From NCBI GenBank assembly GCA_963855995.1, contig OY979724.1, positions 9,066,532-9,130,531 on the forward strand: 64,000 nt of DNA, given 5' to 3'. This DNA comes from Muricea muricata. Taxonomy: Eukaryota; Cnidaria; Anthozoa; Malacalcyonacea; Plexauridae. Below the pieces are notes generated by a model that saw only the letters and a list, made by a program, of their open reading frames with translations, did not search any database and had not been told where the DNA came from. Positions 1 to 64,000 of this stretch are shown here, piece after piece. How positions within the stretch are numbered: the first letter of the stretch is position 1; the number at the start of each line of letters is the position of its first letter. Made by a program: the position numbers and the translations under genes.

Positions 1-315
1 TGCATGGTAAGTTGGAAGTGACACCCAAACTGCATCCTCATTCCCAGGCCTTATTGGCAACGCAGGCATCCAAAAAGGCCTGGGAACGAGGATGCTCAAG
101 CATTTTAATATTAGAAAAACAATAAAACATTACAAACCACTCGGCCTCTTGTTTTCATCATTTTTCCTGCTTTAGAAATTTTAAAGAACAATAAAGTCGC
201 TTGGTAAACATCGACCCCCCCGCCCCCTCCGGTAAAACACTCCCACTTGTTTATGTAGTATTTTAAACACGAGCAGTAGTGATATGATAAAATGCAAGTT
301 TGAGTGTATTAAATG
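1..315. other. Intergenic; short hairpin remnant near the left edge
   Basis: No gene seen. Positions 32-95 hold a hairpin whose arms read GCATCCTCATTCCCAGGCC and its near-complement; the copy B version (37832-37881) is shorter. The terminal pattern CCTCRTTCCCAGG resembles the ends of the hairpin at 31037 and of the RecQ-bearing element at 32001, so it may be a family member. Confidence 0.5.
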
Positions 316-319
316 ATAT

Positions 320-454
320 TGTAACGCATACACCAAGAAATAACTTCAGATAAAAATCAACCTTTAATTTACAAATGCCCACGTTTATATACACTGCAAT
401 GCCCCTATTTACAATTCTAATTTTACTTGATTATTACATGCAGTTCACGTCACA
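320..454 (-). repeat. LTR (3' LTR in element orientation)
   Basis: Repeats 6307-6441 with two substitutions. A purine-rich tract on the minus strand (455-466, AGAGAGGGCAG) abuts it, as expected for the polypurine tract that primes plus-strand synthesis. Confidence 0.93.
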
Positions 455-1275
455 CTGCCCTCTCTCAACAAGCATGTTCGTCCCGAACATTCATAGTTCT
501 CTGTTGCGAAACGCCACGGTCTATTCCTGTGTATCACTCGAGGTTTATCGCGATTGGATTTCCTTACTCTGTACAACAATCCGTTAATTTGTTTGACAAT
601 CACGCATGGGCCTTCCCAATCACACGTCAGTTTCGGGGATAAGCCTTTTCTTCTTCTCGGATTATAGACCCACACCAAATCTCCAGCTTTAAACGTGTCG
701 TCCGATGCACCCACGTCGTATCGTTTTTTCATTCTATCACTTGCAACTCGTGTTCGTATTCGAGCAAACTCGTACACATTTTCCAATCTTTTCTCCAACA
801 TTTCAACATAATCATCAACACTCTTTACCTTCTCGTTAGGAGGTCTGCCAAACAGCAAATCAAGAGGTAAATTTACTTCACGTCCAAACATTAACTTGGC
901 CGGTGTCTGTTTTGTGCTCTCATGAACAGCTGACCGGTAAGACATCATTAGCAAGGGCACATGATCATCCCAGTCTTTTTGATGGTGTTCCACAAAAATG
1001 GCCAATTGATTCTCCAGGGTTCTATTGAATCGCTCCACCATGCCGTCCGATTCTGGGTGGGGGGCAGTAGTTCTTGTCTTGTTAATTCCCAGTAAATTAC
1101 AGACTCCTGAAAACACGGCCGATTCAAAATTTCGTCCTTGGTCTGAATGCATTTGCATTGGAACACCAAATCGCGAAATGAAATCTTTTACCAGTACTTC
1201 TGCGACCACGTCTGCCCGCTGATTTTCCAATGGGTAAGCTTCCACCCATTTTGTAAAGTAATCACCAGCAATCAA
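445..1275 (-). pseudogene. Integrase catalytic core and C-terminal region
   Basis: A 276-residue frame with an rve-type core: DYFTKWVEAYPL, HSDQGRNFES and VERFNRTLENQL, giving the second Asp and the Glu region of a DDE integrase. The C-terminal part carries a GDLVWVYNPRRRKG strand pattern typical of gypsy integrases. It runs into the LTR by a few bases. Confidence 0.88.
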
Positions 1276-1282
1276 AAGGTAC

Positions 1283-1831
1283 TTATTTTCCCTTTTCTGA
1301 GACAGGCAAAGGACCTAAAACATCGACTGCGATTCTCTCAAGTGGTGCCCCCACAATGAATTGTTTCATTAGACCTCTTTGTTTTCTTTGAGGTCCCTTT
1401 CTCGATCCACATTGTTCACAATTCTTACACCATCTCTCCACATCACGCCTACAATAAGGCCAAAAGAACCGTTCCCTGACCTTTCCTAAAGTCTTTGCTA
1501 CACCGAAGTGTCCTCCCGTTCGGCTATCGTGGAGATGCTGTAACACCATCGAACGGAGATGTGCTGGAATTATTAACTGCTTACACTGTGCCTCTGGCGG
1601 TATCGCATCTAAGCATCGGTAGAGTTTTCCATTGATGATTTCAAGAGATTTCCACTGACCCCAGTAAACTTTGACAGCTGGGCTGTACGAAGAAATCTTC
1701 TCCCACTTTGGTTTTGTTTCTGATTCCCCCATCAGTTGAACAATTACTCGGATTTCGGGATCTTCCAATTGCACTTCTTTCGTGATACCAAGATCAGGCG
1801 CTGAAGATGCATTTGCTTGAATTCTCGCCAC
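1283..1831 (-). pseudogene. Integrase N-terminal zinc-binding region
   Basis: Contains an HHCC zinc-binding pattern (LHDSRTGGHFG followed by CKNCEQC) and the beginning of the catalytic core at IAVDVLGPLP. The frame ends a few residues into the core and resumes in another frame at 1275, so one frameshift splits integrase. Confidence 0.87.
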
Positions 1832-2448
1832 GTTGTAAGACTCCCGTTGTCGCCATCACCATGTAGGCTCTGCTGTGTGTTCGATTTGACTTCTACTCTT
1901 TCGCAGTATTTGCAACTCTCTGAAAAACAGGGCCGTCTTGATAGAGCGTCAGCATTCCCATGTTCAGCTCCTTTACGATGCCTTACTTCAAAGTCATATT
2001 CACCAAGCTTCTGCATCCATCTTGCTAACTGACCTTCCAAGGCTTTAAAGTTGAGGAGCCATTGGAGCGATGCATGATCTGTTCGTACCAGAAAATGCCT
2101 GCCATATAAATAAGGATGAAAATGCTCTATCGATTGAACGACTGCAAGTAATTCTTTTCTTGTGACGCAATACTGTTGTTCTGGCTGATTAAGTGTTCTA
2201 GAGAAATATGCTACCGGATGTTCCTTTCCGTCCACCATCTGTGATAGAACTGCTCCAATAGCCAGGTGGCTCGCATCAGTATCCAGTATAAACTCACTAC
2301 TCGAATCAGGGTGGACCAGAACAGGAGACTGAGACAGATGTTCTTTAAGCTTTGCAAACGCTTCTTGGCACTCTTCAGTCCACTTAAAAGATGCATTCTT
2401 CTGAGTCAATGAATGTAAGGGCTTAGCCATCTTTGCAAAATCTCTCAC
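1744..2448 (-). pseudogene. RNase H and connection domain of pol
   Basis: A 234-residue frame with gypsy RNase H features: the FILDTDAS catalytic start, YFSRTLNQPEQQY, a KELLAVV helix and the RTDH motif. It degrades RNA in the RNA-DNA hybrid. It is separated from reverse transcriptase and from integrase by frameshifts. Confidence 0.85.
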
Positions 2449-2551
2449 AAATCGTCTGTAATAAGAACATAACCCAAGGAAACTGCGTAGCTCCTGAACA
2501 TTCAGTGGTATTGGCCACGACCGGACAGCTTCGATCTTCTTCGGATCTGGC

Positions 2552-2940
2552 TCAATTCCATTCCTTGTAACAACGTACCCGAGATATGTGAGTCTGACAG
2601 TCTTGAGTCTGACACAAACAACACTTCGTAGTGCTTAACTTTAGGTTTGAATTTCGAAGGCGCTCAAAGACTCGTGTCAAGTTATCCAAGTGTTCATCAA
2701 AACTCTTTCCCAGCACAATGATATCATCGAGATAGACCAGACAAGTTTCCCAGGGCATATGCGCTAGTACAGACTCCATCAAACGTTCGAAAGTCGCCGG
2801 AGCGTTACACAGACCAAACGGCATAGCATTGAACTGCCACAGTCCTTTTCCGTACGAGAACGCTGTTTTTTCCTTTGCTGATTCTTCCAATTCCACCTGC
2901 CAATATCCGCTCTTTAGGTCTAGTGTTGAAAACCATTGAG
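2552..2940 (-). pseudogene. Reverse transcriptase fragment
   Basis: Contains the catalytic YLDDIIVLG motif and the upstream MPFGLCNAPATF motif characteristic of Ty3/gypsy reverse transcriptase. Its N-terminal part is cut off by foreign sequence at about 2970-3560, after which the upstream palm residues resume. The frame shifts again near 2600 before RNase H. The enzyme would copy element RNA into DNA; this copy is inactive. Confidence 0.88.
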
Positions 2941-2969
2941 ATCCATTAAGAGCATCCAGTGTCTTATCC

Positions 2970-3560
2970 CATATGTGTCATGAAAGCGGGCTTCTGATTG
3001 GTTCTCAGCAGGTAAGTTTTTTTCGAACTAACCTGCTTTTCCGAACTTACCCGCTTTTCTCTTTATCGATAAAACCGGCTTTCTGATTGGTTACAAAAAC
3101 CCGAACTTACCTGCTTGCTGCTTACGCTGCCGTCCGCCTCAAACTGCTCAACAACAATGGCGAACAAAATTTGGCTGATGATTAAACCTACACTTTAAAG
3201 AACATTTTTGGGCTAAAGACGTCACAGAAACCAAGCAAAAAGAAACGGAAAATTGTAAACTAAAGACAATAGAGAGCCTGATAAAGAAATATTAAGAGAC
3301 CAATAAGTTTAAGAAGAGAAAATGTTGACAAAATACATCGGCGACTCGGCGAGAATCGGAAAACAACACAAGAAGATAAGTCTAGTATGGGATAAAAACC
3401 CAACTAACTTGCAGGTTCGGTTGGTTCGGGATTAACGCACCTCGGGGTCTGACAGCTGTCCGAACCTACCTCGCTTCGCTCGGTAGGTTCGAACAGCTGT
3501 CAGACCCCTCGGTGCGTTAATCCCGAACCAACCTCCCTGCAAGTAAGTTTGTTATAGAAT
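2970..3560. mobile_element. Nested non-autonomous insertion interrupting reverse transcriptase
   Basis: About 590 bp of non-coding sequence splits the reverse-transcriptase domain; matching protein sequence resumes on both sides. It contains direct and inverted copies of an AACTTACCTGC-type motif, several ATTGGTT motifs, and a strong hairpin at 3411-3540. I could not define its ends or target duplication exactly. Confidence 0.75.
3411..3540. repeat. Long hairpin (about 60-bp arms)
   Basis: Left arm begins GCAGGTTCGGTTGGTTCGGG and the right arm ends with its complement; arms meet around the loop at about 3470-3480 (TCGCTTCGCTC). Only a few mismatches are visible. Probably the core of the nested foldback-type element. 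Confidence 0.85.
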
Positions 3561-3648
3561 CTACCCGAGGAACTGGAAAAGAATCCTTTCGTGTGACATC
3601 GTTGAGGCGACGATAGTCAACGCAGAAACGTGTTGTCCCGTCCTTCTT

Positions 3649-4356
3649 TCACACTAACACGACAGGTGAACACCATGGACTAGTGGATTTATCAATAATT
3701 CCTTGCTCATACATCTTTTCTACAGCGCTATCTGCTTCTTGTCTTTTACCAAGAGGAAGTCGTCTTGGATTTTGCTCGACAGGGGAAGAATTTGCGGTGT
3801 CAATTTTATGTTGTACACCCGATGCCCGACCAATATCGCTTTCACTCTTTGAAAACACGTCCTGGTAACGTAAAAGAACATTGGTAATCTTTCTGGATTG
3901 TTCATCATTTAACATCTCGGTTGTTTTCTCTGCTAACAGTTTTAGATTGCTTGGTACTTGATCGAGAGTTTCCTCTGGTTCTTCTCCTTTGTTCACTCTG
4001 GACGTTACGCTTGCTACTGGCTCACACACTGCCAATTCTAGTCCCTTCTTCAATTTTTGTCTGCTAGCACTAAAGTTTGCTACTCGTACTGGCACGCAGT
4101 CTCTTTTCAGGTCGATTAATGTTCGTCCTATTATGATGCCACGCTTTCCTGTTCCTCTACTGGATGGGCCAACAGCTCCCCAGCAAAAGTTGTGTTTCTG
4201 TCCTTCGATCTTCACTGGAATTATCATTTCAGAATGCCCACGAATTTTTACCGATTTATCCAATACCAAACGGAGACATCTTGTCCCTTTATTTTCAGAT
4301 CGTAACGGCATTTCAGCTTTTCCTAATCGCAATGCACAGTTTGGATAATCAATCAC
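3649..4356 (-). pseudogene. Pol segment between protease and reverse transcriptase
   Basis: Open frame of 235 residues ending with the start of the reverse-transcriptase domain (motif IIDKSTSPWCSPVVLV). An in-frame TGA ends it at 3649, directly before sequence that continues the same domain in the same frame. This copy of pol therefore cannot be translated through without readthrough. Confidence 0.8.
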
Positions 4357-4359
4357 GCA

Positions 4360-4725
4360 TCATTCTTCTCTCAGGAAGTCAGTTCCCAGGATACAGTCTT
4401 CTTCAATACGGGCTACCCAAACTGTTCGTGTCGATCGTCTTTCGCCTAAGCCAATTGTAACCGCAACTTTTCCAAGCACTGGTATCTCACTCCCATCAAT
4501 TCCTCTTATTGATTCGTTCATTTCTGGAGGTTGGAGTTCTTCTACATTCACCAAGTTGGTGTATACACGGTGGCTCATAATCGTTACATCTGCGCCAGTA
4601 TCTATTGTGAAAGTACAAGGACTGTTTATAATAAAACCATCAACAAATACAGAGCCTCCACACACCTTAACTTCTAGATTTCGCACTGGGGCTTTAGCTT
4701 CACCGGTCGTCCTTGGCCCCGTCAA
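4360..4725 (-). CDS. Retroelement aspartic protease region
   Basis: Overlaps the 3' end of gag by four bases. It has the retropepsin active-site motif DTGADVTIM and a downstream ILGTDFL motif, which together mark a pepsin-like retroviral-type protease. It would process the polyprotein. It ends where the next pol frame begins, only 3 bases upstream of the frame at 4356, so a stop or frameshift separates protease from reverse transcriptase here. Confidence 0.85.
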   Translation of the reverse strand: MTGPRTTGEAKAPVRNLEVKVCGGSVFVDGFIINSPCTFTIDTGADVTIMSHRVYTNLVNVEELQPPEMNESIRGIDGSEIPVLGKVAVTIGLGERRSTRTVWVARIEEDCILGTDFLREE

Positions 4726-6248
4726 GCAGACCGTGGTTCGTTTCCCTGCTGCTTTGATTGATTCCTGTTTTCCTCGTCACTATCGCTGGGCGAATCATCA
4801 CGTTTCTCCTCACTTCTTTTCTTATTTTCGTCTGTACACTGCTTTCGCAAATGACCTGGTTTACCACAATTCCAGCATTTGGGCGGCTCCGTGGGTTTAC
4901 GTGGTGCACCGTAAGGAGAATTTTTCCTCAATTCACTCAACAATTTATCCATCATTTGCTCCAGACGCTTGATGCCAGAATTCTCAACCTGTTTGTCAGG
5001 AACATCTTTAGTTTCCTCTACTTTGCGAACATTCCAGGAACCGTTTCGCCATAACCTGCCTCGATGTCGAGACGCCAACCGGAATGATTCTAACTCAATA
5101 GCACTCTCCAGGGCAGCCTGTAGTGATGGAGGTCTGGACTGGTGGATTTTCAACCGTACGTCATCATCTGGCAACGCATCGATGAAATTATCTCTAGCCA
5201 TTATATCCTGTAGTTCAGCTGAGGCACCAGGGTATGCGGCTCTCGTTAGGGTCTCGACATACTCTGCTAGTTCTGGCATGGATTCTTCTTTAGTTTTTGT
5301 CTTGCATTTCAGCTTCGCTCGTGCCAATTCTGATTGATGTGCCATCCCAAAACGTGTCGTTAAAGCATTGACTAACACTTTGTAATCACGGTGTTCTACG
5401 CTGGACAGATTACCCAAAACAAGTGCAGCCTTTCCCTCCAGTGCTGTGGCCAGAAACACCGCCTTATCATTCTCTTGCCATCTATTAATTTCAGCTGCAA
5501 TGTCAAATTGTATTTTAAATACTTCCCACGAGGATTTGCCATCAAATTTGGGTACCGCTTGGATTGGCTTCTTTCGTCCCACCTGGCCAACGTCGCTGCT
5601 TTGGCATCGATCTGAATCCAGCTTTGTCCAGTGACACTTTCGATGTAATTTTGTAGCACTTTCAACAGAATTCGGCTTCACCACAGTAGATTTTGCTTTT
5701 GGACTTCCGATTGGATATGCATTACTGATTTCTATCATTTTGCGATGCAAATCAGCTTCAGTTGACTGCACATGTTCATCCAACTTTTCTACTGCTGTGA
5801 GTAATTGATCAAAACTTTCTGTAAACTGCAAGCGGACCGAAGAGATTGCTTCCGACGAGTGTTGTAGCTTTACACCAATCTCCCCCTTTACATAAGACGA
5901 AAGTTGTTTAAAGTTCGACGACAACTGTCCGATTTTGTCTTCCAAATTGTAGTAGCGAGTTTCGAAATCAGTGTTATGAATTTGGCTCTCAGTCGCGTAT
6001 GATTCAAGCTTTTTAACGCGCTCTACTAGCCTCGTATTTTCTTGAAACACCCGCTCACACGACTCTTTAAGTTCTTTCTGATCTTTCTCAATTCCCTTTA
6101 ATACTTCCTTCATAATCTGTAAGGTTTCTTCAATCCGTGACTGATTCTCAAAGCCATCATTACTTCGCAATTTGTCTTCAATGATGCGTTCATCGTCAAC
6201 AGCATTCACTCCTTCCATACGTTCTCTTCTTTGATGTCGCGTTTCCAT
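4722..6248 (-). CDS. Gag polyprotein of the Ty3/gypsy element
   Basis: A 508-residue open frame that starts about 60 bases inside the 5' LTR. Residues about 40-190 are highly charged and look like coiled coil. The middle (about 230-390) is a retrotransposon gag-type capsid region rich in aromatic and acidic residues. Near the C terminus is a zinc knuckle CWNCGKPGHLRKQC with CX2CX4HX4C spacing, followed by an acidic, lysine-rich tail. The frame is intact, unlike pol. It packages element RNA in other family members. The short downstream overlap with the protease frame suggests gag-pol frameshifting or a separate frame. Confidence 0.9.
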   Translation of the reverse strand: METRHQRRERMEGVNAVDDERIIEDKLRSNDGFENQSRIEETLQIMKEVLKGIEKDQKELKESCERVFQENTRLVERVKKLESYATESQIHNTDFETRYYNLEDKIGQLSSNFKQLSSYVKGEIGVKLQHSSEAISSVRLQFTESFDQLLTAVEKLDEHVQSTEADLHRKMIEISNAYPIGSPKAKSTVVKPNSVESATKLHRKCHWTKLDSDRCQSSDVGQVGRKKPIQAVPKFDGKSSWEVFKIQFDIAAEINRWQENDKAVFLATALEGKAALVLGNLSSVEHRDYKVLVNALTTRFGMAHQSELARAKLKCKTKTKEESMPELAEYVETLTRAAYPGASAELQDIMARDNFIDALPDDDVRLKIHQSRPPSLQAALESAIELESFRLASRHRGRLWRNGSWNVRKVEETKDVPDKQVENSGIKRLEQMMDKLLSELRKNSPYGAPRKPTEPPKCWNCGKPGHLRKQCTDENKKRSEEKRDDSPSDSDEENRNQSKQQGNEPRSA

Positions 6249-6293
6249 ACCTTAGTCTAATGGTATTTTATTATCTATCAGTCGTTAACCACT

Positions 6294-6304
6294 CTCTGCT
6301 ACCA
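6294..6304 (-). other. Primer binding site matching initiator tRNA-Met
   Basis: The minus strand reads TGGTAGCAGAG, complementary to the CTCTGCTACCA 3' end known for animal initiator methionine tRNAs. It starts two bases inside the 5' LTR boundary, the usual place for a retrotransposon primer binding site. Confidence 0.75.
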
Positions 6305-6306
6305 AA

Positions 6307-6441
6307 TGTAACGCATACACCAAGAAATAACTTCAGATAAAAATCAACCTTTAATTTACAAATGCCCACGTTTATATACACTGCAATGCCCCTATTTAAA
6401 ATTCTAATTTTACTTGATTATTGCATGCAGTTCACGTCACA
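6307..6441 (-). repeat. LTR (5' LTR in element orientation)
   Basis: 135 bp with TGT/ACA ends. On the minus strand the primer binding site follows two bases after it. Confidence 0.93.
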
Positions 6442-6675
6442 ATATTAAATGACTTCAAATATGCTGCATTGTAATGCTTATTAGGATGCAACATTATATA
6501 AAGAATATACCAATGAACGTGGCAGATTATATAAAGTGTCATCCTAGTTAGCACATTATCAGGTATAAAGCCACCTCACATGACCTATTATGTTGGAATG
6601 ATTCGTCAATGATCGTATGAATTATTAAGAAATATTATGTGATATTTAAGACTCAAGCAGGAGTGCTTTATAAGA

Positions 6676-6682
6676 TATAAAA
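6676..6682 (+). promoter_or_regulatory. Candidate TATA box of NLR copy A
   Basis: TATAAAA lies 58 bp upstream of the leader ATG at 6740, leaving room for a start site around 6706-6712. In copy B the aligned sequence reads GATAAAA (38336 on). Confidence 0.4.
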
Positions 6683-6739
6683 CGCGAGGCACAGCTGAGT
6701 GGTTTGTTTCTGATAAAGCACGAATTGCGAGTATTTTAA

Positions 6740-6813
6740 ATGAAAGAATTTTCAATATCGATGTTGTGTAAGCCAAGAAAATGGAGGCAAAAGTTTTATG
6801 AAAATCTATGTGT
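6740..6813 (+). CDS. NLR copy A exon 1, leader start
   Basis: The ATG starts a 24-codon basic segment (MKEFSISMLCKPRKWRQKF) that continues in frame, by a phase-2 join, into the hydrophobic 2A exon. The donor (GTGTTTTTTACC or the overlapping GTGTGTG) is not a strong consensus; phase 2 is the only phase that keeps the 2A motif in frame without a stop. The intron is 212 nt, ending TTTTTATTGGCAG. Confidence 0.6.
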
Positions 6814-7025
6814 GTGTTTTTTACCTATATATAAAGACTCCTTCACGGCTATGATTTCCTGTGTGTTTTCTCATGAATTATTAATATTTTTTAAACATCC
6901 ATATAAACATAGCAATAAATACACCATAAAAGCCTTACCACAAAAACTATTCATAGACATTTGACATATCCATATTTTCCACCAAACCATACTTCATTAT
7001 TATAGTATATAATTTTTATTGGCAG

Positions 7026-7132
7026 GTTGATTTGTCTTGTTGCTCTCATATCAGCAGTTCTTACAAGTTCTGTATTTGTCTTGGACCTTACTCAATTTGG
7101 AGATGTTGAAAAAAATCCTGGTCCAAATCCAG
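7026..7132 (+). CDS. NLR copy A exon 2, hydrophobic leader plus 2A peptide
   Basis: The exon encodes LICLVALISAVLTSSVFVL, a hydrophobic core like a signal peptide, then DLTQFGDVEKNPGP. The last nine residues match the 2A/CHYSEL consensus D-V/I-E-x-N-P-G-P, where ribosomes skip the final Gly-Pro bond (7120-7122 | 7123-7125). Known 2A-like sequences at NLR N termini, described in sea urchin, can act as alternative targeting signals. Skipping would release the receptor without the leader; non-skipping would send it to the secretory route. The donor CCAG|GTAACT leaves phase 1. Confidence 0.85.
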
Positions 7133-7498
7133 GTAACTGATTTTCTGTTACAAGCATTCAGGTACATTCAGTAATTTATGTGAAAACTAGCCCAAAACGA
7201 AATGAATTTACTTTACTTTACTTTTGGCTTTAATAGGATAGTCTACTTTTAACTAACATAAACATCCTATAAAAGTGTTTATCTTAATACGGTAGAATTG
7301 TAAAAAATACATAAATTATTTTCACATTCACGAACGTATTTAAAAATTTCATGAAAACCCCCACATAATTTGTACTGTGCAAACAGTGGCATGGCCGGGC
7401 AGTGAGCATTTTGAGAATTTTGCTCCACTATGTAGAATTCAAATTGTTATCATCATTAATTTCTTTAAAAATTCATTGATTTCACCGTCAATGACTTT

Positions 7499-7845
7499 TA
7501 ATATAACAATAGAGTTGACGTTCGCGGGCATAAATATGTTTTTGCCCCGACTCAGAATCATTTTAGCCCGAGCGTAGCGAGGGTTAAAATGAGCTCTGAG
7601 GAGGGCCAAAAACATATTTATGCCCAAGAACATCAACTCTATTACTATTACTATTATAATAACTTTAAAGGCCTTTTAACGTTTAACTTTGACTATGTTT
7701 TTCAAAAAAACAACTACATTCAAATGGCTTCCGACTATTTATACATTGGCTATCACGTCAGCAGGCTAAAATGTATTTTAGCCCGCTGATTTGTTTATTT
7801 TAGCCCGCAAAATACGTCACAGTGCTCGCTAAAGTTATTATAATT
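7499..7845. mobile_element. Inverted-repeat insertion specific to copy A
   Basis: The copy B sequence runs straight through the site (about 38985-38990). The insert contains facing arms with ATAGAGTTGACGTTC and GGGCATAAATATGTTTTTG, and short ORFs that are only products of the palindrome. End positions are approximate. Confidence 0.65.
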
Positions 7846-8344
7846 TTCATTATTGTACATTTAGTAATTTATATATGAAAGATGGGCGAAAACAAAAAAA
7901 CCTTGGCATACTTTAAAATTTAACTTTAATAGAATACCCCTGTTAAATTTTTCTAAGAGAATTTGACATTTAACTAATTTGTGTAATTGGTAAACACGCA
8001 TAAATATTAAAAACATTCTCAATGGCTAAGAATAAAATAAATTTCAAAGATTTTTTATTTTTGTGTAAATCAACGAGCATCTTTATCACATATTTGCAAA
8101 ATCATGAATGATTAACGAGGTTTGTATCCAATTAAACTCTCCGGATTACATCACATGCATACCCCTGTAAGTCCCAAACAAATTAATGTAAATCAGTTAC
8201 AAACACTCGTGGAAAATATAACCACGAATGTGCATGGTGGTCTCAAAATTTGGGGGGAGGATTATGGGGGGGGGATTTATATTACAGGGGGACGAGCTAA
8301 CATTTTAAAAAAGCTATGCTTTATACCCATGCATTGATAAATAT

Positions 8345-8520
8345 CAGGGACGTAGACTGAATTGAGCGTTGTTGTCATATCGGTGTCAATGACGATCTAA
8401 AAATCGCTTGAATCTCCATCTACGGAGGTGGCCATGACATTTCCATGTCGTTCTTACGTCGTCTTTGGCGTAGCATCGTTTTTTCTGAACCTTTCTATCA
8501 AGAAAAGAGCTACGCCCCTG
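8345..8520. mobile_element. Short hAT-type MITE (both copies)
   Basis: Ends CAGGGACGTAG and CTACGCCCCTG are inverted, and the flanks ATAAATAT and GTAAATAT match at 7 of 8 positions. The copy B equivalent is 39481-39656, so it predates the duplication. Confidence 0.6.
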
Positions 8521-9152
8521 GTAAATATAATATGTTACATTACTGTATAAAAGATGTATTATTTTTATTATTGTTTACAAACAAGACTTGTAAAAAAACC
8601 ACAGATTTTAGTCATCACTGGTAACAAACATAATATAAACGTAAAATGTTTGCACGTAAATGTATATTTTTAGCAGAACGTGGTGCTCTATTTTTGAGTC
8701 ATTGTTAAGTATTTAATGCTCATGCAGTTTAATTTTGACGTGGACATTTGCATCACGCTTGCGAGCATCAATCCATTTCAGCGAGTTATAATTTCCACAG
8801 ATATTCCATAGAGCTGAGGGGACAAAAAATAATTTGGGGGGCATTCCCCCCCTTGCCTCCTCTCCGCTACTGAAGTACGAGCGTTTTCAACTTATTTACA
8901 TACAACTAATCTGTATAAATTCATTTCACAAGCTGTTTGCATTACTCGCAGCCGTATTGTATTGAAGACACAATCTCTCGCCGTTCAACGCGGCCGCTCG
9001 TATATATAAACATTACAAAGACTCCTACCAGGTCATAATTTCTTTCGTGTTCTCCTCGTTACTAATAAGACAAACTGATAAGACAGAAACTTTAAACATT
9101 ATATAAATAGGAAGTTTAAGAAAATTATGAATCTGCTGAAAACCTCATTAGT

Positions 9153-9764
9153 CCGGCAGCTAGAGACCAATATACTTACCACGTCGAGGTGCAATTCCAT
9201 TTTGATATTATCTCGTTCCTTGAGGTTAGTAAGTAAATTCCAGCATGTTGGTCGCATTAAATTGAAATTTCTTGCAGGCTCTTCCCAACACGTTTTTCGT
9301 CGATATCACTATAAAACTGTATTACTGTCAAAAAAGGGGATATTTCAAGTTCAATTTAAGAATAACTGACTTACAACATCAGAAAGTTCATGAAAAAACT
9401 ACATATAAGACATTTAAATGGCCACCTCTAATAGTTTCAAGCGGTTTTCTAGTTAATGAACTACGAAAAAATGCTAAAATCGTGCAAATATCCTGGGCAC
9501 TAGTACAAAAATATGCTAAATTCAAAGGCTCATAACTCACTAAGAACTGGAAAAAAGTCTTATTCTATTGATGCAAGTTTTTTTTCCAAAATTGAACTTG
9601 AAATATTATCTTTTATTATAGTAATACAGTTTTATTGTAATATTAACGAAAAACATGTTTCAAAGCGGCAAACATGCAGAAATGTACTTACTGAGCTAAA
9701 ACCAAAATGGAATTGCCCCTGACTATGGTAAGTAAACATGCATGTGTCTACCTGTAGCTGCCGG
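9153..9764. mobile_element. Foldback element, about 0.6 kb
   Basis: Both ends read CCGGCAGCTA-type sequence inward, and the two halves are imperfect inverted copies throughout, for example TATAAAACTGTATTACTGTC against GTAATACAGTTTTATTGTAA. No coding capacity. Present also in copy B at 40309-40929. Confidence 0.75.
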
Positions 9765-9854
9765 AATACATGTATAATCCCTCCTGAGGATTTGATGGAA
9801 GACAGTATAGATTAGATATACAGCAATTTACCACGTACCGTGTGAATAACCATG

Positions 9855-10030
9855 TGAGTCTCAAGAGTAAGTGGCCCTCGAAAGTCAGCGCCATTTTCAA
9901 CACTTGCTGGGGAGTCTTGAAAGTAAGCGGCCCTCGAAAGTAAGCACCATTTTTGACACTTGCCGAAGAATCTTGAAAGTAAGCGGCCTACGAAAGTAAG
10001 CGCCATTTTCGACACTTACTGGAGAATCAA
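9855..10030. repeat. Minisatellite with unit of roughly 55 bp
   Basis: About three imperfect units built around CTTGAAAGTAAGCGGCC and CGAAAGTAAGCGCCATTTT. Copy B (41026-41110) has fewer units and a C-run, so the array varies in length. Confidence 0.7.
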
Positions 10031-10288
10031 TTGTGTAATGTAATGCAAAAGAAACCATCTAAACCCCATGTATACGATATTTGCTCTAGCACGCGTTTAA
10101 ACTTGGCCGATGCCGAAAACAACTCAAAAGCGCCTTTCGAAAGTAAGCGCTCCCTCGAAAGTTATAAGTGTTCCTTGAGACCACTAATTACGAAAGAAAG
10201 CAGGGCGCTTACTGTCGACCCTCAATGCTATATGGTAAACAGTTTGTAATTATGTCTGATTAAGCGACAGTTGTAAAATATTTTCTAG

Positions 10289-10861
10289 ACCAAAGATACA
10301 AGTTCCATCTCCTTACTCCAGATGATTTTGAAAATCTTGCTGCCCTTGTACTGGAGCATAAATATGGAAGACCATTTCATGTGTACAGGGCAGGACGGGA
10401 TGGGGGTATTGATGGTCAAGCATCGAATATTGGTCTGTTGACAAATGAGAAGATAATCGTTCAGGTTAAACACACGAGCAACGAATCAGAAACGTTAAAA
10501 GACGGCACACGGAAAAACGTATTTGAAAAGGAAAAATCAAAGGTGGAAAAACTAGTTAAGGAGAACGGGCTGGAAACATATGTTATTGTTACAAATTATC
10601 AACTACCTAGAGGTCAGGCTCAGAAACTTGAGAAATGCTTCAGAGAAGATGCAGGTGCAAAAAACGTTGACGTTTTTGGATATGAAACACTGTGTAATTC
10701 GCTGAATGGCTCAACAATTTTGGCAGGAGAATTAATCGCTCGTTATCCAGTTATCAACCCTGCGTCCATCGTGAACACTACTATCTATAGTCAGTGCACC
10801 TTTGTAGCTACAGACGAATACGGAGCGTCACCATCTAAACGCCCAAAAGTAGACATAGAAG
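10289..10861 (+). CDS. NLR copy A exon 3, PD-(D/E)XK (Mrr/Cap4-like) nuclease domain
   Basis: A 191-codon exon with acceptor ATATTTTCTAG and donor GAAG|GTACAG, phase 1 at both ends. Residues about 10-20 (LTPDDFENLA) match the conserved N-terminal helix of Mrr-type restriction endonucleases. About residues 34-42 read AGRDGGID and about 56-63 read IIVQVKHT: together these form the D...QxK active site of Mrr-like PD-(D/E)XK enzymes. A strand YVIVTNYQL and a C-terminal GYETLC helix follow, as in nuclease domains of bacterial STAND proteins. The last residues (SPSKRPKVDIEG) look like a nuclear localisation signal. Catalytic residues are intact, so DNA cleavage is plausible but unproven. Confidence 0.8.
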
Positions 10862-11177
10862 GTACAGTTCTTTATCTGAAAAAGTTTTTGAAACCAAATT
10901 AAAATATAATTTTCTGGAAACACCACATAAATTTACTATCGCAAAGCTTTCGAACCGTAAGCTCGAAAATTCGAACCAAAATTATATTTTAATTTGATAT
11001 TCACCATGCAAACATACAAGGAATTTATTTTTAAAATCAACTATAATTTTGTGGCACTTCACTGGAGGTGGCATAATTTCTAAAGGGTAAATGTGTCTTA
11101 ATTCGAGTGGAATTAAATCATGTCGAAATTTGAGCCGTGGGAAAATTAAAGTTAAGAAAAATTTGTCAACTTTACAG

Positions 11178-11240
11178 GTCATGCGGAAGGTGTCGTACCT
11201 AAAAGAACAAGAATGATCAAACGTAAACCAGTCATAGGAG
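11178..11240 (+). CDS. Basic mini-exon A1 (copy A)
   Basis: 63 nt, phase 1-1. Encodes HAEGVVPKRTRMIKRKPVIG, a cluster of Lys/Arg resembling a bipartite nuclear localisation signal. Acceptor TTTACAG, donor GGAG|GTACGT. Confidence 0.65.
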
Positions 11241-11799
11241 GTACGTGTACATGCAGTTCTTTATCATCTAATATTTTTTAATCAATTATGATTTAGTGGC
11301 ACTTCACTGGATGTTGCATAATATCTGAAGGGAAAATGTCTCTTAATTCGCGTGGAAATCATGTCGAAATTTAAGTAAATAAAAGTACATGAATAATCAA
11401 ACATGAATAGTAAATAATCGAACCTAAATACACATAAATTACGCTTGCTCTTGTGGTCAGAGCATTGCAACGGCATTGCAAAAATGGAGGTTGAATCCTG
11501 CCAGAGGACCAGTCTTGTAGGATTCGAGTGCGAACTTCGTCTTGAACAAATTGGATTCGATGTCAAAGAACTCGCACTTGACGGAATTCTACGAGTATTA
11601 TCTTTCAACTTCGTACTTCGCATTGTCTGTACTTATAAGCTGAAGTGTATTTCTTACCCTTTCATAATTTTAGAATGTCAGTGCTCATTGCAAATTTAAG
11701 TCTAGCAATAAGTTTCAAAACTCTTTGTAGGGAGCGATCACATTAGAAAAGTTTCTGTCATAGTGGCTTTGAAAACTTGCATTTCTTTTTACGACACAG

Positions 11800-11889
11800 A
11801 TTCTGACACCGATTCTGACACCGATTCTTCCATTACGCACGCTCAAGCGAATTACCCAGGACAAAAATCATTGTCGTCGCAAGCGAAAG
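11800..11889 (+). CDS. Acidic mini-exon B1 (copy A)
   Basis: 90 nt, phase 1-1. Encodes DSDTDSDTDSSITHAQ and then a Gln/Ser/Lys tail. Ser/Thr next to Asp fits casein kinase 2-type sites. This copy has one extra DSDT unit (12 nt) compared with the other B exons. Donor AAAG|GTAAAT. Confidence 0.6.
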
Positions 11890-12160
11890 GTAAATGCTTT
11901 GAAATATTTTGTAAATACTTTGAATACGTAAGCTCGGATCTTCATCAGTGCAAAAAATGATGCACTAAATTATATTTTAATTTGATATTGACCATGCAAA
12001 CATACAAGGAACTTATTTTTAAAATCAATTATAATTTTTGTGCACTTCACTGGATGTGGCATAATTTCTAAAGGGTAAATGTGTCTTAATTCGAGTGGAA
12101 TTAAATCATGTCAAAATTTAAGCCGCGGGAACAGTTGAGAAAAATTTATCAACTTTACAG

Positions 12161-12223
12161 GTCATGCGGAAAGTGTCGTACCTAAAAGAACAAGGATGGC
12201 AAAACGTAAACAAGTCATAGAAG
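12161..12223 (+). CDS. Basic mini-exon A2 (copy A)
   Basis: 63 nt, phase 1-1, exactly 983 bp after A1. Encodes HAESVVPKRTRMAKRKQVIE. Donor GAAG|GTACAA. Confidence 0.65.
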
Positions 12224-12794
12224 GTACAATTCTTTATCTGCAAATATTTTTAGATCAATTATGATTTTGTGTTACTTCGCTTGATATTGCATAGTTTTTG
12301 AAGGGTAAATGTCTCTTAATTCACGTGGAAATCATGTCGAAATTTAAACCGCGGGAAAAGTTAAGAAAAGAAGTACGTACATGAATAATCAAACATGAAT
12401 AGTAAATGATCGAAGCTAAATACACATAAATTACGCTTGCTCTTGTGATCAGAGCATTGCAACGGCATTGCAAAAATGGAGGTTGAATCCTGCCGAAGGA
12501 CCAGTTTTGTAGGATTCGAGTGCGAACTTGGTCTTGAACAAATTGGATTCGATGTCAAAGAACTCGCACTTGACGAATTCTACGAGTATATTACCTTTCA
12601 ACTTCGGACTTTGCATTGTCTGTACTTATAAGCTGAAGTGTATTTCTTACCCTTTCATAATTTTAGAATGACAGTGCTCATTGCAAATTTAAGTCTAGCA
12701 ATAAGTTTCAAAACTCTTTTTGGGGAGCGGTCACATTAGAAAAGTTTCTGTCATATAGTAGCTTTGAAAACTTGCATTTGTTTTTACGACACAG

Positions 12795-12872
12795 ATTCTG
12801 ACACCGATTCTTCCATTACGCACGCTCGAGCGAATTACCCAGGACAAAAATCATTGTCGTCGCAAGCGAAAG
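12795..12872 (+). CDS. Acidic mini-exon B2 (copy A)
   Basis: 78 nt, phase 1-1, beginning DSDTDSSITHARANYPG. Acceptor ACGACACAG, donor AAAG|GTAAAT. Confidence 0.6.
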
Positions 12873-13143
12873 GTAAATACTTTGAAATATTTTGTAAATA
12901 CTTTGAATACGTAAGCTCGGATCTTCATCAGTGCAAAAAATGATGCACCAAATTATTTTTTAATTTGATATTCACCATGCAAACATACAAGGAACTTATT
13001 TTTAAAATCAATTATAATTTTGTGGCACTTCACTGGATGTTTCATAATTTCTAAGGGGTAAATGTGTCTTAATTTGAGTGGAATTAAATCATGTCGAAAT
13101 TTAAGCCGCGGAAACAGTTGAGAAAAATTTATCAACTTTACAG

Positions 13144-13206
13144 GTCATGTGGAAGGTGTCGTAGCTAAAAGAACAAGGATGGCAAAACGTAAACAAGTCA
13201 TAGAAG
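13144..13206 (+). CDS. Basic mini-exon A3 (copy A)
   Basis: 63 nt, 983 bp after A2. Encodes HVEGVVAKRTRMAKRKQVIE, with the first proline of the basic motif replaced by alanine. No B-type exon follows it before the array ends. Confidence 0.65.
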
Positions 13207-15363
13207 GTACAATTCTTTATCTGCAAATATTTTTAAATCAATTATGATTTTGTGGTACTTCACTTGATGTTGCATAATTTCTGATGGTAAATGTCTCTTA
13301 ATTCACGTGGAAATCATGTCGAAATTTAAGCCGCGGGGAAAGTTAAGAAAAGAAGTACGTACATGAATAATCAAACATGAATAGTAAATAATCGAACCTA
13401 AATACACATAAATTACGCTTGCTCTTGTGGTCAGAGCATTGCAACGGCATTGCAAAAATGGAGGTTGAATCCTGCCGAAGGACCAGTGTTGTAGGATTCG
13501 AGTGCGAACTTGGTCTTGGACAAATTGGATTCGATCTCAAAGAACTCGCACTTGACGGAGTTCTACGAGAAGGGAATTCTATCTTTTTTAACTTCGGACT
13601 TTGCACTGTCTGTACTTATAAGCTGAAGTGTATTTCTTACCATTCCATAAGTTTAGAATGACAGTGCTCATTGCAAATTTAAGTCTAGCAATAAGTTTCA
13701 AAACTCTTTGGGAGCGGTCACATTTTGCTCAATTTGAAGAGAAAATGGTGATCCTCCCCGTGAACGGTATACTTGCTATACTTGTTCATTAAAAAGACGC
13801 AAATAACGTGTTGTTTTACTATTCGCTAATATTTGTTTTGATGCAACAAACTTGTGAAAGTTTACTTTGTGATGAGAAAACAAATAAAATAGAAATAACA
13901 GTAAATATGTCGACTTCTTAACTGTTGTCTGCCACGGGTTGAAGCGGAATAAATGACTTACAAGCTAGCATGTGAGAGCCTAGCTCGCCCACATAGTAGA
14001 TACAATACAGAGGTTTCACTCGGAGGTGCGAAGTGTGCCTGATTTTCGGCTTGACTTACTGAAAGAATGCCTCCAGAGCAATGTTAAGTGAATGTCAAAA
14101 GGCGATGAACGAAATCAAAGTTAATTGCCTTTAGAATGTACGCAAGCGATTTTAGCGTGGAATTTAGTCTTTAGTATAATTTACTAAGTAAATGTGTTAA
14201 GCTTAACTCGAGTGGAAATCATTTCAAAATTCAAGCCGGGGAACAGTTGGGAGAATTTTATAACTATGTACAGGTCCTCCGGCAGGTAGCGAAAATAAAA
14301 GCACAAGAATAATCAAACTTATACAGGTATAATAAGAACATAAATACACATAAATGACGCTGCTCTTGTGGTCAGAGCATTGAAACGGAATTGCAAAGGT
14401 GAAGAAGGTTCAATTCCTGCCGGAGTAAAAATAGATTCGATGTCAAAGAACTCGGAGGAATTCTACTGCCAAATCAAAAACTCTTATTTAAAATTGTCAA
14501 AAGTGTATAATTTTGCAGCAATTTTCTCTTGCTTATGCTTTTAGCGAAAATAATTCCCGTTTTTGCTGTGTGCCTGATTGTATTCTTTTTGATCATTTTA
14601 TTAGCGATTGTGATTTAAGTTAGCTCGATCCATATGATCTACTGTAATTTACATTTGAAGGGCTTGCCCTCCATTGTTTCTAAATGTAGGGTTTAGGGAC
14701 CAGTCATAAAGTAAAAGGGGGCTGGGCAGCGAAAATAGGAGTGGGTCACTATTTTTGGGCATGGTTCTCAAAGGGGAACAGAAAAGTTAGATACAATGGT
14801 TAGGTACAGGGTGGGTCATGTAAAATTATGCAGAAATTTACATACACAGTAATTTATGATGATTCACACTGACCTGTGTCTAACTTAATAATTAGACGAA
14901 TTATGTTCATTCTCATTTTTTATCGCTATGCCAAATAAGTTACAAGTTATCTAAAAGCCACACAGACCGGGCTATTAAAGGATGGGCTACAAAAAAGCAT
15001 GCACTGCTATATATTTGGTTTTCCCAGCCAACCCATCTCTAACTTTATGATCGGTCCCTTTTTTGCTTTTTTGGTTGAATACTTACTAATAGTTAATACC
15101 CGACTTGAATAATATATACTACATAATGATGGGCTTGGACTCTGATTTAGACTTGGATATAAGACTTGAACTTGAGAATGTCGGGCTTTCAAATTCAAGA
15201 GACTTGCCCTTGTAAATACCGGAATTTTTCTCAACTGTTTCTGCCTTGAATTTCGACATGTGTATGTATGATCACCACTCGAATTAAGACACATTTACCC
15301 TTTAGAAGTTTTTGTTCCAGTTTGGCTCAACCAACAATCAGGTACGAAAGCTGAGGAGGGAAT

Positions 15364-15777
15364 GGACAATTTGCATAATAGACTAAAGGTCGAACTAGAC
15401 AAGACGAACGAAATATTTTACCACAGTTAAAAAGAGCACCTTAAAATTAGTAGAGTTGAAAAGTTTGGTGGCGAAATGTTGTAAAATACGGAAAATATAG
15501 CCCCGCGAAGTTTGCAAATTTTTTATATATTTGTATTACGCGCGGAAAAAGTTACCATTTTTGAGCTAAAATTGCCGCGAAAATGGTAACTTTTCCCGCG
15601 CGTAATACAAATATATACAAAATTTTCAAACTTCGCTGAGCTATATTTTCCGTATTTTACAACATTTCGCCACCAAATTCTGCAGTTGTACTAATCTTAG
15701 GATGCTCTTTCTAGCTGTGGTAAAAGATTTTGTTCTTTTTGCCAAGATCGAATGTTAGTCTATTATGCAAATTGTCC
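15364..15777. mobile_element. Foldback MITE specific to copy A
   Basis: 414 bp whose two halves are near-perfect inverted copies: both ends read GGACAATTTGCATAATAGAC inward, and the arms meet at the ACGCGCGG region near 15540-15600. The copy B site (about 46975) is uninterrupted (GAGGGAATTCTCTC). Flanking AT is repeated, consistent with a 2-bp target duplication. Confidence 0.9.
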
Positions 15778-16138
15778 ATTCTATCTTTTAACTCCGGACT
15801 TCGCATTGTTTGTACTTAAATTATAAACTGAAGTGTATTCGTTGTGCGTACGGCCATAAGTAAGGAATGACAGTGATTACGTTTTGCTTATGGAATATGG
15901 AAGACGCAAATAATGCGTTTTTTACGATTCCCTAATGTTTGTTTTGTGAAAGTTTTACTTTGTGATGAAAAAACAAATAGAATAGAAAATACATAACATG
16001 AAATTATTTTTCTTCCTTTCAAGAAGGGCCCCCTCACGTTTTATTGCAGATGAAGATTTCTACGCTGCCACTGGACCCTAGGGTTAATAACAAATCCTGA
16101 AAAGTTACTAAAACTGTGTAGACGAATGCAATGCCAAG

Positions 16139-16703
16139 TCGCTTTAATTCAGCCTTATTTTGATTACTGCTCACCCCTATGGGGAGTATGTAAGACTTTA
16201 AAAGATAAACTTCAAAAATTTCAAAACCATGCAGCGAAAATAATCGCCGGGGTTAGCTACAACACTAGATCTGCTGATGTTCTCTGTTCCCTAAGTTGGA
16301 ATGAATTAGAGGTGAGGCGGCGTATAAGTAAATCACTATTGAAATATAAAATTCTCAATGATTATACGGGACCTAACCTAAAAGAATCTCTAATAAAGAA
16401 AAACATCTGGCAAACTAATTATGATCTTAAGAATAGCCAAACTGACTTAGCTCTCCTAAAACCAAAAATGGAGTTTCTCAAAAAAAGTTTTAATTTTGGC
16501 GGGGCAAAATTGTGGAACAGTCTTCTGCCAAATGCCAAATTGGCAAGTTCTGTCCACTCATTTATAAATATCATACTGGTCACACCAGATTAATGTATTA
16601 TAGTAATAGGTAGGTATTTTGTTAAGACGCCCTCCACGGAAACCAGGATTTGCTGATGGGGCTAGCGTCATTAAATAAAGTTTTACATACATACATACAT
16701 CTA
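16139..16703 (+). mobile_element. 5'-truncated non-LTR retrotransposon (CR1/Jockey-type), 3' end
   Basis: An open frame (16126-16593) encodes the C-terminal part of a LINE reverse transcriptase: YFDYCSPLWGVCKTLKDKLQ, then QNHAAKIIAG and a GAKLWNSLLP ending, all common in animal LINE ORF2 C termini. A 3' untranslated part follows and ends in an ACAT microsatellite. Copy B lacks the insertion (about 47400). Confidence 0.8.
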
Positions 16704-18012
16704 ACATGCTCGAAAGAAACTAGCTAGAACACTATTCATTTATCGTACAGTATGAGTAAATACCTACCTAAAATAACCAGGCTGTATGATTGGCCTTTTG
16801 AAACAAAAGTCACCATTGTGTGTGATTTTTTCTTCAGAAAAACAATTTCTATAGTTTTTGTTTTTAAATGTTATAACCAACCACTCACAAGACAAGTTAG
16901 TATGGGTTGTGTAGGCCCTACACTATGGTCCCCTGCCAAGATCCTTTATAGCATTTTTGGTAAATCAAATGACGGGTTTTTATGCCGAAGGAAGCAACTT
17001 AGCACAAAGTCAAGCTTCCACATTTCTAATAACATCATATGTATAGTGCAAGTCAGAATTGCATTCCAAGCTACAAGACTTTTAAAATAAATCCCATCTG
17101 AACAGCTTTATAACACAAATGAAACTTTCCCGAGGAGAGATTAAAAGTGACTTGATACGCAAATGAGTTGAGAATTCACTATCTTTGTATACACGAAGTA
17201 GATTGATTTTCTAATTGAATACATATGCGTCACACGAAGGCATAGATGTCTTTCTATACAGTAAACACAAAAACTGATGTAGATTAATTGCTTTTAGAAT
17301 CAGGGACCGCGCAGAGTGTGGGGCTGGGAAGGGGCTTCAGCCCACTCACTTTTTATAGCAGATGAAGGTTTCTACGCTTATGTTAACCGTAGCATAACAA
17401 ATCCTGCAAAGTTACTAAACTAGTACTGCAGATGAATGCAATGTCCAAATCGCAGGAAATGGCATTTCCGAGGTTCTAATTTTCTAAATTTCTCGGAGAC
17501 CACCCTCCTGAAAAACCGTTGACTGATTACGTATTTGGAGTTAGACCTTAGTCTCCTCAAATTACGCTTTGTGGGGCCTGAGAATGTACGCAAACGATCG
17601 AACGAAAGTTGGCTGCTAAATAACAAATTTAAGGCGATTTTAATCTCCCAACTGCGATTTCCACTACAAAGTTTATACTATCTTCGGCTTGATCATGATA
17701 GACTGTCTTTCAATATGGCGACCAGCATGCGCGGAACAACATGCGGGACACAAAAACTTCAAAGGCTCCATGTTTATTTGCGCACTGATCTCTGTATATT
17801 ACTGAAACTACACAACGAATTGGGCGACCTAAGGTAGCAAGAAGTAATTAGCGATTACACATTATACTGTATTTTCCCATCAAGCATAGCATATCGAAGC
17901 TGCTTCCGAAATAATATGTTAGGCTTGTTAGCGAAACTATTTAATTGCTCATTACAGTTTTTGAACACGATTGAGAATTACTGAAAGTTTTGTTTACATC
18001 AATTTCTTTCAG

Positions 18013-20324
18013 AACTCGAAAAAGTTTTGCGTGAAGAGTACAAGCGCAGAGCAGAAAATTTTCAACCGTTGCCCTGGATTGATAAAATGCAGTTCAACCT
18101 GGAAAACCTTTACACAAAACTGTCTGTTGTAAAAAGAAAAAAATCTGGTTGGAAAAAAACAAAGCAAATTGTTGAACTTCCTGACATATTCGATAAAGAT
18201 AAGCAGTCAAGATCAAACCCAAAAATTATCCTAATCGAGGGGAGTCCGGGGACAGGTAAAACAACGCTAAGCTTGAAACTTGCGTATGATTGGGCCACAG
18301 CTGAAATGCCAAACAAGTTTCCAAAAGTAGAACTAGTTCTGTTGATCAAGTGCCGGGATATGGAAGATAGCATTCAGGAATCAGCCAAGACACAGCTTTT
18401 GCCTTGGGATAACGATCAATTGCGGAATGCTTTAGACTCATTTATTCATGATCACTCGGGTAAGGTAATGTTAATCATTGATGGGGTCGATGAGATTCCA
18501 AAAAGTGCGGAAAGTCATGTTGTGAACTTGTTAAAGAGAAAAGTCTTGCAAAATTGTTATGTAGTCGTCACATCTAGGCAAGAGAAAGGAATGGAAGCGC
18601 GGAAATATTGCGATAAAACTATTAGAAATCGATGGCTTTTCAGATGAAAGTAAAGACATGTTCATAAATAGATACTTCACAAGTAACAATTATCTTGCTA
18701 AAAAACTACAGGAAAAGATACTAACTAGCACTGAGAATAATCTCCAAACGCTGGCCACAAACCCGTTGAATGCATTGCTGTTATGTGTTGTTTTTGAAGA
18801 TAATGATGGCGATCTACCTACTACGGTAACTGAGCTATATGAAAATATTATAGAGTGTATCTGGACACGCTATTGTAAAAGGAAAAGACCAGACGAAAAA
18901 GCTATCTCGTTCGAAATGGCTATGCAGACCTTGGGTAAATTGGCATACGAATGCCTTATTGAACGCGATACGTTGTATTTCAGTGAAAGCATGTTGAAAG
19001 ATGAGGACGAAAAACCGTGTACTAACATAGGTTTTTTGTATAAGGACGATATTAGTACAAAAACATTAAAGCCGCAAAATACGTACTGGTTTCTTCACAA
19101 AACGTTTCAAGAATATTTTGCAGCGTATCATTGTGTATATAGTGAAAAAGAAATCGACATGTCAAAGTTATCATATTACACGCGTACGGACGGTGCGAAA
19201 TTCATTCAAGTTTTAAAGTTCCTGTCTTCTATGTTGCAGAAAGAAAGCGCCGAGCATCACAAAAAAATTATAGCACAACTGGCATCACGCATTTCTCAAA
19301 ATGATGAGTGTGAAAGCAATGCAGATTTAGATATCATGTGCCAAGTCCTTTCTGAGAATAAGCTCGATAAAGACTTAGCTGGTGCAGTCAAAACCTTCAT
19401 TCAGAAAGACTTAGTGGTGTTCAGGATGGAACATTCTATTATGCCTCGCATTTTAAATCTTCTTGGAACAGGAGGTGAAGATAAAAAAACATTAAAATTA
19501 AGCACATTAGACATCGAATATTTTGATGATGACACGAATGGTTGAGACTGATTTGCGAAGCACTAATGAAAAACCTCGTTGTCGATGAGATGTGTTTGGG
19601 TGGTTGTAAAGTAGACGAAACCTTTCTGCAACAAATGTTGTCTGAGAACTCGACTCTACAGTCCTTAAGTCTTACATTCATCAATGATATAACTTATGGA
19701 GCAGTGACTACATTGGCGAAGGGTCTATGTAAAAACTCTACTCTAAAAGAACTAAGTCTTACAGGTATTGGTTTGGGAAAGGACGATGAGCCCTCCTCAG
19801 AATTTACAGACATGGTTGAAATGTTTCAAACTAATGTTACATTAAAAACACTCCACCTGGATTGCAACCCACTTGGTTCTGACGGAGTGACTTGGATTGC
19901 CGAGGCACTAGGATCGAACCAAGGGCTGGAGGAACTTGGTCTAATAAATACCAAATGTGACGACGAGGGAGCAGCAGCACTTGCAAAAATGTTACGCATG
20001 AATAAGACGCTCAAGCGGCTTACTCTATGTATCAAACACATCAAACTCAGATGGAGGAACAGTATTGGTGACAAGGGAGCAACTGCTCTTGCTGATGTAC
20101 TGAAGGAATACAATTCTTCATTAAGAGGACTTCATCTTTGCGGTAATACAAACATCACAAATACAGGATTAAGAAAACTTATAGAAGCAGTGCAGAAAAA
20201 CAAGACACTGACATTATATATCGACCTGTCTGAACAGATCAGCTTTTCACTAGATGACGAAACAATGGAAAGAATACAACCACCGTCAAGCTGTGTTTTT
20301 TGCAAATATTTGCGTATGAGTTAA
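18013..20324 (+). pseudogene. NACHT-LRR exon, copy A (two frameshifts)
   Basis: Acceptor ATTTCTTTCAG, phase 1. The first frame (to 18647) holds Walker A GSPGTGKTT, Walker B VMLIIDGVDEIP and sensor VVVTSRQEKG. An extra A near 18615 ends this frame; the next (to 19545) holds the winged-helix region including HKTFQEYFAAYHC. A base lost near 19535 then ends it, and LRRs continue at 19542-20324. The aligned copy B exon has neither change. The frames outside the two lesions remain clean, so inactivation is recent or the lesions are sequencing errors. Confidence 0.88.
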
Positions 20325-20557
20325 AACTTATACCTATGTATTTGTTAAGATTGGAACCTTACTTAATAGGTTATTTTTAGCTAATCAAATCATGAGGTTA
20401 GAACCAATTTAAACAGGTTAAAATTATCTATTAATAATAGGTCAAATGACAAAAAGTCATTATAAACCAATAATAATAGGTCAAAATGACCTAAACCAAT
20501 TTCTCACCAGTTAAAACATATAAGCAACCAAGAACATTAAAAATAATTTAAAATAAC

Positions 20558-20794
20558 CAGGGTGTTAGCTGGAAAACCAAAGTTAAGTCCGTTTTTGGTA
20601 AATTGGGAAAATGTTGTTTTTATTTACAGTATTTTCTCTATAATATAGATAATGATAAAAGAAAACAAAAATATACACAGTCACATTCATCTTATAAAAT
20701 AGAAACTTCCCACTTCTTATTGGGAAAGTTCCTTAGTTATCTCAATTGGGAAGAGTCCGTCAAACGGACACTATATTGGCTAGCTAACACCCTG
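20558..20794. mobile_element. MITE with CAGGGTGTTAGCTGG termini (copy A only)
   Basis: Ends CAGGGTGTTAGCTGG and CTAGCTAACACCCTG are inverted. Copy B reads across the site (near 52037). The ORF at 20603 lies wholly inside it. Confidence 0.75.
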
Positions 20795-21374
20795 ATTACC
20801 CATCTAGGTCGGCGTGATGATTAATACAAATGGTTTAAGTAACTCTTTCAACCTAAGACAACCTTTTTAACATAGGTGTGTGTGGAAAAGTTAAAATGAA
20901 TTATGCAGATAATAGGATCGAAAGTTTTCAATGCAAAAAAGGTAAAATTATTCTTTGGCAAAGGCTGAATGGCTAGTTACTATATTAAAATAATGGAACT
21001 ATAATGTACACAGGTTTTAATATGCAAACATGAATGAGAAACCTAATAGTAAACAAATGACTACTAGTTTAACATACTAGGTTTTTCAAAGTTAAATTGC
21101 GCTCTTATGTTACGGTTATTTCTTAAAATAGACATTTCTTACATTTATTAACAGTAATCACAATATTTTACAAAGCCAACGTTTACAAACAAAGATGTCT
21201 AATACACCTGGGGACAGTGCACCTTTGTGCTATAAACAACATACCAGACAACACAATTTCATGTGCAGGCATGTAATGCTTGAAGTCATTTTGTTGTAAA
21301 ATAAAGGTACTTTCATCCTGTGGTCTGCATACTTGGTATGACAAGTTTTGTTACCCATGCAAACTAGCTGATCT

Positions 21375-21521
21375 GGGGCCGGTTGTATAAAACTCTTAAT
21401 CACTTTTTTAATCACTGTTTTGTAGTTAAATAGCGATTAAGTGCAAAATACGTTGTTCTGATTGGTTGATGTTACCACTAATCATAGTTAACTTTAATCA
21501 CTTTTTTGTACAACCGGCCCC
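21375..21521. mobile_element. Short MITE with GGGGCCGGTTGTA ends
   Basis: Perfect inverted ends GGGGCCGGTTGTA and TACAACCGGCCCC with AATCACTTTTTTA-type inner repeats. Located in a copy A-only stretch. Confidence 0.75.
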
Positions 21522-21559
21522 TGACCGCGAGTAAAAGGCCTGAACTATCTCAACCTGAT

Positions 21560-21960
21560 TCTCCGGCTCTTCACCTCCGCTACCCGCGCTACGGCGAAGA
21601 CCCTGACACAGGCAGGTGCCAGGGCCAAATTTTGGGTGCTTGACATTCGTACTTAGCAGGGGTAGGTAAAAACGCGTTATCACAAATTATTGTCAAACAA
21701 CAAGGGAGACCGACGAAGCGGGAAGTCATCTGACTCTAAAACCGTATCTTTGCTTTCTTTTGTGTTTGCATCACGCTGTTGTAATCTAAAGGCCTGTTCA
21801 AACGAAGCCAACATCATGCAACATTGTTGGTTCAACCTACCCCTGCTAAGTACGAATGTCAAGCACCCAAAATTTGGGTGCCACGTGACCAGCCTGTGTC
21901 AGGGTCTTCGCCGTAGCGCGGGTAGCGGAGGTGAAGACCCTGAGAATCAGGTTGGAACTA
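21560..21960. repeat. Inverted repeat pair around CTTCGCCGTAGCGCGGGTAG
   Basis: The stretch at about 21554-21680 and that at about 21830-21955 are inverted relative to each other: TTAGCAGGGGTAGGT against ACCTACCCCTGCTAAG, and the GTAGCGCGGGTAGCGGAGG motif in both directions. Looks like a foldback element with about 120-bp arms; no coding content. Confidence 0.7.
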
Positions 21961-22402
21961 TCTACCAAATAGAATCACTTATATCACTTGTATCTTTTGT
22001 TTTCTTTTGTGAAACTGGTTGAAACGTAGTAACTGTCTTTAATAAAGAAAATTGTAAGTCTATACAAGCGATTTACAAATAAAGTAAATTATATTTCATT
22101 ATATTTGATAATTTGGATCGAAAAATGGATTTCTATTTGGCAACTAGTGTCAGTATACTTCCGTGTTTTCAGATAAACTGAAATGTTAGCCAGCATTTCA
22201 TGGTCCCATCCAATGTGCATTACGGTATTTACTCGGCGCTCTGTTCCATATAAGGATACTTTTTTCCTTATTAATGAAAAGGAGACACAGATATTATAAC
22301 AAGCATTAGTCCATAATTATTCACTTTTATAAAATCAGGGTAGATGCCACCAGAACACAGACTATTCCAAGTATGTAAATGTCAATGTGAACATAATTTA
22401 TA

Positions 22403-22982
22403 CAGGGTGTATCAAAAAAAAAGGTAATCGAACTTTGATGTGCTCTAGGGCGTTCAATATCTGACATACAGAAATAGTTCTTACGTAGTTGGAAAGACCA
22501 GGCTTTTAGCTTTTAATTGCCATCGTTTTTAAAAAATTTGAAGAAAAATCAAGCGAATACAAATGCGATAAAAATTGCAGGTCTAAATCGCATTTTTTCA
22601 CCGTTGGGATTTATTGAAAATCTGTTGAAATTTAATCCCATTAGGGAATTAAATTACAAAATTAATTGACCAATTTTAGCTTAGGTAGTAAACTTCTGGC
22701 ATTCTATTAGTGATTGTTTCTCGTGACAGATAAATGATTAATGAATTTTCTTTTCTTATTCGCTGCCCTAATAATGCTCAGAGGTGGAAATATGCGATTT
22801 CGACCGGCTATTTTCATTTGACTTGTATTTGCCCAATCTTTCTTCAAATTTCACAAAAATGATGACAATCGAAAGCTAAAAGCCTGGTCTTTCCGCCTAC
22901 GAAAGAATGATTTCTGTAGATTGTATAATGAACGCGCAAGAGAACTGCAAAGTTCGATTACCTTTTTTTTTGGTACACCCTG
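22403..22982. mobile_element. Mariner-type MITE with TA target duplication (copy A only)
   Basis: Inverted ends CAGGGTGTATCAAAAAAA and TTTTTTTGGTACACCCTG, flanked by TA on each side. Copy B retains the empty TA at about 54553-54555. Inner AGGTAATCGAACTTTG arms are also inverted. Confidence 0.88.
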
Positions 22983-24806
22983 TATAGGTATATCTCCAGC
23001 ATTTAGTTATATGTACATACTGGTATTTACTTGTAGATTTCATCCATTGGCAAAAAACTGTATGGCTTCATGGTGTTTCAACTCATTGTACTACATGCAA
23101 ACAATCCAACTCACAAATTTTATTAAAAATTATACTAATGTTAAGATTTAAATATTTCAGTAAGACATAGGGAGGTGTTGGATTCAGTATTATGGCAAAA
23201 TATAGACATTCCATAGAATATATTACTGGGTAATTACAATTAAGTACACTGAGAAAGTCTGTAATTTTTTTCGAATCTTACAAAACAATATTCCAACTCA
23301 TCCCTAACAGGACATGAAGCAAAACTCTAACCAAAAAACCGTATAAAATAATATTACCATGCAGTTATTCTGTACTTACAATTGTGGTTTCTTTTGAACA
23401 ATGCAAGCTATCTTTGCTGTTCCCATTAGAACTGTCTGCTAAAAAACTATTCTGAGTCTGATGATGGTCTGCCAGTGTGAAGGTCACATTGGTAAAGTTA
23501 TCCAGGCAGGAAGCAAGCTGTTTGAAAAAGCTATCCTTAGCCTCATAGCGCATACACCGTGCGCGGTGAGGTGTGGGTTTAAGGTGAGGTACGTTAATTC
23601 ATAGATAAATTAAGACACTCAACATCTCTTGCATTCATATTGCAAGGCTCCTTCAAGCAAGTCATGCATCTGGCATCAGCAGGCAGACTATCAACAACAT
23701 GAAAAAATCTTGAATTAGTTGCGCAGAACTGATTTGCAATTCACATGCACCATAGATCTTGCTCAAATCAGGATCATGTTCTATCTATTCACATTGGCGA
23801 TCATGACCAGTTCTTGTAACCTTGTTCTCAGCACACAGTCTTTCTCACAGAACTGGCAAGAAGGGAAAATTGTGTTAGAAAATTACATGACTGTACTGTA
23901 CCATTAGTTTTTAAGTATTTCCGCCATTTCTAACTGAGAATCTAAAGTAGTACCAAACACCCAAAACCAGTTTCAAATTTCCCATCAAAATTTCCATGCA
24001 TTAATATTTTTCTGTTATAAAGAAAATAATGTGATATTAAGCACATTAACTATGATATTAAGCCCAAAAAAACTCACTCAATAAGTGATTTTAGTTGTAG
24101 ATCTAACACTGACTTAAAGCTTCTTAGCCAACATTGATATGATAAAGGATAAGTATGTACATCTGGGAAGCTACAATTCTCAATACTAGAAAAACTGGAG
24201 ACGGAATAAAATAATTGTCACTTGATGAAACGAGACTTGAACATGTTGACAAGTTTGCATGCCATAATTATGCAAGACCTACGAAACATAAGACTACAAA
24301 AAATGAAATCTTCAAAGTCTTCGAAGTTATGATATCAGTTAAAACAAGCATAGTCTTTTATCATTATTGACTGGCATTGGCAGAAAATTTGTTAAGGCCA
24401 ACAAGTATTATTTTGTAAAAATCAAAAAGCAGATTACATTGACAGATACCTAACTTGTGTCTTCCAAATTTGCTTCCAGGTGGATTTGTTATTTCCAGTT
24501 CATCTGATTCGTAACGTGCGTGCATGGATGACTATAGGATTACTATTATATGGTTATGGGTGTTTTACTGTAAACTAAAACACTCGTATTTTCCATATTT
24601 TTCGCTAGTGAAAATATTGTTTTCACCACTCGAAAATAATGTTCATATCTTCGCGCCACCGTGTAATCAAAACACCACGACGCGTACGCGAAAAGACTGA
24701 ATATCAGTCTTCTGTCAGTCTACCATATATTGGTTCAGCTTCACACAAAATAGAAAGGATTTTAAAGGAAGTTGGCATACAGGTATAACATTCTAGTGAA
24801 GACAAA

Positions 24807-25013
24807 TTGTTTCGATCTCTTTGCACACATAAAGATAGAGTTAATGAATTTCAGAAACCTGGTGTGTACCGCATTCCTTGTGAATGTGATTTGGTTTACA
24901 TCGGTGATCGAGACTGCCGAAATCTCTCATTATGTCTGAAAGAACATAAGACTAATTGCGAAAAAGCCGAACTAAAAAAATCATCTGTAGCTAAACACTC
25001 ATGGACTACTTAG
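24807..25013 (+). pseudogene. Penelope-like element, GIY-YIG endonuclease fragment
   Basis: A 68-residue frame with GVYRIPCECDLVYIGDR, the GIY-YIG start of the endonuclease used by Penelope-like retroelements, followed by LKEHKTNCE and VAKHSW, matching the conserved Lys-Glu-His helix and the terminal His-Trp motif. It is a 3' fragment with no reverse transcriptase in sight. Confidence 0.75.
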
Positions 25014-25604
25014 CAAAATGAGAGAATCATATACGACAGATCAGGAGGGTAAGCCACTGGATAGTACGTGGCGCGCTCTTTTTACTATGGCAAATTGATT
25101 TCTCTTTCTTCTTTGCGCGCACTCGAATTAATTAGAACCTTTTTTGCTATTCAGATTTGACATAGTTCATTTAACCGTTTAACATTCAAATCACGCGAGC
25201 ATACAAATCACGACATTTTACCCATTTAAGGGACGTCTGAATTTAAATTAGTCGCATTATTCATTATTAGCACTAATGAATATCCGAGCTTACGGATTTA
25301 AAGCTTTGCGGTGATAAACTTACGTGGTGTACTGTTTCCACAAAATTATATTTTAATTACAACCTTTTTTACTACTTGGATTTGACGTAGTTGATTTAAC
25401 CGTTTAACATTCAAATCAGGCGAGCATACCTATTTAAGAGCGTCTGAATTTAAATCAGTCGCATTATTATATATTAGAGCTTACGGATCGAATGCTTTGC
25501 GATAATAAACTTACATGGTGTTTCCGCAAAATTAGATTATAATTAGATATTGAAGTATTCAGAATCTGGAACCATCCGAGCAGAAAGACTCTAATTATTA
25601 TTGA

Positions 25605-26517
25605 ATGACGGTAAGACGCCGTGTGCTACTGATCTCGCTCAGGCTACAGTTCCCATCGAGAGTTCATCGTGCACATTTCGTTCGTAATTTGGACAAATAT
25701 AGAAAAGAATTTAGTTTCAATACTGCTTTGCCTGTAGGCCACGCAGAACCTGCAAACCCCGTATCGCTAACACTGATCGCACCTCACAACCAAGTGTAAA
25801 TCCCGCTGAATCATTAGATCAGTTAGGTGGCGAAAAACGACCATGTGCTGAGCACCACATTGCGTCGGACGTGGTGAGCAAACGACCTCGCACGAGCAGC
25901 TTGATTGGTCCCGAATTGGACCTTCAAGTAGACACGAACAGTCATTTGTTCTATGAATAGTTGTTCTCACCGTTGGGAGGCTTGCGAGGAATTGAGCGAA
26001 GAAGCTTGGTTGAAACTTTCCTTCGTTCAGATGTTGATTGCTTGGATACACCATCGCTCGATCAACATCTCAACTCCTTTGTTCAAGTCCTTTGCTCCAG
26101 TTAAGCCATTAAATAAACTACATGATAAAGTCCTGGATATTCTTCGGCCTTTGTCCACAATTTACGAACACCTTTTGTCCACGTTTCACACCATGGAAAA
26201 AGACGGTGTAATTGAGCTGGATAAAGAAAGCGCATCTATGTTTGTGACATGTATAAAGCACGCAATACGCATGACGGGACGTTTCCACCCACATAGCTGG
26301 CAAACGCAGAGAGCTAGTGCTCCAAAAGATCAACCCACTTTTGACATACTTGGCAAACGAAGAATTCACGGACACCAAGCGCCAATTATCTGGTCCAGCG
26401 TTTGAACCGCGTCTTAAAACCCGATCGGGAACAGCAGAGATCATTGGCAAAGCAAAATTAGTGGGCAAACCCTTTTTTCAAGGAGCGGCCACCCGGGGGT
26501 CCTTAAAACCTCGTTGA
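25605..26517 (+). pseudogene. DIRS-like gag remnant (copy A)
   Basis: Two overlapping frames (25953-26405 and 26317-26517) make up one decayed protein. Motifs TYLANEEFTDT and GPAFEPRLKTR with a following GKPFFQG resemble gag-like proteins of DIRS-type retroelements in aquatic invertebrates. That assignment rests on remembered motif resemblance only. The same remnant is in copy B (57001-57947), so it predates the duplication. Confidence 0.45.
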
Positions 26518-27222
26518 GGCCGGATGTGGAACACATTTCAGTCATTCCAAACCTATCGTCCAGCCCAGTTACTGCATGTAATTGGTATTGGCATTAAAGC
26601 TATTCAATAGCCTATCTCAGCATAAAATAGGATATAGGAAGCCCCCCTCTCCAACAAAACTCTTTGGAAAAACGCTAAATAGCCCTGACATTCTAAATTA
26701 TGGGGCCCAGGCTCTGGTGTGCGTTTTAGAAACAAGAACATGCGTGTATGTTAACCTTGGGAACTTCTGCGAACTATGTATACGTATATATTGAGTTACT
26801 TGTGATCTTTGGCGTTATTTATATTTAATTAGTTTATAAGTGCCCTTGAGGAAGGCTTGTCAGTATAACGACTTAATTTCTTGCTGTATTCGAAGTGCCC
26901 CAAAGACAAGGCGTCGCTAAGATATTTAAACAGGGGAGGAGCGTGAGATTAATTTTTGCAGAAAAATGGGCGTGGTCATATAGGGGTGACGCCTAAAATA
27001 AAAAAAGAAATGTGGAAACGCTTGCGTTATATACATCATTACATATATCAATGATTATATAAGATTAACATACAGTGCTGTGATTTACATTCCATCGAGG
27101 CATTCCATCTTCACGAATTTAAACAAAACTTTAACAGTTTTAAATATTAAAATTTGAATGTCTTTACTACTGTTAATGAGAAATGCGAACATGACGCAAT
27201 GACTCAATGAGCACTGATTCGT
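26518..27222. other. Spacer with no gene
   Basis: AT-rich sequence matched closely by copy B (about 57948-58625). No gene or clear element seen. Confidence 0.5.
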
Positions 27223-28323
27223 CGACTCTTAAGCTCAACCCATCTGGCAGAATCTGTTAAATCCTTCTCGCAGGACAACAACATCAGCGATTTTAAACGT
27301 GCATCTGTCATGGTCGTTCTCTACTTTGATTCTTTTAGGTCTGCTGATTTCCTCTCACCTTGTGCAACTGTAAAAGAAGCGGTCATCAACAGTCGAAATG
27401 CTCTGTTCGTAAGTGGAAAGGCTGACTTACAAACTTCCGAAAATTTAGCTGCTTCAGCCAGGAACTCGAGTTTTGTCTTCGTTAAGTCAACGTAGCTGAC
27501 GAAGTTATGAAATTCTGCCTGAAGTACAACAGAATCAACCGACATTTTCGATGGAAATAGCTTAACTAGCTCACTAATATCTTCTAGATTTAGCTGAGGT
27601 TTAACCGCTTGAAGACACTGGGTAAGGTTGTCTCCAATTGAACAACTTGCGTATCCAACACCTTGCATTCTCTCCGATAAAATTGAAAGATTGAGAGCTC
27701 TGCTTGGGTATTTGGGTTATCATCAATTCTTCTTGGTGGTCGTCTTACACGATGTTTACGGCTGAATTCGGCTTCAGGATTACCTCCCAATTTCTTGGCG
27801 AACACAATGCCAGCCTGAATCTCGTCATCCATTGCTTTCTCGTCGTCGTTAATTCTCTTCAGGCTCTCAGCAGTTGCCATAATGATGATTATTGCATCAA
27901 CAACATTCAGATTTTCAGCTTGTAGCGCTTCTGTTATTTGCTTGTGCTTGATCATTATTTTCTTCATGAACATAATGGAGAGAACGAAATCCACTGATTC
28001 CATTTTATCATGAAGATCCGTGGCACTTGCCTTTGTATTATTGTACGATTCGCTAGAAGTTTTTATTGCTGCCAGGGTACGTCTTTTACAGCGTCATAGC
28101 TCATCCAGACTGCACGAATTGATTCTGCTCTTGCTATCCATCTAGTCTTCGACAGATTTCTTAACTCGAGCGAATTTTCTACCTTCTTGACACCTCTATT
28201 CTTCATTTTATTCCACGTTGACGCAGACATGTACTTGGTCTCTGGTGCGTGATTGCCCGTGCCACAGAAATGAAAATCTTTTAAAAATTTAAATGAAGTA
28301 GAACTCGCTCTTTGTGCGCCCAA
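27223..28323 (-). pseudogene. hAT-derived (ZMYM1/DUF4371-like) transposase C-terminal part, copy A
   Basis: Frames at 28063-28323, 27590-28003 and 27321-27668 together resemble the C-terminal half of hAT transposases annotated as zinc finger MYM-type protein 1-like: NLSKTRWIARAESIRAVW, then a helical region, FSRKHRVRRPPRR, CKSAFPLTNRAFRLLMTASF and MTDARLKSLMLLSCE (the dimerisation end). Frameshifts and an in-frame TAG near 27327 break it. Copy B shares these breaks, so the gene was dead before duplication. Confidence 0.65.
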
Positions 28324-28587
28324 GTTTTACACATTTAATTTTTCTGAACCAAATTACTTTCTATAAATTACCTCTAGAAATTTTTTTTCTTTTAAAAACT
28401 TTTTTGGTGTGTTAAGGCAAATTGAGCTTTACTGTAATTCTTATTGCTATTATGTAATTTTAATATAATTAATTTTAGAGTTTTGAGGGGGATGCCTCGC
28501 ATGGACTTTTCTGTCCAGTTTTGTATTCTTCTTTTTTTGTATAATTTTATGTATATTTTGTTGCCATTATTAATATTCCCAATAAAA

Positions 28588-29976
28588 TTATAAACAATAA
28601 ACAACAAACTCCGGTTTCAGTCCAAGCAGGATCCTGTCCATTTTCCCAGAATAAAGATCAGATAAAGCAGTACACAGCGTCTTTGCATATGCTATATTCA
28701 AGGTGCAGGAATTCCTTATACCAGCTGGTGGTGAATTGCCGCTGTTTAGAAACTGGTATGCTGTCCTTTTGCGGAAACGTAGCAAGAGTTGGTTGATGTT
28801 GACCTTTTTTATGAGGTATCTCTTCTGATTATCACTCATGCACTTTTGAACTTCTGAGACCTGGATCCCAATCTGGCAAGAGAAAACTTTGTTCTGTTTC
28901 TTGGTTTTCCGGCATATCACCAATCGCCTCTTCATACCGTCATAGAGCATTCTGAGATGACAATTGAAGGACAGCAGCGTGTTCCTTGATCGTTGCGGAA
29001 ATTTCAACAGCGTGCGTCAGAAATTGTTTTGGATTGATTTCACTTGACGTCTTCACTTGCCATGACAAGGCCAACGCTTTTTCTATATCCTTGACCAAAT
29101 GCTCAAGCGCACCAGCGCAAGTAAGCCAAGAATCACTGTTTGAAAGGTCTTCCAATGTCGCACCCTTAATGAATTTGGAATTAGCACTTCAATTGTCAAA
29201 TACTTGTATAAAAGTAATTTGACCTACCTTACTTACGTCCTTATTTGGAACAGATTTTACGAACAGAATCTATTATTATACCTCTTGCATCTCTTCTCCC
29301 TTTCCTAAAGAACATTGAATTAAAGACCTCAAAGATAAATTTAAGAGTGCAACAAAATTGGTACTTAAACAGTTATAACTTATATAAAGGTTATAAAGAC
29401 AGTATGCTACCTCGTGCGAGTTTTGAATTCCCTTGTCAGCATTGTCATTTTCCTCAGACAGCTCTGACTGATCAGTGTTGGAATTACATTCCCGTATCGC
29501 TGCGAGTTCATGATTTTCATCGAAAACAGCATCGGCAGGGGCATAAACAGGCTGCCAAAACAAAAAATGATTGTTTTTTGTGAGCAAAAACACTTCAAAC
29601 AATAAAAAAATTTAAAAAACATTGAAAAGAAACTATAAATAAGTTTACTACTATAAACACTACGTGTACGTTGCATTAATTTATATCAACGATTTGTATT
29701 AACCTAACGAGGAACTACTGCATTCTTCAAATAGCTTGATTGGTTTTCCAAGTATTTCATACGGGACAAGTTTATTCTGTTTTCGGTATTCTGGATGATA
29801 TTTATTGTTATGGCGGTGTTATGCTCTATCCTGTAATCGTTATCAAACACTCTACTACACACAAGACACTTAATTTTTATTCGACGACGGCCCTGAACAA
29901 AGATGCGCATCATACGGCGCGTGGAAGATGCAGGAGTTTCTCTGCTCGTTGTAGTACTGGTGAGAAAGGAAGACAC
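28588..29976 (-). pseudogene. Upstream exons of a minus-strand gene, product unknown (copy A)
   Basis: Likely exons: about 29716-29976 (basic start, then CLVCSRVFDNDYRIEHN, a possible zinc-binding motif), 29411-29553 (acidic; acceptor TTTGTTTTGGCAG, donor CGAG|GTAGCA), and about 28940-29165 followed by 28588-28950 in another frame. It may be the 5' part of the hAT-derived gene at 27223-28323. Copy B has the same set. I do not recognise the product. Confidence 0.4.
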
Positions 29977-31036
29977 GAAACATCTTCTGGGAATAAATGC
30001 GAGAGAGACGGCACTTCCGCCAAAAACAACAACAGCTGCAGTAATTCATGCCGCGTGAACGGCAGACGACGAACTAACTCTGCCCCTTGTGGTAGCAACA
30101 GTGCAAGAGATTCGGAAACAGTGAGTTGTTCCACGCAAGTAAATGACAAGAGAAAAAGACCAGGTAAAACTAAGCAAGAAACAACGTACTCGACCAGGAT
30201 GGGGATATGCTAGCTCAAATATTCGCAAACATTGCCGTCTATAAATCTTCCATTTTCACGTATAATATTCATCGACTTGGACAACTGGGACTTGGATCCA
30301 TCCCGAAAAATGTTTTTCTTTGCGGCTTAGACAGTGGTCATTATACCGACAGAAGAAAAATTTGCATTGTTTCATTTTTGAACTCTTTTACACGAGCAGC
30401 GAGGTTGGATCTTCAACCCCATTTATAATATTATCTGGTAAAAAAGCTTTTCGGGAACTAAAGAATCAGTTAAGGTAAGGTAAGGGTGTTGGCTACAGTA
30501 GAGAGAGTCGATGTACCGGATATATCCAGCACGCCCCTATTTGTTTAGATACTGGTTTGACGATACTGAGAATACCGATATACCGTCATGCATTTGCCGT
30601 TGTACCACCTGATACTGCGGATTTACCCGTATTTCGAATCATCATTTACCCATAACCATGCATGTTTAGAAGCCAAAGCTAGTGCGGCCAAAACAGCGAG
30701 AGCAATAGCGATTTTTTGAGGAAATAAATTCAAAGAAAGGAAAATATTGCCATTCAGCTGGAGCGTTTAGCGGAAGTGTTAGTGAAATTGGTTGTTGGCG
30801 TTGCAACGCGTGACGTTTTTAGAAGAAACACAAACGTTTTTAGGTCGCAAAACAGACGTTACTAGCATTGATCATGCAAAAAACGGACGTTCCCAGGCGA
30901 AAAGCAACTTTTGCGCGAAAACTGTAAACGCTAATGTTTTCGCCCGGGAACGCGTATTTTTGTATGATTAATGAAAATTTAATTTAAAAGCTCCAATGTT
31001 GTATTGAAAATTCCTTAGAATATGCCCTTCCCCAAC

Positions 31037-31131
31037 CAACCTCGATCCCAGGGCCTTTCGAGGGGGGAAAGGAAAGGTCCTTTTCTTTGTCCTTTCCTTT
31101 CCCCCCTCGAAAGGCCCTGGGATCGTGGTTG
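31037..31131. repeat. Near-perfect hairpin with CAACCTCGATCCCAGGG ends
   Basis: 95 bp; arms begin CAACCTCGATCCCAGGGCC and run through CTTTCGAGGGGGGAAAGG. Similar in terminal design to the RecQ-bearing element TIR. Copy B: 62446-62540. Confidence 0.85.
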
Positions 31132-31382
31132 TGCCCCAACAACAAACGCGACAACGACTTCCAAACGACTGAAACGGCGATAATATTATATAGCTTGAAA
31201 CTAGGAACATTTCACATGTGTCACATTCAGGGGCGTAGCCAGCCCTAAACAATTGGGGGTGAAGGGGGGGGGGGGTCTGATCATCAAGTACACGTAGGTA
31301 TCATCAGACCAGCATTATGGGTTTGCACTTTGGAGGAAATTTTCTTCATTAGACCATCATTACGGAGGGGGATATTATTATA

Positions 31383-31852
31383 AGTAATACCATGATATGA
31401 AGGAAATTAGTCATTAAATGTCCCCGAAAGCCGAGGAAGGTTTGTGGAATCCGAGGGCACAGCCCGAGGGAATTCCACAAACCTCCCGAGGGTGAGGGAC
31501 ATTTAATCACTAATTTTTCGACATATCATGGTATTAGTTTGTAATACCATGATTAACGAGGATATACAGTGTAATTTGAATTGTAAGAAATAGCTTGGGA
31601 ATAAATTCATCAATAATGTGTGCTGTTGCGTGCAATAATAATATAATATATTGTGTTGAAAATACATAAGTATCTGATTATTTTGTTGCGCAAAGTGTTG
31701 ATTTGTTTTGGATTCCAGTCATGCATACAAATTAGGGAAAATCTAATTTTCCCCGTTTTGGGGGAAAATTAGAGAAAATTCGCTCTTCTGGGTAATTTAG
31801 CGATTAAATGTCACTCTGAGAACAATAGAGACCGAGTTAATCATGGTATTAC
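31383..31852. repeat. Paired inverted repeats with GTAATACCATGAT motif (copy A)
   Basis: GTAATACCATGAT occurs at about 31384 and 31540 and its complement at about 31536 and 31840, giving two back-to-back foldback units. ATTAAATGTC and CCACAAACCTCCC arms lie inside the first. Copy B: about 62791-63262. Confidence 0.7.
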
Positions 31853-32000
31853 ACTATATAATCTTTTCAATGTTTCTCTCTCTTGTCCAATCCCACTCCC
31901 CGTATGGACATATTGTAAATTGTGATTCCTGAACACGGTCACAGATTAATTTAAAGATATATCTTTAATCTGTAATCTTTAATCACTTTGATGCTTTACC

Positions 32001-32060
32001 CCAACCTCGTACCCAGGGTCTTTCTTTGGGAAAGACCCTGGTATCGGCTGGTCACGTGAT
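32001..32060. repeat. Left 60-bp terminal inverted repeat
   Basis: Begins CCAACCTCGTACCCAGGGTC; perfect complement of 36075-36134. Confidence 0.95.
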
Positions 32061-32287
32061 GCCCAGAATCTGGGCAATGATACAAATAATCGTTTAGGGT
32101 GGTGTAGTGGAGATGCCATTGTCATTTTATGCGAGGAGTGGAAAAATTTAAAAAAATAATAACGAAAATTAAAGAAAAAACGAGATAAAATTGCTTCTGT
32201 AATGAGAGTGACTCATTCTAAGTGTCAAATTACAGTTGTGAGAACACATGGTTTATAGTATGAAGCCCCAAAGTATCGAATTTCATT

Positions 32288-32713
32288 GTGCGCAAGATGT
32301 CCTCGAAGGAAACGCCAAAGAAAGTTTATCAAGCGCCGTCTTCTGCATTGTTTGACCCTTTATCCTGTCGGCTCTGTCGTAATATTGGTGACGCTAGTCA
32401 TCGCGTTAAGATTTTCAATCCGAATAATCAACAGCTGTTGACAATTGCTGAGAAATTGTGTGGCCGTTCGATTGTTGCGCATTCAAGTTTACCTAATGTT
32501 ATATGTCGACCTTGTGAACAGAGACTCAAAAACATTTTGGAGTTTCAGAAGGTGATCTTAAAATCAGACGGAGAATTTCGCGAAGCAACTGAAGTAAACC
32601 TTAACGTAAGAGTGAAACCCCTTTGTAGAAGTCTCTCCTTCCATTTCTCGACCTCAAGAATCACGTTTACCGGTAACAGAGCGGCGAACTGCGAGAACTT
32701 CCTTGACGTTTGA
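32288..32713 (+). CDS. ZAD-like zinc-binding protein, first exon or short ORF
   Basis: 141 residues. CRLCRNIGD (about residues 27-35) and VICRPCEQRLKNILEFQKVI (about residues 74-93) give the CxxC...CxxC pattern with the basic-hydrophobic middle and terminal helix of ZAD (zinc-finger-associated) domains, which mediate dimerisation in animal zinc-finger proteins. No C2H2 fingers follow in the same frame; a second exon could lie downstream. It sits just inside the left TIR, so it may serve the element as an end-binding protein. That role is inference. Confidence 0.6.
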   Translation: MRKMSSKETPKKVYQAPSSALFDPLSCRLCRNIGDASHRVKIFNPNNQQLLTIAEKLCGRSIVAHSSLPNVICRPCEQRLKNILEFQKVILKSDGEFREATEVNLNVRVKPLCRSLSFHFSTSRITFTGNRAANCENFLDV

Positions 32714-33511
32714 AAACATCCAACAGCCGCCTGCGAATCCAAGTTATGTTGAGGTAGCTGCATGTTTTTTTAACTACTTTATTGTATATCAAGCTCTAAA
32801 AGTTAGTTGCGGAAAATATGCTAACAATAAAGCATGAATAAATCCAAGGAATGCAGTATGTTTGGGCGAACTTCATGAATAATTCATAGTTGCTCATATT
32901 AAAATGGACAGCAAATAATTCAAGTACAATTGGTATATTTTATCGCCTAAACAATTCACCTAAACGTCGGTATATATAAACGAGATAGGCTTCATTTTAA
33001 TGATGTGCATTTTGAAGTTCTATACTTGTAATGCCAAAATTTTGTGACATAACTGTAAGATAGGATGTGTGTGTATTGTTTGTAATATGAGATGACCATA
33101 TGAAGAAATATAAAACGTTACAAATTGATCACAGATATGTAAATATCAACCACTGAGCAATAATTAACTCGCAGTGTACAAAAAAATACATTGTTTTTTA
33201 TCTAGAGCTTGGTTATTATTTTTAGAATGTAAATCCATTGAATAGTGTGGACTTGCAAGAAGTTGAGACTGACTTAATAAACCTTGCCAGACAAGATACC
33301 CCCTCAACTCTTTGAATTTTTATACAGTAATTATGGACTGATTATTTTGAGGCAACAAGGAACTTTTGTGTAGTTATTTACATTATATATGAACATGTTT
33401 TGTTATTAGCTTTCTAGAATAATAATGATCAGTTTTTTTATTTGTTCTTTATAAATTTGTTTTCTTTAGTTTTATTGTCTCGATCAGTCAATCACAGACA
33501 CTGTTTATATA

Positions 33512-33818
33512 CATGGTGTACCAAAAAACCTGCAAACTATTGAAAATAATCTATTGTTAGAATTTCAATGGCCGAGCACTAAGTTAAGCCCACGAGTGCA
33601 TAAATTATTGACATAAGTAAGTATTATGCATAACAAAGAGGTGTCATCTTTGCAAAATTATTCTCCTTTAGAATTTACGAAGCTGCTTTAAATTCCCAAG
33701 GGCAGAAAATTACAAAGATATTTTAATTTCTTTAATTAATTTCTTAATTAGTTCTCGGCCATTGAAATTCTAATAATAGATTATTTTCAATACTTTGCAG
33801 TTTTTTTGGTACACCCTG
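33512..33818. mobile_element. Mariner-type MITE nested in the RecQ-bearing element
   Basis: Inverted ends CATGGTGTACCAAAAAA and TTTTTTTGGTACACCCTG, flanked by TA; inner ATTGAAAATAATCTATT arms are also inverted. Ends resemble those of the MITE at 22403-22982. Confidence 0.8.
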
Positions 33819-34351
33819 TAGGTACATGGCAAACCAACAATCCTTGAGTTTATCCTAACAATGAAACAAGGGCAAAACTAGCACTGTAATTAGGGAGAGG
33901 GTATTAATATTTGTGTACCTGTATTCATATTCTGCCCAACTAATTTCTTTTGAAAGAAGGTTGATGTCAAAAAAATAAGTTGGAAAGCACATGTTCATTG
34001 CATTATAAATTTAACAAAAAGTGAAGGTTAATTCTAAAGATGGTCTTTGTCAAGGATAATTAGCTACATTACAATATACATGTACTTTTTGACTTGATAC
34101 CAGACTTTTTTGACAATTTGTAAAATTGAACATTCCAACTGAAACATTCCCTTAGCTAAACAGATTGTATGGTTTTAAAAATGGTGTTGTTAAAGACATA
34201 TATAGTATCATAATTAAAAGGTTGGGCTTATCTGGAATTAAAAAGAAAACATTTTTACCTATTTCAGACAGATTGTGTGTATTTATCTACTGTGACAAAA
34301 ATTCTGGTATCAATACCATTTATCTAAAACGGCTATAATGCTTTCCCCCAC

Positions 34352-35997
34352 CTAAATGTATATCAGATTGGAAAAATGACATGATTGCAATTTGCACTCT
34401 GACTTGCAAACACTACAACAAATATGTTTGGGGGAAAGTGGTTCAAAATATTTTTTATCTGTGTCCAATTGTGCCAACAAATATTTCCTGAGACACTGGC
34501 CTTCACTCTGGCAATAATTTCGTACAGCATCTTTCATTTCGGTTTGTTCTTTGCAATGTCACGATTGTTAAAATAAAGTATGGCTGTTGCAGGTTGACCA
34601 TCCCTTCCAGCTCTGCCAGTTTCTTGGAAGTAAGACTGTATGGTATAAGGTGGGGTAATATGTGCTACACTTCGTATGTCTTTTATATCAACACCCATCC
34701 CCAAAGCCACTGTAGCAAAAACCACCCTTATTACACTATGGGTAGAGCATAGTTGTTTAAGCACTTCGTCCTTCATTTCTTTTGTTTGTGGCGAATGAAA
34801 TTGTGCAAACAAACGGTTCTCTGGTATTGCCATGGAACCAACAGGAAAATACTGTTTGCTGATGCAGTATTGATTCGAAGATCCTGTAGGCAAACCCACA
34901 CCATTTAAGGGGAATGTATACAATTGTCAAAGGGTAATTTATCTGATCATGAAGCAGTGATTTAGCCATAGGCATAAGGATGCTTATTAACGAATCCATA
35001 TCTGAACCGACTCGGAAATGTTTCTCATAAAAGATGGTTTTTCAATCCGGATTGCCAACAACATCAACACACTGTTTAAAACCCAGCAATCTCTTGATGT
35101 CTTCCCTGTCTTGTCTGGTTGCTGTAGCTGTCATGGCCAAAACTGGGATGTTTGCAAAAGTTGAACACACAACTGATAAGTTTGCATAATCAACTTGGAA
35201 ATCTTTGCCCCTGAAAGTCAACATACATATTTATACTACTTTTAAATAGAATGAATGGGTTACATAATCCATACAAACAAAACATATCTATACAAAACAA
35301 AATTTAAACAGTTATACTTACTATATATACAAGTATAGACCAATGCATATGACATGCAATAGACACATTCAGAATATTAAATAATGTAAATATTGTTTAC
35401 ATAAAATGTCACTGAAAAATGAGGGTAATATGTATATAATAAATCCTATCTTGTAATAATAGCAAGCCAAATCCTCATTTTATATAATATAGCATGTGGG
35501 CATGTTATAAAAGTGTAAAGTTTAACATACCGTCCCAAAATACAATGAGCTTCATCTACCACAATAGCACACACGTTTTCCTGGTACGGCTCCGTTTCAT
35601 TAATTTCCTTCCATATGCACAAGATATCAGGGACTCTGGATGTGCGAACAAATTATTGTACCAACTGCACACTAGTTTGAAACTGCACAGTAGTTCGTCT
35701 TCAGTGTCATCTTCATCGCGGTCTTTAGCGGTATAATTTACATCTAACACAGCTGCTTGAATTATACCAGAATTTAGCCGTGATATCTGGTTAGCTATTA
35801 CCGCATAAGGCGACACAACAATAATTATCGATGATATTTTCGTGAAAGGACACTTCACACCGTTCTTCTTTTGCGAACAAAAGAGCGGGAAGGAGACAAA
35901 AAATCAATGATTTTCCATATCCAGTCAGTAAAACGGCAAGAACCTCAAGACAAATAACCGGTTTAGGAAGGAAAAACCCGCACTTTGTATTCATCAT
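34352..35997 (-). pseudogene. RecQ-like DNA helicase, broken
   Basis: Multi-exon, minus strand. Order of motifs from the 5' side: LLTGYGKSLIF (motif I) near 35930, VVDEAHCILGR (DEAH box II) near 35545, ANIPVLAMTATATRQDRE (motif III) near 35130, then VVFATVALGMGVDIKD and YFQETGRAGRDG (motifs V and VI) near 34690-34600, and a Cys-rich tail (CCSVC) like the RecQ zinc-binding domain near 34400. An in-frame stop at about 35042, a frameshift near 34540 and another near 35700 show it is not functional here. RecQ enzymes unwind DNA; inside a TIR element it may be carried cargo. Confidence 0.8.
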
Positions 35998-36074
35998 GGC
36001 GTCTCTTCACTAATTAACATGCAGAAATTCGATACCCCCTACTGTTCCCCCCACGGGCAAATAATTTATCCAAT

Positions 36075-36134
36075 ATCACGTGACCAGCCGATACCAGGGT
36101 CTTTCCCAAAGAAAGACCCTGGGTACGAGGTTGG
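36075..36134. repeat. Right 60-bp terminal inverted repeat
   Basis: Ends GACCCTGGGTACGAGGTTGG; perfect complement of 32001-32060. Confidence 0.95.
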
Positions 36135-36574
36135 CTTTACCCCCGTGATGCTTTGCGTTGCGAAAGCGCGAGCCTAAGCCGACCAGACCTGCCCAGACCT
36201 GCCGATACCACAGAATGTAGAAGCTGTATTGCGTCTTTAGCTTGAAAAATGGGCATCTCAATTGAGCAATATCGACAGAGAATAGGATGTTTTGGAATAT
36301 TTGGAAGTTTCAAAGGCATAAATTGTGAGAGAAACTTGGGAGAATCAAAGCTGAAAGACTTTTGTGCTGTTGTAAGGTGAGCTATATAAAATGTCCTACG
36401 TAAGCAAATTAATAAACTATGATCCGAACTAAACTTACTTAAACTGAATTTGTTACACTGTAAATTCTACCAAATATCGTTTATTTATACATGATCATAT
36501 GATCATATGTCCCGAGAATTTTAACTTTTTAAGAGTTAAAGCCCCTAACTACAAATGTTGTCGAATTGTTGTAC

Positions 36575-36777
36575 CAGTGGCGGATCCAGGGTAAGTCAAA
36601 ATAAATTATAGCAGCTCAATTTTAAATTCAAAATAACTTTATAACAATGTCATAGGTTATGAATTTCAAAAGAATAAAATCTAACCAATGAAGTTGCTTT
36701 GAAGGTACTTTAAAATGTAAATATATCCTAGAATGAGCTGTGGTAATTTGTTTTGACTTACGCTAGATCCGCCACTG
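36575..36777. mobile_element. hAT-type MITE with 8-bp TSD (copy A)
   Basis: 203 bp with ends CAGTGGCGGATCCAGGG and CTAGATCCGCCACTG. TGTTGTAC is duplicated at 36567-36574 and 36778-36785. Copy B has the empty site near 63765. Confidence 0.93.
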
Positions 36778-36785
36778 TGTTGTAC

Positions 36786-37800
36786 ATTGCTCATTGTTGT
36801 TGAACATCTACTATGCGCATAATTGGCATAAATTATTGGCCTAATTGGCCTTAACACTGCAATGGAAGGTTAGGGCTTTTTCAGATCCGTCAGAGCACCT
36901 AGCACCTCTTATGTGCATTAATTTATTAAGCGCCAATATAAAATGTTTTTATATATATACTAATAGTGATGTTGTACTCGGGTAAATATGATATTGTGAT
37001 GCTACTCCGAGTGTAAGCCACTCTGGGCAGGCTGAAAAATTTGCCTGGCCACAGCGGGATTCGAACCAGTGACCTTTGGAATACTAGCCCCAAATCGTTC
37101 ATAATTAATAGCAGCACACCATTTTCAATGGCAGCACATCGCTCATAATGGCAGCTTCCATTGCTGGCTTTGTACACAATGTGTATCATTTGTTTATGAA
37201 AATGAATTTTGACCTTATAATGCCACTTTATAGCTTACAATTTCATTTCTATAAGGAAGTAGCTACATGCGAAAAAGCTTAGTCACATTTTGCTGACCTA
37301 TAGGTCAATAAAGAAGAAGCAATTCTTGGCATGCTGTAGCCAAATTTAGATCACGCAACATGCCACATGAAATCAATATCTGTTGCTCAATGTTGGCTTT
37401 GTCCAGGTCAAGGCACGATTAATTAACACAAACATTTCAAAACAACTATATTTTCTTGTACTTATTTTGAGTAGGATATCATCGAAGTGAGATTCCACGT
37501 TATGTATTGTGTAAAATATAGTCTTTCACTTCATGACCACAAGTACTGTATAAGCTCTCATCTCTTGATTGTTTTACCAGACTAAGATCAAAATAGGCAA
37601 ATCAAAAAGTGCTTCAACCTCCCAGGCATAAGACACCAATGCATAAAACATAACAGACGTAAGGCTACCTACATAGGGAGAAAACAGAAACAAAAACAGT
37701 GGCAGAAGGTCTACTCTGTAAAAAGACCAAAGACAAAACAAAATGATGTATATAATTATAATGCATAAAAGCCATCACCTGGCTACTACAGACATAAGGC
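36786..37800. other. Spacer at the end of copy A
   Basis: No gene. A tRNA-like B-box (GGTTCGAATCCCGCTGTGG on the minus strand, about 37040-37068) suggests an old SINE. The segment after about 37021 has no second copy in the window. Confidence 0.5.
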
Positions 37801-38399
37801 CATATGGTAAGTTGGAAGTGACACCCAAACTGCATCCTCATTCCCAGGCCTTATTGGCAAAAAGGCCTGGGAATGAGAATGATCAAGCATTTTAATATTG
37901 GAAAAACAATAAAACATGAGAAACCACTCGGCCTCTTGTTTTCATCATTTTTCCTGCTTTAGAAATTTTAAAGAAAAATAAAGTCGCTTGGTAAACATCG
38001 ACTCCCCCCCCTCCGGTAAAATACTCCCACTTGTTTATGTAGTATTTTAAACACGAGCAGTAGTGATATGATAAAACGCTAGTTTGAGTGTATTAAACGG
38101 ATATTAAATGACTTCAAATATGCTGCATTGTAATGCTTATTAGGATGCAACATTATATAAAGAATATACCGATGAACGTGACAGATTATATAAAGTGTCA
38201 TCCTAGTTAGCACATTATCAGGTATAAAGCCACCTCACATGACTTATTATGGTTGGAATGATTTGCCAATGATCATATGAATTATTAAGAAATATTATGT
38301 GATATTTAAAACACGAGCAGGAGTGCTTTATAAGAGATAAAATGCAAGGCACAGCCGAGTGGTTTGTTTCTGATAAAGCACAAATTGCGAGTATTTTAA

Positions 38400-38473
38400 A
38401 TGAAAGAATTTTCAATATCGATGTTGTGTAAGTCGAGAAAATTGAGGCAAAAGTTTTATGAAAATCTATGTGT
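38400..38473 (+). CDS. NLR copy B exon 1, leader start
   Basis: Same as 6740-6813 apart from two substitutions (KSRKLRQ for KPRKWRQ). The following intron (38474-38510) has lost about 175 bp compared with copy A and is only 37 nt, below the usual animal minimum; without its removal the 2A exon is out of frame. Confidence 0.5.
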
Positions 38474-41400
38474 GTTTTGTACTATTATAGTATATAATTT
38501 TTATTTGCAGGTTGATTTGTCTTGTTGCTCTCATATCAGCAGTTCTTACAAGTTCTGTATTTGTCTTGGACCTTACTCAATTTGGAGATGTTGAAAAAAA
38601 TCCTGGTCCAAATTCAGGTAACTGATTTTCTGCTATAAGCATTCAGGTACATTCAGTAATCTATGTGAAAACTAGCCCAAAACGAAATGAATTTACTTTA
38701 TTTTACTTTTAGCTTTAATAGGATAGTATACTTTTGACTAACGTAAACATTCTATAAAAGTGTTTATCTTGGTATGGTAGAATTGTAAAAAATACATAAA
38801 TTATTTTCACATTCACGAACATTATTTAAAAATTTCGTGAAAACCCCCAAACAGTGTATACTTTGCAAACAGTGGCATGGTTAGGCAGTAAGAATTTCAA
38901 GAATTTTGCCCCACTATGCAGAAATCAAATTGTTATCATCATTAATTTCTTTAAAAATTAATTGATTTTGCCGTCAATGACTTTCAATTTTCATTATTGT
39001 ACATTTAGTAATTTATATGAAAGATGGGCCAAAACAAAAAAACCTTTGCATACTTTAAAATTTAGCTTTAGTAGAATACCCCTGTTAAATTCTTCTAAGA
39101 GAATTTGACATTTAACTAACTTGTGTAATTGGTAAACACACATAAATATTAAAACCGTTCTCAATGGCTAAAAATAGAACAAATTTCAAAGATTTTTTAT
39201 TTTTGTGTAAATCAACGAGCATCTTTATCACATATTATTCAAGAATAATTAATGAGGTTTATACCCAATTAAACTTTCCTGATTACATCACATGCATACC
39301 CCTGTAAGTCCCATGCAAATTAATGTAAATCAGTTACAAACACTCGTGAAAAATATAACCACGAATGTGCATGGTGGTCTCAAAATTTGGGGGGAGGATT
39401 ATGGGGAGGGGATTTATATTACAGGGGGACGAGCTAACATTTTGAAAAAGCTGCGCTTTATACCCAGCATTAATAAATATCAGGGACGTAGACTGAATTG
39501 AGCGTTGTTGTCATATCGGTGTCAACGACGATCTAAAAATGGCTTGAATCTCCATCTATGGAGGTGGCCACGACAATTCCATGTCGTTCTTACGTCGTCT
39601 TTGGCGTAGCATCGTTTTTTCTGAACCTTTCTATCAAGAAAAGAGCTACGCCCCTGGTAAATATAATATGTTACACTACTCTAAATAACTGTTCCTTTTA
39701 TGTATCATTTTTATTATTGTTTACAAGCAAGAAGATTTGCAAAAAACACAGATTTTAGTCATCACTGGTAACAAACATAATGTAAACGTAAAATGTTTGC
39801 ACGTAAATGTATATTTTTATCAGAACGTGGTGCTCTATTTTTGAGTCGTTGTTAAGTATTTAATGCTCATGCAGTCTAATTTTGACGTGGACATTTGCAT
39901 CAGGCTTACGAGCATCAATCCATTTTAGCGAGTTATGATTTCCACAGATATTCCATAGAGCTGGAGGGACAAAAAATAATTTGGGGGACATTCCCCCCCC
40001 CCCCCCTTGCCTCCTCGCCGCCACTGAAGCACGAGCTTTTGCAACTGATTTACATACAACTCATCTGTATAAATTCATTTCATAAGTTGTTTGCAATACT
40101 CGCAGCCGTATTGTATTGAAGACACAATCTCTCGCCGTTCAACGCGGCCGCTCGTATATATAAACATTACAAAGACTCCTACCAGGTCATAATTTCCTTC
40201 GTGTTCTCCTCGTTATTAATAAGACAGAAACTGATAAGACAGGAACTTTAAACATTATATAAATAAGAAGTTTAAGAAAATTATGAATCTGCTGAAAATC
40301 TCATTAGTCCGGCAGCTAGAGACCAATATACTTACCACATCGAGGTGCAATTCCATTTTGATATTATCTCGTTCCTTTGAGGCTAGTAAGTAAATCCCTG
40401 CATGTTGGTCACATTGAAATTTCTTGCAGCCTCTTCCCAACAAATTTTTCGTCGATATCACTATAAAACTGTATTACTGTCAAAAAAGGGGATATTTCAA
40501 GTTCATTTAAGAATAAATAACTTACAACATCAGAACGCTCATCAAAAACTACATATGAGGCATTTAAATGGCCACCCCGAATAGTCGATTTTTCAAGCGG
40601 TTTTCAAGTTAAGGATCCTTCAAACTACGAAAAAATGCTAAAAATCATGCAAATATCCTGGGCAATAGTACAAAAGTATGCTAAATTCAAAGGCTCATAA
40701 CTCACTAAGAACTGGAAAAAAGTCTCATTCTGATGATGCAAGTTTTTTTTCCAAAATTGGATTTGAAATATTATCTTTTATTACAGTAATGCAGTTTTAT
40801 TGTAATATTAACGAAAAACGTGTTCCAAAGCGGCAAACATGTAGAAATGTACTTACTAAGCTAAAACCAAAATGGAATTGCCCCTGAGTATGGTAAGGAA
40901 ACATGCATGTTTGTACCTGTAGCTGCCGGAATACATGTATAATTCTTCCTGAGGACTTGGTGGAAGACAGTATAGATTAGATATACAGCAATTTACCACA
41001 TACCGTGTGAATAACCGTGTGAGTCTCAAGAGTAAGCGGCCCTCGAAAGTAAGCGCCATTTTCGACACTTCCTGGAGAATCTTGAAAGTAAGCGCCCCCC
41101 CCCCCCCCCACTCTCTTGTGTAATGTAGTGGAAAAGAAACCATCTAAACCCTATGTATACGATATTTGCTCTAGCACGCGTTTAAACTTGGCCGATGCCG
41201 AAAACAACTCAAAAGCGCCTTTCGAAAGTAAGCGCTCCCTCGAAAGTTATAAGTGCCCCTTGAGACCACTAATTACGAAAGAAAGCAGGGCGCTTACTGT
41301 CGACCCTCAATGCTGTATGGTAAACAGTTTGTAATTATGTCTGATTGAGCGACAGTTGTGAAATATTTTCTAGATCAAAGATACAAGTTCCATCTCCTTA

Positions 41401-44400
41401 CTCCAGGTGATTTTGAAAATCTTGCCGCCATTGTACTGGAGCATAAATATAAAAGACCATTTCATGTGTATAAGGCAGGACGGGATGGGGGTATTGATGC
41501 TCAAGCATCGAATATTGGTATGTTGTCAAATGAAAAGATAATCGTTCAGGTAAAACACACCAGCAACGAATCAGAAACATTAAAAGACGGCACACGAAAA
41601 AACGTATTTGAAAAGGAAATACCCAAAGTAGAGAAACTGGTTGTGGAGAATGGGATGGAAAAATATGTTATTTTTACAAATTATCAGCTACCTGCCGGTC
41701 AAGCTCAGAAACTTGAGAAATGGTTTACAGAAGATGCAGGTGCAAAATACGTTGAGGTTTTTGGATATGAAACACTGTGCAATTTGCTGAATGGCTCACC
41801 AATTTTAGAGGCAAACTTAATGACTCGTTATCCAGTTATCAACCCTGCGTCCATCGTGAACACTATTATCTATAATCAGTGCACCTTTCCAGCTACAAAC
41901 GAATACGGAGCGTCGCCATCTAAACACCCAAAATTAGACATGGAAGGTACAGTTCTTTATCTGGAAAAGTTTTTAAAACCAAATTAGAATATAATTTTCT
42001 GGAAACACCACATAAATTTATCATCGCAAAGCTTTCGAACCGTAAGCTCGAAAATTCGAACCAAAATTATATTTTAATTTGATATTCACCATCCAAATAT
42101 ACAAGGAATTTATTTTTAAAATCAATTATAATTTTGTGGCACTTCACTGGATGTGGCATCATTTCTAAAGGGTAAATGTGTCTTAATTTGAGTGGAATTA
42201 AATCATGTCGAAATTTGAGCCGCGCGAAAATTAAAGTTAAGAAAAATTTGTCAACTTTACAGGTCATGCGGAAGGTGTCGTACCTAAAAGAACAAGAATG
42301 ATCAAACGTAAACCAGTCATAGAAGGTACATGTACATGCAGTTCTTTATCAGCTAATATTTTTTAATCAATTATGATTTAGTGGCACTTCACTGGATGTT
42401 GCATAATATCTGAAGGGAAAATGTCTCTTAATTCGCGTGGAAGTCATGTCGAAATTTAAGTAAATAAAAGTACATGAATAATCAAACATGAATAGTAAAT
42501 AATCGAACCTAAATACACATAAATTACGCTTGCTCTTGTGGTCAGAGCATTGCAACGGCATTGCAAAAATGGAGGTTGAATCCGGCCAGAGGACCAGCCT
42601 TGTAGGATTCGAGTGCGAACTTGTCTTGAACAAATTGGATTCGGTGTCAAAGAACTCCCACTTGACGGAATTCTACGAGTATTATCTTTCAACTTCGTAC
42701 TTCGCATTGTCTGTACTTATAAGCTGAAGTGTATTTCCTACCCTTTCATAATTTTAGAATGACAGTGCTCATTGCAAATTTAAGTCTAGTTCAAAACTCT
42801 TTATGGGGAGCGGTCACATTAGAAAAGTTTCTGTCATAGTAGCTTTGAAAACTTGCATTTTTTTTACGACACAGATTCTGACACCGATTCTTCCATTACG
42901 CACGCTCAAGCGAATTACCCAGGACAAAAATCATTGTCGTCGCAGGCGAAAGGTAAATACTTTGAAATATTTTGTAAATACTTTGAATACGTAAGCTCGG
43001 ATCTTCATCAGTGCAAAAAATGATGCACTAAATTATATTTTAATTTGATATTCACCATGCAAACATACAAGGAACTTATTTTTAAAATCAATTATAATTT
43101 TTGGCACTTCACTGGATGTTTCATAATTTCTAAAGGGTAAATGTGTCTTAATTCGAGTAGAATTAAATCATGTCGAAATTTAAGCCGCGGGAACAGTTGA
43201 GAAAAATTTATCAACTTTACAGGTCATGCGAAAGGTGTCGTACCTAAAAGAACAAGGATGGCAAAACGTAAACAAGTCATAGAAGGTACAATTCTTTATC
43301 TGCAAATATTTTTTAATCAATTATGATTTTGTGGTACGTCACTTGATGTTGCTTCACGTGGAAATCATGTCGAGATTTAAGCCGCGGGAAAAGTTAAGAA
43401 AAGAAGTACATGGATAATCAAACATGAATAGTGAATAATCGAACCTAAATACACATAAATTACGCTTGCTCTTGTGGTCAGAGCATTGCGCCGGCATTGC
43501 AAAAATGGAGGTTGAATTCTGCCGGAGGACCAGTGTTGTAGGATTCGAGTGCGAACTTGGTCTTGAACAAATTGGATTCGATGTCAAAGAACTCGCAATT
43601 GACGGAATTCTACGAGTATTATCTTTCAACTTCGGACTTCGCATTGTCTGTACTTATAAGCTGAAGTGTATTTCTTACCCTTTCATAATTTTAGAATGAC
43701 AGTGCTCATTGCAAATTTAGGTCTAGCAATAAGTTTCAAAACTCTTTATGTGGAGCGGTCACATTAGAAAAGTTTCTGTCATAGTGGCTTTGAAAACTTG
43801 CATTTCTTTTTACGACACAGATTCTGACACCGATTCTTCCATTACGCACGCTCAAGCGAATCATTGTCGTCGCAAGCGAAAGGTGTATACTTTGAAATAT
43901 TTTGTAAACACTTTGAATACGTAAGCTCGGATCTTCATCAGTGCAAAAAATGATGCACCAAATTATATTTTAATTTGATATTCACCATGCAAACATACAA
44001 GGAACTTAATTTGAGTGGAATTAAATCATGTCGAAATTTAAGCCGCGGGAACAGTTGAGAAAAATTTATCAACGTCTTTACAGGTCATGTGGAAGGTGTG
44101 GTAGCTAAAAGAACAAGGATGGCAAAACGTAAACAAGTCATAGAAGGTACAATTCTTTATCTGCAAATATTTTTAAATCAATTATGATTTTGTAGCACTT
44201 CACTTGATGTTGCATAATTTCTGAAGGGTAAATGTCTCTTAATTCACGTGAAAATCATGTCGAAATTTAAGCCGCGGGAAAAATTAAGAAAAGAAGTACG
44301 TACATGAATAATCAAACATGAATAGTAAATAATCGAACCTAAATACACATAAATTACGCTTGCTCTTGTGGTCAGAGCATTGCAACGGCATTGCAAAAAT

Positions 44401-47400
44401 GGAGGTTGAATCCTGCCGAAGGACCAGTGTTGTAGGATTCGAGTGCGAACTTGGTCTTGAACATATTGGATTCGATCTCATAGAACTCGCACTTGACGGA
44501 GTTCTACGAGAAGGGAATTCTATCTTTTTTAACTTCGGACTTTACACTGTCTGTACAGTTTTAAGCTGAAGTGTATTTCTTACCATTCCATAAGTTTAGA
44601 ATGACAGTGCTCATTGCAAATTTAAGTCTAACAATAAGTTTCAAAACTCTTTGGGAGCGGTCACATTTTGCTCAATTTGAAGAGAAAATGGCGATCCTCC
44701 CCGTGAACGGTATACTTGCTACTTGGTCATTAATTTCCTGAAAGACGCAAATAACGTGTTGTTTTACTATTCGCTAATATTTGTTTTGATGCAACAAACT
44801 TGTGAAAGTTTACTTTGTGATGAGAAAACAAATAAAATAGAAATAACATGAAATATGTCGACTTCTTAACTGTTGTCTGCCACGGGTTGAAGCGGAATAA
44901 ATGACTTACAAGCTAGCATGTGAGAGCCTAGCTCGCCCACATAGTAGATACGATACAGAGGTTTCACTCGGAGGTGCGAAGTGTTCCTGATTTTCGGCTT
45001 GACTTACTGAAAGAATGCCTCCAGAGGAAGGTTAAGTGGATGTCAAAAGGCGATGAAGGAATTCAAAGTACAAAACTGATGGAGGTGCACAAACATTTTG
45101 CCGATAGTAAGTTACTTTGAAATCACTTAAAACAGATATTGTAGTCGTAGATTGATTTAATTGCCTTTAGAATGTACGCAAGCGATTTTAGGGTAGAATT
45201 TTGTCTTTAGTATAATTTACTAAGTAAATGTGTTAAGCTTAACTCGAGTGGAAATCATCTGAAAATTCAAGCCGGGGAACAGTTGGGAGAATTTTATAAC
45301 TATAGAGGTCCTCCGGCGGGTAGCGAAAATAAAAGCACAAGAACAATCAAACTTATATAATAAAATCATAAATACACATAAATGACGCTGCTCTTTTGGT
45401 CAGAGCATTGAAACGGAATTGCAAAGGTAAAGAAGGTTCAATTCCTGCCGGAGTAAAAATGGATTCGATGTCAAAGAACTCGGAGGAATTCTACTGCCAA
45501 ATCAAAAACTCTTATTTGAAATTGTCAAAAGTGTATAATTTTGCAGCAATTTTCTCTTGCTTATGCTTTTAGCGAAAATAATTCCCGTTTTTGCTGTGTG
45601 CCTGATTGTATTCTTTTTGATCATTTTATTAGCGATTGTGATTTAAGTTAGCTCGATCCATATGATCCACTGTAACATACATTTGAAGGGCTTGCCCTCC
45701 ATTGTTTCTAAATGTAGGGTTTAGGGACCAGCCATAAAGTAAAAGGGGGCTGGGCAGCGAAAACAGGAGTGGGTCACTATTTTTGGGCACGGTTCTCAAA
45801 GGGGAACAGAAAAGTTAGGTACAATGGTTAGGTACAGGGTGGGTCGTGTAAAAATATGCAGAAATTTATATACAAAGTAATTTATGACGATTCACACTGA
45901 CTTGTGTCTCTCTTTGCTTTGAACAAGAGTAATAGGTCATAGGATACTAGTGACTAAACTATATATTCTTGAGTAAAATACTGCATTATAAATTAGACGT
46001 TAACTTAATAACTAGACGAATATGTTCATTCTCATTTTTTATCGCTGTGCCAAATAAGCCACAAGTAATCTAAAGGCCCACTCAGACCGGACGCGAGTTC
46101 GCAACGCGACGTGATTTTTCAATTATCAACACCAAATAAAAGCTAAAACGGGGGGAAAAATTAGCTTGTACACCAAATTGCTTAAATTGTTCAAGTCCTT
46201 GCGACGACTGGAGAAAAATAGAACAGAATTAAAGCTAAAGGACGTTTGAAATCGAAAATTCTCGTCGCGTTTTAAACCGCGTCCGGTCTGTTTTGGCCTT
46301 AACAATTTGTACTTACAATTAACATTTATGCCCACAATACACAATTCATGGTCATACTGACATAAAACAAAAAAACCCCTTGAAATTACCAGTAAGATCA
46401 GGTGTACTATATGTGGAAAATTCCAAAGAATTGTCTTTTTGTGTTTTATTTTTGCACCATTTAGCTATTGTATTAAACTATCTGGCAATAGAAAAATAGT
46501 CAAGTTGACAACTTTTGCCTGTCGAAAAGGGTGGGTCAGGCTTTTTTGCAGCGATTTAAGGGTGGGCTACAGCTTTTAATGCAACTATTAAAGGGTGGGC
46601 TACAAAAAAGCATGCACTGCTATATATTTGGTTTTCCCAGCCAATCTATCTCTAACTTTATGATCGGTCCCTTGAGGGTCTTGCTTTTTTGGCTGAATAC
46701 TTACTAATAGTAATTACCCGACTTGAATAATATATACTGCATAAGGATGGGCTTGGACTCTGATTTAGACTTGGATATAAGACTTGAACTTGAGAATGTC
46801 GGGCTTTCAAATTCAAGAGACTTGCATTTGTAAACACTGGATTTTTTCTCAACTGTTTCTGCCTTGAATTTCGACATGTGTATGATCTCCACTCGAATTA
46901 AGACACATTTACTCTTTAGAAGTTTTTGTTCCAGTTTGGCTCAAGCAACAGTGTACGAAAGCTGAGGAGGGAATTCTCTCTTTTAACTCCGGACTTCGCA
47001 CTGTTTGTACTTATATTATAAAGTGAAGTGCATTCCTTGTGCATACGGCCATAAGTAAGGAATGACAGTGTTGATTGAAAATTTAAGGTTTATGATCTGT
47101 TGGGCGAGTAATTACGTTTTGCTTATGGAGTATGGAAAATGGAAGACGCAAATAATGCGTTTTTACGATTCCTTAATGTTTGTTTTGATACAACGGACAA
47201 ACTTGTGAAAGTTGTACTTTGTGATGAAAAAACAAATAGAATAGAAAATACATAACATGAAATTATTTTTGCTCCTTTCAGGAAGGGGCCCCTCACGTTT
47301 TAACGCAGATGAAGATTTCTACGCTGCCACTGGGCCCTAGGGTTAATAACAATCCTGAAAAGTTACTAAAACTGTAGACAAATGCAATGCCAAATCGCGG

Positions 47401-50400
47401 GAAATGGCATTTCGGAGGTTCTAATTTTCAAAATTTCTTGGAGACTACACTCCTAAAAAAGCTGTAGATAGATTACGAAGTATTCGGAGTTAGACTGTAG
47501 CCTCCTCAGATTAAATTACGCTCCGCGAGTCCTGCATGAGAATGTATAAAAACGATTTTAGTGTGAAATTTTAATTTGTTATAATTTACAATTGGTTAAT
47601 TATTAGCTCCTTGTATGTTTGCATGGCGATAATAAACTTACGTGGTGTTTCCACAAAATTATATTTTAATTGGTTAATTATCATGCCCTTGCAAACAGTG
47701 AGTTGACTGCTAAATAGATAGATAAATAGATCGAAAAACTTTATTTAAACGTGTTGACCTCGTCAACCTGAGTAGATTTCCACAAGGGACGTGTACAGGT
47801 TTAAGATATTTACATGTGTAGGAAAAGTTAAAAAATATATATTCATTACTACGAAGTACCTTAAACAACTAAGGTGTTTACAGGTAATTATATTTACATA
47901 AATTTGATTTCTACTAGCAATATTTATTTAATGCTTTATAATAAAAATATTGCAGGTAAGGACAACAGAACATGATTAAGTTCTCATTAAGCCCCACTGA
48001 ATACTCTACTAAAACATCAGTTACATTGCAGGCAACATACATACAATAACTACATAAAGTGTGACAAAAGGAGGTACAATGACGACTATATAAATATTTA
48101 ATAACTAGGAAAAAACTATAACAATTCGTAACTCGCACAGACTTTAGTTTCAAAAATTTTACTGCCTCTATGTCAATTTACCTGCATTAAGCATACCAAT
48201 TCTGAGCATTTATGAACAACGATTTGTTTTGTTTGTAGTGAACGACACTTACTGCATAATGTTTTCCAAGTTCTATAGCTAGGTCTTTCTATATCAAACA
48301 CAGTGTTCAGTTTATCACTGTAGTAACATGTCTTTTGGAATCGCGTTCCATTAAAAGATGCATCATCATATATAAATTTTTCTTCATATTGTTTGTTCGT
48401 GGTTTTGGTAAAACAAAGACCACTTGAAATATTTCACTTTTGTAGGTAAAAAGGTTAGTTAGTGACGTTGGACCTAGTTTATACATCATTCTTGCATTTT
48501 CACTGGTTCCCAACACAGTTCTCCTAAGGCAATCAAATAATCTTCATCATTACTGAAATTTGTGATAATTCTACTACTTCTATTCTAAAGCTTTTGCAGT
48601 AATTTAGATCGAGTTTGACCAAAGACATCTCATACCTCATAACAATATTTTAAGTATGGGTACATCAATTCATTATACACAGGGAAGAGTTTGTTTGTAA
48701 GTAAATTCCTTTAAACGCCGAAGAGCAGAAATTCCGGCTGTTATTTTTTTACAGAAATTATCGGTGTCACTGTTCCAGAATGAGTGCTGATAAATTGTTA
48801 CTCCTAAACCTTTGCACTCTTGAATTTTCTTAATAGGTATATATTGTCAATCTTTATGCTTAATTCTGAATCTGAAATACCTTTCATCATTGGTTTTGAG
48901 CCAATTAATAAGAATTCAGTCTTTGCTACATTTAAGCTAAGTTTATTGGCCATTAGCCACTTCCAAGGTTTTCTAAATCATATATAATTTACTGCATCTT
49001 AAGTTCAGTTAAGGACTTGCCTGAGACTGTGAGAGCAATATCATCAGCGAATATGCGAGGTTTTGTTTTGCTTAGGCATTTGGGTAGATCATTAATATAA
49101 TTATAGTAGGAAAAACAGTAGTCCTAAAATTGAACTTTAAAGCGATTTTAATGTCCCAACTGTGATTTCCATCATAAAGTTTATACTATTTTCGGCTTGA
49201 TCATGATAGACTTTCCTTCAACATGTCGACCAGCATGCGCAGATCAACATGTGCGGAGACAAAAACTTCAAAAGCTCTGTGTTTATTTGCGCACTGGCTC
49301 TGTATCAATTACTGAAACTGCATAAAAATTGGGCGACCTAAGGTATAAGCGCCCTGGCAGGAAGTAATTAGCGATTACATACTATATTTTTTTCCATCGA
49401 AAGCTACTTCCGAAATAACATGTTATACTTGTTAGCAAAACTATGTAATTGCTCATTACAGTTTTTGAACACGAGTGGCACTTGCTTATAATTTTGCTTA
49501 CATCAATTTCTTTCAGAACTCGAAAAAGTTTTGTGTGAAGAGTACAAGTGCAGAGCAGGAAATTTTCAACCGTTGCCTTGGATTGACAAAATGCAGTTCA
49601 AGCTGGAAAACCTCTACACAAAACTGTCTGTTGTAAAAAGAGAAAAATCTGGCTGGATAAAAACAAAAAAAAATGTTGAACTTTCTGACATTTTCGATGA
49701 AGATGAAGAGTCAGAATCAAGTCCAAGAATTATTCTAATCGAGGGGAGTCCGGGGACGGGTAAAACAACGCTAAGCTTGAAACTTGCGTATGATTGGGCC
49801 AAAGGTAAGATGCCAAACAAGTTTCCAGAAGTAGAACTGGTTCTGTTGATCAAATGCCGGGATATGGAAGCTAGCATTCAGGAGTCAGCCAAGACGCAGC
49901 TTTTGCCTTGGGATAACGATCAGTTACGGAATGATTTAGACTCTTTTATTCACTCGGGTAAGATAATGTTAATCATTGATGGGGTCGATGAGATTCCAAA
50001 AAGTGCGGAAAGTCATGTTGTCAACTTGTTAAACAGAAAAGTTCTGCGAAATTGTTATGTGGTCGTCACATCTAGGCAAGAGAAAGGAATGGAAGTGCGG
50101 AAATATTGCAATAAACTATTAGAAATCGACGGCTATTCTGATGAAAGTAGAAACAGTTTCATTGATAAATACTTCGCAAGTAACGTTGATCTTGCTCAAA
50201 GACTGCAGGAAAAGATACGAACAAGCACTGAGGATAATCTCCAATCGCTGGCCACAAACCCGTTGAATGCATTGCTGTTGTGTGTTGTTTTTGAAGATAA
50301 TGATGGTGATCTACCTACTACAGTAACTGAGCTATATGAAAATATTATAGAGTGTATCTGGACACGCTATTGTAAAAGGAAAAGGCCGGAAGAAAAAGCT

Positions 50401-51813
50401 ATCTCGTTCGAAATAGCTATGCAGACCTTGGGTAAATTGGCATACGAATGCCTTATTGAACGCGACACGTTGTATTTCAGCGAAAGCATGTTGAAAGACG
50501 AGGACAAAAAACCGTGTACTAACATAGGTTTTTTGTATAAGGACGATATTAGTACAAGAATATCAAAGCCGCAAATTACGTACTGGTTTCTTCACAAAAC
50601 GTTTCAAGAATATTTTGCAGCGTATTATTGTGTATATAGTGAAAAAGAAATCGACATGTCAAAGTTATCTTATTACACGTCTAGTGATGGTGCGAAATTC
50701 ATTCAAGTTTTAAAGTTCCTGTCTTCTATGTTGCAGAAAGAAAGCGCCGAGCATCACAAAAAAATTATAGCACAACTGGCATCACGCATTTCTCAAAATG
50801 ATGAGTGTCAAAGCTGTGAAGGTTTAGATATCATGTGCCAAGTCCTTTCAGAGAATAAGCTCGATAAAGATTTACTTGAAGCTGTCAAAACCTTCATTCA
50901 TGAAGAGTTAGTGGTGTTCAGGGAGGGACATCCTATGATACCTCGCATTTTAAATCTTCTTGGAACAGGAGGTGAAGATAAAAAAACATTAAAATTACAC
51001 TCATTAGGATTCGAGGATTTTAATGATGACACAGAATGGTTGAGACTGATTTGCGAATCACTAATGAAAAACCTCGTTGTCGATGAGATGTATTTGAGTC
51101 GTTGTAAATTAGACGAAACTTTTCTGCAACAAATGTTGTCTGAGAACTCGACTCTACAGTCCTTACATGTTTGGTCGACCAATAATATAACTTATGGAGC
51201 AGTGAATACATTGGCGAAAGGTCTATGTAAAAACTCTACTCTAAATGAACTATATCTTACAGATATTAATTTGGGAGAGCACGATGAGCCCTCCTCAGAA
51301 TTTACAGGCATGGCTGAAATGTTTCAAACTAATGTTACGTTAAAAAGACTCGGGCTGAATCGCAACCCACTTGGTTCTGACGGAGTGACTTGGATTGCCA
51401 AGGCACTAGGATCGAACCAAGGGCTGGAGGAACTTAGTCTAAGGGATACCGAATGTGATGACGAGGGAGCAGCATCGCTTGCAAAAATGTTAAGCATGAA
51501 TAAGACGCTCGAGCGGCTTTATATATGTAACTATATATACACTCGTACATGTAACGCCTTCAACACTATTGGTGACAAGGGAGCAACTGCTCTTGCTGAT
51601 GTACTGAAGGAATACAATTCTTCATTAAGAGAACTTCATCTTTGCCGTAATACAAACATCACAAATACAGGATTAAGAAAACTTATAGAAGCAGTGCAGA
51701 AAAACAAGATACTGACATTATATATCGACCTGCCTGAACAGATCTGCTTGACATTTGATAACGAAACAATGGAAAGAATACAACCATCGTCACGCTGTCG
51801 GTCGTTAATTTAA
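38400..51813 (+). CDS. NLR copy B: 2A leader - PD-(D/E)XK nuclease - cassette exons - NACHT - LRR
   Basis: Gene-level model: 38400-38473, 38511-38617, 41374-41946, mini-exons 42263-42325, 42875-42952, 43223-43285, 43821-43882 and 44084-44146, then 49517-51813. Nuclease and NACHT-LRR exons are fully open. Three features may hinder expression: the TATA box is changed, intron 1 would be only 37 nt, and the exon at 43821 is 62 nt, which breaks frame if included. Skipping that exon restores the frame. The protein would sense through LRRs, oligomerise through NACHT and act through the nuclease, by analogy with bacterial Avs and animal NLR proteins. Function is inferred. Confidence 0.7.
38511..38617 (+). 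CDS. NLR copy B exon 2, hydrophobic leader plus 2A peptide
   Basis: 107 nt, same length and phase as in copy A. GDVEKNPGP is retained unchanged, with the predicted skip between 38605-38607 and 38608-38610; the only coding difference is after the motif (Asn-Ser for Asn-Pro). Acceptor TTATTTGCAG, donor TCAG|GTAACT. Confidence 0.85.
39481..39656. mobile_element. Short hAT-type MITE, copy B
   Basis: Counterpart of 8345-8520, same 176-bp length and ends. Confidence 0.6.
40309..40929. mobile_element. Foldback element, copy B
   Basis: Counterpart of 9153-9764, with CCGGCAGCTA at both ends in inverted orientation. Confidence 0.75.
41374..41946 (+). CDS. NLR copy B exon 3, PD-(D/E)XK (Mrr/Cap4-like) nuclease domain
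   Basis: 191 codons, phase 1-1, no stops. Conserved elements are LTPGDFENLA, AGRDGGIDAQ and IIVQVKHT, i.e. the D...QxK centre of Mrr-type nucleases, with the same spacing as copy A. YVIFTNYQLPAG and FGYETLCNLLNG match the later strand and helix. The tail reads SPSKHPKLDMEG, so one basic residue of the copy A NLS-like motif is lost. There is no ATG at the 5' edge in frame, which supports reading it as an internal exon. Typical partners of such domains in bacteria are STAND NTPases of antiphage systems. Confidence 0.82.
42263..42325 (+). CDS. Basic mini-exon A1 (copy B)
   Basis: 63 nt, phase 1-1, encoding HAEGVVPKRTRMIKRKPVIE; donor GAAG|GTACAT. Confidence 0.65.
42875..42952 (+). CDS. Acidic mini-exon B1 (copy B)
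   Basis: 78 nt, phase 1-1, starting DSDTDSSITHAQANYPG; donor AAAG|GTAAAT. Lacks the extra DSDT unit of its copy A partner. Confidence 0.6.
43223..43285 (+). CDS. Basic mini-exon A2 (copy B)
   Basis: 63 nt, phase 1-1, encoding HAKGVVPKRTRMAKRKQVIE. Confidence 0.65.
43821..43882 (+). pseudogene. Acidic mini-exon B2 (copy B), frame-breaking deletion
   Basis: A 16-bp deletion (TTACCCAGGACAAAAA of the other copies) leaves 62 nt instead of 78. Inclusion would shift the frame of the nuclease-NACHT join. The donor has also changed to GTGTAT. Confidence 0.65.
44084..44146 (+). CDS. Basic mini-exon A3 (copy B)
   Basis: 63 nt, phase 1-1, encoding HVEGVVAKRTRMAKRKQVIE when read in that frame (one G/C change in the middle codon relative to 13144-13206). 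Same Pro-to-Ala change as its partner. Confidence 0.6.
44945..45106 (+). CDS. Candidate extra exon, 54 codons (copy B only)
   Basis: A 162-nt open stretch ending at a strong donor (GATA|GTAAGT) in phase 1, with a weak possible acceptor CCACATAG in phase 1, so it would also be a symmetric 1-1 exon. The product is helical and charged, for example DFRLDLLKECLQRKVKWMSK. In copy A the same frame has a TGA and a deletion removing the donor. No domain recognised. Confidence 0.3.
45107..49516 (+). other. Long intron before NACHT exon, copy B
   Basis: Contains a tRNA-like sequence (45390), sequence similar to copy A without the foldback element of 15364, and a LINE insertion (about 47716-49133). No other exon seen. 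Confidence 0.55.
47716..49133 (-). mobile_element. 5'-truncated LINE (CR1/Jockey-type), copy B only
   Basis: On the minus strand the catalytic FADDIALTVS motif lies near 49040, followed by a decayed reverse-transcriptase C-terminal region and a long 3' part ending in a GATA-type microsatellite near 47716. Copy A has uninterrupted sequence (17610-17640). Stops are frequent. Confidence 0.8.
49517..51813 (+). CDS. NACHT-LRR exon, copy B (intact)
   Basis: 765 codons, phase-1 acceptor TTTCTTTCAG. Counting from the Met at 49531: pre-NACHT segment 1-65 (PLPWIDKMQF, LYTKLSVV, common in invertebrate NLRs), Walker A GSPGTGKTT at 72-80, Walker B IMLIIDGVDEIP at 145-156, sensor VVVTSRQEKG at 177-186, winged-helix region with HKTFQEYFAAYYC near 356-368, and about seven LRRs from 505 to 745. 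NACHT binds and hydrolyses ATP and drives oligomerisation; LRRs sense ligand. The C terminus is short and has no extra domain. Confidence 0.93.
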
Positions 51814-52043
51814 AACAACCTATGTATTTCTTATGGTTGGAACCTTGCTTAATAGGTTATTTTTAGCTATTCAAATAGATTAGAACCAATTTAAACAGGT
51901 TAAAATTACCTATTAATAATAGGTCAAATGAAAAAAGTCATTACAAACCAATAATACAGGTCAAAATGACCTAAATTAATTTCTCACCAGTTAAAACATA
52001 TAAGCAACCAAAAACATTAAAAATAATCTAAAATGACCCATCT

Positions 52044-53437
52044 ACAATCCTGGACAAAATATATGGCAAAAATGGCGTTTTATTCCCCTTCCCCCAATAT
52101 CAATGTTGTTTGCGCCAATACACGTGTTTTTACGCGAAGATTTTCCCGAAAATAGCAACATTGATATAGGGGGAGGGACAAGCGTACCTAATAATTAAAT
52201 ACTGTATAGTAGACAAATAACTGTATGACGAAAAATAAGAAAGCAAAATAGGTTTGCCAAACTATTTTGTCCAAGATCTGTCTATACTTAGTCCAAAAAC
52301 GAAACACTTTGTCTTATACAATTAATAGACTTCAGCAAATAACATTTTATTTCCATGTTAGGGATATGCTAAAGTACGTCAGATTTATTACAAATTTTCA
52401 TCGATAATATCTAAGCAATGAATTCCAGGGGGGGGGACGTCGCGATTTGTTATACTCGGAAGTATTTAATATTTGAGGACCTTAAGAAGTTTATATAGTA
52501 TGATGTCATGCCATTTTCGTCCAAGTTTTAGAGAGTTTACGTAGTTTCTTCCTCGCTATTGACTTGCTAACGATTTACTTGTCTTTATTGACTTCTTAAT
52601 GATTTATTTGCTATTGATTTACTTGTCTGAAGTAAATAATTATAACCCAAAAGTCATAACTCAACTTATTTATGTATCTACAATCTACGACGGGACGTTA
52701 TCAACACGTTACCAACACGTTACCGACACGTTACCAAACCCTAGATTATGATATGAACTTAATAATATTGTTTTATGACACGTTACCACAATATTTTAAA
52801 AAGAAGTATACTTTATTTGTTTAAAAGAAATGAGGGTAACATGTTGTTCTCTTTAAATTATATTAGTATTTTAGTGGTAACGTGTGCCGTAACGTGTCAT
52901 AACATAGTAGCACGTAGTAGGTAATTGTCCACTTACATCATATACAATATTTATATATTTTAACAACCTTATTGTCCATGACAACAGAACTTAGAAGATG
53001 TGCAGAAAAGCCTCCTTCGTTAGTATATTATTTCACTCGTCCAAATGTTTATTTTTAAAAATAACCTGCGGAATTACTATTATTCATTCTTGCGTCAATA
53101 ATGTTTAATCTTAATTAACCGAACATCGACATACCGCACGCATAAATGTCATTTGTAGAATTGTTTGAAAATTTTTCGCCGTCGCTGACAAAGAAGAAAA
53201 AATACAATCCTGGACAAAATATATGGCAAAAATGGCGTTTTATTCCCCTTCCCCCAATATCAATGTTGTTTGCGCCAATACACGTGTTTTTACGCGAAGA
53301 TTTTCCCGAAAATAGCAACATTGATATAGGGGGAGGGACAGGCGTACCTAATAATTAAATATAGTAGACAAATAACTGTATGACGAAAAATAAGAAAGCA
53401 AAATAGGTTTTGCCAAACTATTTTGTCCAAAATTGTA
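52044..53437. mobile_element. Composite pair of mariner-type MITEs (copy B only)
   Basis: Two nearly identical stretches of about 235 bp (52044-52279 and 53206-53437) begin CAATCCTGGACAAAATATAT and bracket about 0.9 kb. The outermost ends are inverted (CAATCCTGGACAAAATA, TATTTTGTCCAAAATTG) and flanked by TA; copy A has the plain site CATCTAGGTCGG near 20800. The interior has repeated ACACGTTACC motifs in both orientations. Confidence 0.8.
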
Positions 53438-53514
53438 GGTCGGCGTGATGATTAATACAAATGGTTTAAAGTAACTCTTTCAACATAAGACAACCTTTTT
53501 AACATAAGTGTGTG

Positions 53515-53858
53515 CAGGGGCGTAACTTGGGTCTCAAGATTGGGGGGGGGTGTGAACTAATTTTGCCCGACCAAAGGGCGTGGTTGTAAATGCCACGCCC
53601 ACACTAAGTAGATATTACTCACAAATAAAAGTTATGGTCAAATAAATAAAAGTAAAAAACAATCATTTTGTTACGCATTATATTGCACCAACTTCGTAAT
53701 TTAGTATTTTTTTACCTTTTAACTTAAACAAATTAAATTTTCTTTAAAACACTTGGTTGCTTTTTGCCCGACTAAACACTTAGTTTTTCCCGACAAAACT
53801 GATCATTTTAATCTTTGGGGGGTGACCCCCATACCCCCCTCCAGGATTTACGCCCCTG
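53515..53858. mobile_element. hAT-type MITE (copy B only)
   Basis: Ends CAGGGGCGTAACTTGGG and TTTACGCCCCTG; flanks AGTGTGTG and GGTGTGTG match 7 of 8. Empty in copy A (near 20875). Confidence 0.8.
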
Positions 53859-54208
53859 GGTGTGTGTGAAAAAGTTAAAGTGAATTATGCAGATAAGAGG
53901 ATCGAAGGTTTTCAATGCAAAAACAAGGTAAAATTATTCTTTGGCAAAGGCTGAATGGCATACCAGGTTTTTCAAAGTTAACAATTGCACTCATTATGTT
54001 ACAGTTATTTCTTAAAATAGACATTTCTTACATTTATTAATAGTAATCACAATATTTTACAAAGCCAACATTGACAAATAAAGATGTCTAATACACAAGG
54101 GTAGTGCACCTTTGTGCTATAAACTACATGCCAGACAACTTAATTTCATGTGCAGGTATGTAATGCTTAAAGTCATTTTGTTGTAAAATAAAGGTACTTT
54201 CTTCCTGT

Positions 54209-54415
54209 CAGTGGTGGATCCAGGGTAAGTCAAAATAAATTATAGCAGCTCAATTTTAAATTCAAAATAACTTTATAACAATGTCACAGGTTATGAATTT
54301 CAAAAGCATAAAATCCAACCAATGAAGTTGCTTTGAAGGTATTTTAAAATGTAAATATATCCTAGAATGAGCTGTGCATGGTAATTTATTTTGACTGACG
54401 CTGGATCCGCCACTG
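54209..54415. mobile_element. hAT-type MITE with 8-bp TSD (copy B only)
   Basis: 207 bp, same family as 36575-36777 (CAGTGGTGGATCCAGGG and CTGGATCCGCCACTG). CTTCCTGT is duplicated on each side; copy A is empty near 21315. Confidence 0.93.
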
Positions 54416-55449
54416 CTTCCTGTAGTCTGCATACTTGAAAATCATAATAATGTGCTTTATCAAATTGTTTTGTTTCATATTGTTTCAAAACAAAATATAC
54501 TGTTCTCAATTCTGGTATAACAAGTTTTGTTTTCATGTGAACACAATTTTTATAGGTATGTCTCCAGCATTTAGTTATATGTACATACTGGTACTGACTT
54601 GTAGATTTCATCCATTGGTAAAAGACTGCATGGCTTCATGGTGTTTCAACTCATTTGTAGTACATGCAAAGAATCGTCAGCAACTACTTTCTTTCCACTA
54701 CCTAAATTAACAGAAAAAGTGCAGTTAACTGATTTTATCAAAAATCATACCAATGTTAAGATCTAAATATTTCAATGAGACATAGGGAGCTGTTGGGATG
54801 CAGTATTATGGTAAAATATAGTCATTCCATAGAATATATTACTGGGTAATTACAATATAGTACACTGAGAAAGTCTAATTTTTTTCGAGTCTTACAAAAC
54901 AATATTCCAACTCATCCCTAACAGGACATGAAGCAAAACTCGCACTAAAAAACCGTATAAATTAATATTACCATGCAGTTATTCTGTACTTACAATCGTG
55001 GTTTCTTTTGTGTAAATGCAAGCTATCTTAGCTGTTCCCATTAGAACTGTTTGTTAAAAAACAATTCTGAGTCTGATGATGGTCTGCCAGTGTGAAGGCC
55101 ACATTGGTAAAGTTACTCAGGCAGGAAACAAGATATTTGAAAAAGCTATGCTTATCCTTATAGCACATACACCGTGCGTACGTGTACCATGGGACCAAAT
55201 CTAAAAGAAATAAGAATGTTATAGATGAGATCGCCAGATAAGATTACTCATCTCATTATCCATTGTTTGAATTCGATTCAATTCCACTGAAATGCGATGT
55301 ATAAAACATGCCTTAGGCTGAACTAAATTTTACTTATAATGAACCAACCACCCATAGCTTTACAGAATAAAATTAAAAAAATCATCATTTTCCATGAAGG
55401 CACTCAATGCCAATACACTGACTGTAATATTACCTGAAAATATGTGATG

Positions 55450-56830
55450 GGCAGTGAACCAAGTAATGCATCTTGGGTATTATGGATCGTCCAGGATAAA
55501 TATGGAAAAATTTCCAAAGGTATTCTTGGATCAATGCTTCGAAAACTCCAAGAAGTCAAGCGAAATCGTTAGGGAAAAAACAATATCAATGATCTCTAGC
55601 AAAAGCATGAAACATTGCCAATACTCATCATCTAATGGCATTTTTGAATTGAAATTTTTGGAGCTTTCTTCGACGTTTTTGAGATCTGTTTGTAAAGCAA
55701 GTGCATCGGAGTATGAGTTGATTGTTTTAAAGGTTTTTGTATCATCAGCGAAGGTGGCAATGTTTCAATGTTTGATGTGCGCACGGCATTCGCTAGGTGA
55801 TCTTCATAGAGCAGAAACAGTAACGGCCCAAGAATTGACCCTTGGGATACTCCTGATGTTACTGGGAGAGATTTCGATTTTGTTCCAAAGATTGTTGTCC
55901 GCTGACGTCTGTTGATGAGATAAGATCTGAACCATTCTAGAATGTTTCCTCCAAACCTAAACTGACGAAGACAGTGAAGCAGTTTAGCGTAACTTACGGG
56001 ACATAAAACCATTTTGACAATGATTTATTTGTTCATAGATATTTGATGTTGTTAAAAACACAGCGCTCGAGAGCTTTAGAAATGATTGATAACAAGAAGA
56101 TGGGTCGGTAGTGTTCAACGTAGGATTTTTCGCCATGTGTGTGTACAGGAACAACGTTCCCAAGTTTCCATTCGTCAGGTAGCACTCCAATATTTAAAGG
56201 TTTGTTGAAAAGAACTCGAAGTGATTGTGCGATCTGCATAGCTGTTTCTTTCAGTAAGCGGACTGGAATACCGTCAGGTCCTTGTGATTTGTTGCTGTCT
56301 AGATTGTTTATCACATCTACGATTTCTTCCTCCAATAAAGTTACATTGTCAATTACGCAAACATCGTCTTGGGACAGATCACGTTACTCAACACTACTGT
56401 CCTCGTCCTTCGTGAAGATGGACGCAAAATATTTATTAAACGCATTCACTATGTCAGTGTTGCCATCGAAATAAGTTCTTTCAGTCTCTATAATCTTCAT
56501 TGAAACTTTACCTGGAACATTTGAGGCTTTAGATTTCAATTTAAAGTAGGACCAAAAGCGCTTTGGGTTGTGTTCTTGAGACGCACATATTCTGTTCATA
56601 TATTCAAGGCGATTGTCACGTAACATACGTTTGATTCTAGAACGTAGATCTTTAAATTTGGTAATTAAATGTTCACTTTGAAATGTGGATTCGTTCATTC
56701 CCTAATTCTCTTTCTTAAGGTATTTTTCTTCTTGATTAAATAGAGGATTGTATTGGTAACCCAAGGAAGCAATTTTCGTCCTTTCGCACGTTTCGTGGGC
56801 ATAAAGTCATTTACCAGCTTTTTATTTCCC
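55450..56830 (-). mobile_element. Non-LTR retrotransposon fragment (CR1/Jockey-type), copy B only
   Basis: Three minus-strand frames (56384-56698, 56033-56335, 55632-56012) form one reverse-transcriptase domain broken by two frameshifts. Motifs: NKSQGPDGIPVRLLKE, DEWKLGNVVPVH and SGVSQGSILGPLLFLLY. The catalytic aspartates fall in a further shifted frame. Inactive. Confidence 0.88.
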
Positions 56831-57000
56831 ACCAATCAGTTTATGCATTTTTCCATTTTCAAAGTCGCATTATTATATATTAGAACTTACGGATCGAAAG
56901 CTTTCCGATAGTAAACTTACGTGGTGTATCCACAAAATTATATTATAATTAGATATGGAAAGCTGGAACCGTCCGACCAGAAAGACTAAGCACAGTAAGA

Positions 57001-57947
57001 CGCCGTTGCCGATCGAGAGTTCATCGCGCAAACTTCGTTCGTAATTTGGACAAATATAGAAAAGAATTTAGTTTCAATACTGCTTTGCCTGTAGGCCACG
57101 CAGAACCTGTAAACCCCGTATTGCTAACACTGATCGCACCTCACAACCAAGTGAAAATCCCGTAGAATCATTAGATCAGTCAGGTGGCGAAAAACGACCA
57201 TGTGCTGAGCACCACACTGCGTCGGACATGGCGAGCAAACGACCTGGCACGAGCAGCTTGATTGGTCCCGAATTGGACCTTCAAGAAGGCACGAGCAGTC
57301 ATTTGTTCGATGATTAGCTGCTCTCACCGTTTGGAGGCTAGCGAAGAATTGAGCACCTTCCTAAACACTGCCAGCAAGCGCTTAAATAGATTTGAACGAC
57401 GAAGCTTGGTTAAAACTTTCCTTCGTCCAGATGTTGATTGCTTGAACACTCCATCGCTCGATTAGCATCTCGACCCATTTGTTCAAGCCCTTTGCACCAG
57501 TTAAGCCATTAAATAAATTACATGATAAAGTCCTGGATATTCTTGGGCCTTTGTCCACCATTTACGAAAACCTTTTGTCCACGTTTCACACCATGGAAAG
57601 AGACGGTGTAATTGAGCCGGATAAAGAAAGTGTATCTATATTTACGACATGTATAAAGCACGCAATGAGCATGACGGGGCGTTTCCACCCACATAGCTGG
57701 CAAACGCAGAGAGCTAGTGCTCCAAAAGATCAACCCACCTTTGACATACTTGGCAAACGAAGAATTCACGGACACCGAGCGCCAATTATTTGGTCCAGCG
57801 TTTGAACCACGTTTTAAAACCCGATCGGAAACAGCAGAGATCATTGGCAAAGCAAAAGTGGGCAAACCCTTTTTTCAAGGAGCGGCCACCCGGGGGTCCT
57901 TAAAACCTCGTGAAAGCTGGATGTCAAACACATTTCAGTCATTCTGA
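57001..57947 (+). pseudogene. DIRS-like gag remnant (copy B)
   Basis: Counterpart of 25605-26517, split across the frames 57479-57805 and 57717-57947. Retains TYLANEEFTDT and GPAFEPRFKTR. It carries similar frame damage. Confidence 0.45.
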
Positions 57948-58625
57948 ACCTATCGTCCAGCCCAGTTACTATAATTGTTATTGACATTAAAACTATTCAG
58001 TAGCCTATCTCAGCATAAAATAGGATACAGGAAACACCCCTCTCCAACAACAATCTTTGGAAAAACGCTAAATAGCCCTGACATTCTAAATTCTGAGGCC
58101 CAGGCTCTGGTGTACGTTTTAGAAACAAGAACATGCGTGTATGTTAACCTTGGGAACTTCTGCGAACTATGTATATACGTATATATTGAGTTACTTGTGA
58201 TCTTTGGACGTTATTTATATTTTAATTAGTTTATAAGTGCCCTTGAGAAAGGCTTGTCAGTATAACGATTTAATTTCTTGCTGTATTCGAAGTGCCCCAA
58301 AGACAGGGCGTCGCTAAGATATTTAAACAGGGGAGGAGCGTTAGCTTTATTTTTGCAGAAAAATTGGCGTGGGCGTATAGGGGTGACGCCTAAAATAAAA
58401 AAAAGAAATGTGAAAACGCTTGCGTTATATACATCATTACATATGTCAATGGTTATATAAGATTAACATGCATACAGTGTTGTGACTTACATTCCATCGT
58501 GGCATTCCATCTTCACGAATTTAAACAAAACTTTAACAGTTTTAAATATTAAAATTTGAATGTCTTTACTACTGTTAATAAGAAATGCGAACATGACGCA
58601 ATGACTTAATGAGCACTGATTCGTC
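57948..58625. other. Spacer with no gene (copy B)
   Basis: Matches 26518-27222. Nothing recognised. Confidence 0.5.
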
Positions 58626-59723
58626 GACTCTTAAGCTCAACCCATCTGGCAGAATCTGTTAAATCCTTCTCGCAGGACAACAACATCAGCGATTTTAAAC
58701 GTGCATCTGTCATGGTCGTTCTCTACTTTGATTCTTTTAGGTCTGCTGATGTCCTCTCACCTTGTGCAGCTGTAAAAGGAGCGGTCATCAACAGTCGAAA
58801 TGCTCTGTTCGTAAGTGGAAAGGCTGACTTACAAACTTCCGAAAGTTTAGCTGCTCAAACCAGGAACTCGAGCTTTGTCTTCGTTAAGTCAACATAGCTG
58901 ACAAAGTTATGAAATTCTGCCTGAAGTACAACAGAATCAACCGACATTTTCGATGGAAATAGCTTAACTAGCTCACTAATATCTTCTAGATTTAGCTGAG
59001 GTTTAACCGCTTGAAGACACTGGGTAAGGCTGTCTCCAATTGAACAACTTGCGTATCCAACACCTTGCATTCTCTCCGATAAAATTGAAAGATTGAGAGC
59101 TCTGCTTGGGTATTTGGGTTATCATCAATTCTTCTTGGTAGTCGTCTTACACGATGTTTACGGCTGAATTCAGCTTCAGGATTACCTCCCAATTTCTTGG
59201 CGAACACAATGCCAGCCTGAATCTCATCATCCATTGCTTTCTCATCGTCGTTAATTCTCTTCAGGCTCTCAGCAGTTGCCATAATGATGATTATTGCATC
59301 AACAACATTCAGATTTTCAGCTTGTAGTGCTTCTGTTATTCGCTTGGACGTGATCATTATGTTCTTCATGAACATAATGGAGAGAACGAAATCCACTGAT
59401 TCCATTTTATCGTGAAGATCCGTGGCACTTGCCTTTGTATTATTGTCCGATTAGCTGGAAGTTTTTATTGCTGCCAGGGTGTCTTTTACAGCGTCATAGC
59501 TCATCCAGACTGCACGAATTGATTCTGCTCTTCCTATCCATCTAGTCTTCGACAGATTTCTTAACTTGAGCGAATTTTCTACCTTCTTGACACCTCTATT
59601 CTTCATTTTCTTCCACGTTGACGCAGACATGTACGTGGTCTCTGGTGCGTGATTGCCCGTGTCACAGAAATTAAAATCTTTTAAAAATTTAATTGAAGTA
59701 AAGCTCGCTCTTTGTGCGCCCAA
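58626..59723 (-). pseudogene. hAT-derived transposase C-terminal part, copy B
   Basis: Counterpart of 27223-28323, with the same order (NLSKTRWIGRAESIRAVW, FSRKHRVRRLPRR) and the same in-frame TAG near its end. An additional stop lies in the segment upstream of 58855. Confidence 0.65.
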
Positions 59724-59990
59724 GTTTTACACATTTAGTTTTTCTAAACCAACTTACCTTCTAGAGTAAATTACCTCTAGAATTTTTTTTTCTTTTAAAA
59801 ACTCTTTTGGCGTGTTAAGGCAAATTGAGCTTTACTTTAATTATTATTGCTATTGTGTAATTTTAATATAATTAATTTTAGAATTTTGAGGGGGATGCCT
59901 CGCATGGGCTTTTCTGTCCAGTTTTGTATTCTTCTTTTTTTGTATAATTTTATGTATATTTTGTTGCCAGTATTAATATTCCCAATAAAA

Positions 59991-61387
59991 TTATAAACAA
60001 ACAACAAACTCCGGTTTCAGCCCAAGCAGGATGCTGTCCATTTTCCCCGAATAAAGATCAGATAAAGCAGTACACAGCGTCTTTGCATATGCTATATTCA
60101 AGGTGAGGGAATTCCTTATACCAGCTGGTGGTGAATTGCCGCTGTTTAGAAACTGGTATGCTGTCCTTTTGCGGAAACGTAGCGAGATGAAGAGTTGGTT
60201 GATGTGGACCTTTTTTATGAGGTATCTCTTCTGATTATCACTCATGCACTTTTGAACTTCTGAGACCTGGATCCCAATCTGGCAAGAGAAAACATTGTTC
60301 TGTTTCTTGGTTTTCCTGCATATCACCAATCGCCTCTTCATACCGTCATAGAGCATTCTGAGATGACAATTGAAGGACAGCAACGTGTTCCTTGATCGTT
60401 GCCGAGATTTCAACAGCGTGCGTCAGAAATTGTTTTGGATTGATTTCACTTGACGTCTTCGCTTGCAATGACAAGGCCAACGCTTTTTCTAAATCCTTGA
60501 CCAAATGCTCAAGCGCACCAGCGCAAGTAAGCCAAGAATCACTGTTTGAAAGGTCTTCCAATGTCGCACCCTTAATGAATTTGGAATTAGCACTTCAATT
60601 GTGAAATACTTGTATAAAAGTAATTTGACCTACCTTACGTCCTTATTTGGAACAGATTCTACGACTGACAGAGTCTATTATTATAACTCTTGCATCTCTT
60701 CTCCCTTTCCTAAAGAACATTGAATTAAAGATCTCAAAGATAAATTTAAGAGTGCAACAAAATTGGTACTTAAACAGTTATAACTTATATAAAGGTTATA
60801 AAGACAGTATGCTACCTCGTGCGAGTTTTGAATTCCCTTGTCAGCATTGTCATTTTCCTCAGACAGCTCTGACTGATCAGTGTTGGAATTACATTCCCGT
60901 ACCACTGCGAGTTCATGATTTTCATCGAAAACAGCATCGGCAGGGGCATAAACAGGCTGCCAAAACAAAAAATGATTGTTTTTTTGTGGGCAAAAACACT
61001 TCAAACAATAAAAAAGTTTAAAAACATTGAAAAGAAATTATAAATAAGTTTACTACTATAAACATTACGTGTACGTTGCATTAATTTATATCAACGATTT
61101 GTATTAACCTAGCTAACGAGGAACTACTTCATTCTTCAAATGGCTTGATTGGTTCTCCAAGTATTTCATACGGGACAAGTTTATTCTGTTTTCGGTATTC
61201 TGGATGATATTTATTGTTATGGCGGTGTTATGCTCTATCCTGTAATCGTTATCAAACACCCTACTACACACAAGACACTTAATTTTTATTTGATGACGGC
61301 CCTAAACAAAGATGCGCATCATGCTGAGCATGGAAGATGCAGGAGTTTCTCTGCTCGTTGTAGTACTGGTGAGAAAGGAGGACACGA
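59991..61387 (-). pseudogene. Upstream exons of the minus-strand gene, copy B
   Basis: Counterpart of 28588-29976: about 59991-60575, the acidic exon about 60815-60960, and a start exon about 61125-61385. Product unknown. Confidence 0.4.
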
Positions 61388-62445
61388 AACATCTTCTGGG
61401 GATAAATGCGAGAGAGACGGCACTTCTGCCAAAAACAACAACAGCTGCAGTAATTCATGCCGTGTGAACGACAGACGACGAACTAACTCTGCTCCTTGTG
61501 GTAGCAACAGTGCAAGAGATTCGGAAACAGCGAGTTGTTCCACGCAAGTAAATGACAAGAGAAAAAGACCAGGTAAAACTAAGCAAGAAACAACGTACTC
61601 GACCAGGATGGGGATATGCTAGCTCAAATATTCGCAAACATTGCCGTCTATAAATCTTCCATTTTCACACATAATATTCATCGACTTGGACAACTGGGAC
61701 TTGGATCCATCCCGAAAAATGTTTTTCTTTGCGGCTTAGACAGTGGTCATTATACCGAGAGAAAAAAAATTGCATTGTTTCATTTTTGAACTCTTTTACA
61801 CGAGCAGCGAGGTTGGATCTTCAACCCCATTTATAATATTATCTGGTAAAAAAGTTTTTTCGGGAACTAAAGAATCAGTTAAGGTAAGGTAAGGGTGTTG
61901 GCCACAGTAGAGAGAGTCGATATACCGGATATATCCAGCACGCCCCTATTTGTTTAGATACCGGTTTGACGATATTGAGAATACCGATATACCGTCATGC
62001 ATTTGCCGTTGTACCACCTGATACCGCGGATTTACCCGTATTTCGAATCATCATTTACCCATAACCATGCATGTTTAGAAGCCAAAGCTAGTGCGGCCAA
62101 AACAGCGAGAGCAATAGCGATTTTTTGAGGAAATAAATTCAAAGAAAGGAAAATATTGCCATTCAGCTGGAGCGTTTAGCGGAAGTGTTAGTGAAATTGG
62201 TTGTTGGCGTTGCAACGCGTGACGTTTTTAGAAGAAACACAAACGTTTTTAGGTCGCAAAACAGACGTTACTAGCATTGATCATGCAAAAAACGGACGTT
62301 CCCAGGCGAAAAGCAACTTTTGCGCGAAAACTGTAAACGCTAATGTTTTCGCCCGGGAACGCGTATTTTTGTATGATTAATGAAAATTTAATTTAAAAGC
62401 TCCAATGTTGTATTGAAAATTCCTTAGAATATGCCCTTCCCCAAC

Positions 62446-62540
62446 CAACCTCGATCCCAGGGCCTTTCGAGGGGGGAAAGGAAAGGTCCTTTTCTTTGTC
62501 CTTTCCTTTCCCCCCTCGAAAGGCCCTGGGATCGTGGTTG
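62446..62540. repeat. Near-perfect hairpin, copy B
   Basis: Same as 31037-31131. Confidence 0.85.
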
Positions 62541-63401
62541 TGCCCCAACAACAAACGCGACAACGACTTCCAAACGACTGAAACGGCGATAATATTATAT
62601 AGCTTGAAACTAGGAACATTTCACATGTGTCACATTCAGGGGCGTAGCCAGCCCTAAACAATTGGGGGTGAAGGGGGGGGGGGTCTGATCATCAAGTACA
62701 CGTAGGTATCATCAGACCAGCATTATGGGTTTGCACTTTGGAGGAAATTTTCTTCATTAGACCATCATTACGGAGGGGGATATTATTATAAGTAATACCA
62801 TGATATGAAGGAAATTAGTCATTAAATGTCCCCGAAAGCCGAGGGAGGTTTGTGGAATTCCGAGGGCACAGTCCGAGGGAATTCCACAAACCTCCCGAGG
62901 GTGAGGGACATTTAATCACTAATTTTTCGACATATCATGGTATTAGTTTGTAATACCATGATTAACGAGGATATACAGTGTAATTTGAATTGTAAGAAAT
63001 AGCTTGGGAATAAATTCATCAATAATGTGTGCTGTTGCGTGCAATAATAATATAATATATTGTGTTGAAAATACATAAGTATCTGATTATTTTGTTGTGT
63101 AAAGTGTTGATTTGTTTTGGATTCCAGTCATGCATACAAATTAGGGAAAATCTAATTTTCCCCGTTTTGGGGGAAAATTAGAGAAAATTCGCTCTTCTGA
63201 GTAATTTAGCGATTAAATGTCACTCTGAGAACAATAGAGACCGAGTTAATCATGGTATTACACTATATAATCTTTTCAATGTTTCTCTCTCTTGTCCAAT
63301 CCCACTCCCCGTATGGACATATTGTAAATTGTGATTCCTGAACACGGTCACAGATTAATTTAAAGATATATCTTTAATCCGTAATCTTTAATCACTTTGA
63401 T

Positions 63402-63410
63402 GCTTTACCC
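63402..63410. other. Empty insertion site of the RecQ-bearing element
   Basis: A single GCTTTACCC here corresponds to the duplicated flank at 31993-32001 and 36134-36142 in copy A. Confidence 0.9.
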
Positions 63411-64000
63411 CCGTGATGCTTTGCGTTGCGAAAGCGCGAGCCCAAAATGGGCATCTCAATTGAGCAATATCGACAGAGAATAGGATGCTTTGGAATATTT
63501 GGAAGTTTCAAAAGCATAAATTGTGAGAGAAACTTGGGAAAATCAAAGCTGAAAGACTTTTGTGCTGTTGTAAGGTGAGCTATATAAAATGTTCTACGTA
63601 AGCAAATTAATAAACTATGATCCGAACTAAACTTACTTAAACTGAATTTGTTACACTGTAAATTTTACCAAATATCGTTTATTTATACATGGCCAAGATC
63701 ATATGTCCCGGGAATTTTAACTTTTTAAGAGTTAGAGCCCCTAACTACAAATGTTGTCGAATTGTTACATTGCTAATTGTTGTTGAACATCTACTATGCG
63801 CATAATTGCGTAAATTATTGGCCTAATTGGCCTTAACACTGCAATGGAAGGTTAGGGCTTTTTCAGATCCGTCAGAACACCTAGCACCTCTTATACGCAT
63901 TAATTTATTTAGCGCCAATATAAAATGTTTTTATATACATACTAATAGTGATGTTGTACTCGGGTAAATATGATATTGTGATACTACCCCGAGTGTAAGC
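63411..64000. other. Spacer, copy B end
   Basis: Matches 36135-37018 apart from the missing hAT MITE and a 40-bp gap near 63440. No gene. Confidence 0.6.

Follow-up and report, generated by a model that had tools for sequence, protein, structure and literature searches.

Bacterial Avs proteins, which act against phages, and animal NLRs operate by the same switch, in which ligand binding causes a STAND or NACHT NTPase to oligomerise and so gather effector domains, yet their outputs are thought to differ, with enzymatic destruction in the former and adaptor signalling in the latter. In Avs proteins the order is nuclease, STAND NTPase, repeat sensor. Another domain relevant to the comparison, HEPN, is an RNA-associated, all-helical fold unrelated to PD-(D/E)XK. 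Among cnidarians, NACHT is reported in combination with 35 Pfam domains across 15 species, and HEPN is its commonest partner in several of these, including Xenia and D. gigantea (PMC8260672); HEPN-NACHT is also reported in PMC10236652. In sea urchin, 2A signal sequences are reported at the N-terminus of NLRs (SpNLR2A) with the architecture DEATH-NACHT-LRR, and D(V/I)ExNPGP is given as the conserved motif of 2A ribosome-skipping peptides (PMC4981915).

In the genome of the octocoral Muricea muricata we find a 2A leader exon, a nuclease exon and a NACHT-LRR exon in succession, and we are highly confident that this exon architecture exists in the genome. Our favoured reading, to which we give a probability of about 0.72 on the basis of sequence, predicted structure and analogy, is that the three exons belong to one 2A-nuclease-NACHT-LRR receptor gene in which the nuclease is a cassette exon, and that the released product would cut nucleic acid after sensing.

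Exons of the window

The stretch of DNA analysed, hereafter the window, comprises 64,000 nt of contig OY979724.1 (GCA_963855995.1, positions 9,066,532-9,130,531, forward strand), corresponding to C9:9066532-9130531 in the coral's own 453-Mb genome. On the mitochondrial contig, cox1 neighbours cox2-atp8-atp6 of the opposite strand, and nad1 lies beyond cox1 across a gap of ~970 bases (all genes other than cox1 being named by eye), an arrangement that matches the octocoral gene order. Self-comparison identifies a tandem duplication inside the window at an offset of ~31.4 kb, of which the upstream and downstream copies are referred to as copy 1 and copy 2 respectively (Table 1). An Rfam search of the window gave no match. 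On the minus strand, an ORF at 34534-34926 is one that we take, by eye, to resemble the C-terminal fragment of a RecQ-type helicase.

Table 1 Positions within the window of the exons, motif and predicted introns discussed in the text
Feature	Positions	Strand	Remarks
2A exon, copy 1	7026..7132	+	From motif and splice reading
Nuclease exon, copy 1	10289..10861	+	Open
NACHT-LRR exon, copy 1	18013..20324	+	Broken, two frameshifts
2A exon, copy 2	38511..38617	+	107 bases; entered in phase 2 after acceptor TTGCAG, left in phase 1 at donor GTAACT
DVEKNPGP core of 2A motif	38587..38609	+	Predicted skip between G and P
Predicted intron, 2A exon to nuclease exon	38618..41373	+	From sequence reading
Nuclease exon, copy 2	41374..41946	+	191 codons, phase 1-1; FENL / GRDGGID / IVQVKH catalytic pattern; C-terminal tail of low confidence (disordered)
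Predicted intron, nuclease exon to NACHT-LRR exon	41947..49516	+	Contains tandem repeats of ~1 kb (42064-44667)
NACHT-LRR exon with stop codon, copy 2	49517..51813	+	Walker A GSPGTGKT, Walker B IMLIIDGVDE

The first-pass annotation of this DNA had recognised a 191-codon exon with an Mrr-like pattern, and our analysis bears this out: the enclosing ORF (41349-41987, + strand) scores 27.9 bits (E 2.8e-6) with Pfam Mrr_cat (PF04471), for which the cut-off is 21, and the catalytic D..QxK is kept in 53 of the 54 family members that span both sites, and also in 14/14 genomic copies. Its borders, as read from the sequence, are an acceptor TTCTAG|AT at 41374 and a donor G|GTACAG after 41946. A structure prediction, which the annotation had proposed as a check, yields a model whose secondary structure shows the a-b-b-b-a-b core of PD-(D/E)XK folds, and whose listed structural matches include Avs4, AF1548, AspBHI, FokI and MspJI. 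No more than 1 Z unit separates Avs4, AF1548 and AspBHI, the Avs4 match (8dgf, residues 3-187) has a high rmsd of 6.0 A, and Foldseek ranks MspJI first and Avs4 fifth. Searches with the nuclease exon of PDB sequences and of NCBIfam returned no match. On the evidence of catalytic pattern and predicted fold, we identify the product of 41374-41946 as a PD-(D/E)XK nuclease domain with an apparently intact catalytic site and a fold near that of the Avs4 nuclease domain. Among the genomic copies, dN/dS is below 1 in 77/77 pairs, and 10/14 have an NLS-like KRxK in the linker, where copy 2 of the window has KHPK.

The gene had previously been taken to start at 38400, where we find no exon supported; the first supported exon is that at 38511-38617, a 2A leader that had been overlooked. 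This 107-base exon translates to LICLVALISAVLTSSVFVLDLTQFGDVEKNPGPNS, and its product combines a hydrophobic leader (hydropathy 2.4 over 15 residues) with a 2A-like motif, LICLVALISAVLTSSVFVLDLTQFGDVEKNPG^PNS. Each of the two copies contains one instance of the 2A pattern in DNA, and these are the only two in the window, for which 100 shuffles gave 0.00 on average; GDVEKNPGP, which conforms to the D(V/I)ExNPGP motif, is present in 18/18 genomic 2A exons found. Across the 17 copies in the array described below, 11 of 107 sites are variable (3/3/5 at codon positions 1/2/3), a distribution in which we see no clear coding bias, and within the 27 bases of GDVEKNPGP there is one variable site, which is synonymous. 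A candidate first exon at 38342-38427 was ruled out, as other copies have no ATG there and their frame is broken by indels. We also considered a split start codon (AT|G, giving MLICLV...), for which no common donor exists within 1.5 kb upstream of the 18 2A copies.

The NACHT-LRR ORF (49492-51813; acceptor TTTCAG|AA at 49517) matches NACHT (PF05729) at 70.7 bits (cut-off 26.7) and LRR_6 at 26.2 bits (cut-off 23.4) in Pfam, while nSTAND3 scores 24.1 bits on the exon, below its cut-off of 27.2. The Walker A/B pattern is kept in 17/17 open genomic NACHT copies, and the predicted structure (pLDDT 83.5) finds its best PDB matches in NOD2, NLRP3 and NLRC4 (E 1e-31 to 1e-27). Judged by these sequence and model matches, 49517-51813 is an animal NLR core.

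In copy 2, the nuclease and NACHT-LRR exons lie 7.6 kb apart on the + strand. The claim that their borders are compatible holds: as read from the sequence, the 2A-nuclease and nuclease-NACHT joins are both in phase 1, and the frame stays open across them. Since the nuclease exon closes with a conserved phase-1 donor it needs a downstream partner, and since the NACHT exon opens at a phase-1 acceptor it needs an upstream coding exon. Moreover, because the nuclease exon is symmetric (1-1), units or splice forms that lack it would stay in frame as 2A-NACHT-LRR.

The whole 2A-nuclease-NACHT arrangement is present again ~31 kb upstream of copy 2. Between the two copies, the 2A exon is identical at 106/107 bases, and differences amount to 59/573 bases in the nuclease exon and 207/2,290 aligned bases in the NACHT-LRR exon. 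Immediately beside the nuclease, 5/189 bases differ before its ORF and 2/98 after it (window 41185-42085 versus 10100-11000), and other parts of the introns are as divergent as the exons (34/370 after the 2A exon, 44/370 before the NACHT exon). The greater divergence of the nuclease exon relative to its adjoining sequence suggests exchange of the exon among units, such that it may have been exchanged with other copies. The post-nuclease intron carries ~1-kb tandem repeats in both copies (at 10979-13724 in copy 1). Upstream of copy 1, ORFs on the minus strand at 445-6251 resemble, by eye, those of a Ty3/gypsy-type LTR retroelement; this splits pieces 4-320 and 6442 onwards, which match 37804-38105 and 38101 onwards, and its insertion consequently seems to postdate the tandem duplication.

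The array on C9 and relatives of the nuclease

Genome searches were performed with each exon of the window, and the resulting match counts are lower bounds. Copies of the nuclease exon are those detectable by sequence search with the window exon, and 59 of 122 candidates were scored for the NACHT-LRR exon. Matches to the nuclease exon number 14, every one of them on a single strand at C9 8.39-9.28 Mb and 0 with a stop, while the 2A exon has 18, with 17 in this array and 1 on C5. For the NACHT-LRR exon there are 17 full or nearly full open matches in the array (68-100% identical), as well as broken pieces there; among the 60 matches listed, those outside it are a relative on C2 that is broken into two pieces (67 and 73%) and remote NACHT proteins of 24-34% identity.

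The array spans 0.93 Mb and consists of 17 units on one strand, each running from a 2A exon through 0-2 nuclease exons to one NACHT-LRR exon, which is open in 16/17 units. Ten units have one nuclease exon, two have a pair, and none was found in the remaining five. Each of the 14 nuclease exons detected has a 2A exon on one side and a NACHT exon on the other. The first-pass annotation had proposed searching for this exon beside other NACHT exons; of 45 contigs, told apart by their lengths, that carry a nuclease ORF, at least 29 also carry a NACHT ORF (120 listed of 705 NACHT ORFs). In 200,000 shuffles of 49 features, 0 gave 17 units and the maximum was 16; a duplicated segment containing separate genes would repeat its order too, and so this test speaks to order rather than fusion. 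In this count, the pieces of window copy 1 form one entry, and an extra open NACHT copy that stands alone, without a 2A exon or the usual acceptor (L027), was kept. Left out were degenerate NACHT places (8905979-8906866, 9291651, 9296698-9297440 and 9328845-9329829), a tail piece at 8910506 that is part of an open copy (L026), the C5 2A exon, the broken C2 fragment, and those remote NACHT matches that lie on chromosomes other than C9.

Nuclease exons in the genome start after TAG|A in 14/14 cases and end at GGTACA in 13/14. The paired nuclease exons are at C9:8461250/8466298 and 9135464/9139509, and the second of the latter pair (L014) is the exception that has lost the donor and usual end. 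Among the five units without a nuclease exon, three intervals were read, in which we found no nuclease exon and recognised no other effector exon; its absence from 5/17 units as found implies that the receptor can do without the nuclease.

The 2A exon on C5 (L072, C5:17201335-17201441) is 88% identical and remote from the array, with an open stretch lacking any Pfam match ~1 kb downstream. Given this position outside the array, a different gene family may be using the 2A leader. Elsewhere in the genome, a second COX1 match with one internal stop (C1:38414782-38416095) is probably a nuclear copy of mitochondrial DNA.

A protein search with the nuclease ORF returned 59 proteins, comprising 56 relatives at 46-97% identity, all from the source 'ena', and 3 at 27-29% identity with a precomputed ABC-3C domain. 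Aligning these 56 with the 2 window copies gives a family of 58 members, in which the donor codon is G in 54/58 and the next residue is T, I or M in 53/58; these residues imply a codon whose first base is A, which is what G|GTA calls for, and so support the exon end, past which the subfamilies diverge. At the other end, only 31/58 members reach the exon start, because database ORFs often start at an internal ATG, and the few residues that some relatives share upstream of it are read as a branch point and pyrimidine tract.

A search for relatives of fused size gave only two weak matches (E 0.24 and 0.48), both of them Mrr_cat-nSTAND3 proteins of the PADLOC candidate family PDC-S73, which is also the best PADLOC model for the nuclease exon (3.9e-15). 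On the NACHT exon, PDC-S73 matches the P-loop only (positions 190-217, E 0.01), short of a match to the whole model, and in PADLOC searches of the NACHT-LRR exon at E up to 1 no match bore the name Avs, as judged by model names. Of 254 candidate stretches in GTDB genomes, one was confirmed as a locus, from Shouchella lonarensis, with Mrr_cat and nSTAND3, and the six prokaryotic-type relatives examined include 3 STAND fusions and 3 with an ABC-3C domain. Plasmid matches of the nuclease comprise 41 records, all below 60% identity, with ten listed at 27-28%. A phage origin for the nuclease was rejected, there being no match in phages.

A proposed receptor gene and competing readings

The exons, their order, their phases and their conservation are direct observations, and it is by analogy with known relatives that we propose joined transcripts, skipping, oligomerisation and cutting. 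Under the receptor-gene reading, an upstream exon with the start codon would be followed by the 2A leader exon, the nuclease exon and the NACHT-LRR exon, and some of the ribosomes at ...DVEKNPG/P would release the leader. The product of skipping would be a 959-residue protein starting PNSDQRYK and comprising a PD-(D/E)XK nuclease, a disordered linker, NACHT and LRR, located in the cytosol or, where the linker has an NLS-like KRxK, the nucleus. Without skipping, the hydrophobic leader could direct the whole protein to the ER. These two products per leader, a released cytosolic and an unreleased ER-directed form, are modelled on sea urchin 2A-NLRs (PMC4981915). The LRR would then detect a ligand, NACHT would bind nucleotide and oligomerise, and the clustered nuclease domains could cut the nucleic acid of either the invader or the host cell. 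More tentatively, and at slightly less than even odds, the array as a whole may be one of self-contained, Avs-like nuclease-NLRs in an early-branching animal, uniting sensor, switch and nucleic-acid destruction in a single polypeptide, with the 2A leader setting the compartment of each molecule (cytosol or nucleus versus ER) during translation and the effector a symmetric cassette that is switched in or out and exchanged among neighbours.

Several alternative hypotheses may be considered. The one that survives best is that the main product is 2A-NACHT-LRR, with the nuclease exon optional and mostly skipped, such that the nuclease form is a rare isoform; it is partly compatible with the receptor-gene reading, and our estimates consequently do not sum to 1. 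The symmetry of the exon, and the five units in which none was found, are what such an isoform would predict, but we consider it unlikely given that the exon is present in 12/17 units, is doubled in 2 of these, and has a dN/dS below 1 in every pair compared. Fainter still is the prospect that the nuclease-like fold acts as a nucleic-acid or ligand-binding sensor, or an integrated decoy, in a receptor that signals in the usual way. Some proteins reuse a PD-(D/E)XK fold with no catalytic role, and the NACHT-LRR core here is of ordinary animal type; nevertheless, D, Q and K are kept in almost the entire family and in every genomic copy, even though the identity of relatives falls to 46%.

We attach marginally less credence again, around one chance in ten in our judgement, to two interleaved families having been tandem-copied together, one consisting of 2A-nuclease genes that each have an unseen 3' exon of their own, the other of separate NACHT-LRR genes lying downstream of them. 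Duplication by itself yields a repeated order, the starts of nuclease and NACHT exons lie 4.4 to 20.5 kb apart across units, and the distances among nuclease and among NACHT exons agree weakly over 11 units (Mantel r 0.25, p 0.06), all of which could be expected of separate genes. However, the nuclease exon finishes at a conserved phase-1 donor rather than a stop, the NACHT ORFs would lack the upstream coding exon that their phase-1 acceptor needs, and five units run directly from 2A to NACHT with no nuclease exon found between. Finally, a decaying pseudogene array is very improbable, for despite the two frameshifts and upstream Ty3/gypsy-like insertion of window copy 1, four further degenerate NACHT places in the array and the lost donor of L014, nearly all units retain an open NACHT-LRR exon, no nuclease exon contains a stop, and the motif persists in every 2A exon.

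Comparison with known systems

The receptor gene that we favour would combine three known modules in a manner that we could not find described in the passages of literature surveyed. In those passages there is no mention of an Mrr/PD-(D/E)XK domain on an animal NLR or of a 2A on a cnidarian NLR (PMC4981915, PMC8260672, PMC10236652, PMC12314368, PMC7642931, PMC8195603, PMC12909245, PMC11512398). To this extent the first-pass suggestion that the combination is undescribed in animals stands, although it must be tempered by the known HEPN-NACHT proteins of cnidarians. These and the proposed coral gene would be alike as cnidarian NLRs with an N-terminal domain of nuclease class (PMC8260672, PMC10236652), and differ in that the coral effector is predicted to be PD-(D/E)XK rather than HEPN.

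SpNLR2A and the proposed coral gene would likewise share a 2A-like motif directly after a hydrophobic leader on the N-terminal side of an NLR, whereas in the coral the 2A occupies a separate exon, the nuclease comes next, and the host is an octocoral. If our reading is correct, this would add to sea urchins a second animal lineage where ribosome skipping possibly sets the placement of NLRs, and the 17 units within 0.93 Mb, with the nuclease absent, single or double, would constitute a natural series of receptors with and without the effector.

Among bacterial proteins, the Mrr_cat-nSTAND3 members of PDC-S73 resemble the proposed coral gene in placing a nuclease (27-33% identity in this domain) before a STAND module, as the coral places it before NACHT, yet they carry nSTAND3 and not NACHT, and LRR is absent among their Pfam matches, in contrast to the NACHT-LRR of the coral. 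The Avs-like order that had been suggested for this locus is upheld in one part and amended in another: the coral exon shares with Avs4 an N-terminal PD-(D/E)XK nuclease of similar predicted fold, whereas its NTPase is an animal-type NACHT and its sensor an LRR, with a NOD2/NLRP3-like fold whose nearest matches also include NLRC4. An animal NLR bearing an intact Mrr-type nuclease in the effector position would, if confirmed, represent a direct bridge between Avs proteins and NLRs.
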